NCBI GenBank assembly: GCA_004154925.1 | Contig: QJNS01000012.1 | Span: forward strand, 1-64,000 | Source of the DNA: Monosporascus cannonballus | Taxonomy: Eukaryota > Ascomycota > Sordariomycetes > Xylariales | Reading direction: 5' to 3' | DNA length: 64,000 nucleotides | Part shown: positions 1-64,000 of the stretch, piece after piece | How the letters are laid out: every line of letters begins with the position of its first letter | Numbering within the stretch: the stretch's first letter is position 1 | Made by a program: the position numbers and the translations under genes | Notes under the pieces: generated by a model | Seen by the model: the letters and a program-made list of their open reading frames with translations, nothing else | Told to the model about the DNA's origin: nothing | Database searches by the model: none

Positions 1-413
1 CGGTAGCATATGGCCGAAAGGGCCATGCGCTACATCATCGCTTGGTGATGCTAGAACAGACATGAAGTCGTGGTCATGGTCAGGCACGTCAGACGGGCAC
101 ACTGCCTTTCAAAGTCAACGGCACGATCACCAAAAAAAAATCTGCAATGTAGCAGAATTTGGAGCTTGTGGTGGACATTTTGATGATATGTGCGATACTC
201 ACTTTTGGCTAGGTATGGCTACTTAAATCCCACTGCCTGTATGGAAATATAGGTTTTTATATATGCAATGAGAACACGCGGATACCTGGATAACGTAAAG
301 GACGTTCAGGCACTTCTGGTTGTAGATTATGTTTGTATCATTAGGAGCACATGTAAATGGTTCCTGCACACAGTAGGCCAACACTTTGTCCGTGTCGGAC
401 GGATGTTCTATGC
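1..413. other. Host DNA left of the Copia insertion, no gene seen
   Basis: Base composition is balanced, unlike the AT-rich block that follows. The only reading frame of any length runs into the LTR of the neighbouring Copia element and resembles no family I know. The last five bases before the element (TTTTC, 414-418) recur at 25149-25153, so in the ancestral chromosome this segment was directly joined to the host DNA that now starts at 25154. Confidence 0.7.
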
Positions 414-418
414 TTTTC

Positions 419-657
419 TGTCAGACCCAGCTGAAGTCGATCAAACAGCTAAGCCTTGGCTTAGTTTGATCACCTACTGAAACAAGGCTACTTTATGCAC
501 CCCCGGTATCTTTTCCTCCTAGCTATAGTTATATTTACGTATATAAAAAGAAAATTCGTTATTTTTATTTTTTTAATTAAAATCTGTTAAAAGTTAAATA
601 ATTTTTAATACATTTTTTAAATTATATATATTTTTATATATAATATAAGGTCTTATA
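419..657 (+). repeat. 5' LTR of Copia element A
   Basis: It matches the inverted LTR at 30950-31187 almost base for base over its first 125 bases; the remainder differs by C-T/G-A changes. It contains a near-palindrome at about 440-472 whose arms read GATCAAAC..CTAAGCC and GGCTTAG-TTTGATC. The outer half is essentially unmutated while the inner half is heavily AT-shifted. Confidence 0.88.
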
Positions 658-1479
658 ATTATAAACCCGGTTTATATTTTTTTAAAAATTATGTTTTAAT
701 ATATTTATTATATATATTTTATTAAAATTATCCGTAATATTATTATTATTTTTGCAATAATTTTATTATTTTATTATTAATAATATTTATCATTTAATTA
801 TTACGGTTTTAATTATTTTAATCCGTTTATTTTTTATATTATTTTTAAAATTATATTTTAAATATTTACTTTACAAAAACCTTTAAAAATATAATATTTT
901 CGAATTTTATATTAATATAAAAATTAATATATTATAAATATATATTATTTTTAATATAACTTAATAATTATATTTATTAATAATATCAATTATTTTAAAA
1001 TTTAATATTTTTAAAATAAAATAATTAATAAAAATATTTTAAATAATCCAAATTATTCGAAATTTAAAAAAGCTTTAACAACGTATAGTAAAAATTAATT
1101 TTTATATATTATTTAAATATATATTTATTAAACTTTATATATTTTTAAATTAATCCGTTTATTTTAATTCTTATTATATATATTAAAAAATATATTTCGA
1201 AAAAAATTAATTATTTTAAAAGTAATTTTAAATTTAATAATAATATTTAAATTTACGAAATTAAGGTTAAATATAAATAAATATTAAAAATTAATAAAAT
1301 TTAAGTAAATATTTAATTATTTATATATTAAAAATATATATTAAAACCGTAAAAATTTCAATATTAACCGTTATAAATTATTACGGTTATCTTAATTTTC
1401 TAAAAGTTATTAACGTTTATTTACTTAATTTTTTATTATTTAAAAGATTAAAATAAAAAAAACATATTCGAAAATAAAG

Positions 1480-1712
1480 ATCTTATTAAATTTTTACTTA
1501 TACAAAAATTCGTAAAACGGTTCCGAAACTATATAAGATTGCGGAAAACTTAGAACGTTACTGCAAAACAGTTGTTATAAGAAGCGTTCGGCGTTACCCT
1601 AAATAAAAAGATTCCCAATTAAACAAGTACATTTTCAAATAACTGGAACAGCAATAACCGGAATAACAACAGCCGGAACAACGGCGGCGGTAATGGCAAT
1701 AACCGCCTTATA
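1480..1712 (+). pseudogene. Copia A gag, 5' portion, broken by insertion X
   Basis: This stretch is collinear with the inverse complement of about 30420-30660 in copy B, including a low-complexity Asn/Gly-coding tract (repeated AATAACAA / GGCGGCGG). Almost all differences are transitions. The frame is cut at 1712 by insertion X and resumes at 19054-19060. It would have encoded the Gag nucleocapsid precursor. Stop codons of the TAA/TAG type interrupt it. Confidence 0.75.
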
Positions 1713-2266
1713 CTCTACCTCAGCTAGCTCAGGCCTCCCTGGCTCGTTTTCTCAATTTCTTCAAAGTCACTCAAGTACCGCTCCATAACGCTAAATATTA
1801 ACCAATCAAATCCAAAATCCCCGTAACGAACCAGCAAGGCCTAAGTTATAATTGCGTAAAAACGGTTTCGTTTAACGCATTTGTTTTATTTAAAAAAATA
1901 AAAATCCGTAATAACTTAATAACATTACGTTTCTGTAATTATATATATATATATATAATTACCTTAATTATGGCTTATTATTGATACCATAATAATTCTA
2001 ATTAGGACTTATTTGTTATTCTTAAACCTTAATACGTATAACAGCTATAATCTGAATCCGTCGCGTTATTATCTCCCTTTTTAAAATATGATAAATTGAA
2101 ATTCTTCCAGTTCTACCGGGCTACGCCGTTAAAACAAAATATACGTACGCGTATCTTAAATTTCTGACATTAACATAAAAAGATTAATATAATATTTGAA
2201 AATTTTATTCGTAATTAAGTTTTTTACGACGATTTAGGCCGAACCATTAATTCGATTATTCGGATT

Positions 2267-2653
2267 TGTCATGACCCAACGGGCTGCGGTTTCCAAAACG
2301 GCCTATCATGACCTAACCACAAGTGCGCGGTGGGGCGGGTTACGTAACGGATCACCAACTTACTGGTAGTAAGCCAGTAAGCTGGATTACCAACTCACTA
2401 GTAGTAAGCCAGTAAGCCGGATTACTAACTTACTGGTGGTAAGCTAATAAGCCGGATCAAGATATATACGCCCATTATTTCCATAATTTAGATAGTATTA
2501 ATTTGTAATAACAATTCGTTACCTAAGGTACCTTTAGTATTACGAAACTTAATACGATATTATATTTATTATTTAGATTTTTATAATATTTCTGTTAACA
2601 AAAACCCGTATAATTTAAATTTAATAATTAGTTAAATCGCTTAGTTCGTTATA
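2267..2653 (+). repeat. 5' LTR of chromovirus copy 1
   Basis: It begins TGTCATGACCCAACGGG and ends AGTTCGTTATA, a RIP-altered form of ..GTCACA. It holds three tandem 35-bp units at 2351-2455 (ATCACCAACTTACTGG-type), each with internal self-complementarity (CTTAC..GTAAG and CTGG..CCAG). Confidence 0.92.
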
Positions 2654-5600
2654 TGCTACAAAATTTTGTTTAATAATATTATCAGATTTTAAATAATATT
2701 TAATATTATTAAAATATTAACCAGTACTTAAGAAATTTTTATTTAACAGCTTTAGGTTCGAATTCAGAAATTAGAAAAAGAAACCCGATAACTTAGGGTT
2801 ACGCCACCTGCCTAAACCTTTTTCGCCCGTATAAAGCCCAGGAAGCCGGAGCCCTACAATAAAAAAGGCAACCCTTAAACCTTTTTAATTTAAGCACGAA
2901 TTTATCTTCGTTTTTTAAACCTTAGTAACCCAGCGGATATAATCCTAGTAATAGGAATATGCTTAATAAAAAATACGGTTAATTAGTTTAAACCTATTAT
3001 GAAAAGTTTCCTGGAAATAAAAAAATCGGATAAAAAAGATTTTACTAATAAAATCTTTTTATTTTATACCAATTTCAAAAATAAAATGCGCGATAATTTC
3101 GATAATCCTGATAAAAAATAATTTACGGCTTAATAACTTTTATAGTTCTGATAAAAAAAACTTATATTTAAGTATATCGTAACCTTTAAAAATCTTGCGG
3201 CTAAGGCTAAATAAGGAGATAATAAGGCCGACGCCCTTATCGATGTATTTTATAAAGAATTAAAAAATAACGTAAAAAATAAGATTATTCGGATTAAATA
3301 ATTAATTACCCTAAACCGGTATATTGTAAAGGTAATTAAGCTTAACAATCGACAATTTAAAAAACGATAAAAAAAAGGGACAATATGTCTTATAATCGGG
3401 GTATAATAAGTTTAATTAAGAGAAAAAACGAAACGCGCCCTTTGCTTTTTACGAAACGGCGCTAGAACTTATGGAACTCGGCGTTACCCACAAATAGGAT
3501 TAAAGCCAGATTAAGTGCTTTAATTATGGCAAAGTGGGATATAAGGCTAATAAATATAAAAAGCCTAAAAAAATTATGATAAAATAATTAAATACTTGTA
3601 CCGGAAGAATAATTTAGGAATAACTAAAGAAAGGATAGCAAAGTTATTAACATAATCCCGGCCAAATATTTGCCAGGTTTATTACGATAAGAAATTCGAC
3701 GAAAAATACGAAAAGCTAAAAAACTTACTCGATAGACATTATAAGCATAACAAGAAGCTTTATAAAGATGGTTACGCGAATACCAGAATTGGACAAAGGA
3801 AGTTTGTCCCGGAACCTTTAATCGATATAGCAAAATACACGCTATATACTGTCGACGACGAGAATATCCTGATTACGAAAAATAAAAACAGCATATTTAC
3901 GGACGGATTACCCGTATGTATTATAAGGAATTTGACTTTTCAAACTATACCGGAGATAATAAGAACGATAAATAATGATATCGACATTTTCGAACTATAG
4001 CTCTAAAAGATGTCCAATAATTGGCTAAAGCAAAAAATTAATCCGAAAAAAAATAATGTCCGTAAGAAAACCCCTTTTATCATTATAGATAATATAATTA
4101 TCAAACGGAAAAAAAGTTGATCTAACGTACGGTGGAAAAGTACTATCAAAAAACTATTACGGACCTCTATTTTCAGTTAGTATTTACTATAAATTCCCAA
4201 AAAAAGAAAATTATTAAAAAAAATACATTAGTTTATAGAAAATCTTTGGAACGACAGTTAGGACAATATATAATAAGATGTAATCGTAAATATAAAAAAA
4301 CAGTTTATTTAATAGGGAAAGGAATTGCAAGAAAATCAAGAGCAACTGATACGATTCGAAAAAATAGTATGCCGGCAATAACGACAAATACAGCAGCTTA
4401 ACGCGTTAAACGAAAAAACACAAATAAAACTCGACAGATTCGAATAGGAATTAAAAGAAAAAAGTTACCTATAAAAAAACCGCAAAATAACAAAACCTAA
4501 CGGAATTAAAAAAACTCCTAAAATTTTTTTTAAACGTAACGATAAAAGCCGTTAATAATCTTATTATCTTAAAAATACGAATCGAAATATATTAGTATAC
4601 CGCAATAATGGATTACGGAGCTTTAGGCGGGAATTACATTACACCGGATATAGTTAATAAGCTCAGACTGCTATAGAAATACAAATTAAAATCTTATACA
4701 GCGACAAATACCGAAAGTTAGGAATTTACATACGATAACGAAAAAATTATACGCGAAATTAATTACTCTTAAGATTTTTGTTTAAAAACGATACCAAACA
4801 ATTAATTTCGACATTATTCCACTTAGGAATTACGATATAATCTTAGAATTACTATAAATACGTTAATACAGAATCTTAATTAATAAAAAAACTGGTTAAA
4901 TAAGGCTTACCTTATACTTTATTAATAGATAAAAGAAAAAAATTAAGATTTTAATATTTAATTGATAATAACAACGAATGCAGGCATAAGGATACGACAA
5001 AAACCTTACCACCTATAAGAATAAAATATAAAAAAAAATACGAGTATTAAAGAAAAATATAACGTATTATTATTATTATTAAAACGAATTTAAAGCAATT
5101 AAATAACGATTTGGAATAACGAATATAATAGTTTTAAAAATCAAAAAATTTAACTAATATGCCATTATAATACTATAGATATAAATAGCTCTTTAAAAAG
5201 GAGCTCGATACGAAATTACTAGAACATAGCAAATAAAATTATAAAATAGTTCTTAAAAAAGGGTCCTTAACAAAATTTTACCCTATTTATAACCTTAACG
5301 GAGATGAATTACGTACTTTTAAAAATATCTGGAAAATCGGTTATAAAAAAATAGATTCGACTTTTAAAGTTATCAATAAGATATCCGATATTTTTCGTAC
5401 TAAAGAAAAACGGAAAATTGCGACTTATAATTAATTATTAATAACTAAAAGATATTATTATTAAAAATCGAATACTATGACCTCTAATTACGGAAATAAA
5501 AAACCGACTTTACGGAACTAAATAATTTATAGCATTCGATCTTAAAAATAAATACAACCTTATCCGGATTAAGAAAAAATACGAATAAAAAATAACCTTT

Positions 5601-8600
5601 AAAACGAAATACGGGATATTTAAATATTTGGTTATACTAATAGGACTTACGAACGTACCAGTAACTTTTTAATAAATAATTAATTACGTATTACGAAAAT
5701 ATCTCGATATTGTCGTCGTTTGCTATTTCGACGATATTTTTATTTTTTTAGAAACGGAAAAGACATACGCAAAATACGTTTATAAGGTTTTTTAAGTTTT
5801 ACAAAACGTAAAGTTACTTATTAATGCAAAAAAAAGTTAATTCCACAAGTAGGAAATGGAATATCTGGGATATATTATTACCTTAAGACATATTAAGATA
5901 AATCTCAAGAAAATCGCTGTAATTATAAAATAGCAGATATTACCGACAGTCAAAAAAATACAGGTATTTCTTAAATTTGCTAATTATTATAGAAAGTTTA
6001 TTCGAAATTTTAGCAAAATAACTATACCTTTAACGAATCTTACAAAAACGAAAAGGAATTTAAATAAACGCTTAAAACAAAAAAAGCGTTTTAGGATATT
6101 AAAGATGCGATTACCAGCAAATTAATATTAATTATGTACGATCCAAATCGCCCCGTTAAGCTAAAACCCGATATTTCGGATTACGTATTAAGCGTAATAA
6201 TCGGATAACAAAATAATTAAAACAAATTGCACCTTATCATATTTTTTTCGTATAAATTAAAAAGAACCAAGTTTAATTACGGCATTCCAGATAAGGAATT
6301 TATGGCCATTATTATGATATTTCAAAAGTTTAGACATTTTTTAAAAGAAAACTTATACTAAATTAAGGTTTATATAAATTATTAAAATCTTACCCAATTT
6401 ACTACGACCAAAAAACTTACAAAATAATAATTTCGCTATATAAAGAAATTAGCGAATTTTAACTTCGTTATTATTTATAAGAAAGACTTAAAAAATAACA
6501 AAACAAATATTTTAAGCAAGCGATTAAATCTTAAAACAAAATTGGTTAAAATTAACCATATAATTTTCGATACCATTATAAAAGGATATCTACGCTTACG
6601 ACAGATTGCAACAATTCGGGCAATACCTTTCGATATATATTAGAAAATCCAGCGATATAACGACAATTTCCTAAAAAATCAAAAAACGGAAAAAATACAA
6701 ATTTCAAAGAAATATTAAAAGAATTTAATACGAAAAATTTACGAACATCAGTTATATGGATATCTAGAAATCTACAAAACCTTAAAACGGCTTTAACGTA
6801 CATATTTTTTTCCCACAATAAAAATAATAATATAAAAAATCATACAGCAATACGATATTTGCGCCAGAGTAAAGATTCGACGACATAAACTATACGGAGA
6901 ATTATAGCTATTACTAATCGTAAAGTAACTATGGTATTTAGTTATATTCGATTTTATTACCAAACTTTTTATGTTAAAAAATCCAGTTACAGAAATATAT
7001 TACAACAGCATTTTCGTTATCGTCGATCGATTTATAAAGTTTTCCTATTTTTTACCATATCATTAGGATATAAATGTCGAACAAATAGCACATATTTTCT
7101 TCAGAAATATTTTTAACATATACGGATTACCAATAGAAATTATTTTAAATAAAAGATCGACATTCGTATCAAAGGTTTAGCAAAGTTTAATGATATAAAT
7201 CGGCCCAAATTATAAGTTATTTAACGCATTTAAACCATAAACGAATAAATAAACGAAACGAATAAATTAAATTTAGGAAACTTACTTACGATATTATATT
7301 AATTACGAACAGAATAACTGGGTTAAGAAATTACTAATTGCATAATTAGCTTATAATACCAGCTATTACGAAAATATCAAAATAATATTAGCAAACGCAA
7401 ATTTTGGTTTTATTCCAGAAATTTATAAAGAAATACGCGATAACGGTTTAATTAATATTAAAACAATCCTTATATTAAAGCAGTTACGACAACTGTACCA
7501 AAAAATAAAAACGGAACTAAAATTCATACGTAACTAAATAAGTAAATACTATAACCAGAAAAGGTTGAAAAAATTAACTTTCGAAAAAGGGGAAATGGTT
7601 TTTTTCGTTACCAAAAATATTTAAATAAAACGACCCAATAGAAAATTCGATTTCAAATACATCGGCCCATACAAAATCGTTAAAAAAATCTTAAAAAACA
7701 ATTATTAATTAGAATTTCCACTAAAAGTTAAATTTTATTTAATTTTTCATATTTTTTTATTCGAATTAACATGTAAGATAATGGATAGCTGTGAGCTAGA
7801 TGAGGTGATCTCCGACCAGTCGTAGAGCAGATTCCAAGAAGTGAATGTATTAGGTTATTTCCATCTGGCGTTTCCCATTAGCTACCAGATGGTGGATTTA
7901 TATTAGTGAGTGGGTCGGTGGCTGATCGGTGGCTGGTCGGCTACTAGCCTCATTCTCATTAGGGCTGTATTCTCACATAACAGTAGATATAATTAAAGTA
8001 TATACGATATAAAACGATATGAAAATAAAAGACGAATAAATATACGAAATAGAAAAAATTTTCGATATATAAAAACAAAACGGACTTACCTAATACCTAA
8101 TTAAATGGAAAAAAATTCAGATTCCGAAAACACCTAGGAACTCCCCAAAAATCTTATTAACGCCTAATACCTATTAAAGAACTTTTACCAGCAACGACGA
8201 AGCTATTAAAAATAATCGCGTCCCAGTTTATATTATCCAAAAAACTTACGATATTCTAATTAATAATATTTATATTTCTAATAGCTGAAATAACTATAAC
8301 GGACCTCATCTTTTGTAATATAAGCTCCGAAAATTCGTCCAGCGATTAAAAAGTACGATTTACGAATTTCGTACCTTATAACTAATAATATTAACGCTAA
8401 CGGCGTATTCGAAAAAAACGCGCTAAGGCTTCCAATAAAGATTTTTCGGCCGTCAGCTTTTTTTTCTTTAATCTTTTCGATTCCGCAATATAACGATTAA
8501 TTATAGAAACGGGGATTTTCGTCCCGTTATATAAACGACCTCGACAAACGCACTTCTTATAACGAAAAACCCCGTCCATTATTTAATAATTAAGCTATCG
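2654..8600 (+). pseudogene. Chromovirus copy 1 gag-pol, RIP-inactivated
   Basis: Fragments read in order are: a gag zinc knuckle near 3508 with two Cys and the His changed to Tyr; a protease-like MDYGALGGNY near 4605; reverse transcriptase with the active site read as CYFDD near 5721; RNase H near 6470-6560, with a short LSKRLN-type motif; integrase between about 6860 and 7700, with FVIVDRFIKF-type sequence; and a chromodomain-like YEIEKIF...YLIKWK at about 8035-8160. Stops are TAA or TAG, as expected from CAA/CAG/TGG codons after RIP. The frame is also broken by the solo LTR at 7772-7977, between integrase and chromodomain. Confidence 0.88.
7772..7977. mobile_element. Solo LTR (206 bp) inside chromovirus copy 1
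   Basis: The insert begins TGTAAGATAATGG and ends ATTCTCACA, and it is flanked by TAACA on both sides (7767-7771 and 7978-7982). The second chromovirus copy lacks it at the equivalent point. Composition is balanced and not RIP-like, so it arrived late or was too short to be mutated. I do not recognise the parent family, and no second copy is seen in the window. Confidence 0.85.
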
Positions 8601-8781
8601 AACGGAACAAAAAAAACAAGGTATCGCGTCAAAACCTTCAAGTTTAATCAAATTAACTAAAGCAAGCCGTTATTCAGATTTGCGAAAACGCCGTTTCGCT
8701 ACGCCAAAAAATATGCTGAAAAATGCGGAAACTTATTAAAGGAAAAATCTTAAGGGCAAAATTTGTAGAAAAAGGAAATTA

Positions 8782-9168
8782 TATTATAACTTAACGGGTT
8801 ACGGTTTCCAAAACGGCCTATTATAACCTAATTACGAATACGCAATAAGGCAGGTCACGTAACGAATTACCAACTTACTGGTAGTAAGCCAGTAAACCGG
8901 ATTACTAACTTACTGGTAATAAGCTAATAAGCCGAATTATTAACTTATTAATAATAAGCCAGTAAACGGGATCAAAATATATACGCCTATTATTTCCATA
9001 ATTTAAATAATACCGGCTTATAATAATAATTTATTACCTAAGGTACCTTTAATATTACGAAACGTAATACGATATTATATTTATTACTTAAATTTCTACG
9101 ATACTTCTGCTAACATAAACCCGTACGACTTAGGTTTAATAGTTGGTTAAACCGCCTAGTTCGTCACA
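8782..9168 (+). repeat. 3' LTR of chromovirus copy 1
   Basis: It is the same length (387 bp) as the 5' LTR, begins TATTATAACTTAACGGG (RIP-altered TGTCATGACCC) and ends TCGTCACA. It has three 35-bp internal units and is preceded by a purine-rich tract. Confidence 0.92.
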
Positions 9169-9173
9169 GGATT

Positions 9174-12100
9174 AACCGATTAATTAACGTATTAAAAAAA
9201 TACGCGAATAGTTATTAATATGCGAAAATTAACAAGAATTTCTAATTTTTATTAATTAGGATCCCGTTATACATAAGTACTATAATACCTTATACGGAAA
9301 ATTTATAATTTTCGCAAAAAAGCCTAGATTCCGTTATCCGCCAAAAGAATTATTATTCGAAATTAACGTAATATATATTATTTTGGACGAAAATTAACGT
9401 TTTATAAAAACGTTTATTTTTATTTAGTTTAAGCTTTTAAACCAGGTAATTATATATTTAAGGAAAAAATAGCAATCGCATAATACGAAATAGAAAATGA
9501 AATAATTTCGTAATAATAACAATCCGAATATTTTTATATATTTTTTTATGGTTTTAAATATTATGGTTAAAATAATTTCCAAAACTAACGGTAATTATTT
9601 ACCTTATTTATTAAGTAAATCTTTATTATTTTCGGGTTTATTACAGAATAATATCGATATATTCAAAAGATTAGGTATTTACGAAAGTTATTATACGTTA
9701 AATAAAAATGTAATTCGGTTAATAAAGAAAATTAAAATAACGGTATTAATTCTTTTATAATAATATAATTTTAATGTTTAAAATTATATTTATAATGTAA
9801 TATTTCGATATGGTACCGTTATACGGAATATTATTATTATCTTTATTTATTATTATCGCCATATTTTTAAAAAAGGATTAAAATAATTTATATTCCGGCC
9901 TAATTAATATTATAAAATAAAATAATTTTATAAAACGTTATACTAATATCTGGTACCGCCTAAGATTTCTTATTAATTTATAATTAATATTATCCATATT
10001 TTATTTCCGGTTTTTATTAATACGTTTTATAAACGTAACAAATGAAAATTCTCCGATTTTTTCAAATTAAAATATATACCGAATAATAAACACCGCTCAA
10101 TTTTATTAAGTATAATTAACGAAAACGAAGGTATTATTGACAGTTTTTATAACGTGTATCGAAAGATTTTCCAAAGAATATATCAATTTAAAGAAAAATA
10201 ATTTTATCGGTTTTCGGAACGTTTTTATCTTATTTATGGAAATTAGAAAATAATTAGTTATATTCGGAAAATATAGGCCAGTTAAGCCGAAATAACCGAT
10301 TCATATAATTAAAAACGCTAATATTTTCTTATTTTTGTCTTATTTCATATATAAATAAATTTTCTGCTTGTAATTATACGTATTAATTAGCCCAATAATA
10401 TAACTAAGATACATAAAATATAAATTACTTTAAAAACGAATTGTTAATATTTAAATAAAATAACGTAATTATATTAAAAATTGGCAAAATTTTACCTTTT
10501 CGAATTTTTTATCTTTTTTATACATAATATTTGCATATTTGCATTATTTTGGCAGAAATTACGTATTTAATACGAACTACTTATAATAAAAACATTTAAT
10601 ATATATGGAGCTTTTCGGAATATTTTGATTAAAAACTTTTTTTCAAAAACCGAACTTATCGAATTCATAAAATATATATGCTTCCGGTTAACCTTTGCAA
10701 AATTTAAATTTATTACGCATAATATAGTTTTTAAATATTTTAATCGCGCCAGATAAACAAAAAAAGTATTACGGAATTTTAATTAAAACGTATTAATAAA
10801 TAAAGACCTTTTTAATAAAAATCTTTTATTATTATTTATTAATAATACGTTACTTAATAATATAAATAATTTAACGGATAATTCGTATATATTTTATTTA
10901 TATTATTTATTAAACGGCATAATCCTAATCAAAATATATCGAATAACTTTTTAATCGGATAATTATAAGGCCGAAAATATCTTTAATACGGCTAATATTT
11001 TATAGGGCGATAATTCTTTTAACTTTATTAAAAATAATAATTAATTATCGATTAATACCGTTTTTATTAATAAAAAATTACGAAATTATTGTCGTTTTTT
11101 TTAAAAAACCCAGGTTTATTTATATTTTTCGTATATTATATAATATAGCGACGTTAATTATATTAGGCGGCTAATATTAATATTATTATTGTTTATAAGG
11201 CCGGTTAATTTAATTATGGTAAAAAAATATTTTATTTCGATTAAATATTACGTTCTGTAATATTAAATTAATCTTTATTAATTTGATTTTAATATTAAAT
11301 TTAAATCCGATAAAAGTTAAGAAAAAATACAAAAAGTATTTAATCGAAAAGACGAATATTATAATTTGTAACTTATTAACGAATTCCGCCGGTTAAGAAA
11401 TAAAATATATAATATTAATATTATTTTTTCCGAAATTCGTTTTTCATTAAGTACCGTACATCCCTATAATGCGAATTTTATATCCGTTATATTTTTTCGC
11501 AAAATGAACGTTACGTTATTTGGGATTTTCGTAACGAAATTTTCGAACGCGTTTATTTTTTGTTTCGGAATTTCTGGTTTATCAAAAGATATCTATTTTG
11601 GATTAAAAAGAATAGCTGGAAATCCGAAAATATTGTGGCCGCGGGCCGTAAAATTATAGAAATTAACTTTATCGATTTTAATAATATTATACGTATTGTT
11701 AACGATATAAATAAGCTTAACTAGCTGGATACGGCAAAAAACGAATACTAATATATAAATAATTTTAATATAGTTATACGAAAAACTTTTAATACTGAAT
11801 TTGTTAAGAAAAATTTGGTTTAAAATAATTATAATATTTCGTATACGAAAAACAGTTATAATTCTATAGTATAAATTATCGATAATTTAATTAATAGTCT
11901 TAATTAAGATAATCCATTATCGTTATCGTTATTATTAAATAAGCAAAATAAGGATTTATTAAACGAAAATAAACCGTTAATATAATTATTTATTTATTTT
12001 TATTTTATATTATATTTTTATATAAATAATATGATATTGGTATTATTATTTTAATATTAATATAATTTTATTATTTACGTAACCTTAACTAATTAGTTTC

Positions 12101-15100
12101 GCGATCGTTTTATATATTATTATAACTATTTAATTATTATATTAACATAATTTATTTACTTCCGGTAAAAAATCGTAAATAAGAAAATAATATTTTATGA
12201 TAAGATACGCGGCATAATTATTAACGAAAATAACATAAATTATTAAATTTATAATTTATATAATTTCAATTAATTATATTTAATTTAAACGTTTGGTTTT
12301 TCGTAAAATCGTATAAAAATATTATGTTATTTGTAATTAAATATAACGCATAATTTCGAATTAACACGTATATCTCGTCTGTAATTAATTTACCAGTTAA
12401 CGTTGTTAAATACTTTCTAAGATTTTTTCCTTTTGTTTTACCTTTTTTCGCGCGTTATTATAATTTGTATATTAATAATTCCTTTTGTGTTTTCGGATCC
12501 CAAAATTTTATCTGTTTTAGGCGTAATATTTAAATTTAAATCCTTTTGGAAATGTTTATTCGAATTATATAATATATATTTCCTAGTTAGTCGGCCCGGT
12601 CCTTAAAGTTATAAATCTTTTTTCGTATTATTTATATAATATCTAGTTTATATAACGTTTTCGCTAAATTGCGAAAACCGTAATTAATCGAAAATCCGTA
12701 ATTAATTTAATAATTTAATAACCTGCAAAGCCGGTATAATTTGCCATAATATAAATTTTATTCTGCCGGTTATTATTACGAAAAATATTTTAAATTATAT
12801 TATTAATATTTAATATTTATATAAATATAATATTTTTTCGTAATAACAAGTTGTATTCGTAATATAAATCTTTTGTAATATTACTAAATTTATAAACTTT
12901 TAATAATTTTAAGATTTTTCTAATTAATATATATTCATATTAATATTAAAACGGACGGTATTTATTTTCTTTTAATTTTTCGTTATGTTAATATAATTTT
13001 ATAACATATATTTAATATTTGAAATCGGTTATATATAATATGTACTTTTGGTTAAAAGTATTTTATATCTTAAGATAATCGATTATTATTTAATTAATAC
13101 GAAATTATCTTTACCGGCATTACGTCGTTGGTTTCGCCTTATCGCAAATTATTTTAATATTTATTCCGGTTATTTTTTAATCTAAGAATTTATTACCCGT
13201 TTTTAAGGTTATTTTTAAAAACAGGTTATTTTTCGGAAATAGGTTATTCTTTAAGAGCGAATTATTTTTCAAGGATATTATTAACAAATTTAGTTCCTTT
13301 AGCCGGGCGAATAAGGTTTTTTAAATTTATTCGGGATATATTATTAAAAGTTATAACAGAAATTGCCTTTATTATATCGGCAAAAAGTTTAGTTATCTTT
13401 TATAATATAATAAAATATAATAAATATTTAAAATTATTAAAAAGTATAATTAAATAAATAATATTAATTACATATTTAATATATATTTAATAAAAATAAT
13501 TTTATAAATTGTAATAAAAAGTTTTATAATAAAATATAAACCTTATATAATTTATATGTAATTATTAGATTTTTTTATATGTTATTATTTCGTTATAAAA
13601 AAATAACGTTAATTTTATTATTTATATTTAATAACTTATACAAATTTAATAATTTTTATATTTATAATTATATAATTTTAAAATTTATATATATTTTAAT
13701 TTTAATTATATATATTACTTTAAAACATTTTTATAACTTATTAATTAATTATAAGTTTTATTTATATATTATAAATTCTTATATATTTTTATTAATATTT
13801 ATAATATATTCGGTAATTATTAAATATATAAATTTTACTTTATTTATTATGTTTAAAATTGTTTTATATTTTCAGTTTTATTAAGCGAAATATATATCGA
13901 TAAATTTATAATATTATTAAATATCTTAATTATAATTATTTATTTATATATATTTAATATTATGTAATAATTATAATAATATTACTGTTATTTAATAAAA
14001 TAAAATACGGTAATCGTATTCGAAAAATATATAGAAATTTAGCAAAATATTAAAACATATATAAAGGTCGTAATAACGTTAAGTTAATTTTCGATATAAA
14101 TTATATTAATTGCGGCGCCATTTTTTGTAACATATTTTTTATTATATATATTATTTTTCTAAATTTTGCTCCAATTTACAAAATATGTTTTTTTTATGTT
14201 AAACGATTATTTGACAAAATCCTAATATTGCAAAATTTTTATAAAATAGATTTTATTATTATATATTAAAAAACGTAAGTTATTTACCGTTATATATATA
14301 TTAATATATATTTTATTTACGATAATGTCAGATTAATATTTAAATTAATATTCCGGCAAATCAATTATATATATATAATTTATAAAAACTTAATAAGAAA
14401 TGTATTTATATATTTTAATAATTTTTAAATGTTACTTTTATTAAATTCCAAAAAAATATTAAATAATATATAAAATTATTCATTTTTTTCTTATATTAAA
14501 ATATAATAATAAACTTATTAATATAGATAATACGGATTATTAAATAATAAGTTTTTAAAATTGTAAAATAAATATTTTCTATATTATAATTTTAATTAAC
14601 GCATATTTTTTAAAAAAATTCAATAATTCGGTCTATTAATTATTTTCGGGAATTGATAATTTATAATAATTTTTATAACATAAATAATATTAGAAATATA
14701 GTAATTTTATAATTATAATTAAACAGAATATAAAATTGTAATATATCTTATAATATATATTATGTAAATATTATTTTTATAATATTATATAAAAAAAATT
14801 CGTAATTATATGTAATTGGTTGCCGAGCAAATAATTTTATACAAAAATTAATTTTTTAAATATTGTGGTATTTTCGGTACTAATACTAAGAATTTCGACG
14901 GTTATCCGGAATATCCGATTATTATTATATTTATATAGGATTTTGTCATAAAGGGATTTTTAAAACTATTGGAGGAAAAAATAAAAGAATCCTTAAAATT
15001 AACCGGGGACCTAATTATGCCGATAAAGAGGAAACGTGGTAAAGGGAAAAAAGCTAGATCCGGCCGTCGATTTTTATTAAGAGAACTAAAAAGTCTTAAT

Positions 15101-18100
15101 TCGAAAAAATTATTATTAAAATCTTTAATAAAATTACAATAAAATATACGGATAATTTCGAAAAATATTTATTAAAATCGTATACCGATAAATATTAATC
15201 TTAATTATAAGAAAATAAGATTATAAAATATAATTAATAAAGATTTATTATAAATCCGAGATTTTAAATATTTCGAATTAATATTTTTAAAAAAGCAAAT
15301 ATCGGAATAATTATATTAATAACGAAAAAATAACTTTCTTAGTATTAACGAAAAATTATTTATATTATTTATTTATTTAAATAATTATTTTTTTTACTTA
15401 AATTATTCGACCCGAATTAAAGTATTTTGAGGATTAAAAAATAAGAATATTTTAAAACATAATATAACGAATTCGAAAAAAAAAACAGGAAAATAAGATT
15501 TAAAACATTTTAGTTCGGCATTATAAATTATAGATTTTAAGTTAAAAGGATAATTTATTGATAATTACGATAAATTATAATTCGAATTACATAATATAAA
15601 ATTTTATTAATATTTTTAATTAAAAACATTTATTATATATTTATTATAACATATAATTATTCCAGATTAAAATAAATTAATATCTTATATAAAGCTTAAT
15701 AAATTAAAAATTGTTAAAAATAATAAATTTAACAAATCAATAATATATTAATAATTTTAATTAATATTATGTAAATATTTATAATTATTGCGGTTTATAA
15801 TCGTAACGCAGTATCGAAATTAAATGCGTTTTTTATTATTGGTCTTAATTAAAACCGACAGAATTTCGTTTTTTATTTTTTAACTTAATATCATAATTAT
15901 CTTTGAATTTGTTATTAATATTATTATTTAATAAGTACCATTTATTCCTAACGTACGATTTCTTAATTTCGATAAGGATTATTATGTTTTGGCAACGCCG
16001 GCAATTCCGGTAATAATACAAAAATAAACAAATTATACGAATATAGGTACGATAAAAAATAGGATTGGAAAATTAAAAATATTTAAAAACGATAAATTTT
16101 ATACCGATATTATAAATAAAAAAGATAAAATAAATTTTTAATTAGGATTACTTAACACGTTACGAATTATACATATAAATATAAATATTATTGTAATCAA
16201 AATTATAATTTTATATCATAAAGGTATATAAATTATATACCGGTTTAATATTTAAATTATTAGGATTATTATTAAATGATTAAATATTAATTTAAATCGA
16301 ATAACCGTATGCGGTATATTTTAATTAAGACGGAATATAACTTAAAACGGCTGTATAATTTTTCCTGATATTTATTAAATTTATAATATAATAATAATCC
16401 GTAACTTATATAGATCGGTTTACGGTATAAAATATAACGTTATTATTTCCAATTAAACGAATTTGGCTATTTATAAAAGATTATTTATATTTTTGTAAAA
16501 TCGAAAATATAACTTTTTTGTATATTATATATAATGTAAAAAATAAACGATTTTTAAGATATTTCAATATTATTATTTATCGAAATCGGGGACCGCCTTA
16601 ATTAATTCGAATATGTTTTAAATTAAATACGGATTTTTAATTTCGTTTAATTTATTAAAAATAAATATTTATTTTATTTTTTTACTGCCAAACGGAAATA
16701 ACCGTATAAAAAGTAATTTATTCGCCCGTTTTCTATATCAGGATTTTATTATTTATTAAATAACCGCCTTTATTAAACCGGTTTTTGGTTATTTTTACGT
16801 AAATAATTGCGAATTTAAAGGTTTAGATATATGAAAAAATTAAACATATATATGTTAAAATAAAATCCAGCCGAAATTAAGTTATTACGGTTTTTTTCCA
16901 GCATAATAGTTTCGTGTTTTTTAAATATGTCATAATCGTTTTACGTATATATTTCCCGTTAAATAACATATATTATTAAAGCCTTATTTGTATCCGGTGC
17001 TATAAGTTAAAATTATTTTATTTCGGAAATTTAAAAATAATATTTTAACTGGTTAAAAATTAAAATTAAAATTCGATAATTATTTCGCTTTCTTTATTAT
17101 CCGAATCTGTTATGTTAATTTTTATTATAACCTTTATATTTTTATAAGTAATATTGTTTTTAATTTGCCGGGCCTAAATGTTTTTCGTTATTTTATTTTT
17201 CTTTAAAATAAAAAATTCGGTTTTATATTTATAATTAATTATATTTAATTACTTATAATTATAAATAGTTTAATTAAATTATTATTATAAATCCTTAATC
17301 GAAAATTTTTACGGTATATTTTATTATGTTATTCGATTAATATCCGGAATATTTATGTTTAATCCAAATACGATAATAAATACCACGATATAAGTAAAAT
17401 TATTTAATTACTTTAAGTTATTATATATATAAATTTAATCCCCATAAAATATTTCGGAATTATAAAACTTAATAATTTTTTTATAACTTTTAATAAATAC
17501 CTCCGGTTTATTATCATCTTAATTAAGTAATTACGGATATTTATAATTTTCGTTTTCTAATTAATAAAAATAATAATTTTAATAATGAAATATTAATTAT
17601 TAAGCTGGATTAAATAAATCTTATTTAATAATCCTGATATATTAATTTTTTAAGAATTTAAATATTTTTAATTCGAATATTAAATTTTAAGTATAAGGAA
17701 AATAATAATATTGATTTTAAAATAATTAATATTAAAATACCGGATTTCCGCCTTATAACTATGTTTAATTAAGCTGCCGATTAAACGAAAACTATTTTAT
17801 TTCGTAATTTTCTTTTTTATAATATTATTAGTAATTATTATATATTTATATTAATATATATAAATAAGAAAAATAAAACGTAAATTATAAGTATTAGTAT
17901 ATTTAAATCGGAAATTGTTTTATTTCGATAAAAAAATATTTCGTTAATAATAATTAAATTATATCGTTGTTCGAAAATAAAAATTTAATATAATAATTTA
18001 GAATTAATTATTCGATATTTATTTAAAATTAAAAATAATGTAATTATGCCGTTTGGCAATTATACGGTTAAATATTTTTAAGTTAAGTTGTTTCGTATTT

Positions 18101-18890
18101 ACAAATATAAAAATAAAAGTAAAATATAAATTATTAATACAAAAATTTATTATTTTTGTTAACTTAATTAATAATATGATTTGGATAATAATTAAATCGA
18201 TTATTAAAAAAGGTTTGGATAATTAACTATTTTTAAAGCTTATTTTAATAATAAAAAATATATTAAGTTTTTCGAAAACCAAATTATATACCGTATCGGC
18301 TTATTTTTTCCGTAAAATACGGCTTTATTCGTTAAATATAATGCCTAATATAAGGCGAATAAATTAACGGCGTAAGATTTCCGTAAAGTTATTAACCGTA
18401 TATATAATATTGGCATATAGGTTAATTACGTTTATATCGGTAAAAAACTGGTAAAAGTATTAAATAAAAATAAATATTTCATTTTAAAAATTCAAATAGT
18501 CGAAAATTTAAAATATTTATTTTAAAATATTAAATATATTACCCGTATTTAGTTAATTAAAAAAGAAATATATTTCGAAATTTATCATAAACGAAGTTAA
18601 ATTTTATTTATTATTATTATATTAACTTAAAAAAATAAAAAATTATAATATATATTAATCGGAATTTTAAGTTATGTTTTATTATAATAAGTTTTATTAT
18701 ATATTAATTAAGATTATTATTATATTAAAAATAAAGATTTTAATTTTATATTAAATTATATAAGTTAAAATATTAACAATTTCGTAATTAATATATATTA
18801 TCAAAATTAATAATAATAAATTTTACGAATTTATATAAAAACGTATTAAACGGAACGAAAAAATCATAACTTATTATCAGTCCTTATTTT
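9174..18890 (+). other. RIP-degraded interior of element X, unidentified
   Basis: About 9.7 kb of extremely AT-rich DNA lies here without a recognisable gene. One interval on the + strand, about 11560-12290, reads as a plausible protein if TAA/TAG are taken as former Gln codons; it contains short peptides such as SWKSENIVAAGRKIIEI and ends NQLYLI-stop. A second, less mutated, Lys/Arg-rich stretch (IKRKRGKGKKARSGRR) is read at about 15015-15065. Neither matches a family I recognise. The 101-codon open frame at 13579-13884 is AT-rich low complexity and not considered a gene. Confidence 0.4.
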
Positions 18891-19059
18891 GGAGGTTTTA
18901 TTATTTTTGTAAGTATTATTTTTAAAGAAGTTTAGCTGATATATTGGACCCCTAATAGATATTCTTGATCAAAAGCTATAGCTGTGGCTACGACTGCTGC
19001 GTCGCAGGCGCAGCCACAACCTCCAAAATGGGGTCCTGATCACGATGAGGCAACTTATA

Positions 19060-19190
19060 CCAAAATGTTACTATGGAGAAAAACATTTTTTTAAGAATTG
19101 CCCCTATATTAACGAAAGCGTTAAACCCGACAAGTAAAATAAGGTATTTAAAATCAGGAAAAGAAAATAAATAAATATATTTCGGAAATT
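19060..19190 (+). pseudogene. Copia A gag, zinc-knuckle portion
   Basis: Resuming after insertion X, the frame at 19066 reads CYYGEKHFFKNCPYI, a Copia-type C-x-C-G-x2-H-x4-C knuckle in which the second Cys has become Tyr (TGT to TAT). The corresponding sequence in copy B (about 30350-30400, - strand) retains that Cys. The frame is not intact. Confidence 0.78.
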
Positions 19191-19581
19191 TCGCTTTAAT
19201 AAAAAAATTAAATGTTTATAAAAGAAAACTAAGTTATAAATTTTTTAATTAATTTTAACATTTTTAAAACCAAGTTTTTTATAAATTCATAAATTAATAA
19301 TTTTATTACTAAATATAACTTAAAAAGATTTATTTTGTTAAATACTCATTTTGATTTCTATATAAAAAATCGTAAAATTAATTTGTTTAGTTTATATTTA
19401 TTAGAAAATAACGGAAAACTTTTAACCGAAAAAACATTTTGATATTATAAGCAAAAATTTACGAAATATTACGTTTCTTATACTATTAAATATTTAATAT
19501 TATCTATTTAAAAAATTATTTATATATTTTCAAAATATATATTAATTTTACTTTATATATAGTATTTTAACAAATTAAACT

Positions 19582-19745
19582 TATAAGGGGCTGCATACGC
19601 AGTAGCTAATGATATAGGCCATAACGGGTCTATTAAGAAATTTAAGGAACAGCTAAAAAATGCGTAAAAGCAGCTAGTTATATATATAGAAGCCACGGGA
19701 TTAACGTTACGCTAATCCTTTCACTAAAGCTCTTAGCCCGTAACA
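19582..19745 (-). repeat. LTR of the compact element (left copy)
   Basis: It aligns with 20932-21096 throughout, differing mainly by transitions. The + strand start TATAAGGGGC is the RIP form of TGTAAGGGGC, and the end is CGTAACA. Confidence 0.75.
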
Positions 19746-20931
19746 TAACCCCCCCTTTTAAATCCAATCCTCGTTTTTTCCCGCTATGCGGTAAACGCTT
19801 ATTCGTAATACCCTTTTAAGGACCTTGTTTCAAGGCGGCGATATTCGCAAATTTTAATCCAAAAAGTTCTTTAACTGTTACGGGAAAACTACGCCGTATA
19901 TTTTACGCCTGTATGTCTTTAACGTGCTACGCGCCATTAACTTTGTATTTTCGCGTTACTTTTCCTAAAGCCTCTTTTTTTGCCAATATTTTTAACGTTT
20001 CGTAAGCGTCGAACTTATTTAGGTCCTTTTAGACTTTATCGAATACCTCCGCGGCTGCTTTTTATCGTTTAAATAGCGACGGAACCTTTGGGGCCTTGTT
20101 AACGCCAATATATCGGACGGCGACTTCTTTCTCTTTAGGATAATTCCTCCAAAAATACCCCGTTTCGCCATACCCTAAATAACGCCCTTCCGCTTATTAA
20201 CGGTATTTGCATTAATAATTAACGGCTAACGTACCGATTTTCATATTTTCCATAATATCGTCTTTTAATTAAAAAATTATTACGCGTAAATGTGCCAGGA
20301 TAAAAGCCGTTAAAAACGATATTTCCGAACGGTAAAGGAATTACGCGAATTTTTCCCAAATATTAGGTTATTTTTCGTAATCCAATTATTTTTTCGTTTT
20401 GGCGTTAACGCCCGAAATTAATAGAAAAGTTTTAGCTTTATCCGGTTATTTATTTTTTTCGACCTAATAAAAAGCATTTTCGAATATAAAAACGTATTTA
20501 AATGCCGTTTAAACGTTACGTTAATATAATTTAATTAAACGTTAATTAATTTTTTATTTTTTATTAGGTTTTTTTAAGGTAATAGTAATATAATTTAAAA
20601 AAGTTTAAAAATTTAACGTTTTTAAAACTTTTTGTATATATAATAAAAACGTCGACTTTGAAAATTAACGGTTAAAGATTTCCCAAATATAAAAAAATTA
20701 CGTACGATTATCGCCGATTGCTTTTTCGTTAACGAATAATTTCCTATCCATTTCGAACCTTTAAGCGTTATAATCCTTACGGTCTTATAGTTCGCAAACG
20801 ATTCGTAAAATCTGACGGCGCGGTTCCTCGGTATTTATGGCGAATAAGTTACGTACGAATAACGGGTGCGTAACGTTAGCGTATTTCTTACGGTAACGGA
20901 CCGTTTGCGAAAAAAAAAAGATTTCTCAATA

Positions 20932-21096
20932 TATAAAAGGCTACATACGCAGTAATTAAGGATATGGGCCATAATAGGTCTATTGAGAAATCTAAAAAAC
21001 AGCTAAAACGACACGTGGGAACAGCTAATTACATATATAGGAGCTACGGGATTAGCATTACGCTAATCTTTCCACTAGGGCTCTTGGCTCGTAACA
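20932..21096 (-). repeat. LTR of the compact element (right copy)
   Basis: It aligns with 19582-19745 and ends CTCGTAACA, followed by AAATT. It is less mutated than the left copy over its right half. Confidence 0.75.
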
Positions 21097-24000
21097 AAAT
21101 TTTATTAAAATTATAAAACCAATATTATATATTCCATAATATTAAAAATAGAAATAATAAAAATAAATTAAATTAAACGTTAATTTGTTATATACCATAT
21201 TAAAATAATACCGGAAAACGATAACGATAATAATATTTTAATAAATTTTATAATAATTAAAAAGTTTATTATTATTAGCTTAACCAATAAAAATAATTTA
21301 AAAAATAAAATTATTTTCGAAAACAAAAATAAAAATTTCGTTTCGAAGCCCTTAATTTAAGAATTTTTATTTCCTAAATTAATTCCGTAATAAAAGTTAT
21401 ATAACAATAATTCCAGGTTTTCTTTAAAACTTTTAAAAGGAAATATTACGTTATAATATTAAAATTTAATAAATTTACTTTTACGTACTTTCGAAAAAAT
21501 AATATAAATAATTATTGAAACGAAACTTTATTAACTTTTAATAATTGGATATTAAAAATATTATATTATTAAGGCGTAAAAAATATTATAAGAGTAATTA
21601 ATTAAGAAAAATAAATTTTTTAACGTAATATACGTTAATTGTTTGGAATTTAACGATATTTTTAATAAACGTATAAAAGTATTCAGTATTTCTTATCCAG
21701 TTATTAAGGTTAAAATTTATTAAATATTAAAAAATATAAAAATATATTTTAACCGCTTTAATAAACGTAATAATTTTTCTTAAAAATAATTTTATATTAA
21801 AATTAAAAAGATTATACTAATTAACGAGATTTTCTTTAAAAATAAATTTCGAAAATAATTTTTCGATTTACATATATTTTATAAACTTTTATTTTTATAT
21901 ATTAAAAAACCTGCAAATGTTTAAAACCGTATTAAAGGCGTAATTATTACGAAAATATATTACGTAATTATTAATAATACCTTTTTTTCCGATCTATAGA
22001 CGGAAATTATGAAAATAACTATATATATCGTTAATCGCATGTTTATTTATACCTTAAAATAAAAAATCCTTATTTAAATTTTTAACGAATAATTAATCAA
22101 AAATAAAATAAAATATTCATTTTCGAAAAAAATTAAAAACGAATATAACAAATATCATATTTTTTAAATTAAAGGTGTATATATTTACGAAAATAACGTG
22201 TTAAAACGTAGAATGCCTAAAAAAATTAAATTCCAAAATGTATATCGGTTATTTCGTAAAATAGGTAATTAATAATATATATCGGATATAGATATTTTCG
22301 TTATAACGCGTTATTATTATTAAAAATATTATTTTAACGAAATAAAATTATATTAAAATAAATAAAAATATTTTCGTTCGCAATCGCAAAATTAAACGAC
22401 TAAATCGACAATATCTTTATTTTACTTATAATAATAATTTCTTTATAGATATTTAAAATTATTTTTAATAACGATCTTTTAAAAACAAATATTATTAAAC
22501 AATAAATAATTTGGTAAAACAAAAAAGTTTAAAGAAATTATTTACAATATTATCATAATAATTATAAAATATTTTTATTTAAAAAGCTTTATAAAAAATT
22601 AAAGGGGTAAAATTTAATAATACGTATAAAGTTATTTCGGACGAAAATTCCTCTAATTTAGCAATTAAAAATAATTTCGAAAAACAATATCTTAAATATT
22701 TTTATTAAAACGGACGATTCGGAACGTAAAATTATATAACTTTATTTATCTATATTAAATATTATTTGAGCATTTAAAAAATCTTCAATAATATTATATA
22801 TTATCGCCGGATAAAATTTAAAATATATTATTATATTTTTTTACCTAAAATAATATCGTATAAAAATAAAATTCTTAAATTATATAATTATTATCAATTT
22901 CGATACGTAAAATAAAAAAATATTGTCGGCCAATAATAATTATAAATGAAAAATCGAAAAAGATAATACGTATTTATTTATTTTTAACGTTAGTTTTTAA
23001 TTATAATTAAATATAATTATTTATATCGTATTAATTTTCCCGTTACCGTTGAAAATTAATAAAAGATTATATAATATAAATATACTAAAAATTAAAAAGC
23101 GGTTACGTTTAAAATCAAGATTAAAGATATTTAATAAAGTAATTAATTATTATTATCTTGTTGCAAAAACTAATTTAGGACGTAAATTCTAACGGTATTT
23201 TTCTGTTAATATAAATATTTATATATAAATTTAATAAATACTGAATAATTTAAAAGTTGAAAATTAAAATCATTATCCGTAATAACTTTAATTTTATAAG
23301 GATTTTAATACTTATATAGTTACGTTAATAAAGGATTTTTGCCGTATATTTATAATTATTAAAACTTGATTTAACTTTAACCTTTATTAATTTAATATTA
23401 TTAATACATTTATATATAATAATCTTAATAAATTAATATATATATATATATTTATAAGGATTTATACGCCGGGGTTTTTATTTAAAGTTTTAAAAAAGTT
23501 TATATAATTTAAGGCGATTATTATTTTTATAATAATAAAACTTAACGGCAAACTTAAAAGAATTAAAATTAAATTCCGTTCCGGATAATTTATATATTAT
23601 AACTCATAATTAGTTAGTTTTATTTTTTTATATTACTAATATATTTATAATATATATTAAACATTATTTACGAAATTAATATAATATTTTTATATTAATA
23701 ACTGCAAAGTTTATAATAAGTTTTTAAAATACGTATTTTGCAAAATTATATAATTTAAAATTTATAATTATTATAAAATATTTATTAAAGAATTCTATAT
23801 ATATATTTCGAATTATTTATATACAGAAAATATTAATTTCAAGTCCTTAAATAAAGACATTTTAAAAAATACTAAGGCAAAATATTAATAAGGTTTAAAA
23901 TATTATATTTCGAAAAAATCGAAAGTTTATTATACAGAATTATTATTCTTCACTTAAATTTAATTAAAATTATTTTTTTTTATTTTCTTATTATGAAGAC

Positions 24001-24905
24001 CTTAGCCTTACGTATTTTAACGTTATTAATAAAATTATTTTTTATATTTATTTTATAGATATTGTAGTCCTAGAATTCGGAAATAACGAAAATCTTAACG
24101 TATAATTATTCCCATATATAAATAATTTTTTTTTACAGATAACCCCGATCGGAAAAAGTTTTAAGAATTTGTATTATTATTTTTTAATAATTCTATCGTA
24201 TACAAAGCTAATAAATAAAATATGATTATTCTTTTGAATACGAAAATTAAATCATTAACTTTATTATAAATTCTAAACAAATTTTTTTATATTAAAATTA
24301 TTTGAAGTTATTAAGTTAATATTAAATAAAAACTTAATTATATAAATAAAAAATAACAAATAAGATAATTAATTATTAAAAAAATTATATGTTAAATTAC
24401 GAAAATAAAATAGGTAAATATTTATAATTAAAAATTTCGCAAAATCTACGTAATAAAACAAATAAAGATTAAATATTTATTAAATTATTAAATTTTTAAA
24501 ACGTTATTTTAAGATTAACAAAACTTAAGAAATATTAATTTATCTTAAATATTACATAATAATAAAAATATTATCTTTAATTTTTTCTTATTATTTTTTT
24601 GGGTCTAAATTATTATTATTATTATTTTTAAATAATTTTAAAAATAAAATTAATAGAACATTTTTTTAATAAAATCATTTTAATTCAATAATATAACATT
24701 ATATTTTAATATTTAAAAATATAATTTTAAATCTGCGTAAACATTTTAATATTTTAAATAATCTTCCGAATTAATTAAAATATTAATTGTATTTGTTCTC
24801 TTTTTATATTTTTTATTATTTATTAAAAATTAATTATTATAATAATTTTTTAAATTTGTTTAAAATTATGAAAAGTTTAATTATTAATTTTTAATTATTT
24901 AAAAC

Positions 24906-25148
24906 TGAATTATATTTAATCAAAATTAATTAAATAATTAAATTTCAACTTGATTTAATTATTTATTAAAATAAGGTTATTTTCTGTACCCCTGGTATTA
25001 TTTCCTTTTAATTATAGTTATATTTACGTATGTAAAAAAATGGTTCGTTACCTTTACCTTTTAGCTAGGTCCTTCTAGAGGTTATGTAACCTTTAATACA
25101 TCTTTTCTTCAGTAATATATGCTTCTATGTGTGATGCAGGGTCTCATA
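24906..25148 (+). repeat. 3' LTR of Copia element A
   Basis: The stretch from TGTACCCCTGG at 24985 to GGGTCTCATA at 25148 aligns with the 5' LTR and, inverted, with 25777-25930. Here the outer (right) 150 bases are little mutated and the inner (left) part is RIP-degraded, the reverse of the 5' LTR. The left boundary is uncertain by a few bases. Confidence 0.82.
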
Positions 25149-25153
25149 TTTTC

Positions 25154-25598
25154 CTATGCCCTATTGGGCCAGTGTCATGTCTTTCAATAGGAGATCAGTG
25201 GGAAAACCATTACCATTTCCTAAGATACACGGGTTGGGCCGTAAACAATGTGGGATCACTGTTACTTTATACGTTGCTTTCACCTCGTGGGATAAACAAG
25301 CGATAAAAATTATAAAGAATTGGTGACAAAGAACGGCCTGCGATGACGGACGGGTTGCAGAGCTCCAACGTACAGCAAGGCATCAAACTAACAGTTGGTT
25401 TAGATCTAACCCGGCCATGTCACAAACTTGGCATGATATTGCAAATTGATTTCTCAAAGCTAGAAAACGTACTTGAGACAGTCATGCGTAACCCCCTGGA
25501 TATAAAGGAAAGAGACTGCAGTGCTAGAGTACATGATACCAGCTGGCCCAGATATGCATTTCCCCTCCGTTAGTTGGATGTCAATAGGGTCCTCCCAC
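25154..25598. other. Host DNA between the two Copia copies, no further gene
   Basis: This is balanced-composition host sequence lying 3' of the broken secreted-protein gene. Nothing else was recognised. The overlapping open frames on both strands (25343-25781) are shadows or chance frames. Confidence 0.6.
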
Positions 25599-25776
25599 TT
25601 AGACCCAAGGGTTATAGACTCTCCATACGGCATCCCCGATTGGATTTCGCTCGATCCGATTATCGACGCAGTTGAACTGGCCAATGGCGCCAACCCGCTT
25701 ATTTTCGCCAAATTTCGCGATAGAATCGATCACGATATCGATCACGTCGGTGTATCCGACGTGGGTATAGAAGTGG
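25599..25776 (-). pseudogene. Hce2-like secreted protein gene, 3' fragment
   Basis: Read on the - strand from the element B junction, the frame runs to a TAA at 25599-25601. It holds a TDVIDIVID-type helix followed by a Gly-rich stretch and one Cys (FNC), as in the C-terminal half of fungal Hce2 / Ecp2-like effectors, which end shortly after such a cysteine. The fragment continues, in frame, the coding sequence that stops at 31188. The shared junction bases AGTGG (25772-25776 and 31188-31192) are the target-site duplication of element B. The family is known for small secreted Cys-containing proteins; necrosis-inducing activity is reported for some members. Whether this copy was active before the break cannot be told. 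Confidence 0.72.
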
Positions 25777-26012
25777 TATAAGACCCTGCATCACAAACAG
25801 AAGCATATATAACTGAAGAAAAAATGTATTAAAAGTTGCATAACCTCTAAAAGGTTCTAGTTAAAAAGTAAAAGTAACGAACCCTTCTTTTATATCTGTA
25901 AATATAATTATAATTAAAAAAATACCACAAATATATAAAATAAACTTATTTTAATAAATAATTATATTAAATTAAAATTTATTTATTTATTTAATTTTAA
26001 TTAAATTTAATA
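25777..26012 (-). repeat. 3' LTR of Copia element B
   Basis: 25777-25930 is the inverse complement of the 3' LTR of A with few changes. The inner part toward about 26012 is RIP-degraded and its boundary is approximate. Confidence 0.82.
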
Positions 26013-26019
26013 TATTTCT

Positions 26020-29000
26020 TTAATTCTTAAAATTAATAGTTAAATTTTTTATAATTTCAAACACCTTTTTTTTTTAAAAAATACCATAATAATTAATTTT
26101 TAATAATTAATAAAAAAAATATAAAAACGAAAAAAAAAATATTTGAATTAATTCTAGAAATTGTTTAAAATATTAAAATTTTTAATTAAATTAGAATTTA
26201 TATTTTTTAATATTAAAAAATAACGTTATATTATTAAATTATACAAATCTTAATAAAAAGTATTCTTATTAAATTTATTTTTAAAATTATTTAAAAATAA
26301 AAGTAATTATAATTCATAAAAAAACAATAAAAAACGAAAATAATAAATTTTTATTATTAGGTAACATTTAAAATAACTTAATATTTGTTAAGCTTTTTTT
26401 AATTTTAAAATAATATTTTAAAAATTTGATAATTTAGTAAACTTTTAATATTATTAAAATTTTAAAAGTTTAATTACATTTTTATTACCATAACGTTAAT
26501 AAACATTTATTTAATTTTTATTTTTCTTATTATATAAGCTTTATTAAATTAATAATTATCAATATATATATATTTTAATTTCGTAATTACATATATAATT
26601 CTTTTAATAATTAGCTATATCATTTATTTATTAATTACGTAAATAATTAAATCATTATTTAATGTTAATTTAATAACTTTAAATAACTTTAATATAAAAA
26701 ACATTTGTTTTATAATTTATAATAAAATTAATAATTTAATTTTCGTATTCGAAATAATAATTATATTTTGCTTGTTAACTTTTTATACGATAAGATTACT
26801 GAAAATAATAATATAAATTTTTAAAAGTTTTCCCGATCGGGGTTATCCGTAAAAAAGAAATATTATTTATATATAGGAATAATCGTACGTTAAAATTTTC
26901 GTTATTTTCGAATTCTAAGATTAAAATACCTATAAAATAAATATAGAAAATAACTTTACTAATAACGTTAAAATACGTAAGGCTAAGGTTTTTATAATAA
27001 TAAAATAAATAAATAATAATTTTAATTAAGTTTAAATAAAAAATAATAATTCCGTATAATAAATTTTCGATTTTTTCGAAATATAATTTCTTAAATATAA
27101 TTAACGTTTTGCCTTAATATTTCTTAGAATCTCTTTATTTAAAAACTTGAAATAATATTTTTTAAATTTATATAATCCGAAATATATATATACTTTTTCT
27201 TGATAAATATCTTATAATAATTATAATTTCCTAATTATATGGTTTTACAAAATATACATTTTAAAAATATTATATTAATTTCGTAAGGAATTTGTTAACA
27301 TATATTATATTATATATCCTATATAGTATAGTTATATTATGAACATAAAAAAATAACGTTAACCAGTTATGAATTATAATATATAGGTTATCCGGAATAG
27401 ATTTTAATCCTAGTTCTTTTAATTCGGCTATTAGGTCCTATTATTACAAAAATAATAATCGCTTTGAACTGTATAAGGCTTTTTAAAATTTTAAATAAAA
27501 CCCGGGTATATAAATCCTTATAAAAAGCGTAGATATATTAAGTTATTAAGGTCGTTATATAAAAATGCGTTTATAATATTAAATTAACTAAATTTAAATT
27601 TAAATCGGATTATAATAATTATAAATATACGGAAAAACTTTTTTTTACTAACGTAAATACGTAAATATTAAGGTTTTTACGGAAATAAAAATTACTGCAG
27701 ATAATAATTTTAACCTTAAAATTTTAAATTATTTTGTATTTATTAAATTTATATATATATATTTATATTAACGAAAAAATACTGTTAAAACTTACGTCTT
27801 AAATCGCTTTCCGTAATAAGATAACGGTAATTAATTGCTTTATTCGATATATATAATCTTATTTTTTTGCGTAATTATTTTTTAATTTTCGACATATTTG
27901 TACCATATAACTTTTTATTACTTTTTAGAGGTATCGAAACAGTTAATATAATATAAGTAATTATGCTTAATTGTCATCGAAAAAATAACGTTAAAAACGA
28001 TTAAATACGTATTATATTTTTCGAATTCCAATTTATAATTAATATTAGCCGAAAATAACTTTTTTTTTGGTTTCGTATATCGAAATCGATAATAATTATC
28101 CGATTTAAGAAATTTAATTCCGTATAGCGTTACCTCAATTAAAAAGAACGTAATAATACATTTTAAGTTTTATTTAGCGGTAATACGTAATATTATTAAA
28201 GATTTTTTTAAAGGGCTAAAATAATTTCCAGTATAAGCAAATAAAATTTTGCAGTTTACGTTTCAAATTTTTCATTTTATTAAAGATATTTAGAATATTT
28301 TTTTCAAAATTATTATTAACTGCCGAATTAAAGTAATTTTCATTCGAAATAACTTTTTACGAATTATTAAATTTTACCCCCTTAATTTCTTATAAAACGT
28401 TTTAAATAAAAAATTTATAATTATTACACTAATACCGTAAATAACCTTTTTCAGTTCGTTTTATTTTGCTAAATTATTTTTAATAGTATTTATTTTTTTA
28501 AAAATCGTTATTAAAAATAATTTTAAATATCCTTAAAAAATTATCACTGCAAATAAAATAACGATATTATTAATTTAGTTATGTAAATTCATAATTTCGA
28601 ATAACATTTGTTTTATTGTTTTAATATAATTTTATTTTATTAAAAATATTATTCTTAACGGTAATAATACGTTATTACGAAAAAATCTATACTCGATATA
28701 TGTTATTAATTATATATTTTATAAAATACCCGATATAAGTTTTTAGATTTATTTTTTTAGCCGTTTTACATTTTTATGGGCTGTTTTTATAAACGTATAA
28801 ATCTTTAATCCGAAAAACATAATATTTGTTATATTCACTTTTAAACCGTTTTCGGAAATAAGTATTTTATTTTTTTAATTAATTATTCGTTAAACAGTTA
28901 AATAAAGATTTTTTAACTTAAGGTATAAATAAATATGTAATTAATAATACATATAATTATTGTTATAATTTCCGGTTATAAGTCGAAAAAGAATTAGTAT

Positions 29001-30250
29001 TAATAATTAAATAATATATTTTCGTAATAATTACGCCCTTAATACGTTGTAAAACTCTTATCGATTTTTTAATATATAAAAATGAAAATTTATAAAATAT
29101 ACTTATATCGAAAAATTATTGTCGAAATTTTTTCCTAAAAAATCTCTCGCCGTTTAATATAATTATTTTAACCTTAATATAAAATTATTTTTAAAGAAAA
29201 TTTTTATATTTATTAAAGTAATTAGGGATACTTTTTCCGCTTTAAATTATAATTGATTTTAACTTTAATAATTAAGTAAATAATAATTAATATTTTTATA
29301 TACTTGTTAAAATTTTTAATAAGTTCGAAAAAATTAACTTATATTATATTAAAAAACTTATTTTCTCTAATTAATTACCGTTATAAAAATATTTTCCGTA
29401 CCTTAATAACTGAATAATTTTAACATTAATTTATTAAAGGTAAATAAATTTTCGTTGCGGTAACTGCTTATATTACTTTTTTACAAGTACGTAAATTTAA
29501 ATATGCAAATTTTTAATGCTGTAACGTAACGTTTCCTTTTAAAAACTTTAAAAAAATCTTAAAATTATTACCATAAAACTTTTATTACGGGATTAATTTA
29601 AATAACCAAAATTTTTAAATTAAAAATTGCTCAAAAAAATTTTCGCTTTAAATTTTAAAAATACTTTTCTCTTTTAAATTATTTTTGTTTTTTACAATAA
29701 TAATAATAAGATTTTTAATTATTAACAATATTATTAAAATAATATCGTTATCGTCGTTTTCCGGTTTTATTTTAATATAACATATAACGAATTAATATTT
29801 AAATTAAATAATATTCGCCATTTTTATTTCTAACGTTTCATAATATATAATATTAATCTTATAATTTTACTGAATTTTAATTTATTAAAATATTTTATGC
29901 AACATTAAATTAATATATATTTTCAAAATATATACATAATTTTTTAAAAAATATTAAATTTTCTTAACGGTATAATAAACGTAATTGTTCGTATATTTTT
30001 ACTTATAATATTAAAATATTGTCTTCCGGTTAAAAGCTTTGCGTTAATTTTCGGTAAATATAAATTTAAAAAAATTAATTTTAGGATTTTTTATATAAAG
30101 ATTAAAATAAATATTTAATAAATTAAATCTTTTTAAGCTGTATCCGGTAGTAATATCGTTAACTTATAGGCTTATAAGAAATCTTGTTGCAAAAAACGTT
30201 AAAATTAATTAAGGAGTTTATGGTTTTTTTTTTTGTAAACGTTTAATCTT
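26020..30250 (-). pseudogene. Copia B pol, RIP-inactivated
   Basis: This is the inverse complement of the pol region of element A; a clear landmark is the shared block at 26825-27000 versus about 23985-24160. Strings of TAA/TAG stops interrupt every frame. Family assignment rests on the linked gag knuckle and on the segment identified in copy A. Confidence 0.65.
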
Positions 30251-30700
30251 TTTTTTTGTTAAAGAGGAACTTTCGAGATATGCTTATCTACCTTTTTCCT
30301 AATCTTAGAAACCTCGTTCCACCTATTGGGTTTAACGTTTTCGTTAATGTAAGAGCAGTCCTTAAAAAGTGTTTCTCTCCACAGTAGCACTTTGGCGTAG
30401 GGCAGTTATTGCCATCACCGCCGCCGTTGTTCCGGCTATTGTTATTCCGGTTATCTGAAGGTGTACCCGTCTGATCAGGAGTTTCTCCATTCAGGGTGAC
30501 GCCGGACGCTCCCCGTAACAACTGTTCTGCGGTAACGCCCTAAGCCTTCCGCAGTCTCATATGGCTTCGGAACCGTTTTACGAATTTCTGTACGGGTGGA
30601 AGCTTAATAAGATCCTTACCTTCGAATATGGCTTCCTTTACCTTAGACCTTTAGGTAATAAAGAAATCGGGAAAATAAATATTAATAACTTTTAAAAAAT
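30251..30700 (-). pseudogene. Copia B gag with zinc knuckle, frameshifted
   Basis: An Asn/Gly-rich linker (NNNSRNNGGGDGNN) is followed by KCYCGEKH, the first half of a C-x-C-G-x2-H-x4-C knuckle. After the His, the Cys that should close the motif is in a neighbouring frame, so a one-base indel is present. This is the least mutated coding stretch of the family in the window. A continuous 77-codon frame remains at 30288-30521. Confidence 0.75.
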
Positions 30701-30949
30701 TAAAATAACCGTAATAACTTATAATAATAAATATTTAAAAATATATTTTAAAATAAATTTACTAAATTTTAATTAAATTATTATACTTTTAAAAAAATTA
30801 AAAAATAAATAAATTAAAATAATTAAAAATATAATAATTAAATAAAAAATATATTATAAAAATATTAATTTATTTTAAAATAATTTTAATATAATATATA
30901 TAATAAATATATTAAAATATAGCTAAAAAATACGGTCCGGATTTATAAT

Positions 30950-31187
30950 TTTAAAATTATATATTATATATAAAAATATATATAATTAAAAAATTTATTA
31001 AAAATTATATAATCTTTTAAAAAGTTTTAGTTAAAGGGTAAAGGTAACGAACCCTCCTTTTATATACGTAAATATAGCTATAGCTAGGAGGAAAAGATAC
31101 CGGGGGTACATGAAGTAGCCTTGTTTCAGTAGGTGATCAAACTAAGCCAAGGCTTAGCTGTTTGATCGACTTCAGCTGGGTCTGACA
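30950..31187 (-). repeat. 5' LTR of Copia element B
   Basis: It starts (in - orientation) TGTCAGACCCAGCTG at 31187 and reaches about 30950, where ATTATAAATCCGG of the interior follows, as ATTATAAACCCGG does after the 5' LTR of A at 658. The outer 120 bp is intact and the inner half RIP-degraded. Confidence 0.85.
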
Positions 31188-31510
31188 AGTGGCCGTAGGC
31201 GGTAAGGCGGGAGCCGAAGCTGCAGGTGCCGACGCTGCGGACTATGGCGAACTCGTCAATGTTTTCGGCAACGGTCTTCCACCCGGAGGTATGAATGACC
31301 GAGTTCTTTGCACCCGCCAGCTCTTCGATAAGCTTCTTGCAGTCAGAGATCAATGGAGCCTCGCCGTTCGTCTCCTTCGTGAACGTCGCCTGTCCACATA
31401 GGTCCATATCCTATCGGTACTTGCCCAAAAGTTGTATAGTGGACTGGAGTCCTTCGAGCAAGGGCACCAGTAGCCAGTAAGAGATTCCCGATTAAGGCTT
31501 GAGGATACAT
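31188..31510 (-). pseudogene. Hce2-like secreted protein gene, 5' fragment
   Basis: From an ATG at 31405-31407 an open frame encodes DLCGQATF, then a Cys in SDCKKL and a Cys in VGTCSFG, with spacing typical of the fungal Hce2 (Ecp2-like, putative necrosis-inducing factor) domain, and runs straight into the LTR of element B. Upstream, at 31508-31510, another ATG opens a signal-peptide-like start (MYPQALIGNLLLATGALA), but it is in a different frame. Either an intron I cannot place or a one-base indel separates them, so the gene may have had a second lesion. The domain's missing C-terminal part lies at 25599-25776. The product would have been a small secreted protein of roughly 130-170 residues. 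Confidence 0.7.
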
Positions 31511-31988
31511 ATCGGACTGAGTAACTGGTGTTGAGAAGATTGATTATGGTATAATCTGGGGATGCAGAGTATCTTGTGGTGTCTGCTTGGTTCGAAACGG
31601 TTGTGGACGTGTAAAAGTATCTTGACAGCCGTATCGCTACTACATTTATACTACACATACTCCAACAATGATTAACATGTAAATGGGCCTTTCGAATTCG
31701 GGGAGTCATGGACCGGGGGCGGGTTTGTGCAGGGCTGTACGAAGGATCATACGAACCACTGTGGGAAGGTAGTCCTTGTGGCACATTACTTCTTCGGGTG
31801 TATAGCGGAGCTGTTGATCTTTAGTAGAGGTGATTCAAGAGATGTGGAAGAGGCATAGCGTCACTCTGCTTGTTAGGATGGCTAGATCCGCCCAGATTCA
31901 GGTTATTGCCCGTAACAAAGGATAGGTATTTAAAGGGTAAGTTACGTGTAACCGACAGTTTGTACGCCCTACGGGTGTGCAACTAAGC
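31511..31988. other. Intergenic region, no gene seen
   Basis: Balanced host DNA between the broken secreted-protein gene and the 3' end of the alkaline phosphatase gene. The frame at 31350-31784 (-) is a chance frame overlapping the effector fragment. A terminator or polyadenylation site must lie here but I cannot point to one. Confidence 0.5.
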
Positions 31989-33713
31989 CTAATGAGTGTG
32001 CCGCAGGTGGTGTTCCTCATGTCTCCTTCTCACAGACTTCTTCGGAACCCAGTCAGTCCCACTCGCCCTCAATTTCTGGGTGACGGCCGTAAGGTCAACG
32101 CTGAGAACATTTTCAATGAAGCGCGGAAGCTCGGTGTTATCCCAGTTGCCGGCCATCGCTGCCCTCAATTCCGATCCCTTCGACCCAGCGCCGTAGCCGA
32201 TCAAGGTGACATCAACTGCACTGTGGCCGCCGGTCGACCAGTGTACACCCGCCGCGTCGCTGATGAGCCCAGACAGTTGTGAGATCAGCTCGGAGTCCTC
32301 CAGACTGAGGAGCATATCGACCACGTCGTCAGATAGGCCCGCTAGCCCGGACATGGGCAGAATCTCATCGACAAGGTAACCCCTACGATCCGTACCGTTA
32401 TACACAGACCACAGGCGGTTGACCTCCTCTAAGCTGGCACTGACGCCCCTGAGCGGGAGAGGATTGAAACCGTTTAACGTCAAACCACCGCATTCGTGGT
32501 CGGCTGCGCTCATCATCAGCGTGTCGGGGTGAGCATCGATCCACTCCTTCGCATAGTCCACCACGTCGTTGTACATGATGATGTCGTGAAGGTGAGCCGC
32601 GGGGTCGTTGGCGTGACCCGCATGGTCGATTCTGCTTGCCTCGATCATCAGGAAATAGCCCTTTTCGCTGTCCGCGGTCGCGCGGTCCAGCGTGTTGAGG
32701 GCAGTTTCCACCATCTCGAGGAGGGAGGGCTCCGTCTCGTGCCTGACGCGGTCGATCTCGTACATCATCTGGTCGTCATTAAAGAGTCCGATGTACGGCA
32801 GGACGGCAGCCTCGCCCTTGCCTTTCTCGAGCTTGTCGAACTGTTCCCTATTTTGCATGACGCGGTAGCCCTGTTCCTCGGCCCAGCTGAAGAGGTCGAC
32901 ATCATCACTTCTGCAAGACCCAGAGTCTGACTGCGGCTTGTAGTAGCACCTGCCGCCGCCGAAGAGCAGGTCGACCACGGAGCCTAGTGGGTGAGAGTAT
33001 CCGATCTGCTGCGCAGCGATGTCCTCGTACGAGTTCCGGTCGAGGACATGCGCCGAGTAGCATGCTGGCGTCGCGTGGTTGATCACCGAAGTTACTACTA
33101 ACCCCGTCTTGTACTCGGCTAGATGGGCCGCTTCAAGGATGGTCCCAACCGGAGAGCCACTGGCGTCTACGCCGACAGCGTCATTGTATGTCTTAACGCC
33201 GCAGGCGAACGCAGTAGCCGATGCAGCTGAGTCAGTGATGAGGTCGTCGCTGGACAGAGTCTGAACATTGCCGAGCACCTAGGCACATGCAGAGTAAGCG
33301 ACCTCGTCAGGGTTAACAGCTCGATTCCAGGACACTCACCAGCTTATCGGCGGCCAACTGAAAGCTGACAGGCGCGCTGGGGTTTTCGCCATTTTGCAGC
33401 AGTGAGACATAGTCCCTTGCCATCGTCTGCGATGCAGGCCCGAAGCCATCTGCTTATGTGTTAGCATCTCGTGTCGACCGTTGAAGTCTGATCGTTCGCT
33501 TCCTTGCGTAGTTCAAGAAGCCCATGAGGGCTAAAGAGTAGAAGCATGGGCAACTCCGGGGCTAGCCGACGTGCGGTTCGGATGAGGATTATCGTTTAAC
33601 ATACCAGGAACGATGTATATGAAGTTTCTCGCCTTTGTGGCGTTCCATGTCCTAGCTGCGTGACTCTGGGCTACGAAGCCGCAAGCCGCGGCGAATACTA
33701 CACGGTATTGCAT
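31989..33713 (-). CDS. Secreted alkaline phosphatase (3 exons)
   Basis: The predicted 502-residue enzyme hydrolyses phosphate monoesters and belongs to the E. coli PhoA / fungal PHO8 superfamily. Model: exon 1 33605-33713, exon 2 33340-33449, exon 3 31989-33278. Introns are 155 bp (GTATGT..CAG, branch GCTAAC) and 61 bp (GTGAGT..TAG), and the phases agree. Residues 1-20 (MQYRVVFAAACGFVAQSHAA) look like a signal peptide. Metal and catalytic motifs follow in order: DGFGPAS from Asp37, the nucleophile in TDSAAS at Ser90, EASRIDHAGH at 286-295, DHECGG at 333-334, and GGHS with His425. I see no C-terminal membrane segment, so it is probably secreted or periplasmic rather than vacuolar. An in-frame ATG at 33747-33749 would add 12 residues before the signal peptide and is less likely. 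Confidence 0.93.
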
Positions 33714-34656
33714 TACCGCTGTGTTTGAGGGGCCTACTCTTGTCGACAATTTCGAGGCTGGGTGAGAGGACTACATCATGGGCATCGGTTCCTGGGTTTG
33801 GCTCTGCTCATAAATAGACGACTAGTAACGGCTATGACTGCCGTGAACAGGGGGCGTTCGGCATTCCCCTCATGATATAGAGATATAATCCCGGTTCCTG
33901 CATATGGCTTCGCATAGGTGCGTCAAACGGCCCGTAGTTCTGGCCTTTTGAGCATGATCGCTGGCGGCTTAAGCCCTCATTGGAAGGCTACTCCGGCCGC
34001 TAGATCATCAGGTGACTTTTTGACCGAATCCCGGATAGTCTATTGAAGGAGGCATATTGATGAATCGAGGTCCTAGGACTCCCCTGTCGAGAATAGCTGT
34101 TGGTCGCGTAAGCAGCTTCCTAATCGGGTTCTGAATGCGCTTGTGCTTGGCCAGGTGCCAAGATCTCAAACTCCGCATTTGCGCGGGCAGTGGCTAGGGC
34201 TATGCTGTGCTGTGCGAACGGGACAATGATAGGCGACGTCTGCTATTTTCACTTATTCTCATTTATTTGGATGAAATATGGCTTATGTCCCTGGTCACAT
34301 ATGCCTATTACAAGAGAGGCGGTGGTAAAAGCATCTTCGGCGCACCAACTTAAATTTTGGAGCTGGGTTTTTTAGTTTTGGTGACGTATATTTGCTGCCC
34401 TTATAATTAGCGGCGTTCCGTGAGCAGCTACGCGAATCCTTGGCTCTCCAGGTGGGCTAAGGGCGCCCACGTTTCGTCCTTCAACCACAACCATGCATTG
34501 GATTTCTGGCAGGACGAAGAGCGGTATAACTTTGGTTATTCAATCTCTGCTGCGAGGGATCACGCGCGGTAATGAACCGACAGGGCGATCTTAGTCAATC
34601 TCGTTCGATTATTAGGAATAGGATGTTTTTGCTACGACTACATCTATGACGCCCTG
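33714..34656. other. Intergenic region upstream of the phosphatase, no gene seen
   Basis: This should contain the phosphatase promoter and the 3' end of the reductase transcript. No convincing coding frame was found; the 61-codon frame at 34190-34375 has no recognisable motif. Confidence 0.5.
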
Positions 34657-36015
34657 TTAGGAATGGCTGCCCTTCAGGTCTGCAGCGGGCGGCAACATCT
34701 TTGCTTCCTCCAATTCCCTGAAAGTCCGCTGGAACTCATCCCAGGTGTCGGCATATCCGTACCAACCCATCTTTCTCGCCTTCGAAATGCTCGCAACGTT
34801 GCTGTAGTTCCTGCCTAGCAGGAACGACAGGAAGTCCCATGTCGCACCATCCCATGCCGCTTGGTCGAGACCGTATCTGTCACGCAGACGCTCCCAGGCC
34901 TTCACCACGTCGGGCCTCTTAGCCCACTTCTGTAGGTCTATCTGGCAGTTGACCTCGTTCTGGTTGAACTCTCCCTTCAGACCCAACTTGGCGTCGACTT
35001 CTGAGACTGGTGGCCGTGGGTGCAACTTCATACTGTTGCTCTCGAACCCGGGATAGGCTTCCTTCCCAGAACCATCATCTGAAGGAAACATATGCTCCGG
35101 GACGGTGCAGCCAAATCGCGCGGCAAGCCGCGGCCAGAGATCCTGCCAGCTCTGTGTATCGCCGTTGATGACGTTGAAACGCTGGTTAGCGGCATTCGAG
35201 GAGTTGCTGGCCCAAAGACAGAACTCCGCATGAATCTTCGCAGACGCCCAGCAGTTGAAGGCTAGGTAATTAATTTTGTTTCCCGGGAAGATGAGTTTCG
35301 AGCCCTCGAGCTCCTTGCTAACTGCCGCGTAGAGACCAATGGATGTGGCGAGGTTCATGAAATTCGCTTTCGCGAAGCCGATCACGTCCTGCGGGTACGT
35401 CACCGTCCAGGTCCATTTGTTGCCGGCATCCTTGGCGGCTTTCTCCAGCATCCGCTGTTGCGTATAGTAGAAGTTTGGGGGACGGTCCTCTTTCTCGAGC
35501 CAGAACAGCGAAGGGTCGTCATCCTCGCGCATCGGGTTCTTCGGTTGCCCGAGATGGACGCCGTACTGCTTGAGCCCGCAGGTCAAGACGATGCGCTTGA
35601 GCTCCTTCGTCTGCCCGGACTTAGTGAGAGCCTCTAGGAAGTTCGAGAGCATGGATCCATTGATGCGCGCGGCTTCAGCTTCGTCTGGATCCGCCAAGTA
35701 TGCACAGAAGAAGATGTGAGTAACAGGGGGGATGTGCGAGAGGGATTTGTTCATGTCATCTGCCGACGTCTGGAAATCTAGAGTAGCATGCTTCACTTTT
35801 GGATGCGGAGTGGACTTCTGCGATCGAGAAAGCGTGTAGACCTCAGTGAAGTCTGGGGAGTTGATTAGGGCGCCGACCACGGCCGTACCCGTAATACCTT
35901 TCTCGGGCTAGGTTAGTAACAATCATTACGAAGCGCTCTTTTACGCGGCTGCTAAGACCATATGGAGATGGCTATCTCACTCACCAGTAGCTCCTGTCAC
36001 TATTGCTGTAGACAT
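34657..36015 (-). CDS. PRISE-type NAD(P)H-dependent reductase (2 exons)
   Basis: The predicted 423-residue enzyme is an atypical short-chain dehydrogenase of the progesterone 5-beta-reductase / iridoid synthase (PRISE) kind. A 31-base first exon (35985-36015) encodes the Rossmann start MSTAIVTGAT. An 87-bp intron (35898-35984; GTGAGT..AAG, branch TACTAAC) precedes exon 2 (34657-35897), which completes TGATGITG. The family's catalytic pair is visible: Lys120 in CGLKQYG and Tyr154/155 in NFYYTQQ. Such enzymes reduce activated C=C bonds of enones or enals; fungal relatives occur both singly and in secondary-metabolite clusters. The substrate cannot be inferred. It is transcribed in the same direction as the phosphatase, separated by about 0.9 kb. 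Confidence 0.9.
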
Positions 36016-37496
36016 TTTGTCCGTATGAGTTCAATGACTTGGGTGTATAATTGTAGTAAGTTCGGTTCTTGTTAGCTGGGGATAATTCAACTCTACGGTC
36101 CTTGGAGAACAGGCTTGTGACCAGTATATAGTAGCTCTGGATTTATATCACCATGGAAATACATGTTGCTTCCATGAACTCAGAATGATACGGGGTGGGT
36201 TGCGTTGTCGGTAAGTATGACGTAGGGGATCGTGATGTGTGGGGAATCGCACCAAATCCGACCTTGGAGTAGAATCTATTATAGGCACGCTTCACTCACG
36301 TATGTCTATCGATGGTCGCGGCAGTTCCAATTTATTTAATTTCGTCCCTGGCTGAGGATGAAGAGGCACGAGATGATACCCTTTCCGCCCATATAACCCC
36401 TCAGCTGACGTGTTAGTAACGAGTAACGTAATGCGACGAGTAGTCTGGCAGAGTTATGTTGCACTCCACAACGATGGGCGAGATGAAGATAGAGTCCGCG
36501 ATTTTGAGATAAAATTGAGTGGTTAGGCTTCGCAGACATTCAGGAAGTTCTACCTTACAGTTTACGGAGCGTTGAGTAGATTACAGGCAACGTCTGTCGA
36601 CATGACTCAAGAAGCTTCCACATGAGATTCGTTGTCTGCAACTTGCAAGAAACCCCTTAACGGAATAACTGCAAAGGACGACACGATGTAACTAGTCTGC
36701 GGTCAAGAGACCTTCATTACTTCGTAGAGCGTAAGCGTATGTGGGTATCTCGACACAGCACCGGAGGATTGCTGAGATCCAAGAAAACGAGAAGTGGATC
36801 TAAATGGTACCAAGAGTCCGGTAGGGTGGCTCGGCTCGTCCCTAGTTCAATATCCAAGCTCCTGGAGTCTGAAAAGGCCGTACAAAGTTCGGCAACGGAA
36901 CAAGAATTTTTGGCGTTCTTATCTGGAGGTGCGTGATTAAAGCACTTGTTGAGCTGGCCGCTACTCCTCAAGCTGGCTGCTCTCTCAAGCAACTTAAACG
37001 CATACAGCCTTCCTTGAGTGCACTTGCCAGAGAATTCCGGAGCGGTACGGTTCTAAGCAGAATAACTTGGCCACTCCGACTACACACGTAGTACTTACAC
37101 AGATCTCAGCATCTTTCTTTAGCCCCAAAACCCGGCGGTCTCGCAGCCAAGAAAGCTATCCTAAATGGATAAGCACAGAGGATCCATGGTAAGCCCATGA
37201 CGAGATTTTGGCCCTCCTCGATGCTGACCAGGGATTCCTGTATATGAGAGTGAGGGATAAAAGCTTATATGTCAGCCCATCGCGACCCGCCTTGTAGTGA
37301 GGGAGGAAACTGCTACCGCGACGAGGTCTGACGGCATACGAAGCGAGTTTGCGTGAGTAATCCGCGCCTTGGCCCCCTGATGCGAACTTGTTAAAATTTG
37401 GCCGGCAGGGATCTATACGAGCCTGCCGAGTCCTCGGTTTTCACGCCTCGCAAGTTGTTTCCGTGCAGTTCACACCACTCCGCTCCCGTTGCTGCT
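36016..37496. other. Host DNA without recognisable gene
   Basis: About 1.5 kb of balanced sequence between the reductase start and the hAT-like insertion. The first few hundred bases should hold the reductase promoter. Small frames at 36336-36539, 36717-36992 (-) and 36739-36936 (+) overlap each other and show no motif. The last eight bases (AGCGATGG, 37497-37504) are duplicated at 54844-54851. Confidence 0.5.
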
Positions 37497-37866
37497 AGCG
37501 ATGGTAGGGTTTGCAATGGGTACCCATTGATTACCCACGACCGTGGGTGGGTAACCGTGGGTAGTCTTGGCATTTTTTCAAAAATACCCACGACTACCCA
37601 CCTACGAACTAACCACCTACGGATATCTATTGAGTAAAAATTATGATAATGTTAAAACATTACGAACTAAAAATTTTATTTACTTTAAACGTAAAATTAT
37701 TATTAAATTCGTATTAATTTACGAATTATTCATTTTACATTATAAACTAAATAAAATAAAACACAAATTATTTAATATATTATGTTTTATAAATTAAATA
37801 AATATACATTTAAAAAAAATTTATTTACAAATATTTTGAAAATAATTAGAAATTGTTTCGAGATAT

Positions 37867-38183
37867 TGTCATAACCCAACGGGCTACGATCTCCAAAAAC
37901 GATCTGCTACGACCCAACCACGAGTGCGCGGTGGGGCAGGTCACGTGATGGATCACCAACTCACTGGTAGTGAGCCAGTAAGCCGGGTCAAGATATATAC
38001 GCTTATTATTTCCATAGTTTAGATAGTTTCAGCTTGCAACAACACTTCTTTATCCAAAGCACCCTTGGTATTACGAAAAATGATACGTTATTATATTTAT
38101 TGCTCAGGATCTCACGATACTCCTGCCAATATAAACCCGTACAACTAAGGTTTAATAGTTGGTTAAACCGTCTAGCTGTCACA
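37867..38183 (+). mobile_element. Solo LTR of the chromovirus family
   Basis: A 317-bp LTR beginning TGTCATAACCCAACGGG and ending TCTAGCTGTCACA, flanked by GATAT (37862-37866 and 38184-38188). It is clearly the LTR found at both chromovirus copies but carries a single 35-bp internal unit (about 37952-37986) instead of three, and is much less mutated, giving the best view of the original LTR. It presumably arose by LTR-LTR recombination. Confidence 0.95.
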
Positions 38184-38818
38184 GATATATATTAATATTA
38201 TTATTAATTTTAATTTTTCTGTAAAAGCCGAATAAAAAACGCCTTTTTCAAATTATCGCATTACTGTATTATTTTCAAGTCAAACTAAGCCGGAAAAAAA
38301 GTTATTAAAATTTACAAAATTTATAAGTATTATAATTTAAATTTTTTTTAATATTTCGATAACTATAAGCTGAAAATAGCAAAATATTTTTAGAAAATAA
38401 TTAAAATAACGAAATTTATATTTCGAATTTTAACGAGAAAAATAAATTAATAATAAATTTAATACGTTTATAAAATAAATAAATAATTAAGTTATCGAAA
38501 CTTATAAAATTAAAAATATAAATTAACTTTATCGGTTATTTAGAAAATTATTTTTTAAGTTGTAATATGAAAAAGTTAAAATCTAATAAAATTAATTAAA
38601 ACCGAATATTAGTAAAGTTGTAAAAATAATAAAAATATCAAAATAATTTAAACATTATTAATATCCTTATTATAAATAAAATTAAAAATATTTCATTTAA
38701 TTTCGAGCATTAAATATTTATTGCGCAAGTAATAAAAGTTTCATTTAGTTTTATAATATAAGATTTATAAAAGGTTTTAGAAACTTTAATTTATTAAATA
38801 TAAATATAATATAACCTA

Positions 38819-40673
38819 TCATATAAGCTTTTCGGATACACAAGCTTTCTAGATAGTTTTTAGCACTTTTTAATAATAAAATCAAATAAGTTAACTATAA
38901 CGCTATAAATTAATTCAAACTAATCAAATGCTTTATTACTAGACGTCTTTATAACTTCTTTATAAGTACGCGCATTATGTCCAAGCTTGCTACAAATGCT
39001 ACACTTTCGTTTCTTTGCCTGAACCTTTTTACGATGACTACCTTCAACCACTATTAGGTGTAATTATTTACTACTACCTTTTTTTCGTAATTATAAAAGC
39101 TCGTATTTCTTTTATAATAAATATTCTTTTTTCTTAAAAACGTTTATTCTTGGTTTTTCGATATTTATTAAGATTATAAATTGTTTTGCGTAAATAGCCG
39201 TTTTTTTTCCAAAAAAAGATTTGCGTATAAATGTAACAAATTACTTTTTATTAATAAATTACCGATTTAATTATTTTTATCGGCGAGTTACCCTGGTAAT
39301 TTCTGATTTTTCTTTGCAAATAACGTTTCCAATAAATCGTTTTAATAATATTTTTAAAGATTTTCGCAAATAAGAAAATAACGGAATTGGCAAAGATAAG
39401 CGGCAAACCGGTCGATATAAATATAACCAAAACTTCAAGCTTGAAAAAGACTTTATTAAAATCGAATAGAACAAATCTAGCTTTTGCGAATCCGGATTTA
39501 ATATTATTCGACGTTATAGCAGCTTTAAACGCATTACAAAAATCGACAATAAAATCTTCCTTAGTAATATAAATAACGTACTGCCGTACAAGATTTTCGA
39601 TATAAAGCAAATACGCGCGTTTTAATACGAAAAAACAAAATACGTCGCAAATTTAAAGCCGATAAAAAAGTAAATATATAAAATATAATAATATTGTTAA
39701 TTTAATAATATTTTTCGAATTTGATCAAATAATAACTTTCGTAATCGTCGAGGACAAAAAGATATTTCGAACTTTTAATATATATTTTCATATATTTATA
39801 GAAATGTTTAATTTATTTTAAATCTAATTTATTTGTTATCTAGCCGTGTTTATTTATAACAAACCTTTAGTCGAATAAAAGTGGGTTATCGACGAATTAG
39901 CAAAAAAGGTGATTTTCTGGATAAGAATAGTAAATAAGGATAAGGCTTAGCCTTAAAAATTAATAGCTTGTATTATTATAAATTATTTTCGATTTCTTTA
40001 TTAAGCTTATTCAAGCTTTTTACGCTTTTTAATATTTATATTAACTATATTTAATGTTATAAAACACCTTATTAAAAACCTTGTTTTATCGAAATTATAC
40101 ATATTTTTTCTATAATATCGTATTTAGTAATTATAGCCCAAATAAAGTTAAATTACTTGCGAAATGCTTTTACATTTTTATATAAAACCTTTTAATAATG
40201 TATTTTTTGATTTAAATACGTTTTAAGTTTTTTTTTTTTTGCTATTTAACAAAATTCGATACCTAATTAATTCTGACGCATTTTGCGACGCATTATATAA
40301 GTAACAAATTCGCTATATTTTTAACATACTGACGCCGGATAAAAAACGTTCGCGTATTTAGGTTAAGAATTTGGTCGATAATCGATTTTTATTTAGTTAA
40401 CGTAAGTTTTCGCGTTTTCGGTATATAATCGCGTTAAGACGAAATACCGTTATATCGTTTATGTAACGTAAATACGGCGACGCTATAGATATATTTAAGC
40501 CGTTTATAATTAAGTGACGGCTTTTGTTTCTTTACTTGAACGGCTAGAGATATTGTCGCTTTTTGTATAAGCCGTTCCATATTATAATGTTAAAAAAAGG
40601 ACGGTTAAAGTCGGATAGTTAGAATATGCTGAAAACTATCTAGAAAGCTTATATATTCGAAAAGCTTATATAG
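38819..40673 (-). mobile_element. Fot1/pogo-type Tc1-mariner transposon
   Basis: Inverted repeats of 47 bp (38819-38865 and 40627-40673) match at 41 positions, the rest being transitions; the core is ATATAAGCTTTTCG...CTTTCTAGATAGTTTT. TA dinucleotides flank both ends (38817-38818 and 40674-40675). The 1855-bp length is that of Fot1-like elements. It carries one degraded transposase gene on the - strand. It lies inside the hAT-like element. Confidence 0.92.
38920..40580 (-). pseudogene. Fot1/pogo-type transposase, RIP-inactivated
   Basis: The start at 40580 reads MERLIQKATISLAVQVKKQK, a Psq/CENP-B-like N-terminal DNA-binding start. The C-terminal part retains a 119-codon open frame at 39251-39610 with the family pattern AFKAAITSNNIKSGFAKARF. 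Near the end (about 38960-39000) comes a zinc knuckle CSICSKLGHNARTY, whose last Cys has become Tyr by a G-to-A change. The stop is TAG at 38920-38922. Internal stops such as TAA from CAA are RIP-type. The DDE catalytic residues lie in the most damaged part and were not located. Confidence 0.82.
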
Positions 40674-40675
40674 TA

Positions 40676-42296
40676 CGTTAATTACTATTATAAATTAAAT
40701 TATTATCGAATATACGGATTAATTTACGTATTAATTAATTTACCCTCTATCGTTATTTAATGACAATAACATAATTTTTATATTTGAATAAAAATATTTT
40801 ATATTCCATATATTTTCTAAATACGTTGATAGTTTTTCAAATAAAATATATGGCATATAAATATATCGCATTAAAATATAAATTAAGCTTTTATTTACGA
40901 TTAAATATTTAAAAAACATTAATTAAGCATGTTAAAATATTAAAAAATAAGGCTAAAATATTTTACTTTGTCAATAATTAATAATATAATAGTAAATTTA
41001 TTCGCAATAGGTATTAATAATTTAACGAACTTTTTAATTATAATATATATCGTTTTATTAATTATTAACGCTAATTTGTTTTCGAATTTTAGAAAATAAA
41101 AACAACGATAAATCGTATTATTTTATTATAATAAAACTATTTATTTATTTTTCGCTAATAACGAGTTATAGAAAATTTATGAAATAATTAAATGAAATTC
41201 TTTATAATTATTATAATTATATTAAAATATGTTTTAAAATTAGTATTATATTAAATTATAAGCTATTATATATATATAGCTTTAAGCGCTTAAAAGTAAT
41301 TAATATCAAAGGTAATACGTTATTAAAATCGTAATGTACAATGAATTATTAACGATATTTTTAATATTTTTATAAATTTTATTTTAACTTATTTTATTAC
41401 GGCGAATTTCGATTCGTAATATTTATTAAGCACTTTTTATAATTCTTTTATTAAGATTTTTGCTAAAAAGTTTTCGTTACGATTTTGATATTTTGTAATA
41501 TATTTATTACTTAAAAACGCGTTATCGGATTCATAATACGTGTTAAAACATTTATTATTTTTTAGAAATATATTAAATTTATATTTTAAGTTAAATAGTT
41601 AATAAATAATTCACAACTTTAAATAAATATATATATAATTAATGTTTAAAAATATTTCGGTTAAATTACGGATACACTTTTTTTATGAAAAAATACCTTA
41701 TATATATTATATGATATTCGAACAACTTTAAATTTATTTGTTTATATATTTATTTAATTTAACAAAAATCTTGGAAGAAAGAAAACGTTTTTTATAACTT
41801 AAAATAAAATTAGTATTAATAAATCACGGAATTAATTTAGTTTTCGCATTTTTTTACAAGACTTTTAATATAAATTGTTGAATTTCGAGATGAATTTTGA
41901 ATTATATATTAAATTAGATTTTTCGAATTAGAAAGCTAAAAAATATTATAAAATAAATAAAATCTATCTTTTTGGAAACTGTTTAATTTTATACGAAATT
42001 ATTACTTTTAAAATAAAGATGGTGTTGATTAATATATTAAATCTATAATTTATAACTTATTTTTTAATTTAAATCGATAATATCGAACTTATATTTTAAG
42101 TTTTTTTATATTTAATAATTGCGAACATTTTATTTTAGGATTTGCCTTTATCTAATAAAAATAATTGGCGGTTGTTATCAGAATACTCCGATTATTTTTA
42201 ACATAATCTCGTCGTTTTTAATATTCGAATTTTCGAAATAAACTTTTCATTTTTTTAAAAAATAAAATTATAAAAATTAATAACTATAATTATATA

Positions 42297-42356
<60 letters not shown>

Positions 42357-43223
42357 CGAATAAATTTATAAAATAATTCAACTCTATACTATTACGATTC
42401 ATAAAACGTTTTCTTATAATATCGCTTAATACGTAACGTAATATAAATATACCTTCGTTTATTAAGAAGATATTTTGATTATATGAGGCGTAAAAAATTT
42501 AAAAAAAATCATATATTTTTTAGTAGTTTTTAAAAATTCGAAAATAAAATATATGTCAAATAAATAATTTGAATAATAAATAATATTATTATAATAATTT
42601 ACATACATATTTTATATAAATCTTACCTTTTAAGTATTCGCTTGTATTAATTTTTCATTTTTAACGCATTAATTCTCAAATTTTAACGTATTAATCTTTT
42701 TATTTTTAACCTATTAATTTTTTAGTTTTAAGATATCAATTGTATATAATCGTATTTAATAATATAAGTTATAACACAATTAAAATATTATTAAAATTTA
42801 TTATTATAAAATTTACACGTTTTTTATTAACCTTTTTCACTATATTACAATCGATAAAAATTATACATCGAGCTTTATTAAAAAATTCTCGAAATATAAA
42901 ATTAAATACGGAAATTAAATAATACCCTATATAATAAGAATAAAAACGAAAACGAAAATAAAAGCAAATTTAAATTTGAAAAACAACTTAATATTAAAAA
43001 CGAAAATAAATTTAAACATAATTGCGTTTTTAATACAACGGATTACGAAAAAAAATAAAGAATTAAAAAATGAATTTAATTATAAAAATAAAAAAGTTTT
43101 AACGAATCAGATAACGACAAATTACGTAATAAATACGTTAAAGGAAAAACTAAAATTTTAATCAAATTAAAGCTTAATATATGGTCCTAAAATAACGTAT
43201 AAAAATATTCGAATTATTTTAAC
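40676..43223. other. RIP-degraded hAT-like interior, nothing identifiable
   Basis: Very AT-rich sequence with TAA/TAG stops in all frames. Apart from the TAA microsatellite at 42297-42356 nothing was recognised. Confidence 0.45.
42297..42356 (+). repeat. TAA microsatellite
   Basis: About 20 uninterrupted TAA/ATA units in AT-rich DNA. It is a simple repeat, unrelated to transposon ends. Confidence 0.95.
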
Positions 43224-43228
43224 GATTC

Positions 43229-43350
43229 TATCACAGTTCTAAGTAGCACCTAGTAGATATATAGAGCAGAACAAGGCGGTCAGTGCTCGAGCTAACAACG
43301 TTCCACTTTTAGTAGTATAATAGCTACGTTTTTGTTCTCGTGCTATAGCA
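43229..43350. mobile_element. Probable short solo LTR (122 bp)
   Basis: An island of balanced composition inside AT-rich DNA begins TATCACAGTTC (possibly TGTCACAG before RIP) and ends GTGCTATAGCA. Flanks are GATTC (43224-43228) and GATTT (43351-43355), a 5-bp duplication with one C-to-T difference. The parent family is unknown and no second copy was seen. A small inverted-repeat element is the alternative. Confidence 0.5.
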
Positions 43351-43355
43351 GATTT

Positions 43356-46300
43356 CGCATTTTAATATATTATATTTATAAAACGAAAAACGCCGAAACA
43401 TTTAAAATATAATTTATACGGCAGCCCTAATTTCAAAAAAAAAAAACTGGTTTCGATAATAATATAAACGAACTAGTTTTTTAAAATTTTTGATTTTGAT
43501 TAAAGATTTTAATATAAATAAAATTAATTTTGTAACGTAACTTTAAAGTACATTAAACTAATAATAATATATTAATTTTATTTTAAAACTCCGATATATT
43601 CGAAACTAAATAAAAATAATTATAATACTATTTTATTAAAAAATTATATAAATAATAAATTTTACGCAAAAAATAAATCCTATATAAAAGAATTACATAT
43701 AACTTTTATTGTAAATAAGATTTCTTAATATAGGTTACTTATAGTATTAATTGATGTAATAATTATAATTTAATAATATTTATTTAATTTTATTGAAATC
43801 TTATATTACAATAGTTACTATATAATTAAAATATAAGCTAGTTTATATTTATTTTTTATTATTATCGAAAATTCGTATTTTATTAATTTAATTCAGTATA
43901 TATACTTTATTTATAATTTTCTAAATTTTCGTACATTTAAAGTTAAATATGAAAAGTATACAAATAAAGTTATACGGTTAAAATTATAAAATCATTTTTT
44001 CGAATTCAATATTTCGATAGTTATTAACGTTTAGATTTCTCGTATCTTAATATAAATTTTTCAACATATATATATTTATTAACTAAACAAAAACTAAATT
44101 TTTGGATACATTTTAATTAATATATACTTATATAAACAATTCGAATATTCGACCGTTATATGAAATATTTAAAAAATAAATAAAAATACAGTTAAATAAA
44201 AAACAATTTTTTTATTTTTTACATTTTTATTAAATATTTATAAACGTTTTTTAAACATTTAAAATTATAAATATAATAAATATAACAGATTATATTAAAT
44301 TAAAATGACAAGAAATAAAAAATTAATTAAAATAAAATAAATTAAAATCGCTACCATTAATCGTACTGTAATAAAAATATATTAACTTTTGTTGTTTTAT
44401 TAATAATATTATATACAATTTCGTATTAAATTTTATATTAATACGAAATTGTATATAGTTTAAATTAAATACTGTATAATATATCTTCATTTTAATATCG
44501 AACGCCAATCAAAATATAAGTACATATAAATTATTTTAAAAAATGTTTTAAATGTTTGAAATTTATTCTAAATTATTCGAAACGTTCAAATTTATTAAAC
44601 TTTCGTATTATATATATTTATTCAAATGCGTTAATTAAAACTTATAATTAAAAATTATACATATTACAAAAAAATTAATTAGTTTCTAAAATGCGGAAGT
44701 TATATAAAAAATTATTAATTATTTAATCAATATTTTTACCTCGTTGTTTAATAATAAACTTTTTTAATATTTCGAAAAATCAGAATTACAATTATATTTT
44801 TGTAAAGTTTCAAATTCTAAAAAAAGATTTTCGCAAATTCAAAATTTATCTATAAAATCGAATTTTATTAATACCTTATAGCATTATTTAAAAAATAATT
44901 TTAAATATTATTAAATTTATATTAATAAAATATTTAAAAATATCTAAAACTAATAAATATTATATTACTTTCGTTATATGTTAATATTTTTATTAGCTTT
45001 AAAAATAAACCTTTATTTTAAGAAATAGAAATGTTTTTAAGTTAATCGTTTATAAATGATTTTTTATAATAAAATACTTTATTACTTTAAATATGTTTAT
45101 AACTTTTCCTACGGAATATATAAAAATAATATAACGAAATTACTTTATCGATAACGTATTAATTAAAAGTTCGTAAAACGTATTTACTTTTCCTATTATC
45201 TTATTTTTTTCGATAATACTCCTAAAAATATTTAGAAATATATGTTTTTGAATTTATTAAATTCTAATAATAATTAATTTTACGACCAAATTGTCCACTA
45301 TTGTCTAAAAATACGTATTTTATATAAAGTTTCTATACGAAAATTAATACATTAATTAATATGTAAATATATGTTTTAATTACAATATATTTATATTTTA
45401 ATATAAAATAAAAGTATGCTTCTTTATATTAATCGTATTTATCTATAATTACTTTAATATTAAGGGTATTACCATATAAATAATATCAATATAAAGTAAA
45501 ATTAAAATAATATATTCGTATAATTATTACAAATTAAAATACCTTATATTTCAAATTACTTTTTTATTATATTTCATTCGCGAAATATATAAATATTCCA
45601 GTATTTAAAATTTGGTACGATTATATCGAAAACAAAAAACTTATCTAAATTATAAAACGCTAATAAAAAAGTCGGAAAAATATTTAATACGAAATTTTCA
45701 AAAAAATTAAATCTAAATATTATTGATTTTACTTCAATTATTAACAAAATCAATAATTCTTAATTGACTTTTCAAGTTACTCTATTTTAAATAGATAATA
45801 AAATAACATTAAATCTAATTATCATTTTATTAAAATAAGATATTTACGATACAATTATTGTAAAATAACAACTTGGCTTATTAATAAGTTTAATTAATTT
45901 AAACGCTAAAAATTAAAAAAAATGTAATTAAATTAATAAAAACATAAAAGAAATTTACGAAAATCTTAAAGAATTATACTAATCTATTTAAAAATATATA
46001 TTAAAAAACAAATATATTATTAAATCATATAAATACTTTAGCTTATTTCGTTATATTATATGTAAATTTATAATGTTTCTTAAATAATATTTTATTTACC
46101 TAATTTATGTTTTTAATTTATTATAAAACTAACCTTTTGTATTTTATATTATTTTATTTATTTTAAATTTTTTATTCATTTTTAAATTTTAAGTATTCTT
46201 TTTTATATATCCTTTATTATATACGTATATGAATTCTTTAATTTAAAAAAACTAAAATTTAATAAATAATTATTAATTAATAATTTAAAATACCGTAATA

Positions 46301-46758
46301 TATTTATTATGTTTTGCTCTTTATATATATAATATATTATAAATTTTAAACGATTATATTTTAATATAATTATTTTTTTGGGTTAATTTTAATGAATTAA
46401 TTTCGATTAAAATATTGTTTTTAAATATACTAAATAACCTTTTCGTTATAATACACGTAAAAATTAATAAACTAATATTTATATTAATCGATATATTAAT
46501 TTTAATTTAAAGCTTTATATATTTTCACAAATTAAAAATATTTAAAATAAAAACTTATTTAAAAGTAAAAATATAATCAAAAATGAAATCAAAGTTAACT
46601 TAACACCCTAAATTTTTAATAAATATAACCGGCATTATTAAAAAGTCTAAATAATAAAAATTTAATAATAACTATTTTTTTATTAAATACTTTTTTAAAA
46701 TAAATTAGTTTTTATTAAATTATTACGCTTGAAAAAGTTTATAAATATTAAAATCTTT
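43356..46758. other. RIP-degraded hAT-like interior, with one strong hairpin
   Basis: AT-rich DNA with no readable gene. The 60-65-codon frames here are low-complexity Ile/Asn/Lys/Tyr chance frames. At 44411-44456 there is a perfect inverted repeat with 19-bp arms and an 8-bp spacer. Confidence 0.45.
44411..44456. repeat. Perfect 19-bp inverted repeat, 8-bp loop
   Basis: The left arm ATATACAATTTCGTATTAA (44411-44429) is exactly complementary to 44438-44456. In such AT-rich DNA short palindromes are common, but 19 perfect pairs including two CpG-containing steps is unusual. Confidence 0.9.
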
Positions 46759-46763
46759 ATTTT

Positions 46764-47139
46764 TGTCATGGCCCAACGAGCTACGGTCTTTAAAAAACGA
46801 TCTGTCATAACCTAATCACAAGTGCGCGGTGGAGCAGATCACGTGATGGATTACCAACTTACGGGTGGTAAGCCAGTAAGCCAGATCACTAGCTTACGGG
46901 TGCTAAGCCAGTAAGCCGGATTATTAATTTACGGGTAATAAGCCAGTAAACAAAAATAAAATATATATGTTTATTATTTTTATAATTTAAATAATTTTAA
47001 TTTATAATATTTTTTTGTAATTTTAGTATTAAAAGATATAATTAAGTTATTTTATTATTATAAAGTTTTACTATATTTCTATTAATATAAACCCGTACGA
47101 CTAAGATTTAATAATTAATTAAATTGCTTAGTTCTTATA
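46764..47139 (+). repeat. 5' LTR of chromovirus copy 2
   Basis: It begins TGTCATGGCCCAACGAG and ends AGTTCTTATA (RIP form). Three 35-bp units lie at about 46850-46954. Confidence 0.9.
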
Positions 47140-50100
47140 CGTTACAAATTTTTATTTAATAATACCGTTAAATCCTGAACAATATTTAATATTGTTAAAA
47201 TATCGATTAACGCTTAAAAAACCCTTATTTAGCAACTTTAGGCTCGAATTCGGAAATTAGAAAAAAAAGATCCGATAAATTAGGGTTACGTTATTTATTT
47301 AAGCCTTTTTCGCCCGCATAAAACTAAAGAAGTTAAAGCTTTATAATGGGAAAAATAACTTTTAAACCTTTTTAATTTAAATACGAATTTATTTTTATTT
47401 TCTAGACTTTAATAATTCCGCGGATAAGGTCCTAGCGGTAAAAGCATACTTGACGAGAAATGCGGCTAATTGATTTGAACTTATTATAAGAAATTTCCTG
47501 GAAATAAGAAAATCGGGTAAAAAGGACTTTATTAATAAGAATTTTTTACTTTATATTAATTTCGAACATAAAATACGTAATAATTTCGGTAATCCGGATA
47601 AAAAACGATTTGCGGCCTAATAACTTTTATAATTTTAATAAAAAAGACCTACGTCCAAGTACGCCGTAACCTTTAAAAGTTTTATAATTAAGGCAAGATA
47701 AAGAAATCATAAAACCGATACCCTTATCGATATATTTTACAAAAGGTTAAAAATTAATATAAAAATAAAATTATTCGGATTAAATAATTTATTACCCTAA
47801 ACCGGTATATTACAAAGGTAATTAAAATTAATAATCGATAATTTAAAAAACGATAAGAAAAAAAAAAGAACAATATGCCTTACGTTTGGAATATAACAAG
47901 CTTAACCAGGGGAAAAAACGAAACGTACTCCTTATTTTTTACGGAACGGCGCCAGAACTTATGGAATTCGGCATTACCTATAGATAAAATTAAAGCTAGA
48001 TTAAGTGTTTTAATTGCGGCAAAATAGGACATAAGGCTTATAAATGCAGGAAATCCAAAAGGCCACGATAAGATAACTAAACCCTTATACCGGAAAAATA
48101 ATCCAGGAATAATTTAGGAAATAATAATAAAGTTATTAATATAATTTAAGCCAAATATATATTAAGCTTATAGCAAAAGGTTTAATAAGGACTATTACGA
48201 TAAAAAATTCGACGAAAAATGCAAAAAGCCAAAAAGCTGGCTTAATAGATATTACGAATACAATACAACGTATTATAAGGATAATTACGCAAATACCAGA
48301 GTTAAACAGAAAAGATTTGCCCCGGAACCCCTGATTAACATAGCAGAATATATGCTATATATTGTTAATAACGAAAATACTCCGATTTCGAAAAATAAAA
48401 ATAACATATTTACGTACGAATTACTCGTATATATTACGAGGGATTCGATTTTCCAAACCGTACCGGAAATAATAAGAACGATAAGTAATAGTATTAATAA
48501 TTTCGAATTATAGCCCTAAAAAATGTCCAGTAATTGGCCGAAACAGAAAGTTGGCCTGAAAAAAAATAATGTCTGTAAGAAAACCCTTTTTATTATTATA
48601 GATAATATAACCATTAAACGGAAAAAAAGTTAATCTAACGTACGGTTAAAAAATACTGTTAAAAAGTTATTACAGATTTTTATTTTAAATTAATATTTAT
48701 TATAAATCCCTAAAAACAAAGATTATTAAGGAAAAAAATACGTTAATTTATAAAAGATGTTTGGAACGATAATTAAAATAACGTATAATAAGATATAATC
48801 GCAAATATAATAGAATAATTTGCTTAATAAGGAAAGAAATTATAAGAAAATTAGGAATAACTGATATAATTCGAAGGAATAGTACGCCGGCAATAACGAC
48901 AAATATAGCAACTTAACGCATTAAACGAAAAAATACAGATAAGGTTCGATAAATTCGAACAGAAATTAAAAGAAAAAGATTACCTATAAAAAAGCCGCAG
49001 AATAACGAAACCTAGAAAAATTAAAAGGAATTCCCAAAAAAGGCTTTAAATATAACGATAGAAAACGTTAACGACCTTATCATTTTAAATATACAAATCG
49101 GAACGTATTAATATATCGCAATAATGGATTGCGAAATTTTAAACAGGAATTATATTGTACCGAATATGGTTAATAAGTTAAAATTATTATGGAAATATAA
49201 GTTAAAACCTTATATAACGACGAATGTCGAAAATTAAGAATTTGCTTACGATAACGAAAAAATTATACGCAAAATTAATTACTTCGAAATTTTTATTAAA
49301 GGATGATATCAAATAGTTAATTTCGATATCGTTCTATTCGAAAATTATAATATGATCTTAGAATTATTATGGATACGCCAGTACGGAATTTTGATTAACT
49401 GTAACGAACCTGTTATACATCCACCTGGAGGTATGAACAGTATCCGAAAGGGGTCTTGATTTGCAGGTAACAATAAGGCGAGGAATGATTCAGTATGTTC
49501 GTTAAGGAGATTTCAAGGTACTCCTCTCTCAATCAGAGAACGGTACAGTTGCCTCTGGCTAAAAGCCTAGATTGATAGCTAAGGAGCGAAACTAAGTAAG
49601 TGGCTATCTACATAAGAAACCTGAAGTCTTATACCTTCTTTCGTTCTACTGGTGTAACACTGATCTCTTGGATCTGTTAGATCAGTTAGATCACTCTAAG
49701 TCACGTGACTTAAAGTGTGGAGTTTCCTTCTTCTGCAGCCCTGGGGCCTCCAGAACGGGTCGACTCGGGGATCCGTAACATTAACGAAGAAATTGGCCAG
49801 ATAAAGTTTATTTTATTCCCTATTAACAAACCAAAAAAATTAAGATTTTAATATTCGATCGATAATAGCGATAAATGCAGACATAAAGATACGATAAAAA
49901 CTTTATTATCTAAAAAAACAAGATATAAAAAAAGAACGAGTATTAAAAAAGAATACGACGTGTCGTTATTATTATCAAAATGAAATTAAAATAACTGAAT
50001 AACGATTTAAAATAACGAGAACAGCAGTTTTAAAAATTAAAAGATTTAATTAATATGTTATTATAATACCATAGATATAAGCAGTTTTTCAAAAAGAAGC

Positions 50101-53100
50101 TTAATACGAAATTATCAAAATATAACGAATAAAATTATGAAATAATCCTTAAGGAAAAATCTTTGACGAAGTTTTACCCTATTTATAACTTTAGCGGAAA
50201 CGAATTACATATTTTCAAAAAATATCTGGAAAATCGGTTATTGAAAAAATAAATTCGATTTTCGAAATTATTAACAGGATATCCGATATTTTTCGTATTA
50301 AAAAATGAAAAATTACGACCTATAGTTAATTATCGACAATTGAACGATATTATTGTTAAAAATCGAATACTATTACCCCTGATTACGGAAATAAAAAACC
50401 GACTTTACGGAACCAAATAATTTACAGTATTCGATTTTAAAAATGGATACAACCTTATTAAAATCAAAAAAATACAAATAAAAAATAACTTTTAGGACGA
50501 ATTACGGATTATTTAAATATTTAGTTATATTAATAAAACTTACGAACGTATTAATAACTTTTCAGCAGATAGTAAACTATATGCTACGAAAATATTTCGA
50601 TATTTTTATCGTATATTATCTCGACAATATTCTCATTTTCTTAAAAACAAAAGAAATATACGCAAAATACGTTTATAAAATTTTTTAAATTTTATAAAAC
50701 GTAAAGGTATTTATTAACGTAAAACAAAATTAATTCCATAAGCAGGAAATGGAATATTTAGGACATATTATTATCTTAGGATATATCAAAATAAACTTTA
50801 AGAAAATCGTTGCAATTACAAAATAACAAACGTTAATAACAGTTTAAAAAATACAGTTATTCCTTGGATTCGCTAATTACTACAGAAAATTTATTCGAAA
50901 CTTTAGCAAAATAATTATATTTCTATCGAACTTTACGAAAAAAAAAGAATTTAAATAAACGTTAAATACGGAAAAAACGTTTCGGGATATTAAGGATACG
51001 ATTATTAACGAACCAGTACTAATTATGTACGATCTAAACCGCCCCGTTAAGTTAAAAATCGATACTTCGGATTACGCGTTAAGCGCAGCGATCGGATAAC
51101 GAAATAATTAAGGCAAATTATATCTTATTATATTCTTTTCGTACAAATTAAAAAAAGCCGAACTTAATTACGGCATTCCAAATAAGGAATTTATAGTTAC
51201 TATAATGGCATTTTGAAAATTTAAATATTTCCTAAAAGAAAACTTGCACTAAGTTAAAGTTTATACGGATTATTAAAATTTTACCCGATTTACTACGATT
51301 AGAGAACTTATAAAATAATAATTAAAATACGTAAAAAAAATTGGCATACTTCGATTTCGTTATTATTTATAGAAAAGGTTCAGAAAATAACAAAGTAAAT
51401 ACCTTAAGCAAGCGATTAAATTTCGAAAACAAATTGGTAAAAATCAGTTATATAATTTTCGATATTATTATAGAAAAATGTTTACGCTTACGACAAATTG
51501 CGATAATTCGGGCAGTATTTTTCGATATATAACAGAAGATTTAATAATATAATAATAATCTCCTAAAAAACCAAAAAACGAACAAAATATAAATTCTAGA
51601 AAAATATTAACAAGATTTAATACGAAAAATATATAAATATTAATTATATGGATATTTAAAAATTTACAAAATCTTAAAACGGCTTTAACGTACATATTGT
51701 TTTCTTAAAATAAAATTAACGGTGTAGAAAATTATACGATAATATAACGTTTACGTAAAAACAAAAACATAACGATATAAGCTATACGGAAAATTATAAC
51801 TATTACCAGTCGTAAAGCGACCATAATAGTTAGTTATATTTAATTTTATTATCAAACTTCTTATATCGGAAAATCCAATTACGGAAACATATTATAATAG
51901 TATTTTCGTAATCGTCGACCGATTCACGAAATCTTCCTATTTTCTACCATATTATAAGAACATAAACGCCGAACAAATAACATACATTTTTTAAACATAT
52001 TTTTATTGTATGCGGATTATTAATTAAAATTATATTAAACAAAAAATTAATATTTGCATTTAAATTTTAGCCAAACTTAATAATATAAATCAGCCTAAAT
52101 CACAAATTATTTAACGTATTTAAACCATAAATAAATAAACAAATAAAACGAATAAATTAAATTTTAAAAATTTACTTACGATGCTATATTAATTACGAAT
52201 AAAACGATTAAGTTAAAAAACGACCAATCAAATAATTAGTTTATAATATTAAGTATTACGAAAATATCAAAATAATATTTATAAATATAAATTTTGGTTT
52301 TATTCCAAAAATTTATACAAAAGTACGTAATAATAATTTAATTAATATTAAAATAATTTTTACGCTAAAATAATTACGATAATTACATTAAAAATGGATT
52401 TAGAATTCGTACGAAATTAAATAAGCAAATATTATAATTAAAAAAAGTTAAAAGGATTAACTTTCGAAAAAGGGGAAATAATTTTTTTTCGTTACAAAAA
52501 ATATTTAAACAAAACCACTAAATAAAAAACTTAATTTTAAATATTTCGGTCCATACAAAATCTTTAAGAAAATCTTAAAAAATAATTACTAATTAGAATT
52601 TCTACCAAAAATCAAATATTATCCAATTTTTTATATTTCCTTATTCGAATTAATAACGGATATAATTAAAATGCATACGGCATAAGATAATATGGAGGTA
52701 AAAAACGAACAAGTATACGAAATAGAAAAAATCCTTAACATATAAAAACGGGACGGATTTACCCAGTACCTAATTAAATAAAAAAAACATCCAAATTCCG
52801 AAAATACCTAGGAACTAGTTAAAAACCTTATTAGCGCCTAATGCCTGTTAAAAAATTTTATTAGTAATAACGGAACCATTCGAAATGATGGCGTTCCAAT
52901 CCATAAGATCCAAAGAAAAAAATTCTTGGTTTATCGTATTCCAATTAATAACGTTCACTTTGCTTAAAACCTGTATTTCGACCATAAACTTTAACTTTAG
53001 CTATGCAAAGTCGTTAAAATCGTCCAAAGATTAAAGAGCACGATTAACAAGTTTTGCACCCTAAAACTGATAATGCTAACGCTAATTACGTATATAAAAA

Positions 53101-53300
53101 AGGCGCGCAAAAGTTTCGAATAAAGATTTTTCGGCTATTAACTTTTTCTTTTTTAATCTTTTTAACCTTGTAATATAACGATTAATTATGGAAATAAAAA
53201 CTTTTGTTCCGTTATATGAACGACCTCGACGAACATATTCCTTATAACGAAAAACCCTATCCATTATTTAGCAAATAAACTGCCAGGCAGAATAAAAAAA
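47140..53300 (+). pseudogene. Chromovirus copy 2 gag-pol, RIP-inactivated
   Basis: Gag retains an intact knuckle CFNCGKIGHKAYKC (from 48006). Protease-like MDCEIL lies near 49125. Reverse transcriptase near 50613 reads YYLDN where the family has YxDD, a G-to-A change in the second Asp. RNase H keeps a 63-codon open frame at 51341-51532, with the FVIIYRKGSENN and LSKRL motifs. Integrase lies at about 51780-52620 (IVDRF motif). A chromodomain-like YEIEKIL...YLIK...NSENT is at about 52705-52850, its Trp codon now a stop. The solo LTR at 49400-49780 separates protease from reverse transcriptase. Confidence 0.88.
49400..49780. mobile_element. Solo LTR (381 bp) inside chromovirus copy 2
   Basis: It begins TGTAACGAACCTG and ends GGGGATCCGTAACA, with TTAAC on both sides (49395-49399 and 49781-49785). 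Copy 1 lacks it at the equivalent site. Composition is balanced and apparently free of RIP. The family was not recognised and is distinct from the other LTRs in the window. Confidence 0.9.
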
Positions 53301-53470
53301 ACAAGATATTACGTCAAAATTTTCGAATTCAATTAAATTAGCTAAAGCAAGTCGCTATTCGGATTTGCGAAAATAACGCTTAGATATACCAGACGATATA
53401 TTAAATAAACGCAGAAAGCTTACCAAAAAAAGGAAATCTTAAAGATAAAATTTGCGGAAGGAGGAGATCG

Positions 53471-53872
53471 TATTATGGCCCAATAAACCACGGTCTTCAA
53501 AAAACGGTCTGTCATAATCCAGCCATAAGTACGCGGTAGGGCAGATCACGTAATAGATTACCAACTTACGAGTAGTAAGCCAGTAAGCCAGATCACCAGC
53601 TTACGGGTAATAAGCCAGTAAGCCGGATCACCAATTTACGAGTAGTAAGCCAGTAGGCAGGAACAAAATATATACGTTTATTATTTCCATAATTTAAATA
53701 GCTTTAATTTGTAACACTTATTAATATTAATTATTTATAATACGTTTTTACATCCTTAGTATTAAAAGATGTAACTAAGTTATCTTATTGCTACAAAGTT
53801 CTACGATATTCCTGCTAACATAAACCCGTACGACTAAGGTTTAATAGTTGGTAAAACCGCCTAGCCGTCACA
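53471..53872 (+). repeat. 3' LTR of chromovirus copy 2
   Basis: It starts TATTATGGCCCAAT (RIP form of TGTCATGGCCCAAC) just after a purine-rich GGAAGGAGGAGATCG and ends CCTAGCCGTCACA. Three 35-bp units are at about 53557-53661. Confidence 0.92.
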
Positions 53873-53877
53873 ATTTT

Positions 53878-54843
53878 AACGTTGAATACGAAAAAATACT
53901 TAAAGTTTATTTAATAAAATAAATATAAATTTTCATATTAATCATCCATAATTATGAATTGATATTATATTAATAATAAACGTACTACTTTCATAATATA
54001 AAATATAAAATTTATTTATTATATAATTCATATAATAAAACCGATCGATCCGTTATATTTCTCCAAATACGGCAATTTTATCTCCGGATTTTATTTATCC
54101 GCGAAAACCGCAGAAATACGCATATAACGAAAGCAAAAAAAAAAACAATTTGATAAATTTAAATCTGGGAAAAATATCTAAAAAAACAAAATAATAGTAG
54201 TATAAGGCATATCTTATGCAACGAATAAAAAAATTATATTATTTCGAAAAATATATAAAACTTAAATAAAATTAATTATCAGCTTAGTACTCGACTAAAA
54301 TTTATTATTTACTTATTACCGATATTAACGATAAAACTTTTAAATTATTTAATTTTTTAAAAACTATTTCGAAAACTAATTAATATAATTATTAATATAA
54401 TATAACTCATACTATTAATAATTAAACCGAAATATAATACTTAAATACTTTAAATATATTATTTATATATAAATTAATATAGCATTATATAATAATTAAT
54501 TTTTAAGCATAATATTTCGATTAATATATAATAATAAAAATATTTTAATTTAAAAATTGATATTTAAAAAAACACTTAATAAAATATATCCTTAAATTAT
54601 ATAAGTTTTTTATTCTTATACCGTTTATTATATATTATATTTATATAATAAATATTTAATTTTTATAATAAGTATTTACAAGTAATTAATTATTTTGTAT
54701 TTTAAATATTTATCAATAATTAGTCCGTAAGTAATTTTATTTTACCCACGCATTCCTGTTAACCACCTACGTAAATTTTTACCCACTTACGGATACCCGT
54801 GGTAGGAAATTTTAGCGTAGGTGGGTGGGTAGTGCAAACTCTA
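53878..54843. other. Right end of the hAT-like element
   Basis: AT-rich degraded sequence up to about 54735, then about 100 bp of balanced sequence with repeated ACCCAC / GTGGGT motifs leading into the terminal inverted repeat. No gene is readable. Confidence 0.6.
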
Positions 54844-54851
54844 AGCGATGG

Positions 54852-57800
54852 GCAATGAAGCGATCAAGTTAAGACCATCAGCCCTTAGTGGTCCACTCCG
54901 GGGTACCAGTGTCGTGAGCACGACAAGGGGATGTGCGCGTGGGCCCACGAAGAGATTCTGGATGGACTCAACGATCCTTTAATCTGCTCTTTTTGGGCTG
55001 AAGGGTCTCGCGGGCGCGGTATGTCGTACACTCTTTATGTTAACATACGAATTCCTGGTTGAGAACCTTCAAAACTAATCTGCCAGAATGGAGAAAACGC
55101 CCACGGATTGCAGATTTGCACATTATCTGGCCCAGCACCGGCAGATCGCGCCTCTCCCAGGGAAGAAACATAGGAAAACCAAGAAAGCAATGAATGGGTC
55201 AGATCGACAGTAATCAAAAATAATAGAGATAATGAACGGGACAGCTACTGTTTGCATTTATGGTGTTAGAAGTTGTTGATACCTTGAATATCATGCTCTT
55301 AATCACAGTTGCATAAGATTCTTCCCACAATCGAACTTGTCATCCTCACCCATGGGGAAGGGGGAGAAGGGGTGGGGGCGATAACCCCGGGATTCGAATG
55401 GCCAAAAAGGGGGGTCTCTTTACAATGCAAGGTGTATAAATGAACACGGGGATATTGAAGATGACTGGTTTTCCCTGGAACAGGTTAGACTAGGCCGCAT
55501 GTCTGGAGAACCTCATACGCATGTTCCCCCTGCCCTGCAACGGTATTTCGTTCGTACATCAACACTTACCAATGATTTAGCCACCTGTAGGCCATTTCGA
55601 TCTCCTCCGTTCCGGCGTGGAAGATTAATTCTGTAATGGGGGTGGTCATTAGTGTTGCAGCCGCAGCTTGGAGGCAGACAAACCGTCTCAGAAGCATACA
55701 CACTCTATCAGAACCGGATGCAACGGATAATCCTTAACCTTGGTCTGGATCCACATTCTCTTTGGGTTATAGTGTGGCGGTTTGCTGTGTGTATGAGTTC
55801 GCTCAGCATGCCTCGAAGCTTCTTCCCTTCTGCTCCCTGGGCCGAGCTTAACGGGCGAAGTCCTGTCCATCGAAGTGCTATGCGAGACGGTAACCGGCAT
55901 TGTAGCGTTACGTTGAATGAAGACTGGGCCCACTCTGGCACCCAATAACCATAGTCTTGGGTTTCTGTCCCAGTCTGCATTACAGATCCCTGTTCTTACG
56001 TTCGGTAATTACACGTCAATGTCCTGAAAAGCCACCTCACGCTTGTCCAAGCCAGATGGTTGGATCAAATAGGGTTCTGAAACCGATACAAGATGCCTCC
56101 TTGCTATTTACTAGCATAGGTAGCGACTCTTACAGGACTGTAAGATCTAATCCTGTGGGCGATGATCTAAGGCGCTTGAGACAAATGGTTAGGCGTTTGC
56201 TTACATGAAAATCCCAGTAGATATAGAGAGCCTCATATGCAGACCTGGCCATATCCTTTTCAAGTGTGTCACTTCGCCATCGGAAAGTTAGGATGAACTT
56301 CTGGTTACTTGATACTAGACCGGTCCTTTATTATCATAATAAAACAGAGATCTAGAGAGACTAAGTGATTTAAAGTATATTATACAGTCCACCCCTGACA
56401 CAGACATGCATTACTTACAACGAGCGCCTGTGATCCTCGGCATCAGCAATGTACATCATGAAGTTTGGCTATAATATTTCAATAACGATTTTCGATCTCA
56501 CTTTTTCGAGAAACAGTTGAATCAGGGCCAATGACATTATGGGCGTACGGTCCACCTTGATAACTAGACTATGGAACTCATCTTCTCTCTTATCTTTCCC
56601 TCCCGGCGATCACACATATCCTGCAGTACCGTAATTGCAAGGAGAGCGCCTGTACGCCAAGAACCCTAAAACTTAGTGACTAGAGTGTATGAATTCGAAA
56701 TTGCCGATGGGACCACCTCACCCACAGTTTGGCCCCAGTCATCTAGGAGTCAACATTGTATTATCTATACAACTAGGTTCTTTTGCGGTCGGCGTGTGAG
56801 GGAGCGTTTAAGCACTCTCTGCGCAACCGGCCGTAGCTGCAAGTAAGATTCGAATATCCTGTCGAGGTTAGACAAACAGCAGCGGCGCTAGCCCAAGAAC
56901 AGGCAATCAATCCTTGACGACGCCTATACAGTTTATTGCGACTGCATTGTGTCGTGGAATAGGGGTATCTGTGTTAGTCATCAAGCTCCACAGTACCCGG
57001 AAGAACCTTATTCCGGCGCCCCACAGTATACAGAGAGCTTCCGAGCTACCGCTCCTTGGAGCTCAATTCTAGTCAGACAATTATCACTTCCCACACTCTA
57101 TGCAACCTTTTCTCGCGATCAGCCTAACTGTGGCACATTGTCTGATCCGTCTTCAAGCCAACTAGACGAAACTTGTCGCGCAGACTACTTATATCTACTT
57201 CGTTATATTGTCATAAGATACCTCCTTGCCACAAAAGTAGGTATACGCAACTATCTATGATAAGCGTGTAAGAGAGACTTGTTCATCGGTGGGGACCTCA
57301 CCACATCATCATGGGCTTTGGCCATCGTAATCATTATGATGCGTTCCATGCATATAGATGGTTACGTTACATACTAGGGTCTGCGCCTAGCAAGCCACAT
57401 TTTCTCGATATTGTTGTCATACATTCAACACTGTCAGAGCGAATATATTAGCAGGGGTTCATCCGGCACTTGTTACCCTGTGGTTTGCGGAGACGCCTAG
57501 ACACACACCGTTTAAGGATTGATGATCAAGGGTCCGCTTTTTTTAACTAACCCTGTCGAGTATAATCTGCGCCTGCTAGTGAGTTGGGAGAAATGGAGTC
57601 CACCTAAAAAGCTTCAATAGGAGATCCTGGGATCGTCACCTAACGTGTAATCCTTCACCTGATATAGTTGACTTTAAAGACTCGACATGTAAGGAAGTTC
57701 CGGGAACCCGGCCGCGTTAGCGCACGAAGCTGGCCATGTGCCAATGGAGTAGCATAACTGGGTTTGAGGTAATGTAAGCATAGTCGTCTTGGGGTGTACG

Positions 57801-58620
57801 ACACCTTCCTCAGATAAAATAGGTGACTGGACTAACCATCTACTAAGCAGGTTAAAATGACGAAGGGCCCGCATCTACAAGGGTGAAAATGTGGGGTATC
57901 CTCGTGCATGGCGACTTCTTGTTAACGCGGTTGCTAAGCACCTAACTGCAGAAACGTCTTCCCTCCCGTCGACAAGGTGAGGCAGCGTTACATTGAGCGG
58001 CCGGTTCAACGATGCCACCATCATCCCCGGCCTACTCCGACTACACCGTAGCTTATCTTATGTGATCCAAGACGCTCTTCGACGCATTACGAGTCCTGCG
58101 GACCTGCGCCAGCACCTCAAAGTATCTCCGTTCCGCCAACATAGTTGGGAAGGAGGTTACACTAATAATCCCCATGGATATCATGTGCGGCCCCTAATAT
58201 GCATGAAATCAACGTCGGCCCCGATGAGCGCATATTGTGGGTACTGAAGACAACCTGAAGTGGATTCAGATCAGTCTTACGAAAGATATACGACTGCTAT
58301 CGGGACGAGGGGTTCGTCCCTGATAGGAAGTCGACAGGTCATAAAACAGTAAGCTGCGAATAGGAAATCATGCAGGATGTAGATGAGGTACAGCGCCAGT
58401 ATCGGTATAACTCAAGAAATACATGCCTCGGAGGTTGTGAGATAGACTGTTTAAACCAGAATAGCATTTCAGCAAACCAGGAGTAATATCATACTTAAGG
58501 GGATATATACCTAATTCTCCCTCCAAGCTCCAGGTTGAGGTATCTCCCATCGTATCATTTCTTCTCCTAGGAGATCTAGCCGTTTACCAATCACTGAGAT
58601 CTGCACCCTCACTGCCCATT
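54852..58620. other. Host DNA, 3.8 kb, no recognisable gene
   Basis: Composition is balanced and no RIP pattern is evident, yet no frame over about 103 codons and no protein motif was recognised on either strand. The last few hundred bases should contain the terpene cyclase promoter. It may hold decayed genes or noncoding transcripts, which cannot be judged by eye. Confidence 0.5.
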
Positions 58621-60070
<1,450 letters not shown>

Positions 60071-60631
60071 AGGTCATGTGTATACGGAATTCTATTAAGG
60101 ACTGGATGAATCTAATGTCTTCTGTGCAACTCGAAGACTATGACAGCACGAATGTCGCACCGTCACACGGAAAGTCTTTTCAGAAAAAGGCAGCTAATGA
60201 CCATATGTCAAGATCAACCATGATAACTGTATTCTTCCGTTCACTTGAGATACAACAACAGCTCCATTTACGTCTAGGGACCTTACTCAGCCAATCCACC
60301 TTTAAAACAATTGCTCATTATCTGATATCCATACAAACCAATGGAATTGTCTTGCATATAATAGATTCCAGAGCTTACTCATCCTTTGGCTCTAAGACAC
60401 CCTTGTGCAATACATCCTCTGTTGTCAGATCGAACTTCAATGGCACAATTTCGCGGGTCTGGTCGAAGTGCACTGCAAAGAGGTATTAGTCATTTTCTTT
60501 ACGAAGCTGGATGGATGCTGTATCATCCAAATGATTGGAAAAGGGAGTAGGTGTAAGGTCAACGAGCTAGAATGCACGAGAACAAGGTACAAAGCTGTCC
60601 AAGTCCGAAAAGGGGGAGAATATGAATAAGA
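60071..60631. other. Intergenic region between convergent genes
   Basis: The 137-codon frame at 60076-60489 (+) begins six bases after the cyclase stop. It shows no recognisable motif, and I treat it as a chance frame in the cyclase 3' untranslated region. The 3' end of the glycosyltransferase may extend here if its last intron is real (GTAAGT at 60639, CTAG near 60563). Confidence 0.45.
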
Positions 60632-61846
60632 TCACTTACCGGACCCATAGCGTAGGTATGCAGCGAATGTTCCCTCGATATTGTCCTTCTCTTGGTGTTC
60701 TTTTGAATCCCATAGATCCGCCAAGAAGGAGTTGAGAGCTCCCGGAGGCCCGTGTGATAGTTTCATAGTCGATGTGTTGGCGAGCGCATCGTTCACAAAA
60801 GCTTCGGCAGCTTCCCACTTTTCGTCTTTGAGTACACCTTCCCCACTCCGTTTCGCGGTCAGCAGCTCGAACTGGCGCGTCCCTGCCCACCCGGTAACTT
60901 GCTGGAAATAGAAGGTTTCCTGCATGGCTGGCGCCAGCAGCATGTGCTTTGAGTAGTACTCCGGGCCGTTAAAGCCATCGCTGGGGTCGATAAGCTTGCG
61001 CAGCCGCTCGAAGGACATGAAGTGGGCGAGGTAATCAGTGAACGACTCCATCATGACGTTCAGGTCCGGGCAGTTCAGCTTGTCGACAGGAGGGGACATC
61101 AGGGGCAGATGCTTGAGCAAAGGGTGCTTATGGAAGCCGATCGCGTTTGTTGCGCCTTTCCAAAGCGCTAGATAGATATTGTGCCACCGCTTAATGAAAG
61201 GATTGTTGCGTTTGGCGGCAATGAAGCCGTTCAGCATGCACTCCACGCCCGGCCGCATTTCGACCACGAAGCCGGCCGTCTCGTAAGGTGTGGAATCATC
61301 CTCGAGCTTCTTCCAGCAGATATCGTCGATGTGGCGAAACAAGAATGTGCCGGCATCGATCCAGACTCCTCCATAGAGCCAAATCAGAGGCAGGCGGACA
61401 ATGTCACCAGAGTGTTGCCCAACGTATGGGCCGTCCATTGTGCGATTGTTAAAGGTGTCAGGAAAATACGAGGCGTCAACGTAGTGGTAGACGCTCGTTT
61501 CCGAACCCGGGACGTAATCCAAGACGTGAACCGTCCACTCAGGGCCCAGCCGTCGGACCCAGTTGATGATGTTGCGCTGGACCCATGGCGGCATATTCTT
61601 GAAGCCGGAGTGCCAGAAGGCCCAAACATTCTTATCGGACGTTACCGGGTGACGGCGTTGGAGCCATTCTGCAATCTCCTCGTCGGAGCGGTGATCCAGC
61701 TTCTCCGGAGGTATGAGCTTCAGTCCCGCCGGTAAATCGACCTTGCTGTTCGCTGAAGACGTGATATCTGGCTGAGGAGCCACGTCAACAGCCGAAGATA
61801 CCATGGTAACTGAGATTAATGCAGTCGGTGCAATATTATAGAACAC
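60632..61846 (-). CDS. Capsular-polysaccharide-type glycosyltransferase
   Basis: A single open frame of 404 residues resembles the Caps_synth / GT32-like family, which transfers sugars from nucleotide sugars. Visible motifs: WAFWHSG at 75-81, SGDIVRLPLIWLYGG at 146-160, and the metal/nucleotide site WIDAGT with Asp164. A better Kozak context (ACCATGG) puts the likely start at 61804 (Met15), giving 390 residues. There is no strong signal peptide or membrane segment, so a cytosolic enzyme acting on a small molecule is possible. The last codons overlap a donor-like GTAAGT with an acceptor CTAG about 75 bp on, which would replace only the final residues. It is convergent with the terpene cyclase, 0.56 kb apart; sugar decoration of the terpene is a hypothesis only. 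Confidence 0.88.
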   Translation of the reverse strand: MFYNIAPTALISVTMVSSAVDVAPQPDITSSANSKVDLPAGLKLIPPEKLDHRSDEEIAEWLQRRHPVTSDKNVWAFWHSGFKNMPPWVQRNIINWVRRLGPEWTVHVLDYVPGSETSVYHYVDASYFPDTFNNRTMDGPYVGQHSGDIVRLPLIWLYGGVWIDAGTFLFRHIDDICWKKLEDDSTPYETAGFVVEMRPGVECMLNGFIAAKRNNPFIKRWHNIYLALWKGATNAIGFHKHPLLKHLPLMSPPVDKLNCPDLNVMMESFTDYLAHFMSFERLRKLIDPSDGFNGPEYYSKHMLLAPAMQETFYFQQVTGWAGTRQFELLTAKRSGEGVLKDEKWEAAEAFVNDALANTSTMKLSHGPPGALNSFLADLWDSKEHQEKDNIEGTFAAYLRYGSGK

Positions 61847-62915
61847 AGAATATCGCCAGTGAAATTCCTCTAGACACTATCATGTTTGAGCCTTTATGAG
61901 ACCGGCAAGCATCACCCCTTTTCTGCAAAATTTCCGGTGACTACATATCAAGATTAACCGTGTAGCAATGGAGTCCAAGTAGTGTAACGAGGGGTCATGC
62001 CGTAAAGATTGGAGATGTAACTTAGTACTAGGCTCTAATTCCCCTTGGTGGGGCTAACTCATGGGCCATGAACTCGTGCACTAATACTTCGTACGCTTGT
62101 AAGATTTGGGAAGCTGAGTGCTGCGACCAGGCCAGTTCTGGACATACTAGATCCATTGGAAGTTTGGAGTGATCTCAGGAGAATCTAGTCACTTCCCGTG
62201 AGAAGAGATCGTTGAGAGACAGCAATTAAAAACGTGGTGAAATTTGACGTGGCCTCAAGTTTGGCTTCTGTCCGGTCTTATCGCCGTTGCCTATGCATCG
62301 GAATACCCCGGCTTTTAACCCCTCCTCTCAGGGTTCAAGGGTCATCGTCGATTAAGTCCAGCGCTGGAAGGGGGACGGGAAAAGCCGAGGAACTTGGAGT
62401 GTCGCTCTGAGCTCTTCCCCACTATATTACTAAACAGTCCTCTCACCAAAGCCCCTATCGTCCTATCCCCTGTCTTCGACCATGATGCAGGGCCTCCAAA
62501 AGATGACACGATGTACCTCACTGCATCGAATTATTTTAAAGTGTCATGTAAGCAGTATCATGTCACGTTGCGTTGCAGTCTGTTTCCGAACTACTTTTGG
62601 TTGGGGCGCTAAGATCTTCATGGTGAACAAGGATTCGATTCCCAAGCATGCGAAGCAATCTACACAAGCTTCGCTGCTATACAAATCTAGGTCCGCAGGA
62701 GAGGACCCTGTGACCCGTTGGATAGGACCGAGATAATGTGAGGCCCCCGGTCAGGAGCGTCGATGACGCCGGAGTATTCCTTCCTCTCTCCTGTTAGATG
62801 GCTCCTCCCAGCGAGTATTAAGGAATCATTGTGATTTATTGCGAGGAGACCCTAAATACGACTAATAATAGTAAACTCTGCGAGACAGGACTCGCAGCCA
62901 GTCCACTCGGAGGCA
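61847..62915. other. Divergent intergenic region between glycosyltransferase and P450
   Basis: About 1.07 kb that should contain both promoters, since the two genes are transcribed away from each other. No gene was recognised; the overlapping frames at 62394-62736 lack motifs. Confidence 0.55.
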
Positions 62916-64000
62916 ATGGATTCCTTCGAGATGCCAATGTTGTTGGTATCTGCGATCACAGCGGCTTCGATCCTCATTGTCGCGTTTCTGTCGAGGCTTC
63001 GCTCGACGAGAACCTTCAATCTCCCAATTTTAGGCATTGAAAATGGAGATCCGAACGCGCTCAAGATGCGCTACGTCCAGGAAGCTGACGTCTTGCTGCG
63101 TGAAGGATACGAGAAAGTGAGCTGCTACTGTCGAATTGATGTGACTCTTTCTAATGTACCTCGGTAGTACAGAGACCGGATATTCCAGGTCCTTACTCCC
63201 GATGGTCCACGGATAGTAAGGAGTCCCTTAGCTTACCCTTCTTTCACTTTACCTGTTTCGAGACAATCTTGCATGTTTTGTCTACATTCAGGCGTCCGAC
63301 TTTGCGGCCCGGCCGCAACTTTGTGACTGCCGGAAGTCGGATGAGTTGTTTATTGACTGGAATCATGACAGTTTCTTCCGAGGAAGCTTGCCCATGACTT
63401 GAAACCGTATAGCAGGCATGAGGCTAGCGGGATGAAAGCATTAGCTGATGTAAGTACCCTCTGCGATCTTGAATTAGCTGGGCAAAGCTGACAGTTGATA
63501 GCGCCACATTGGCCACTATACCACTATCGACCATGAGAGTGACATCATGTTGGGCGCGATCAAGATCGACCTGAACCGAAACCTTGGGACGTTCGTAGGA
63601 GATGTGGAAAATGAGGTCGCGCATTGCTTCCAAACTCAATTCCCCCCATGCGATGGTACGTGCGCCTTGACCAGGGAGAGTCCTCATGCGCGCTAATTGT
63701 TACATGTACAGACTGGACGCCCATAGACCTTCATGAAAAGTTGCTCCGCGTCGTAGCTCAAGCCTCAGCCCGTATTTTCGTAGGGTATCCAATGTGTCGA
63801 GACGAAGAGGTGAGTAGTCAGAAGCCCTATCTATACTTTTACCCACCTCTCGCAACCCCTTCAAATAGTGACATTATATCCCTCCCTTGTATGTTCAACG
63901 TCCGGATGTCGCACCAGGTCCCCACTAGCCCACGCGGCTCCCCTAATGTTCTCTTCATCGAGCAATTTGCTGATTGGATATGATGTAGTGGTTGGAGTGT
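62916..64000 (+). CDS. Cytochrome P450, 5' part (runs off the window)
   Basis: N-terminal part of a membrane-anchored fungal P450 monooxygenase of the type common in terpenoid clusters. Exons: 62916-63116, 63168-63215, 63372-63449, 63502-63655, 63712-63809, and 63989 onward. Introns are GT-AG (51, 156, 52, 56 and 179 bp) and phases agree. Residues 5-28 form the membrane anchor, followed by NLPILG, then the family-typical ALKMRYVQEADVLLREGYEK and FQVLTPDGPRI. Exons 4-5 give DWTPIDLHEKLLRVVAQASA and RIFVGYPMCRDEE, and the last 12 bases encode WLEC. The I-helix, ExxR and heme-Cys regions lie beyond the window, so completeness cannot be judged. The heme iron would be reduced by the usual P450 reductase at the ER. 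Confidence 0.9.

What the first reader, a model, noticed from the sequence alone, without database searches (positions are those of the whole stretch)
25599..31510. A Copia insertion has split an Hce2/Ecp2-like secreted protein gene
On the - strand an effector-like domain starts at 31407, runs uninterrupted to 31188, meets the LTR of element B, and resumes in the same frame at 25776, ending with a stop at 25599. The 5-bp duplication AGTGG on both sides shows a clean insertion. Loss of small secreted proteins by retrotransposon insertion is a known route to altered host recognition. A frame difference between the signal-peptide-like start and the domain suggests a possible second lesion. The inserted copy is itself dead, so the mutation is probably fixed.
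Basis: partly seen in the sequence, partly recalled or inferred. Interest (0 to 1): 0.8.

Follow-up and report, generated by a model that had tools for sequence, protein, structure and literature searches.

The report
Retrotransposon split a fungal effector-like gene
In this melon-root pathogen genome a dead retrotransposon sits inside a gene for a small secreted Hce2-type protein, whose domain is still undivided in the relatives found; it is a clear but ordinary kind of gene loss.

Summary
Confirmed. The window is from Monosporascus cannonballus: P0002 (DL762_000653) matches its phosphatase frame at 99%, ends in its own read-through residues and is recorded on a contig of the same length. Both fragments exceed Pfam's Hce2 cut-off (36.6 and 27.8 bits against 25) and match consecutive parts of a 164-residue protein of Monosporascus sp. 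MG133 (80% and 86%). Between them lies a degenerate 5.4-kb LTR element, 25777-31187, flanked by AGTGG, with Copia reverse-transcriptase remains. One copy of the duplication keeps the reading phase. A second lesion is real: the signal-peptide-like start lies in another frame, and a stop precedes the domain. No other close copy was found in the genome. Models of four relatives have the domain undivided. The deposited protein hides the damage by fusing the neighbouring alkaline phosphatase to the broken domain plus LTR-coded residues. The fragments carry 10 private changes in 130 columns, against 1 to 5 in the relatives, fitting relaxed constraint. Whether all isolates share the insertion, and any host effect, could not be tested.

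The parts
31421..31510 (-). Signal-peptide-like start of the Hce2 gene (so judged by eye and by its orthologue), in a different frame from the domain
   Evidence: 21/30 identical to residues 1-30 of MG133 P0001; one search places the same piece at 31421-31510
31188..31410 (-). First Hce2 fragment, preceded by an in-frame stop; holds 3 of the 4 cysteines of the orthologue
   Evidence: PF14856 36.6 bits, profile 2-63; 60/75 identical to P0001 34-108; one TAG inside the match 31186-31431; cysteines
25599..25776 (-). Second Hce2 fragment with the stop codon; 25772-25776 is the duplicated target site
   Evidence: PF14856 27.8 bits, profile 70-103; 50/58 identical to P0001 107-164
31188..31192 (.). 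Target-site duplication AGTGG, one side
25772..25776 (.). Target-site duplication AGTGG, other side
25777..31187 (-). Element B, degenerate Copia-type LTR retrotransposon
   Evidence: LTRs; 141, 176 and 163 stops in its three sense frames; body 26015-30300 GC 0.161
30950..31187 (-). 5' LTR of element B (inner edge approximate)
25777..26012 (-). 3' LTR of element B (inner edge approximate)
27273..27753 (-). Remains of the Copia reverse transcriptase (RVT_2) spread over three frames
   Evidence: tblastn with the RVT_2 piece of a related copy on C103, E 1.5e-44; a piece from C153 gave only E 7e-4
31126..31187 (-). LTR-coded tail: one codon across the border, 19 more residues and a stop, read on from the first fragment; present at the end of the deposited protein P0002
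31989..33278 (-). Alkaline phosphatase, stop-to-stop frame, just upstream of the Hce2 gene and joined to it in the deposited model
   Evidence: PF00245 252.6 bits; its C-terminal tail is like that of relatives
31763..31807 (-). Stretch between the two genes whose translation is in the deposited model P0002
   Evidence: located
419..25148 (+). Element A, a second copy of the same family in the other orientation (3' ends facing), itself interrupted; 450 bp lie between it and the Hce2 stop codon; flanked by TTTTC at 414-418 and 25149-25153
   Evidence: self-comparison, LTRs and duplication

Best explanation
A Copia-type LTR retrotransposon inserted into the coding sequence of a single-copy Hce2-type small secreted protein gene in the M. 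cannonballus lineage (shown for this assembly). It was then heavily mutated, most likely by repeat-induced point mutation (RIP; inferred from composition and transition excess). The gene also carries a frame change and a nonsense codon between its start and its domain (shown). No complete Hce2 protein can be made from the locus by ordinary translation; at most a short secreted-type peptide without the domain, or a truncated domain with an LTR-coded tail and three of four cysteines (inferred). Relatives keep the domain undivided next to the same alkaline phosphatase (shown at the level of deposited protein models). The loss most likely followed, or led to, relaxed constraint on the protein (inferred).
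For: Both fragments over the Hce2 cut-off; collinear 80% and 86% identity to P0001; frame-preserving 5-bp duplication; flanks found once each by DNA search; P0001 finds in the genome only this locus and a 31% identical domain on C163 (E up to 0.01); complete Hce2 domain in P0001, P0003, P0004 and P0006; RVT_2 remains at the expected place; LTR pair with 66 transitions and 10 transversions in 232 aligned columns; private changes in the fragments 10 of 130 columns against 1 for GIB2, alkaline phosphatase 3 against 5 of 379 (Fisher p 1.2e-4 for fragments against phosphatase in M. cannonballus, 10:1 comparison p 0.012).
Against: No reads, RNA data or second isolate were available. The assembly is from 150-bp Illumina reads (PMC7407469, section 3), and LTR edges are similar among copies. 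Three of the four undivided orthologues are seen only as fused gene models, so a separate gene is shown for MG133 alone, and that too is a predicted model. GIB2's model lacks the signal-peptide part, and in M. ibericus the model reads isoleucine where the start methionine should stand. Private changes were also 5 of 130 in M. ibericus, 2 in MG162 and 1 in MG133, and an excess could also reflect diversifying selection. The 10 transversions are an upper bound on non-RIP change, as the AT-rich alignment is loose. No RVT_2 match was listed in the window itself.
Confidence: 0.93

Rival explanations
1. The alkaline phosphatase and Hce2 domains form one real fusion protein in Monosporascus, and in M. 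cannonballus the LTR supplies its new 3' end, so a shortened fusion is still made.
For: Four deposited models join the two domains: P0002, P0003, P0004 and P0006; in the M. ibericus model the separate start methionine is missing.
Against: The junction differs between the models, and in all four the phosphatase's own last residues are replaced. MG133 has two separate genes. The window's phosphatase frame keeps a histidine-rich end like that of MG133 and of the six other homologues printed, chosen from 121 held. Gene models came from AUGUSTUS with Neurospora crassa settings.
Confidence: 0.05
2. The gene was already a pseudogene through the frame change and stop codon, and the element landed in dead DNA without consequence. 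This is a variant of the best explanation that differs in the order of events.
For: Two lesions apart from the element lie between start and domain; ten private residue changes.
Against: Both fragments are otherwise open, and the order of events cannot be read from one genome. The stop could be RIP spreading from the element after insertion, as described for single-copy genes near repeats in Leptosphaeria maculans (PMC2973834, passages); the composite RIP index is slightly positive at 31411-31988 (0.33 and 0.25) but negative in both fragments.
Confidence: 0.35
3. Short-read misassembly placed a repeat inside an intact gene.
For: Illumina-only assembly; similar LTR edges in many copies.
Against: A false join would not be expected to give both halves of one gene in register with a 5-bp duplication.
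Confidence: 0.03

Closest known systems
AVR1 of Fusarium oxysporum f. sp. lycopersici truncated by the transposon Hormin (PMC3428301; passages seen)
   Same: Mobile element in the coding sequence of an effector gene, target-site duplication, chimeric truncated reading frame
   Different: hAT DNA transposon of 759 bp in one field isolate, with transcription and virulence examined; here a degenerate LTR element and no phenotype
Avr2 transposon insertions in Cladosporium fulvum (PMC4406682; passages seen, abstract among them)
   Same: Element insertion and frameshifts in a secreted avirulence gene
   Different: Variation within a population under known host resistance genes; here no matching resistance gene is known to me
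Loss of Avr genes linked to a Ty1/Copia element in C. fulvum (PMC10823647; passages seen)
   Same: A Copia element of about the same size (5.6 kb, 240-bp LTRs) connected with loss of an effector gene
   Different: There by translocation at truncated copies; here by insertion into the coding sequence
Hce2 effectors VmHEP1-5 of Valsa mali (PMC6637899; passages seen)
   Same: Same Pfam domain in small secreted proteins of a plant-associated ascomycete
   Different: Intact and functionally tested; single deletions did not reduce virulence there, a warning against assuming an effect here
RIP spreading into AvrLm genes of Leptosphaeria maculans (PMC2973834; passages seen)
   Same: Effector genes lying between RIP-degraded AT-rich repeats
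   Different: There the lesions are RIP mutations, deletions and substitutions; here the main lesion is the insertion itself

Membership tests
Hce2 (PF14856) | Profile match over the curated cut-off | tested here: met
   36.6 and 27.8 bits against 25, profile 2-63 and 70-103
Hce2 (PF14856) | Four cysteines (number recalled as typical) | tested here: met
   Orthologue P0001 has cysteines at 38, 57, 96, 142; the first fragment holds three, the second the fourth
Hce2 (PF14856) | Signal peptide in frame with the domain | tested here: not met
   The start matches P0001 1-30 but in another frame, with a stop before the domain; no signal-peptide predictor was run. This is part of the damage, so it lowers 'functional Hce2 gene', not 'remains of one'
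Hce2 (PF14856) | Effector or necrosis-inducing activity | not testable with these tools
   Needs an assay
Ty1/Copia LTR retrotransposon | Paired LTRs and a 5-bp target-site duplication | tested here: met
   both element A and element B
Ty1/Copia LTR retrotransposon | RVT_2 reverse transcriptase | tested here: met
   None of the 96 RVT_2 matches listed for the genome is in the window, but two LTR-bearing copies, on C103 and C378, have one at the matching place, and the C103 piece finds remains in B
Ty1/Copia LTR retrotransposon | Integrase before reverse transcriptase | tested here: inconclusive
   None of the 12 PF00665 matches lies in the window or in the copies I fetched
Ty1/Copia LTR retrotransposon | LTR ends TG...CA | tested here: not met
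   Ends read TG...TA in both A and B; TG...TA is recalled as a known minor type. The name Copia rests on the reverse transcriptase, so 'Copia-type' is used

The most novel reading that the evidence does not exclude
Loss of this Hce2 protein is species-wide in the cucurbit pathogen M. cannonballus, happened after its split from the endophyte lineage GIB2, and was favoured by the change of lifestyle, for instance by removing a protein that cucurbit roots recognise.
Probability: 0.1. Interest if true: 0.6.

Novelty: new member of a known kind. Interest (0 to 1): 0.35.

Why it matters
It gives one concrete gene loss separating a root pathogen from relatives listed as endophytes; the genome paper of the genus, in the parts I saw, compares numbers of predicted effector genes. 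It also shows how a deposited protein record (DL762_000653; a UniRef name in the listing calls it alkaline phosphatase) can carry a broken effector-like domain joined on by gene prediction, so effector counts from such annotations can mislead.

Tried and rejected
An intron between start and domain was considered for the frame difference. The P0001 matches of the two pieces overlap on the DNA (31421-31510 and 31186-31431) and the second carries a stop codon, which leaves no room for an intron, so a lesion is the better reading.

A true phosphatase-Hce2 fusion was considered and set aside because the junctions differ between species and MG133 has two genes.

A search of P0001 against the large protein collection returned only itself among 33 candidates, so no orthologue outside Monosporascus was found within that tool's reach and length limits. 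The first-fragment search returned one protein of 2 candidates. No genome of another isolate was held: the tool reported no relatives. The cluster of P0002 lists 4 member sequences on 2 contigs, which hints at a second isolate with the same truncated model but does not show it.

The idea that RIP spares LTR edges was looked at only in 6 of the 40 scored matches of 344 candidates (A, B and four others of the best six); those were picked by similarity to a little-mutated edge, so the sample is biased and the idea is left open. An integrase search gave nothing in these copies. A reverse-transcriptase piece from C153 found B only weakly, E 7e-4.

Papers: a search for Monosporascus with Hce2 found one paper, where the two words stand in unrelated passages. 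In the main text of PMC7407469 no word begins with 'transpos', 'RIP' or 'repeat'; I saw its outline and abstract, sections 3 and 16 and part 1 of 2 of section 10. In PMC12543289 I saw passages only, and Monosporascus is not named in it. No printed report of this insertion appeared in the listings of the nine searches made; most subscription papers are not held.

Full report
Where it is. The genome holding the window has 88.8 Mb in 618 contigs, and the window is the first 64 kb of contig C35, 585,567 bases long. The alkaline phosphatase frame next to the finding is 99% identical over 98% of its length to P0002, DL762_000653 of Monosporascus cannonballus, whose longest contig is also 585,567 bases, and P0002 ends with the window's own read-through residues. 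The host is therefore M. cannonballus; the paper on these genomes names it an important pathogen of cucurbit roots (PMC7407469, abstract). Which of the three sequenced isolates it is was not settled.

The gene. On the minus strand the frame from 31410 and the frame 25790-25599 each score over the Pfam cut-off for Hce2, covering profile positions 2-63 and 70-103. A 164-residue protein of Monosporascus sp. MG133 (P0001) matches the first at 60 of 75 residues (34-108) and the second at 50 of 58 (107-164). Its first 30 residues match a third piece at 31421-31510, 21 of 30. P0001 has a complete Hce2 domain with 68.9 bits.

The insertion. Between the two domain pieces lies 25777-31187, flanked by AGTGG on both sides. 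Its two ends are LTRs of about 236-240 bp that pair as 156 identical, 66 transitions and 10 transversions in 232 aligned columns, with 15 gap columns. This excess of transitions, GC 0.161 and a composite RIP index of 0.65 in the body against -0.30 and -0.36 in the two gene fragments fit RIP. Its sense frames hold 141, 176 and 163 stops. Copia identity: of 96 RVT_2 matches listed for the genome none is in the window, but copies on C103 and C378 carry both an LTR like this one or its edge and an RVT_2 match at the matching place and sense, and the C103 piece finds its degenerate counterpart in element B at 27273-27753 with E 1.5e-44. A second copy, element A, lies tail to tail with it at 419-25148 with its own duplication TTTTC and is itself interrupted by other sequence.

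The second lesion. The start and the domain are in different frames, and one TAG stands in the domain frame between them. The MG133 and MG162 models read from start to domain without interruption. So even without the element the gene as it stands in this assembly would not encode the protein.

Copy number and relatives. P0001 finds in this genome only the three pieces here and a 31% identical domain in a long frame on C163; each flank is found once by DNA search. Other Hce2 matches in the genome are a complete one in a 188-residue frame on C101, whose beginning looks like a signal peptide by eye, one in a long frame on C163, and a partial one in a relative of the latter on C428. Undivided Hce2 domains are found in models of MG133, GIB2, M. 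ibericus and MG162, beside or joined to the same phosphatase.

The deposited models. P0002, P0003, P0004 and P0006 join phosphatase and Hce2 into one protein, with differing junctions, whereas MG133 has two genes, DL767_003594 and DL767_003593. The phosphatase in the window and in MG133 ends in a histidine-rich tail, as do the six other homologues printed. The models were made by AUGUSTUS with Neurospora crassa settings (PMC7407469, section 3). I take the fusions for prediction artefacts. In P0002 the model steps over the lesions, enters the domain, and ends in LTR-coded residues.

Constraint. With the fragments aligned apart to the four orthologues, M. cannonballus has 5 private changes in 74 columns and 5 in 56, together 10 of 130. 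The others have 1 (GIB2, the closest by identity here), 1 (MG133), 2 (MG162) and 5 (M. ibericus). In 379 ungapped columns of the first 400 phosphatase residues the numbers are 3 for M. cannonballus, 5 GIB2, 7 MG133, 7 M. ibericus and 16 MG162. Within M. cannonballus the difference between gene and neighbour has Fisher p 1.2e-4, and the 10 to 1 comparison with GIB2 p 0.012. This fits relaxed constraint, though diversifying selection before loss is not excluded. Only five sequences were available, and the p-values treat columns as independent.

What it means. The loss of a full Hce2 protein from this locus is as good as shown at sequence level for this assembly. That the protein was an effector is inferred from its family; in Valsa mali single deletions of Hce2 genes did not reduce virulence (PMC6637899, passages), so a phenotype should not be assumed. 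Inactivation of effector genes by element insertion is known (PMC3428301, PMC4406682, passages). The finding is thus real and was carefully read by the first stage, but ordinary in kind.

Noticed in passing
window 30250-30660: A 411-bp island of GC 0.445 inside the otherwise AT-rich body of element B, with an open frame (30288-30539, minus) that has a zinc-knuckle-like CxC...H motif (seen by eye, name recalled).
   Followed up: partly
window 419-560, 25000-25148, 25777-25900, 31031-31187; L010-L013: The outer 100-160 bp of the LTRs next to single-copy DNA are much less AT-rich than the inner part in A and B; the first 120 bp have GC 0.38-0.53 in 6 of 6 5' ends looked at (sample picked by similarity, so biased).
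   Followed up: partly
L018 / C428:13950-14063, against L001 / C163: A relative (90% DNA identity over about 1.6 kb) of the long C163 frame with an Hce2 domain; its Hce2 match covers profile positions 1-33 only, so a second Hce2 locus in this genome looks broken.
   Followed up: partly
P0004 (M. ibericus model): Reads isoleucine at the place of the start methionine of the Hce2 gene, so that gene may be independently damaged or its start lies elsewhere.
   Followed up: no
window 2265-9168 and 46762-53872: A long direct repeat, its pieces about 73-79% alike, in parts with strong AT skew, one copy nested inside element A.
   Followed up: no
window 34657-35907, 59097-59726 and 60632-61876: Neighbouring frames with a PRISE-like domain (PF22917), a terpene synthase domain (PF19086) and a capsular-polysaccharide-synthesis-type domain (PF05704).
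   Followed up: no
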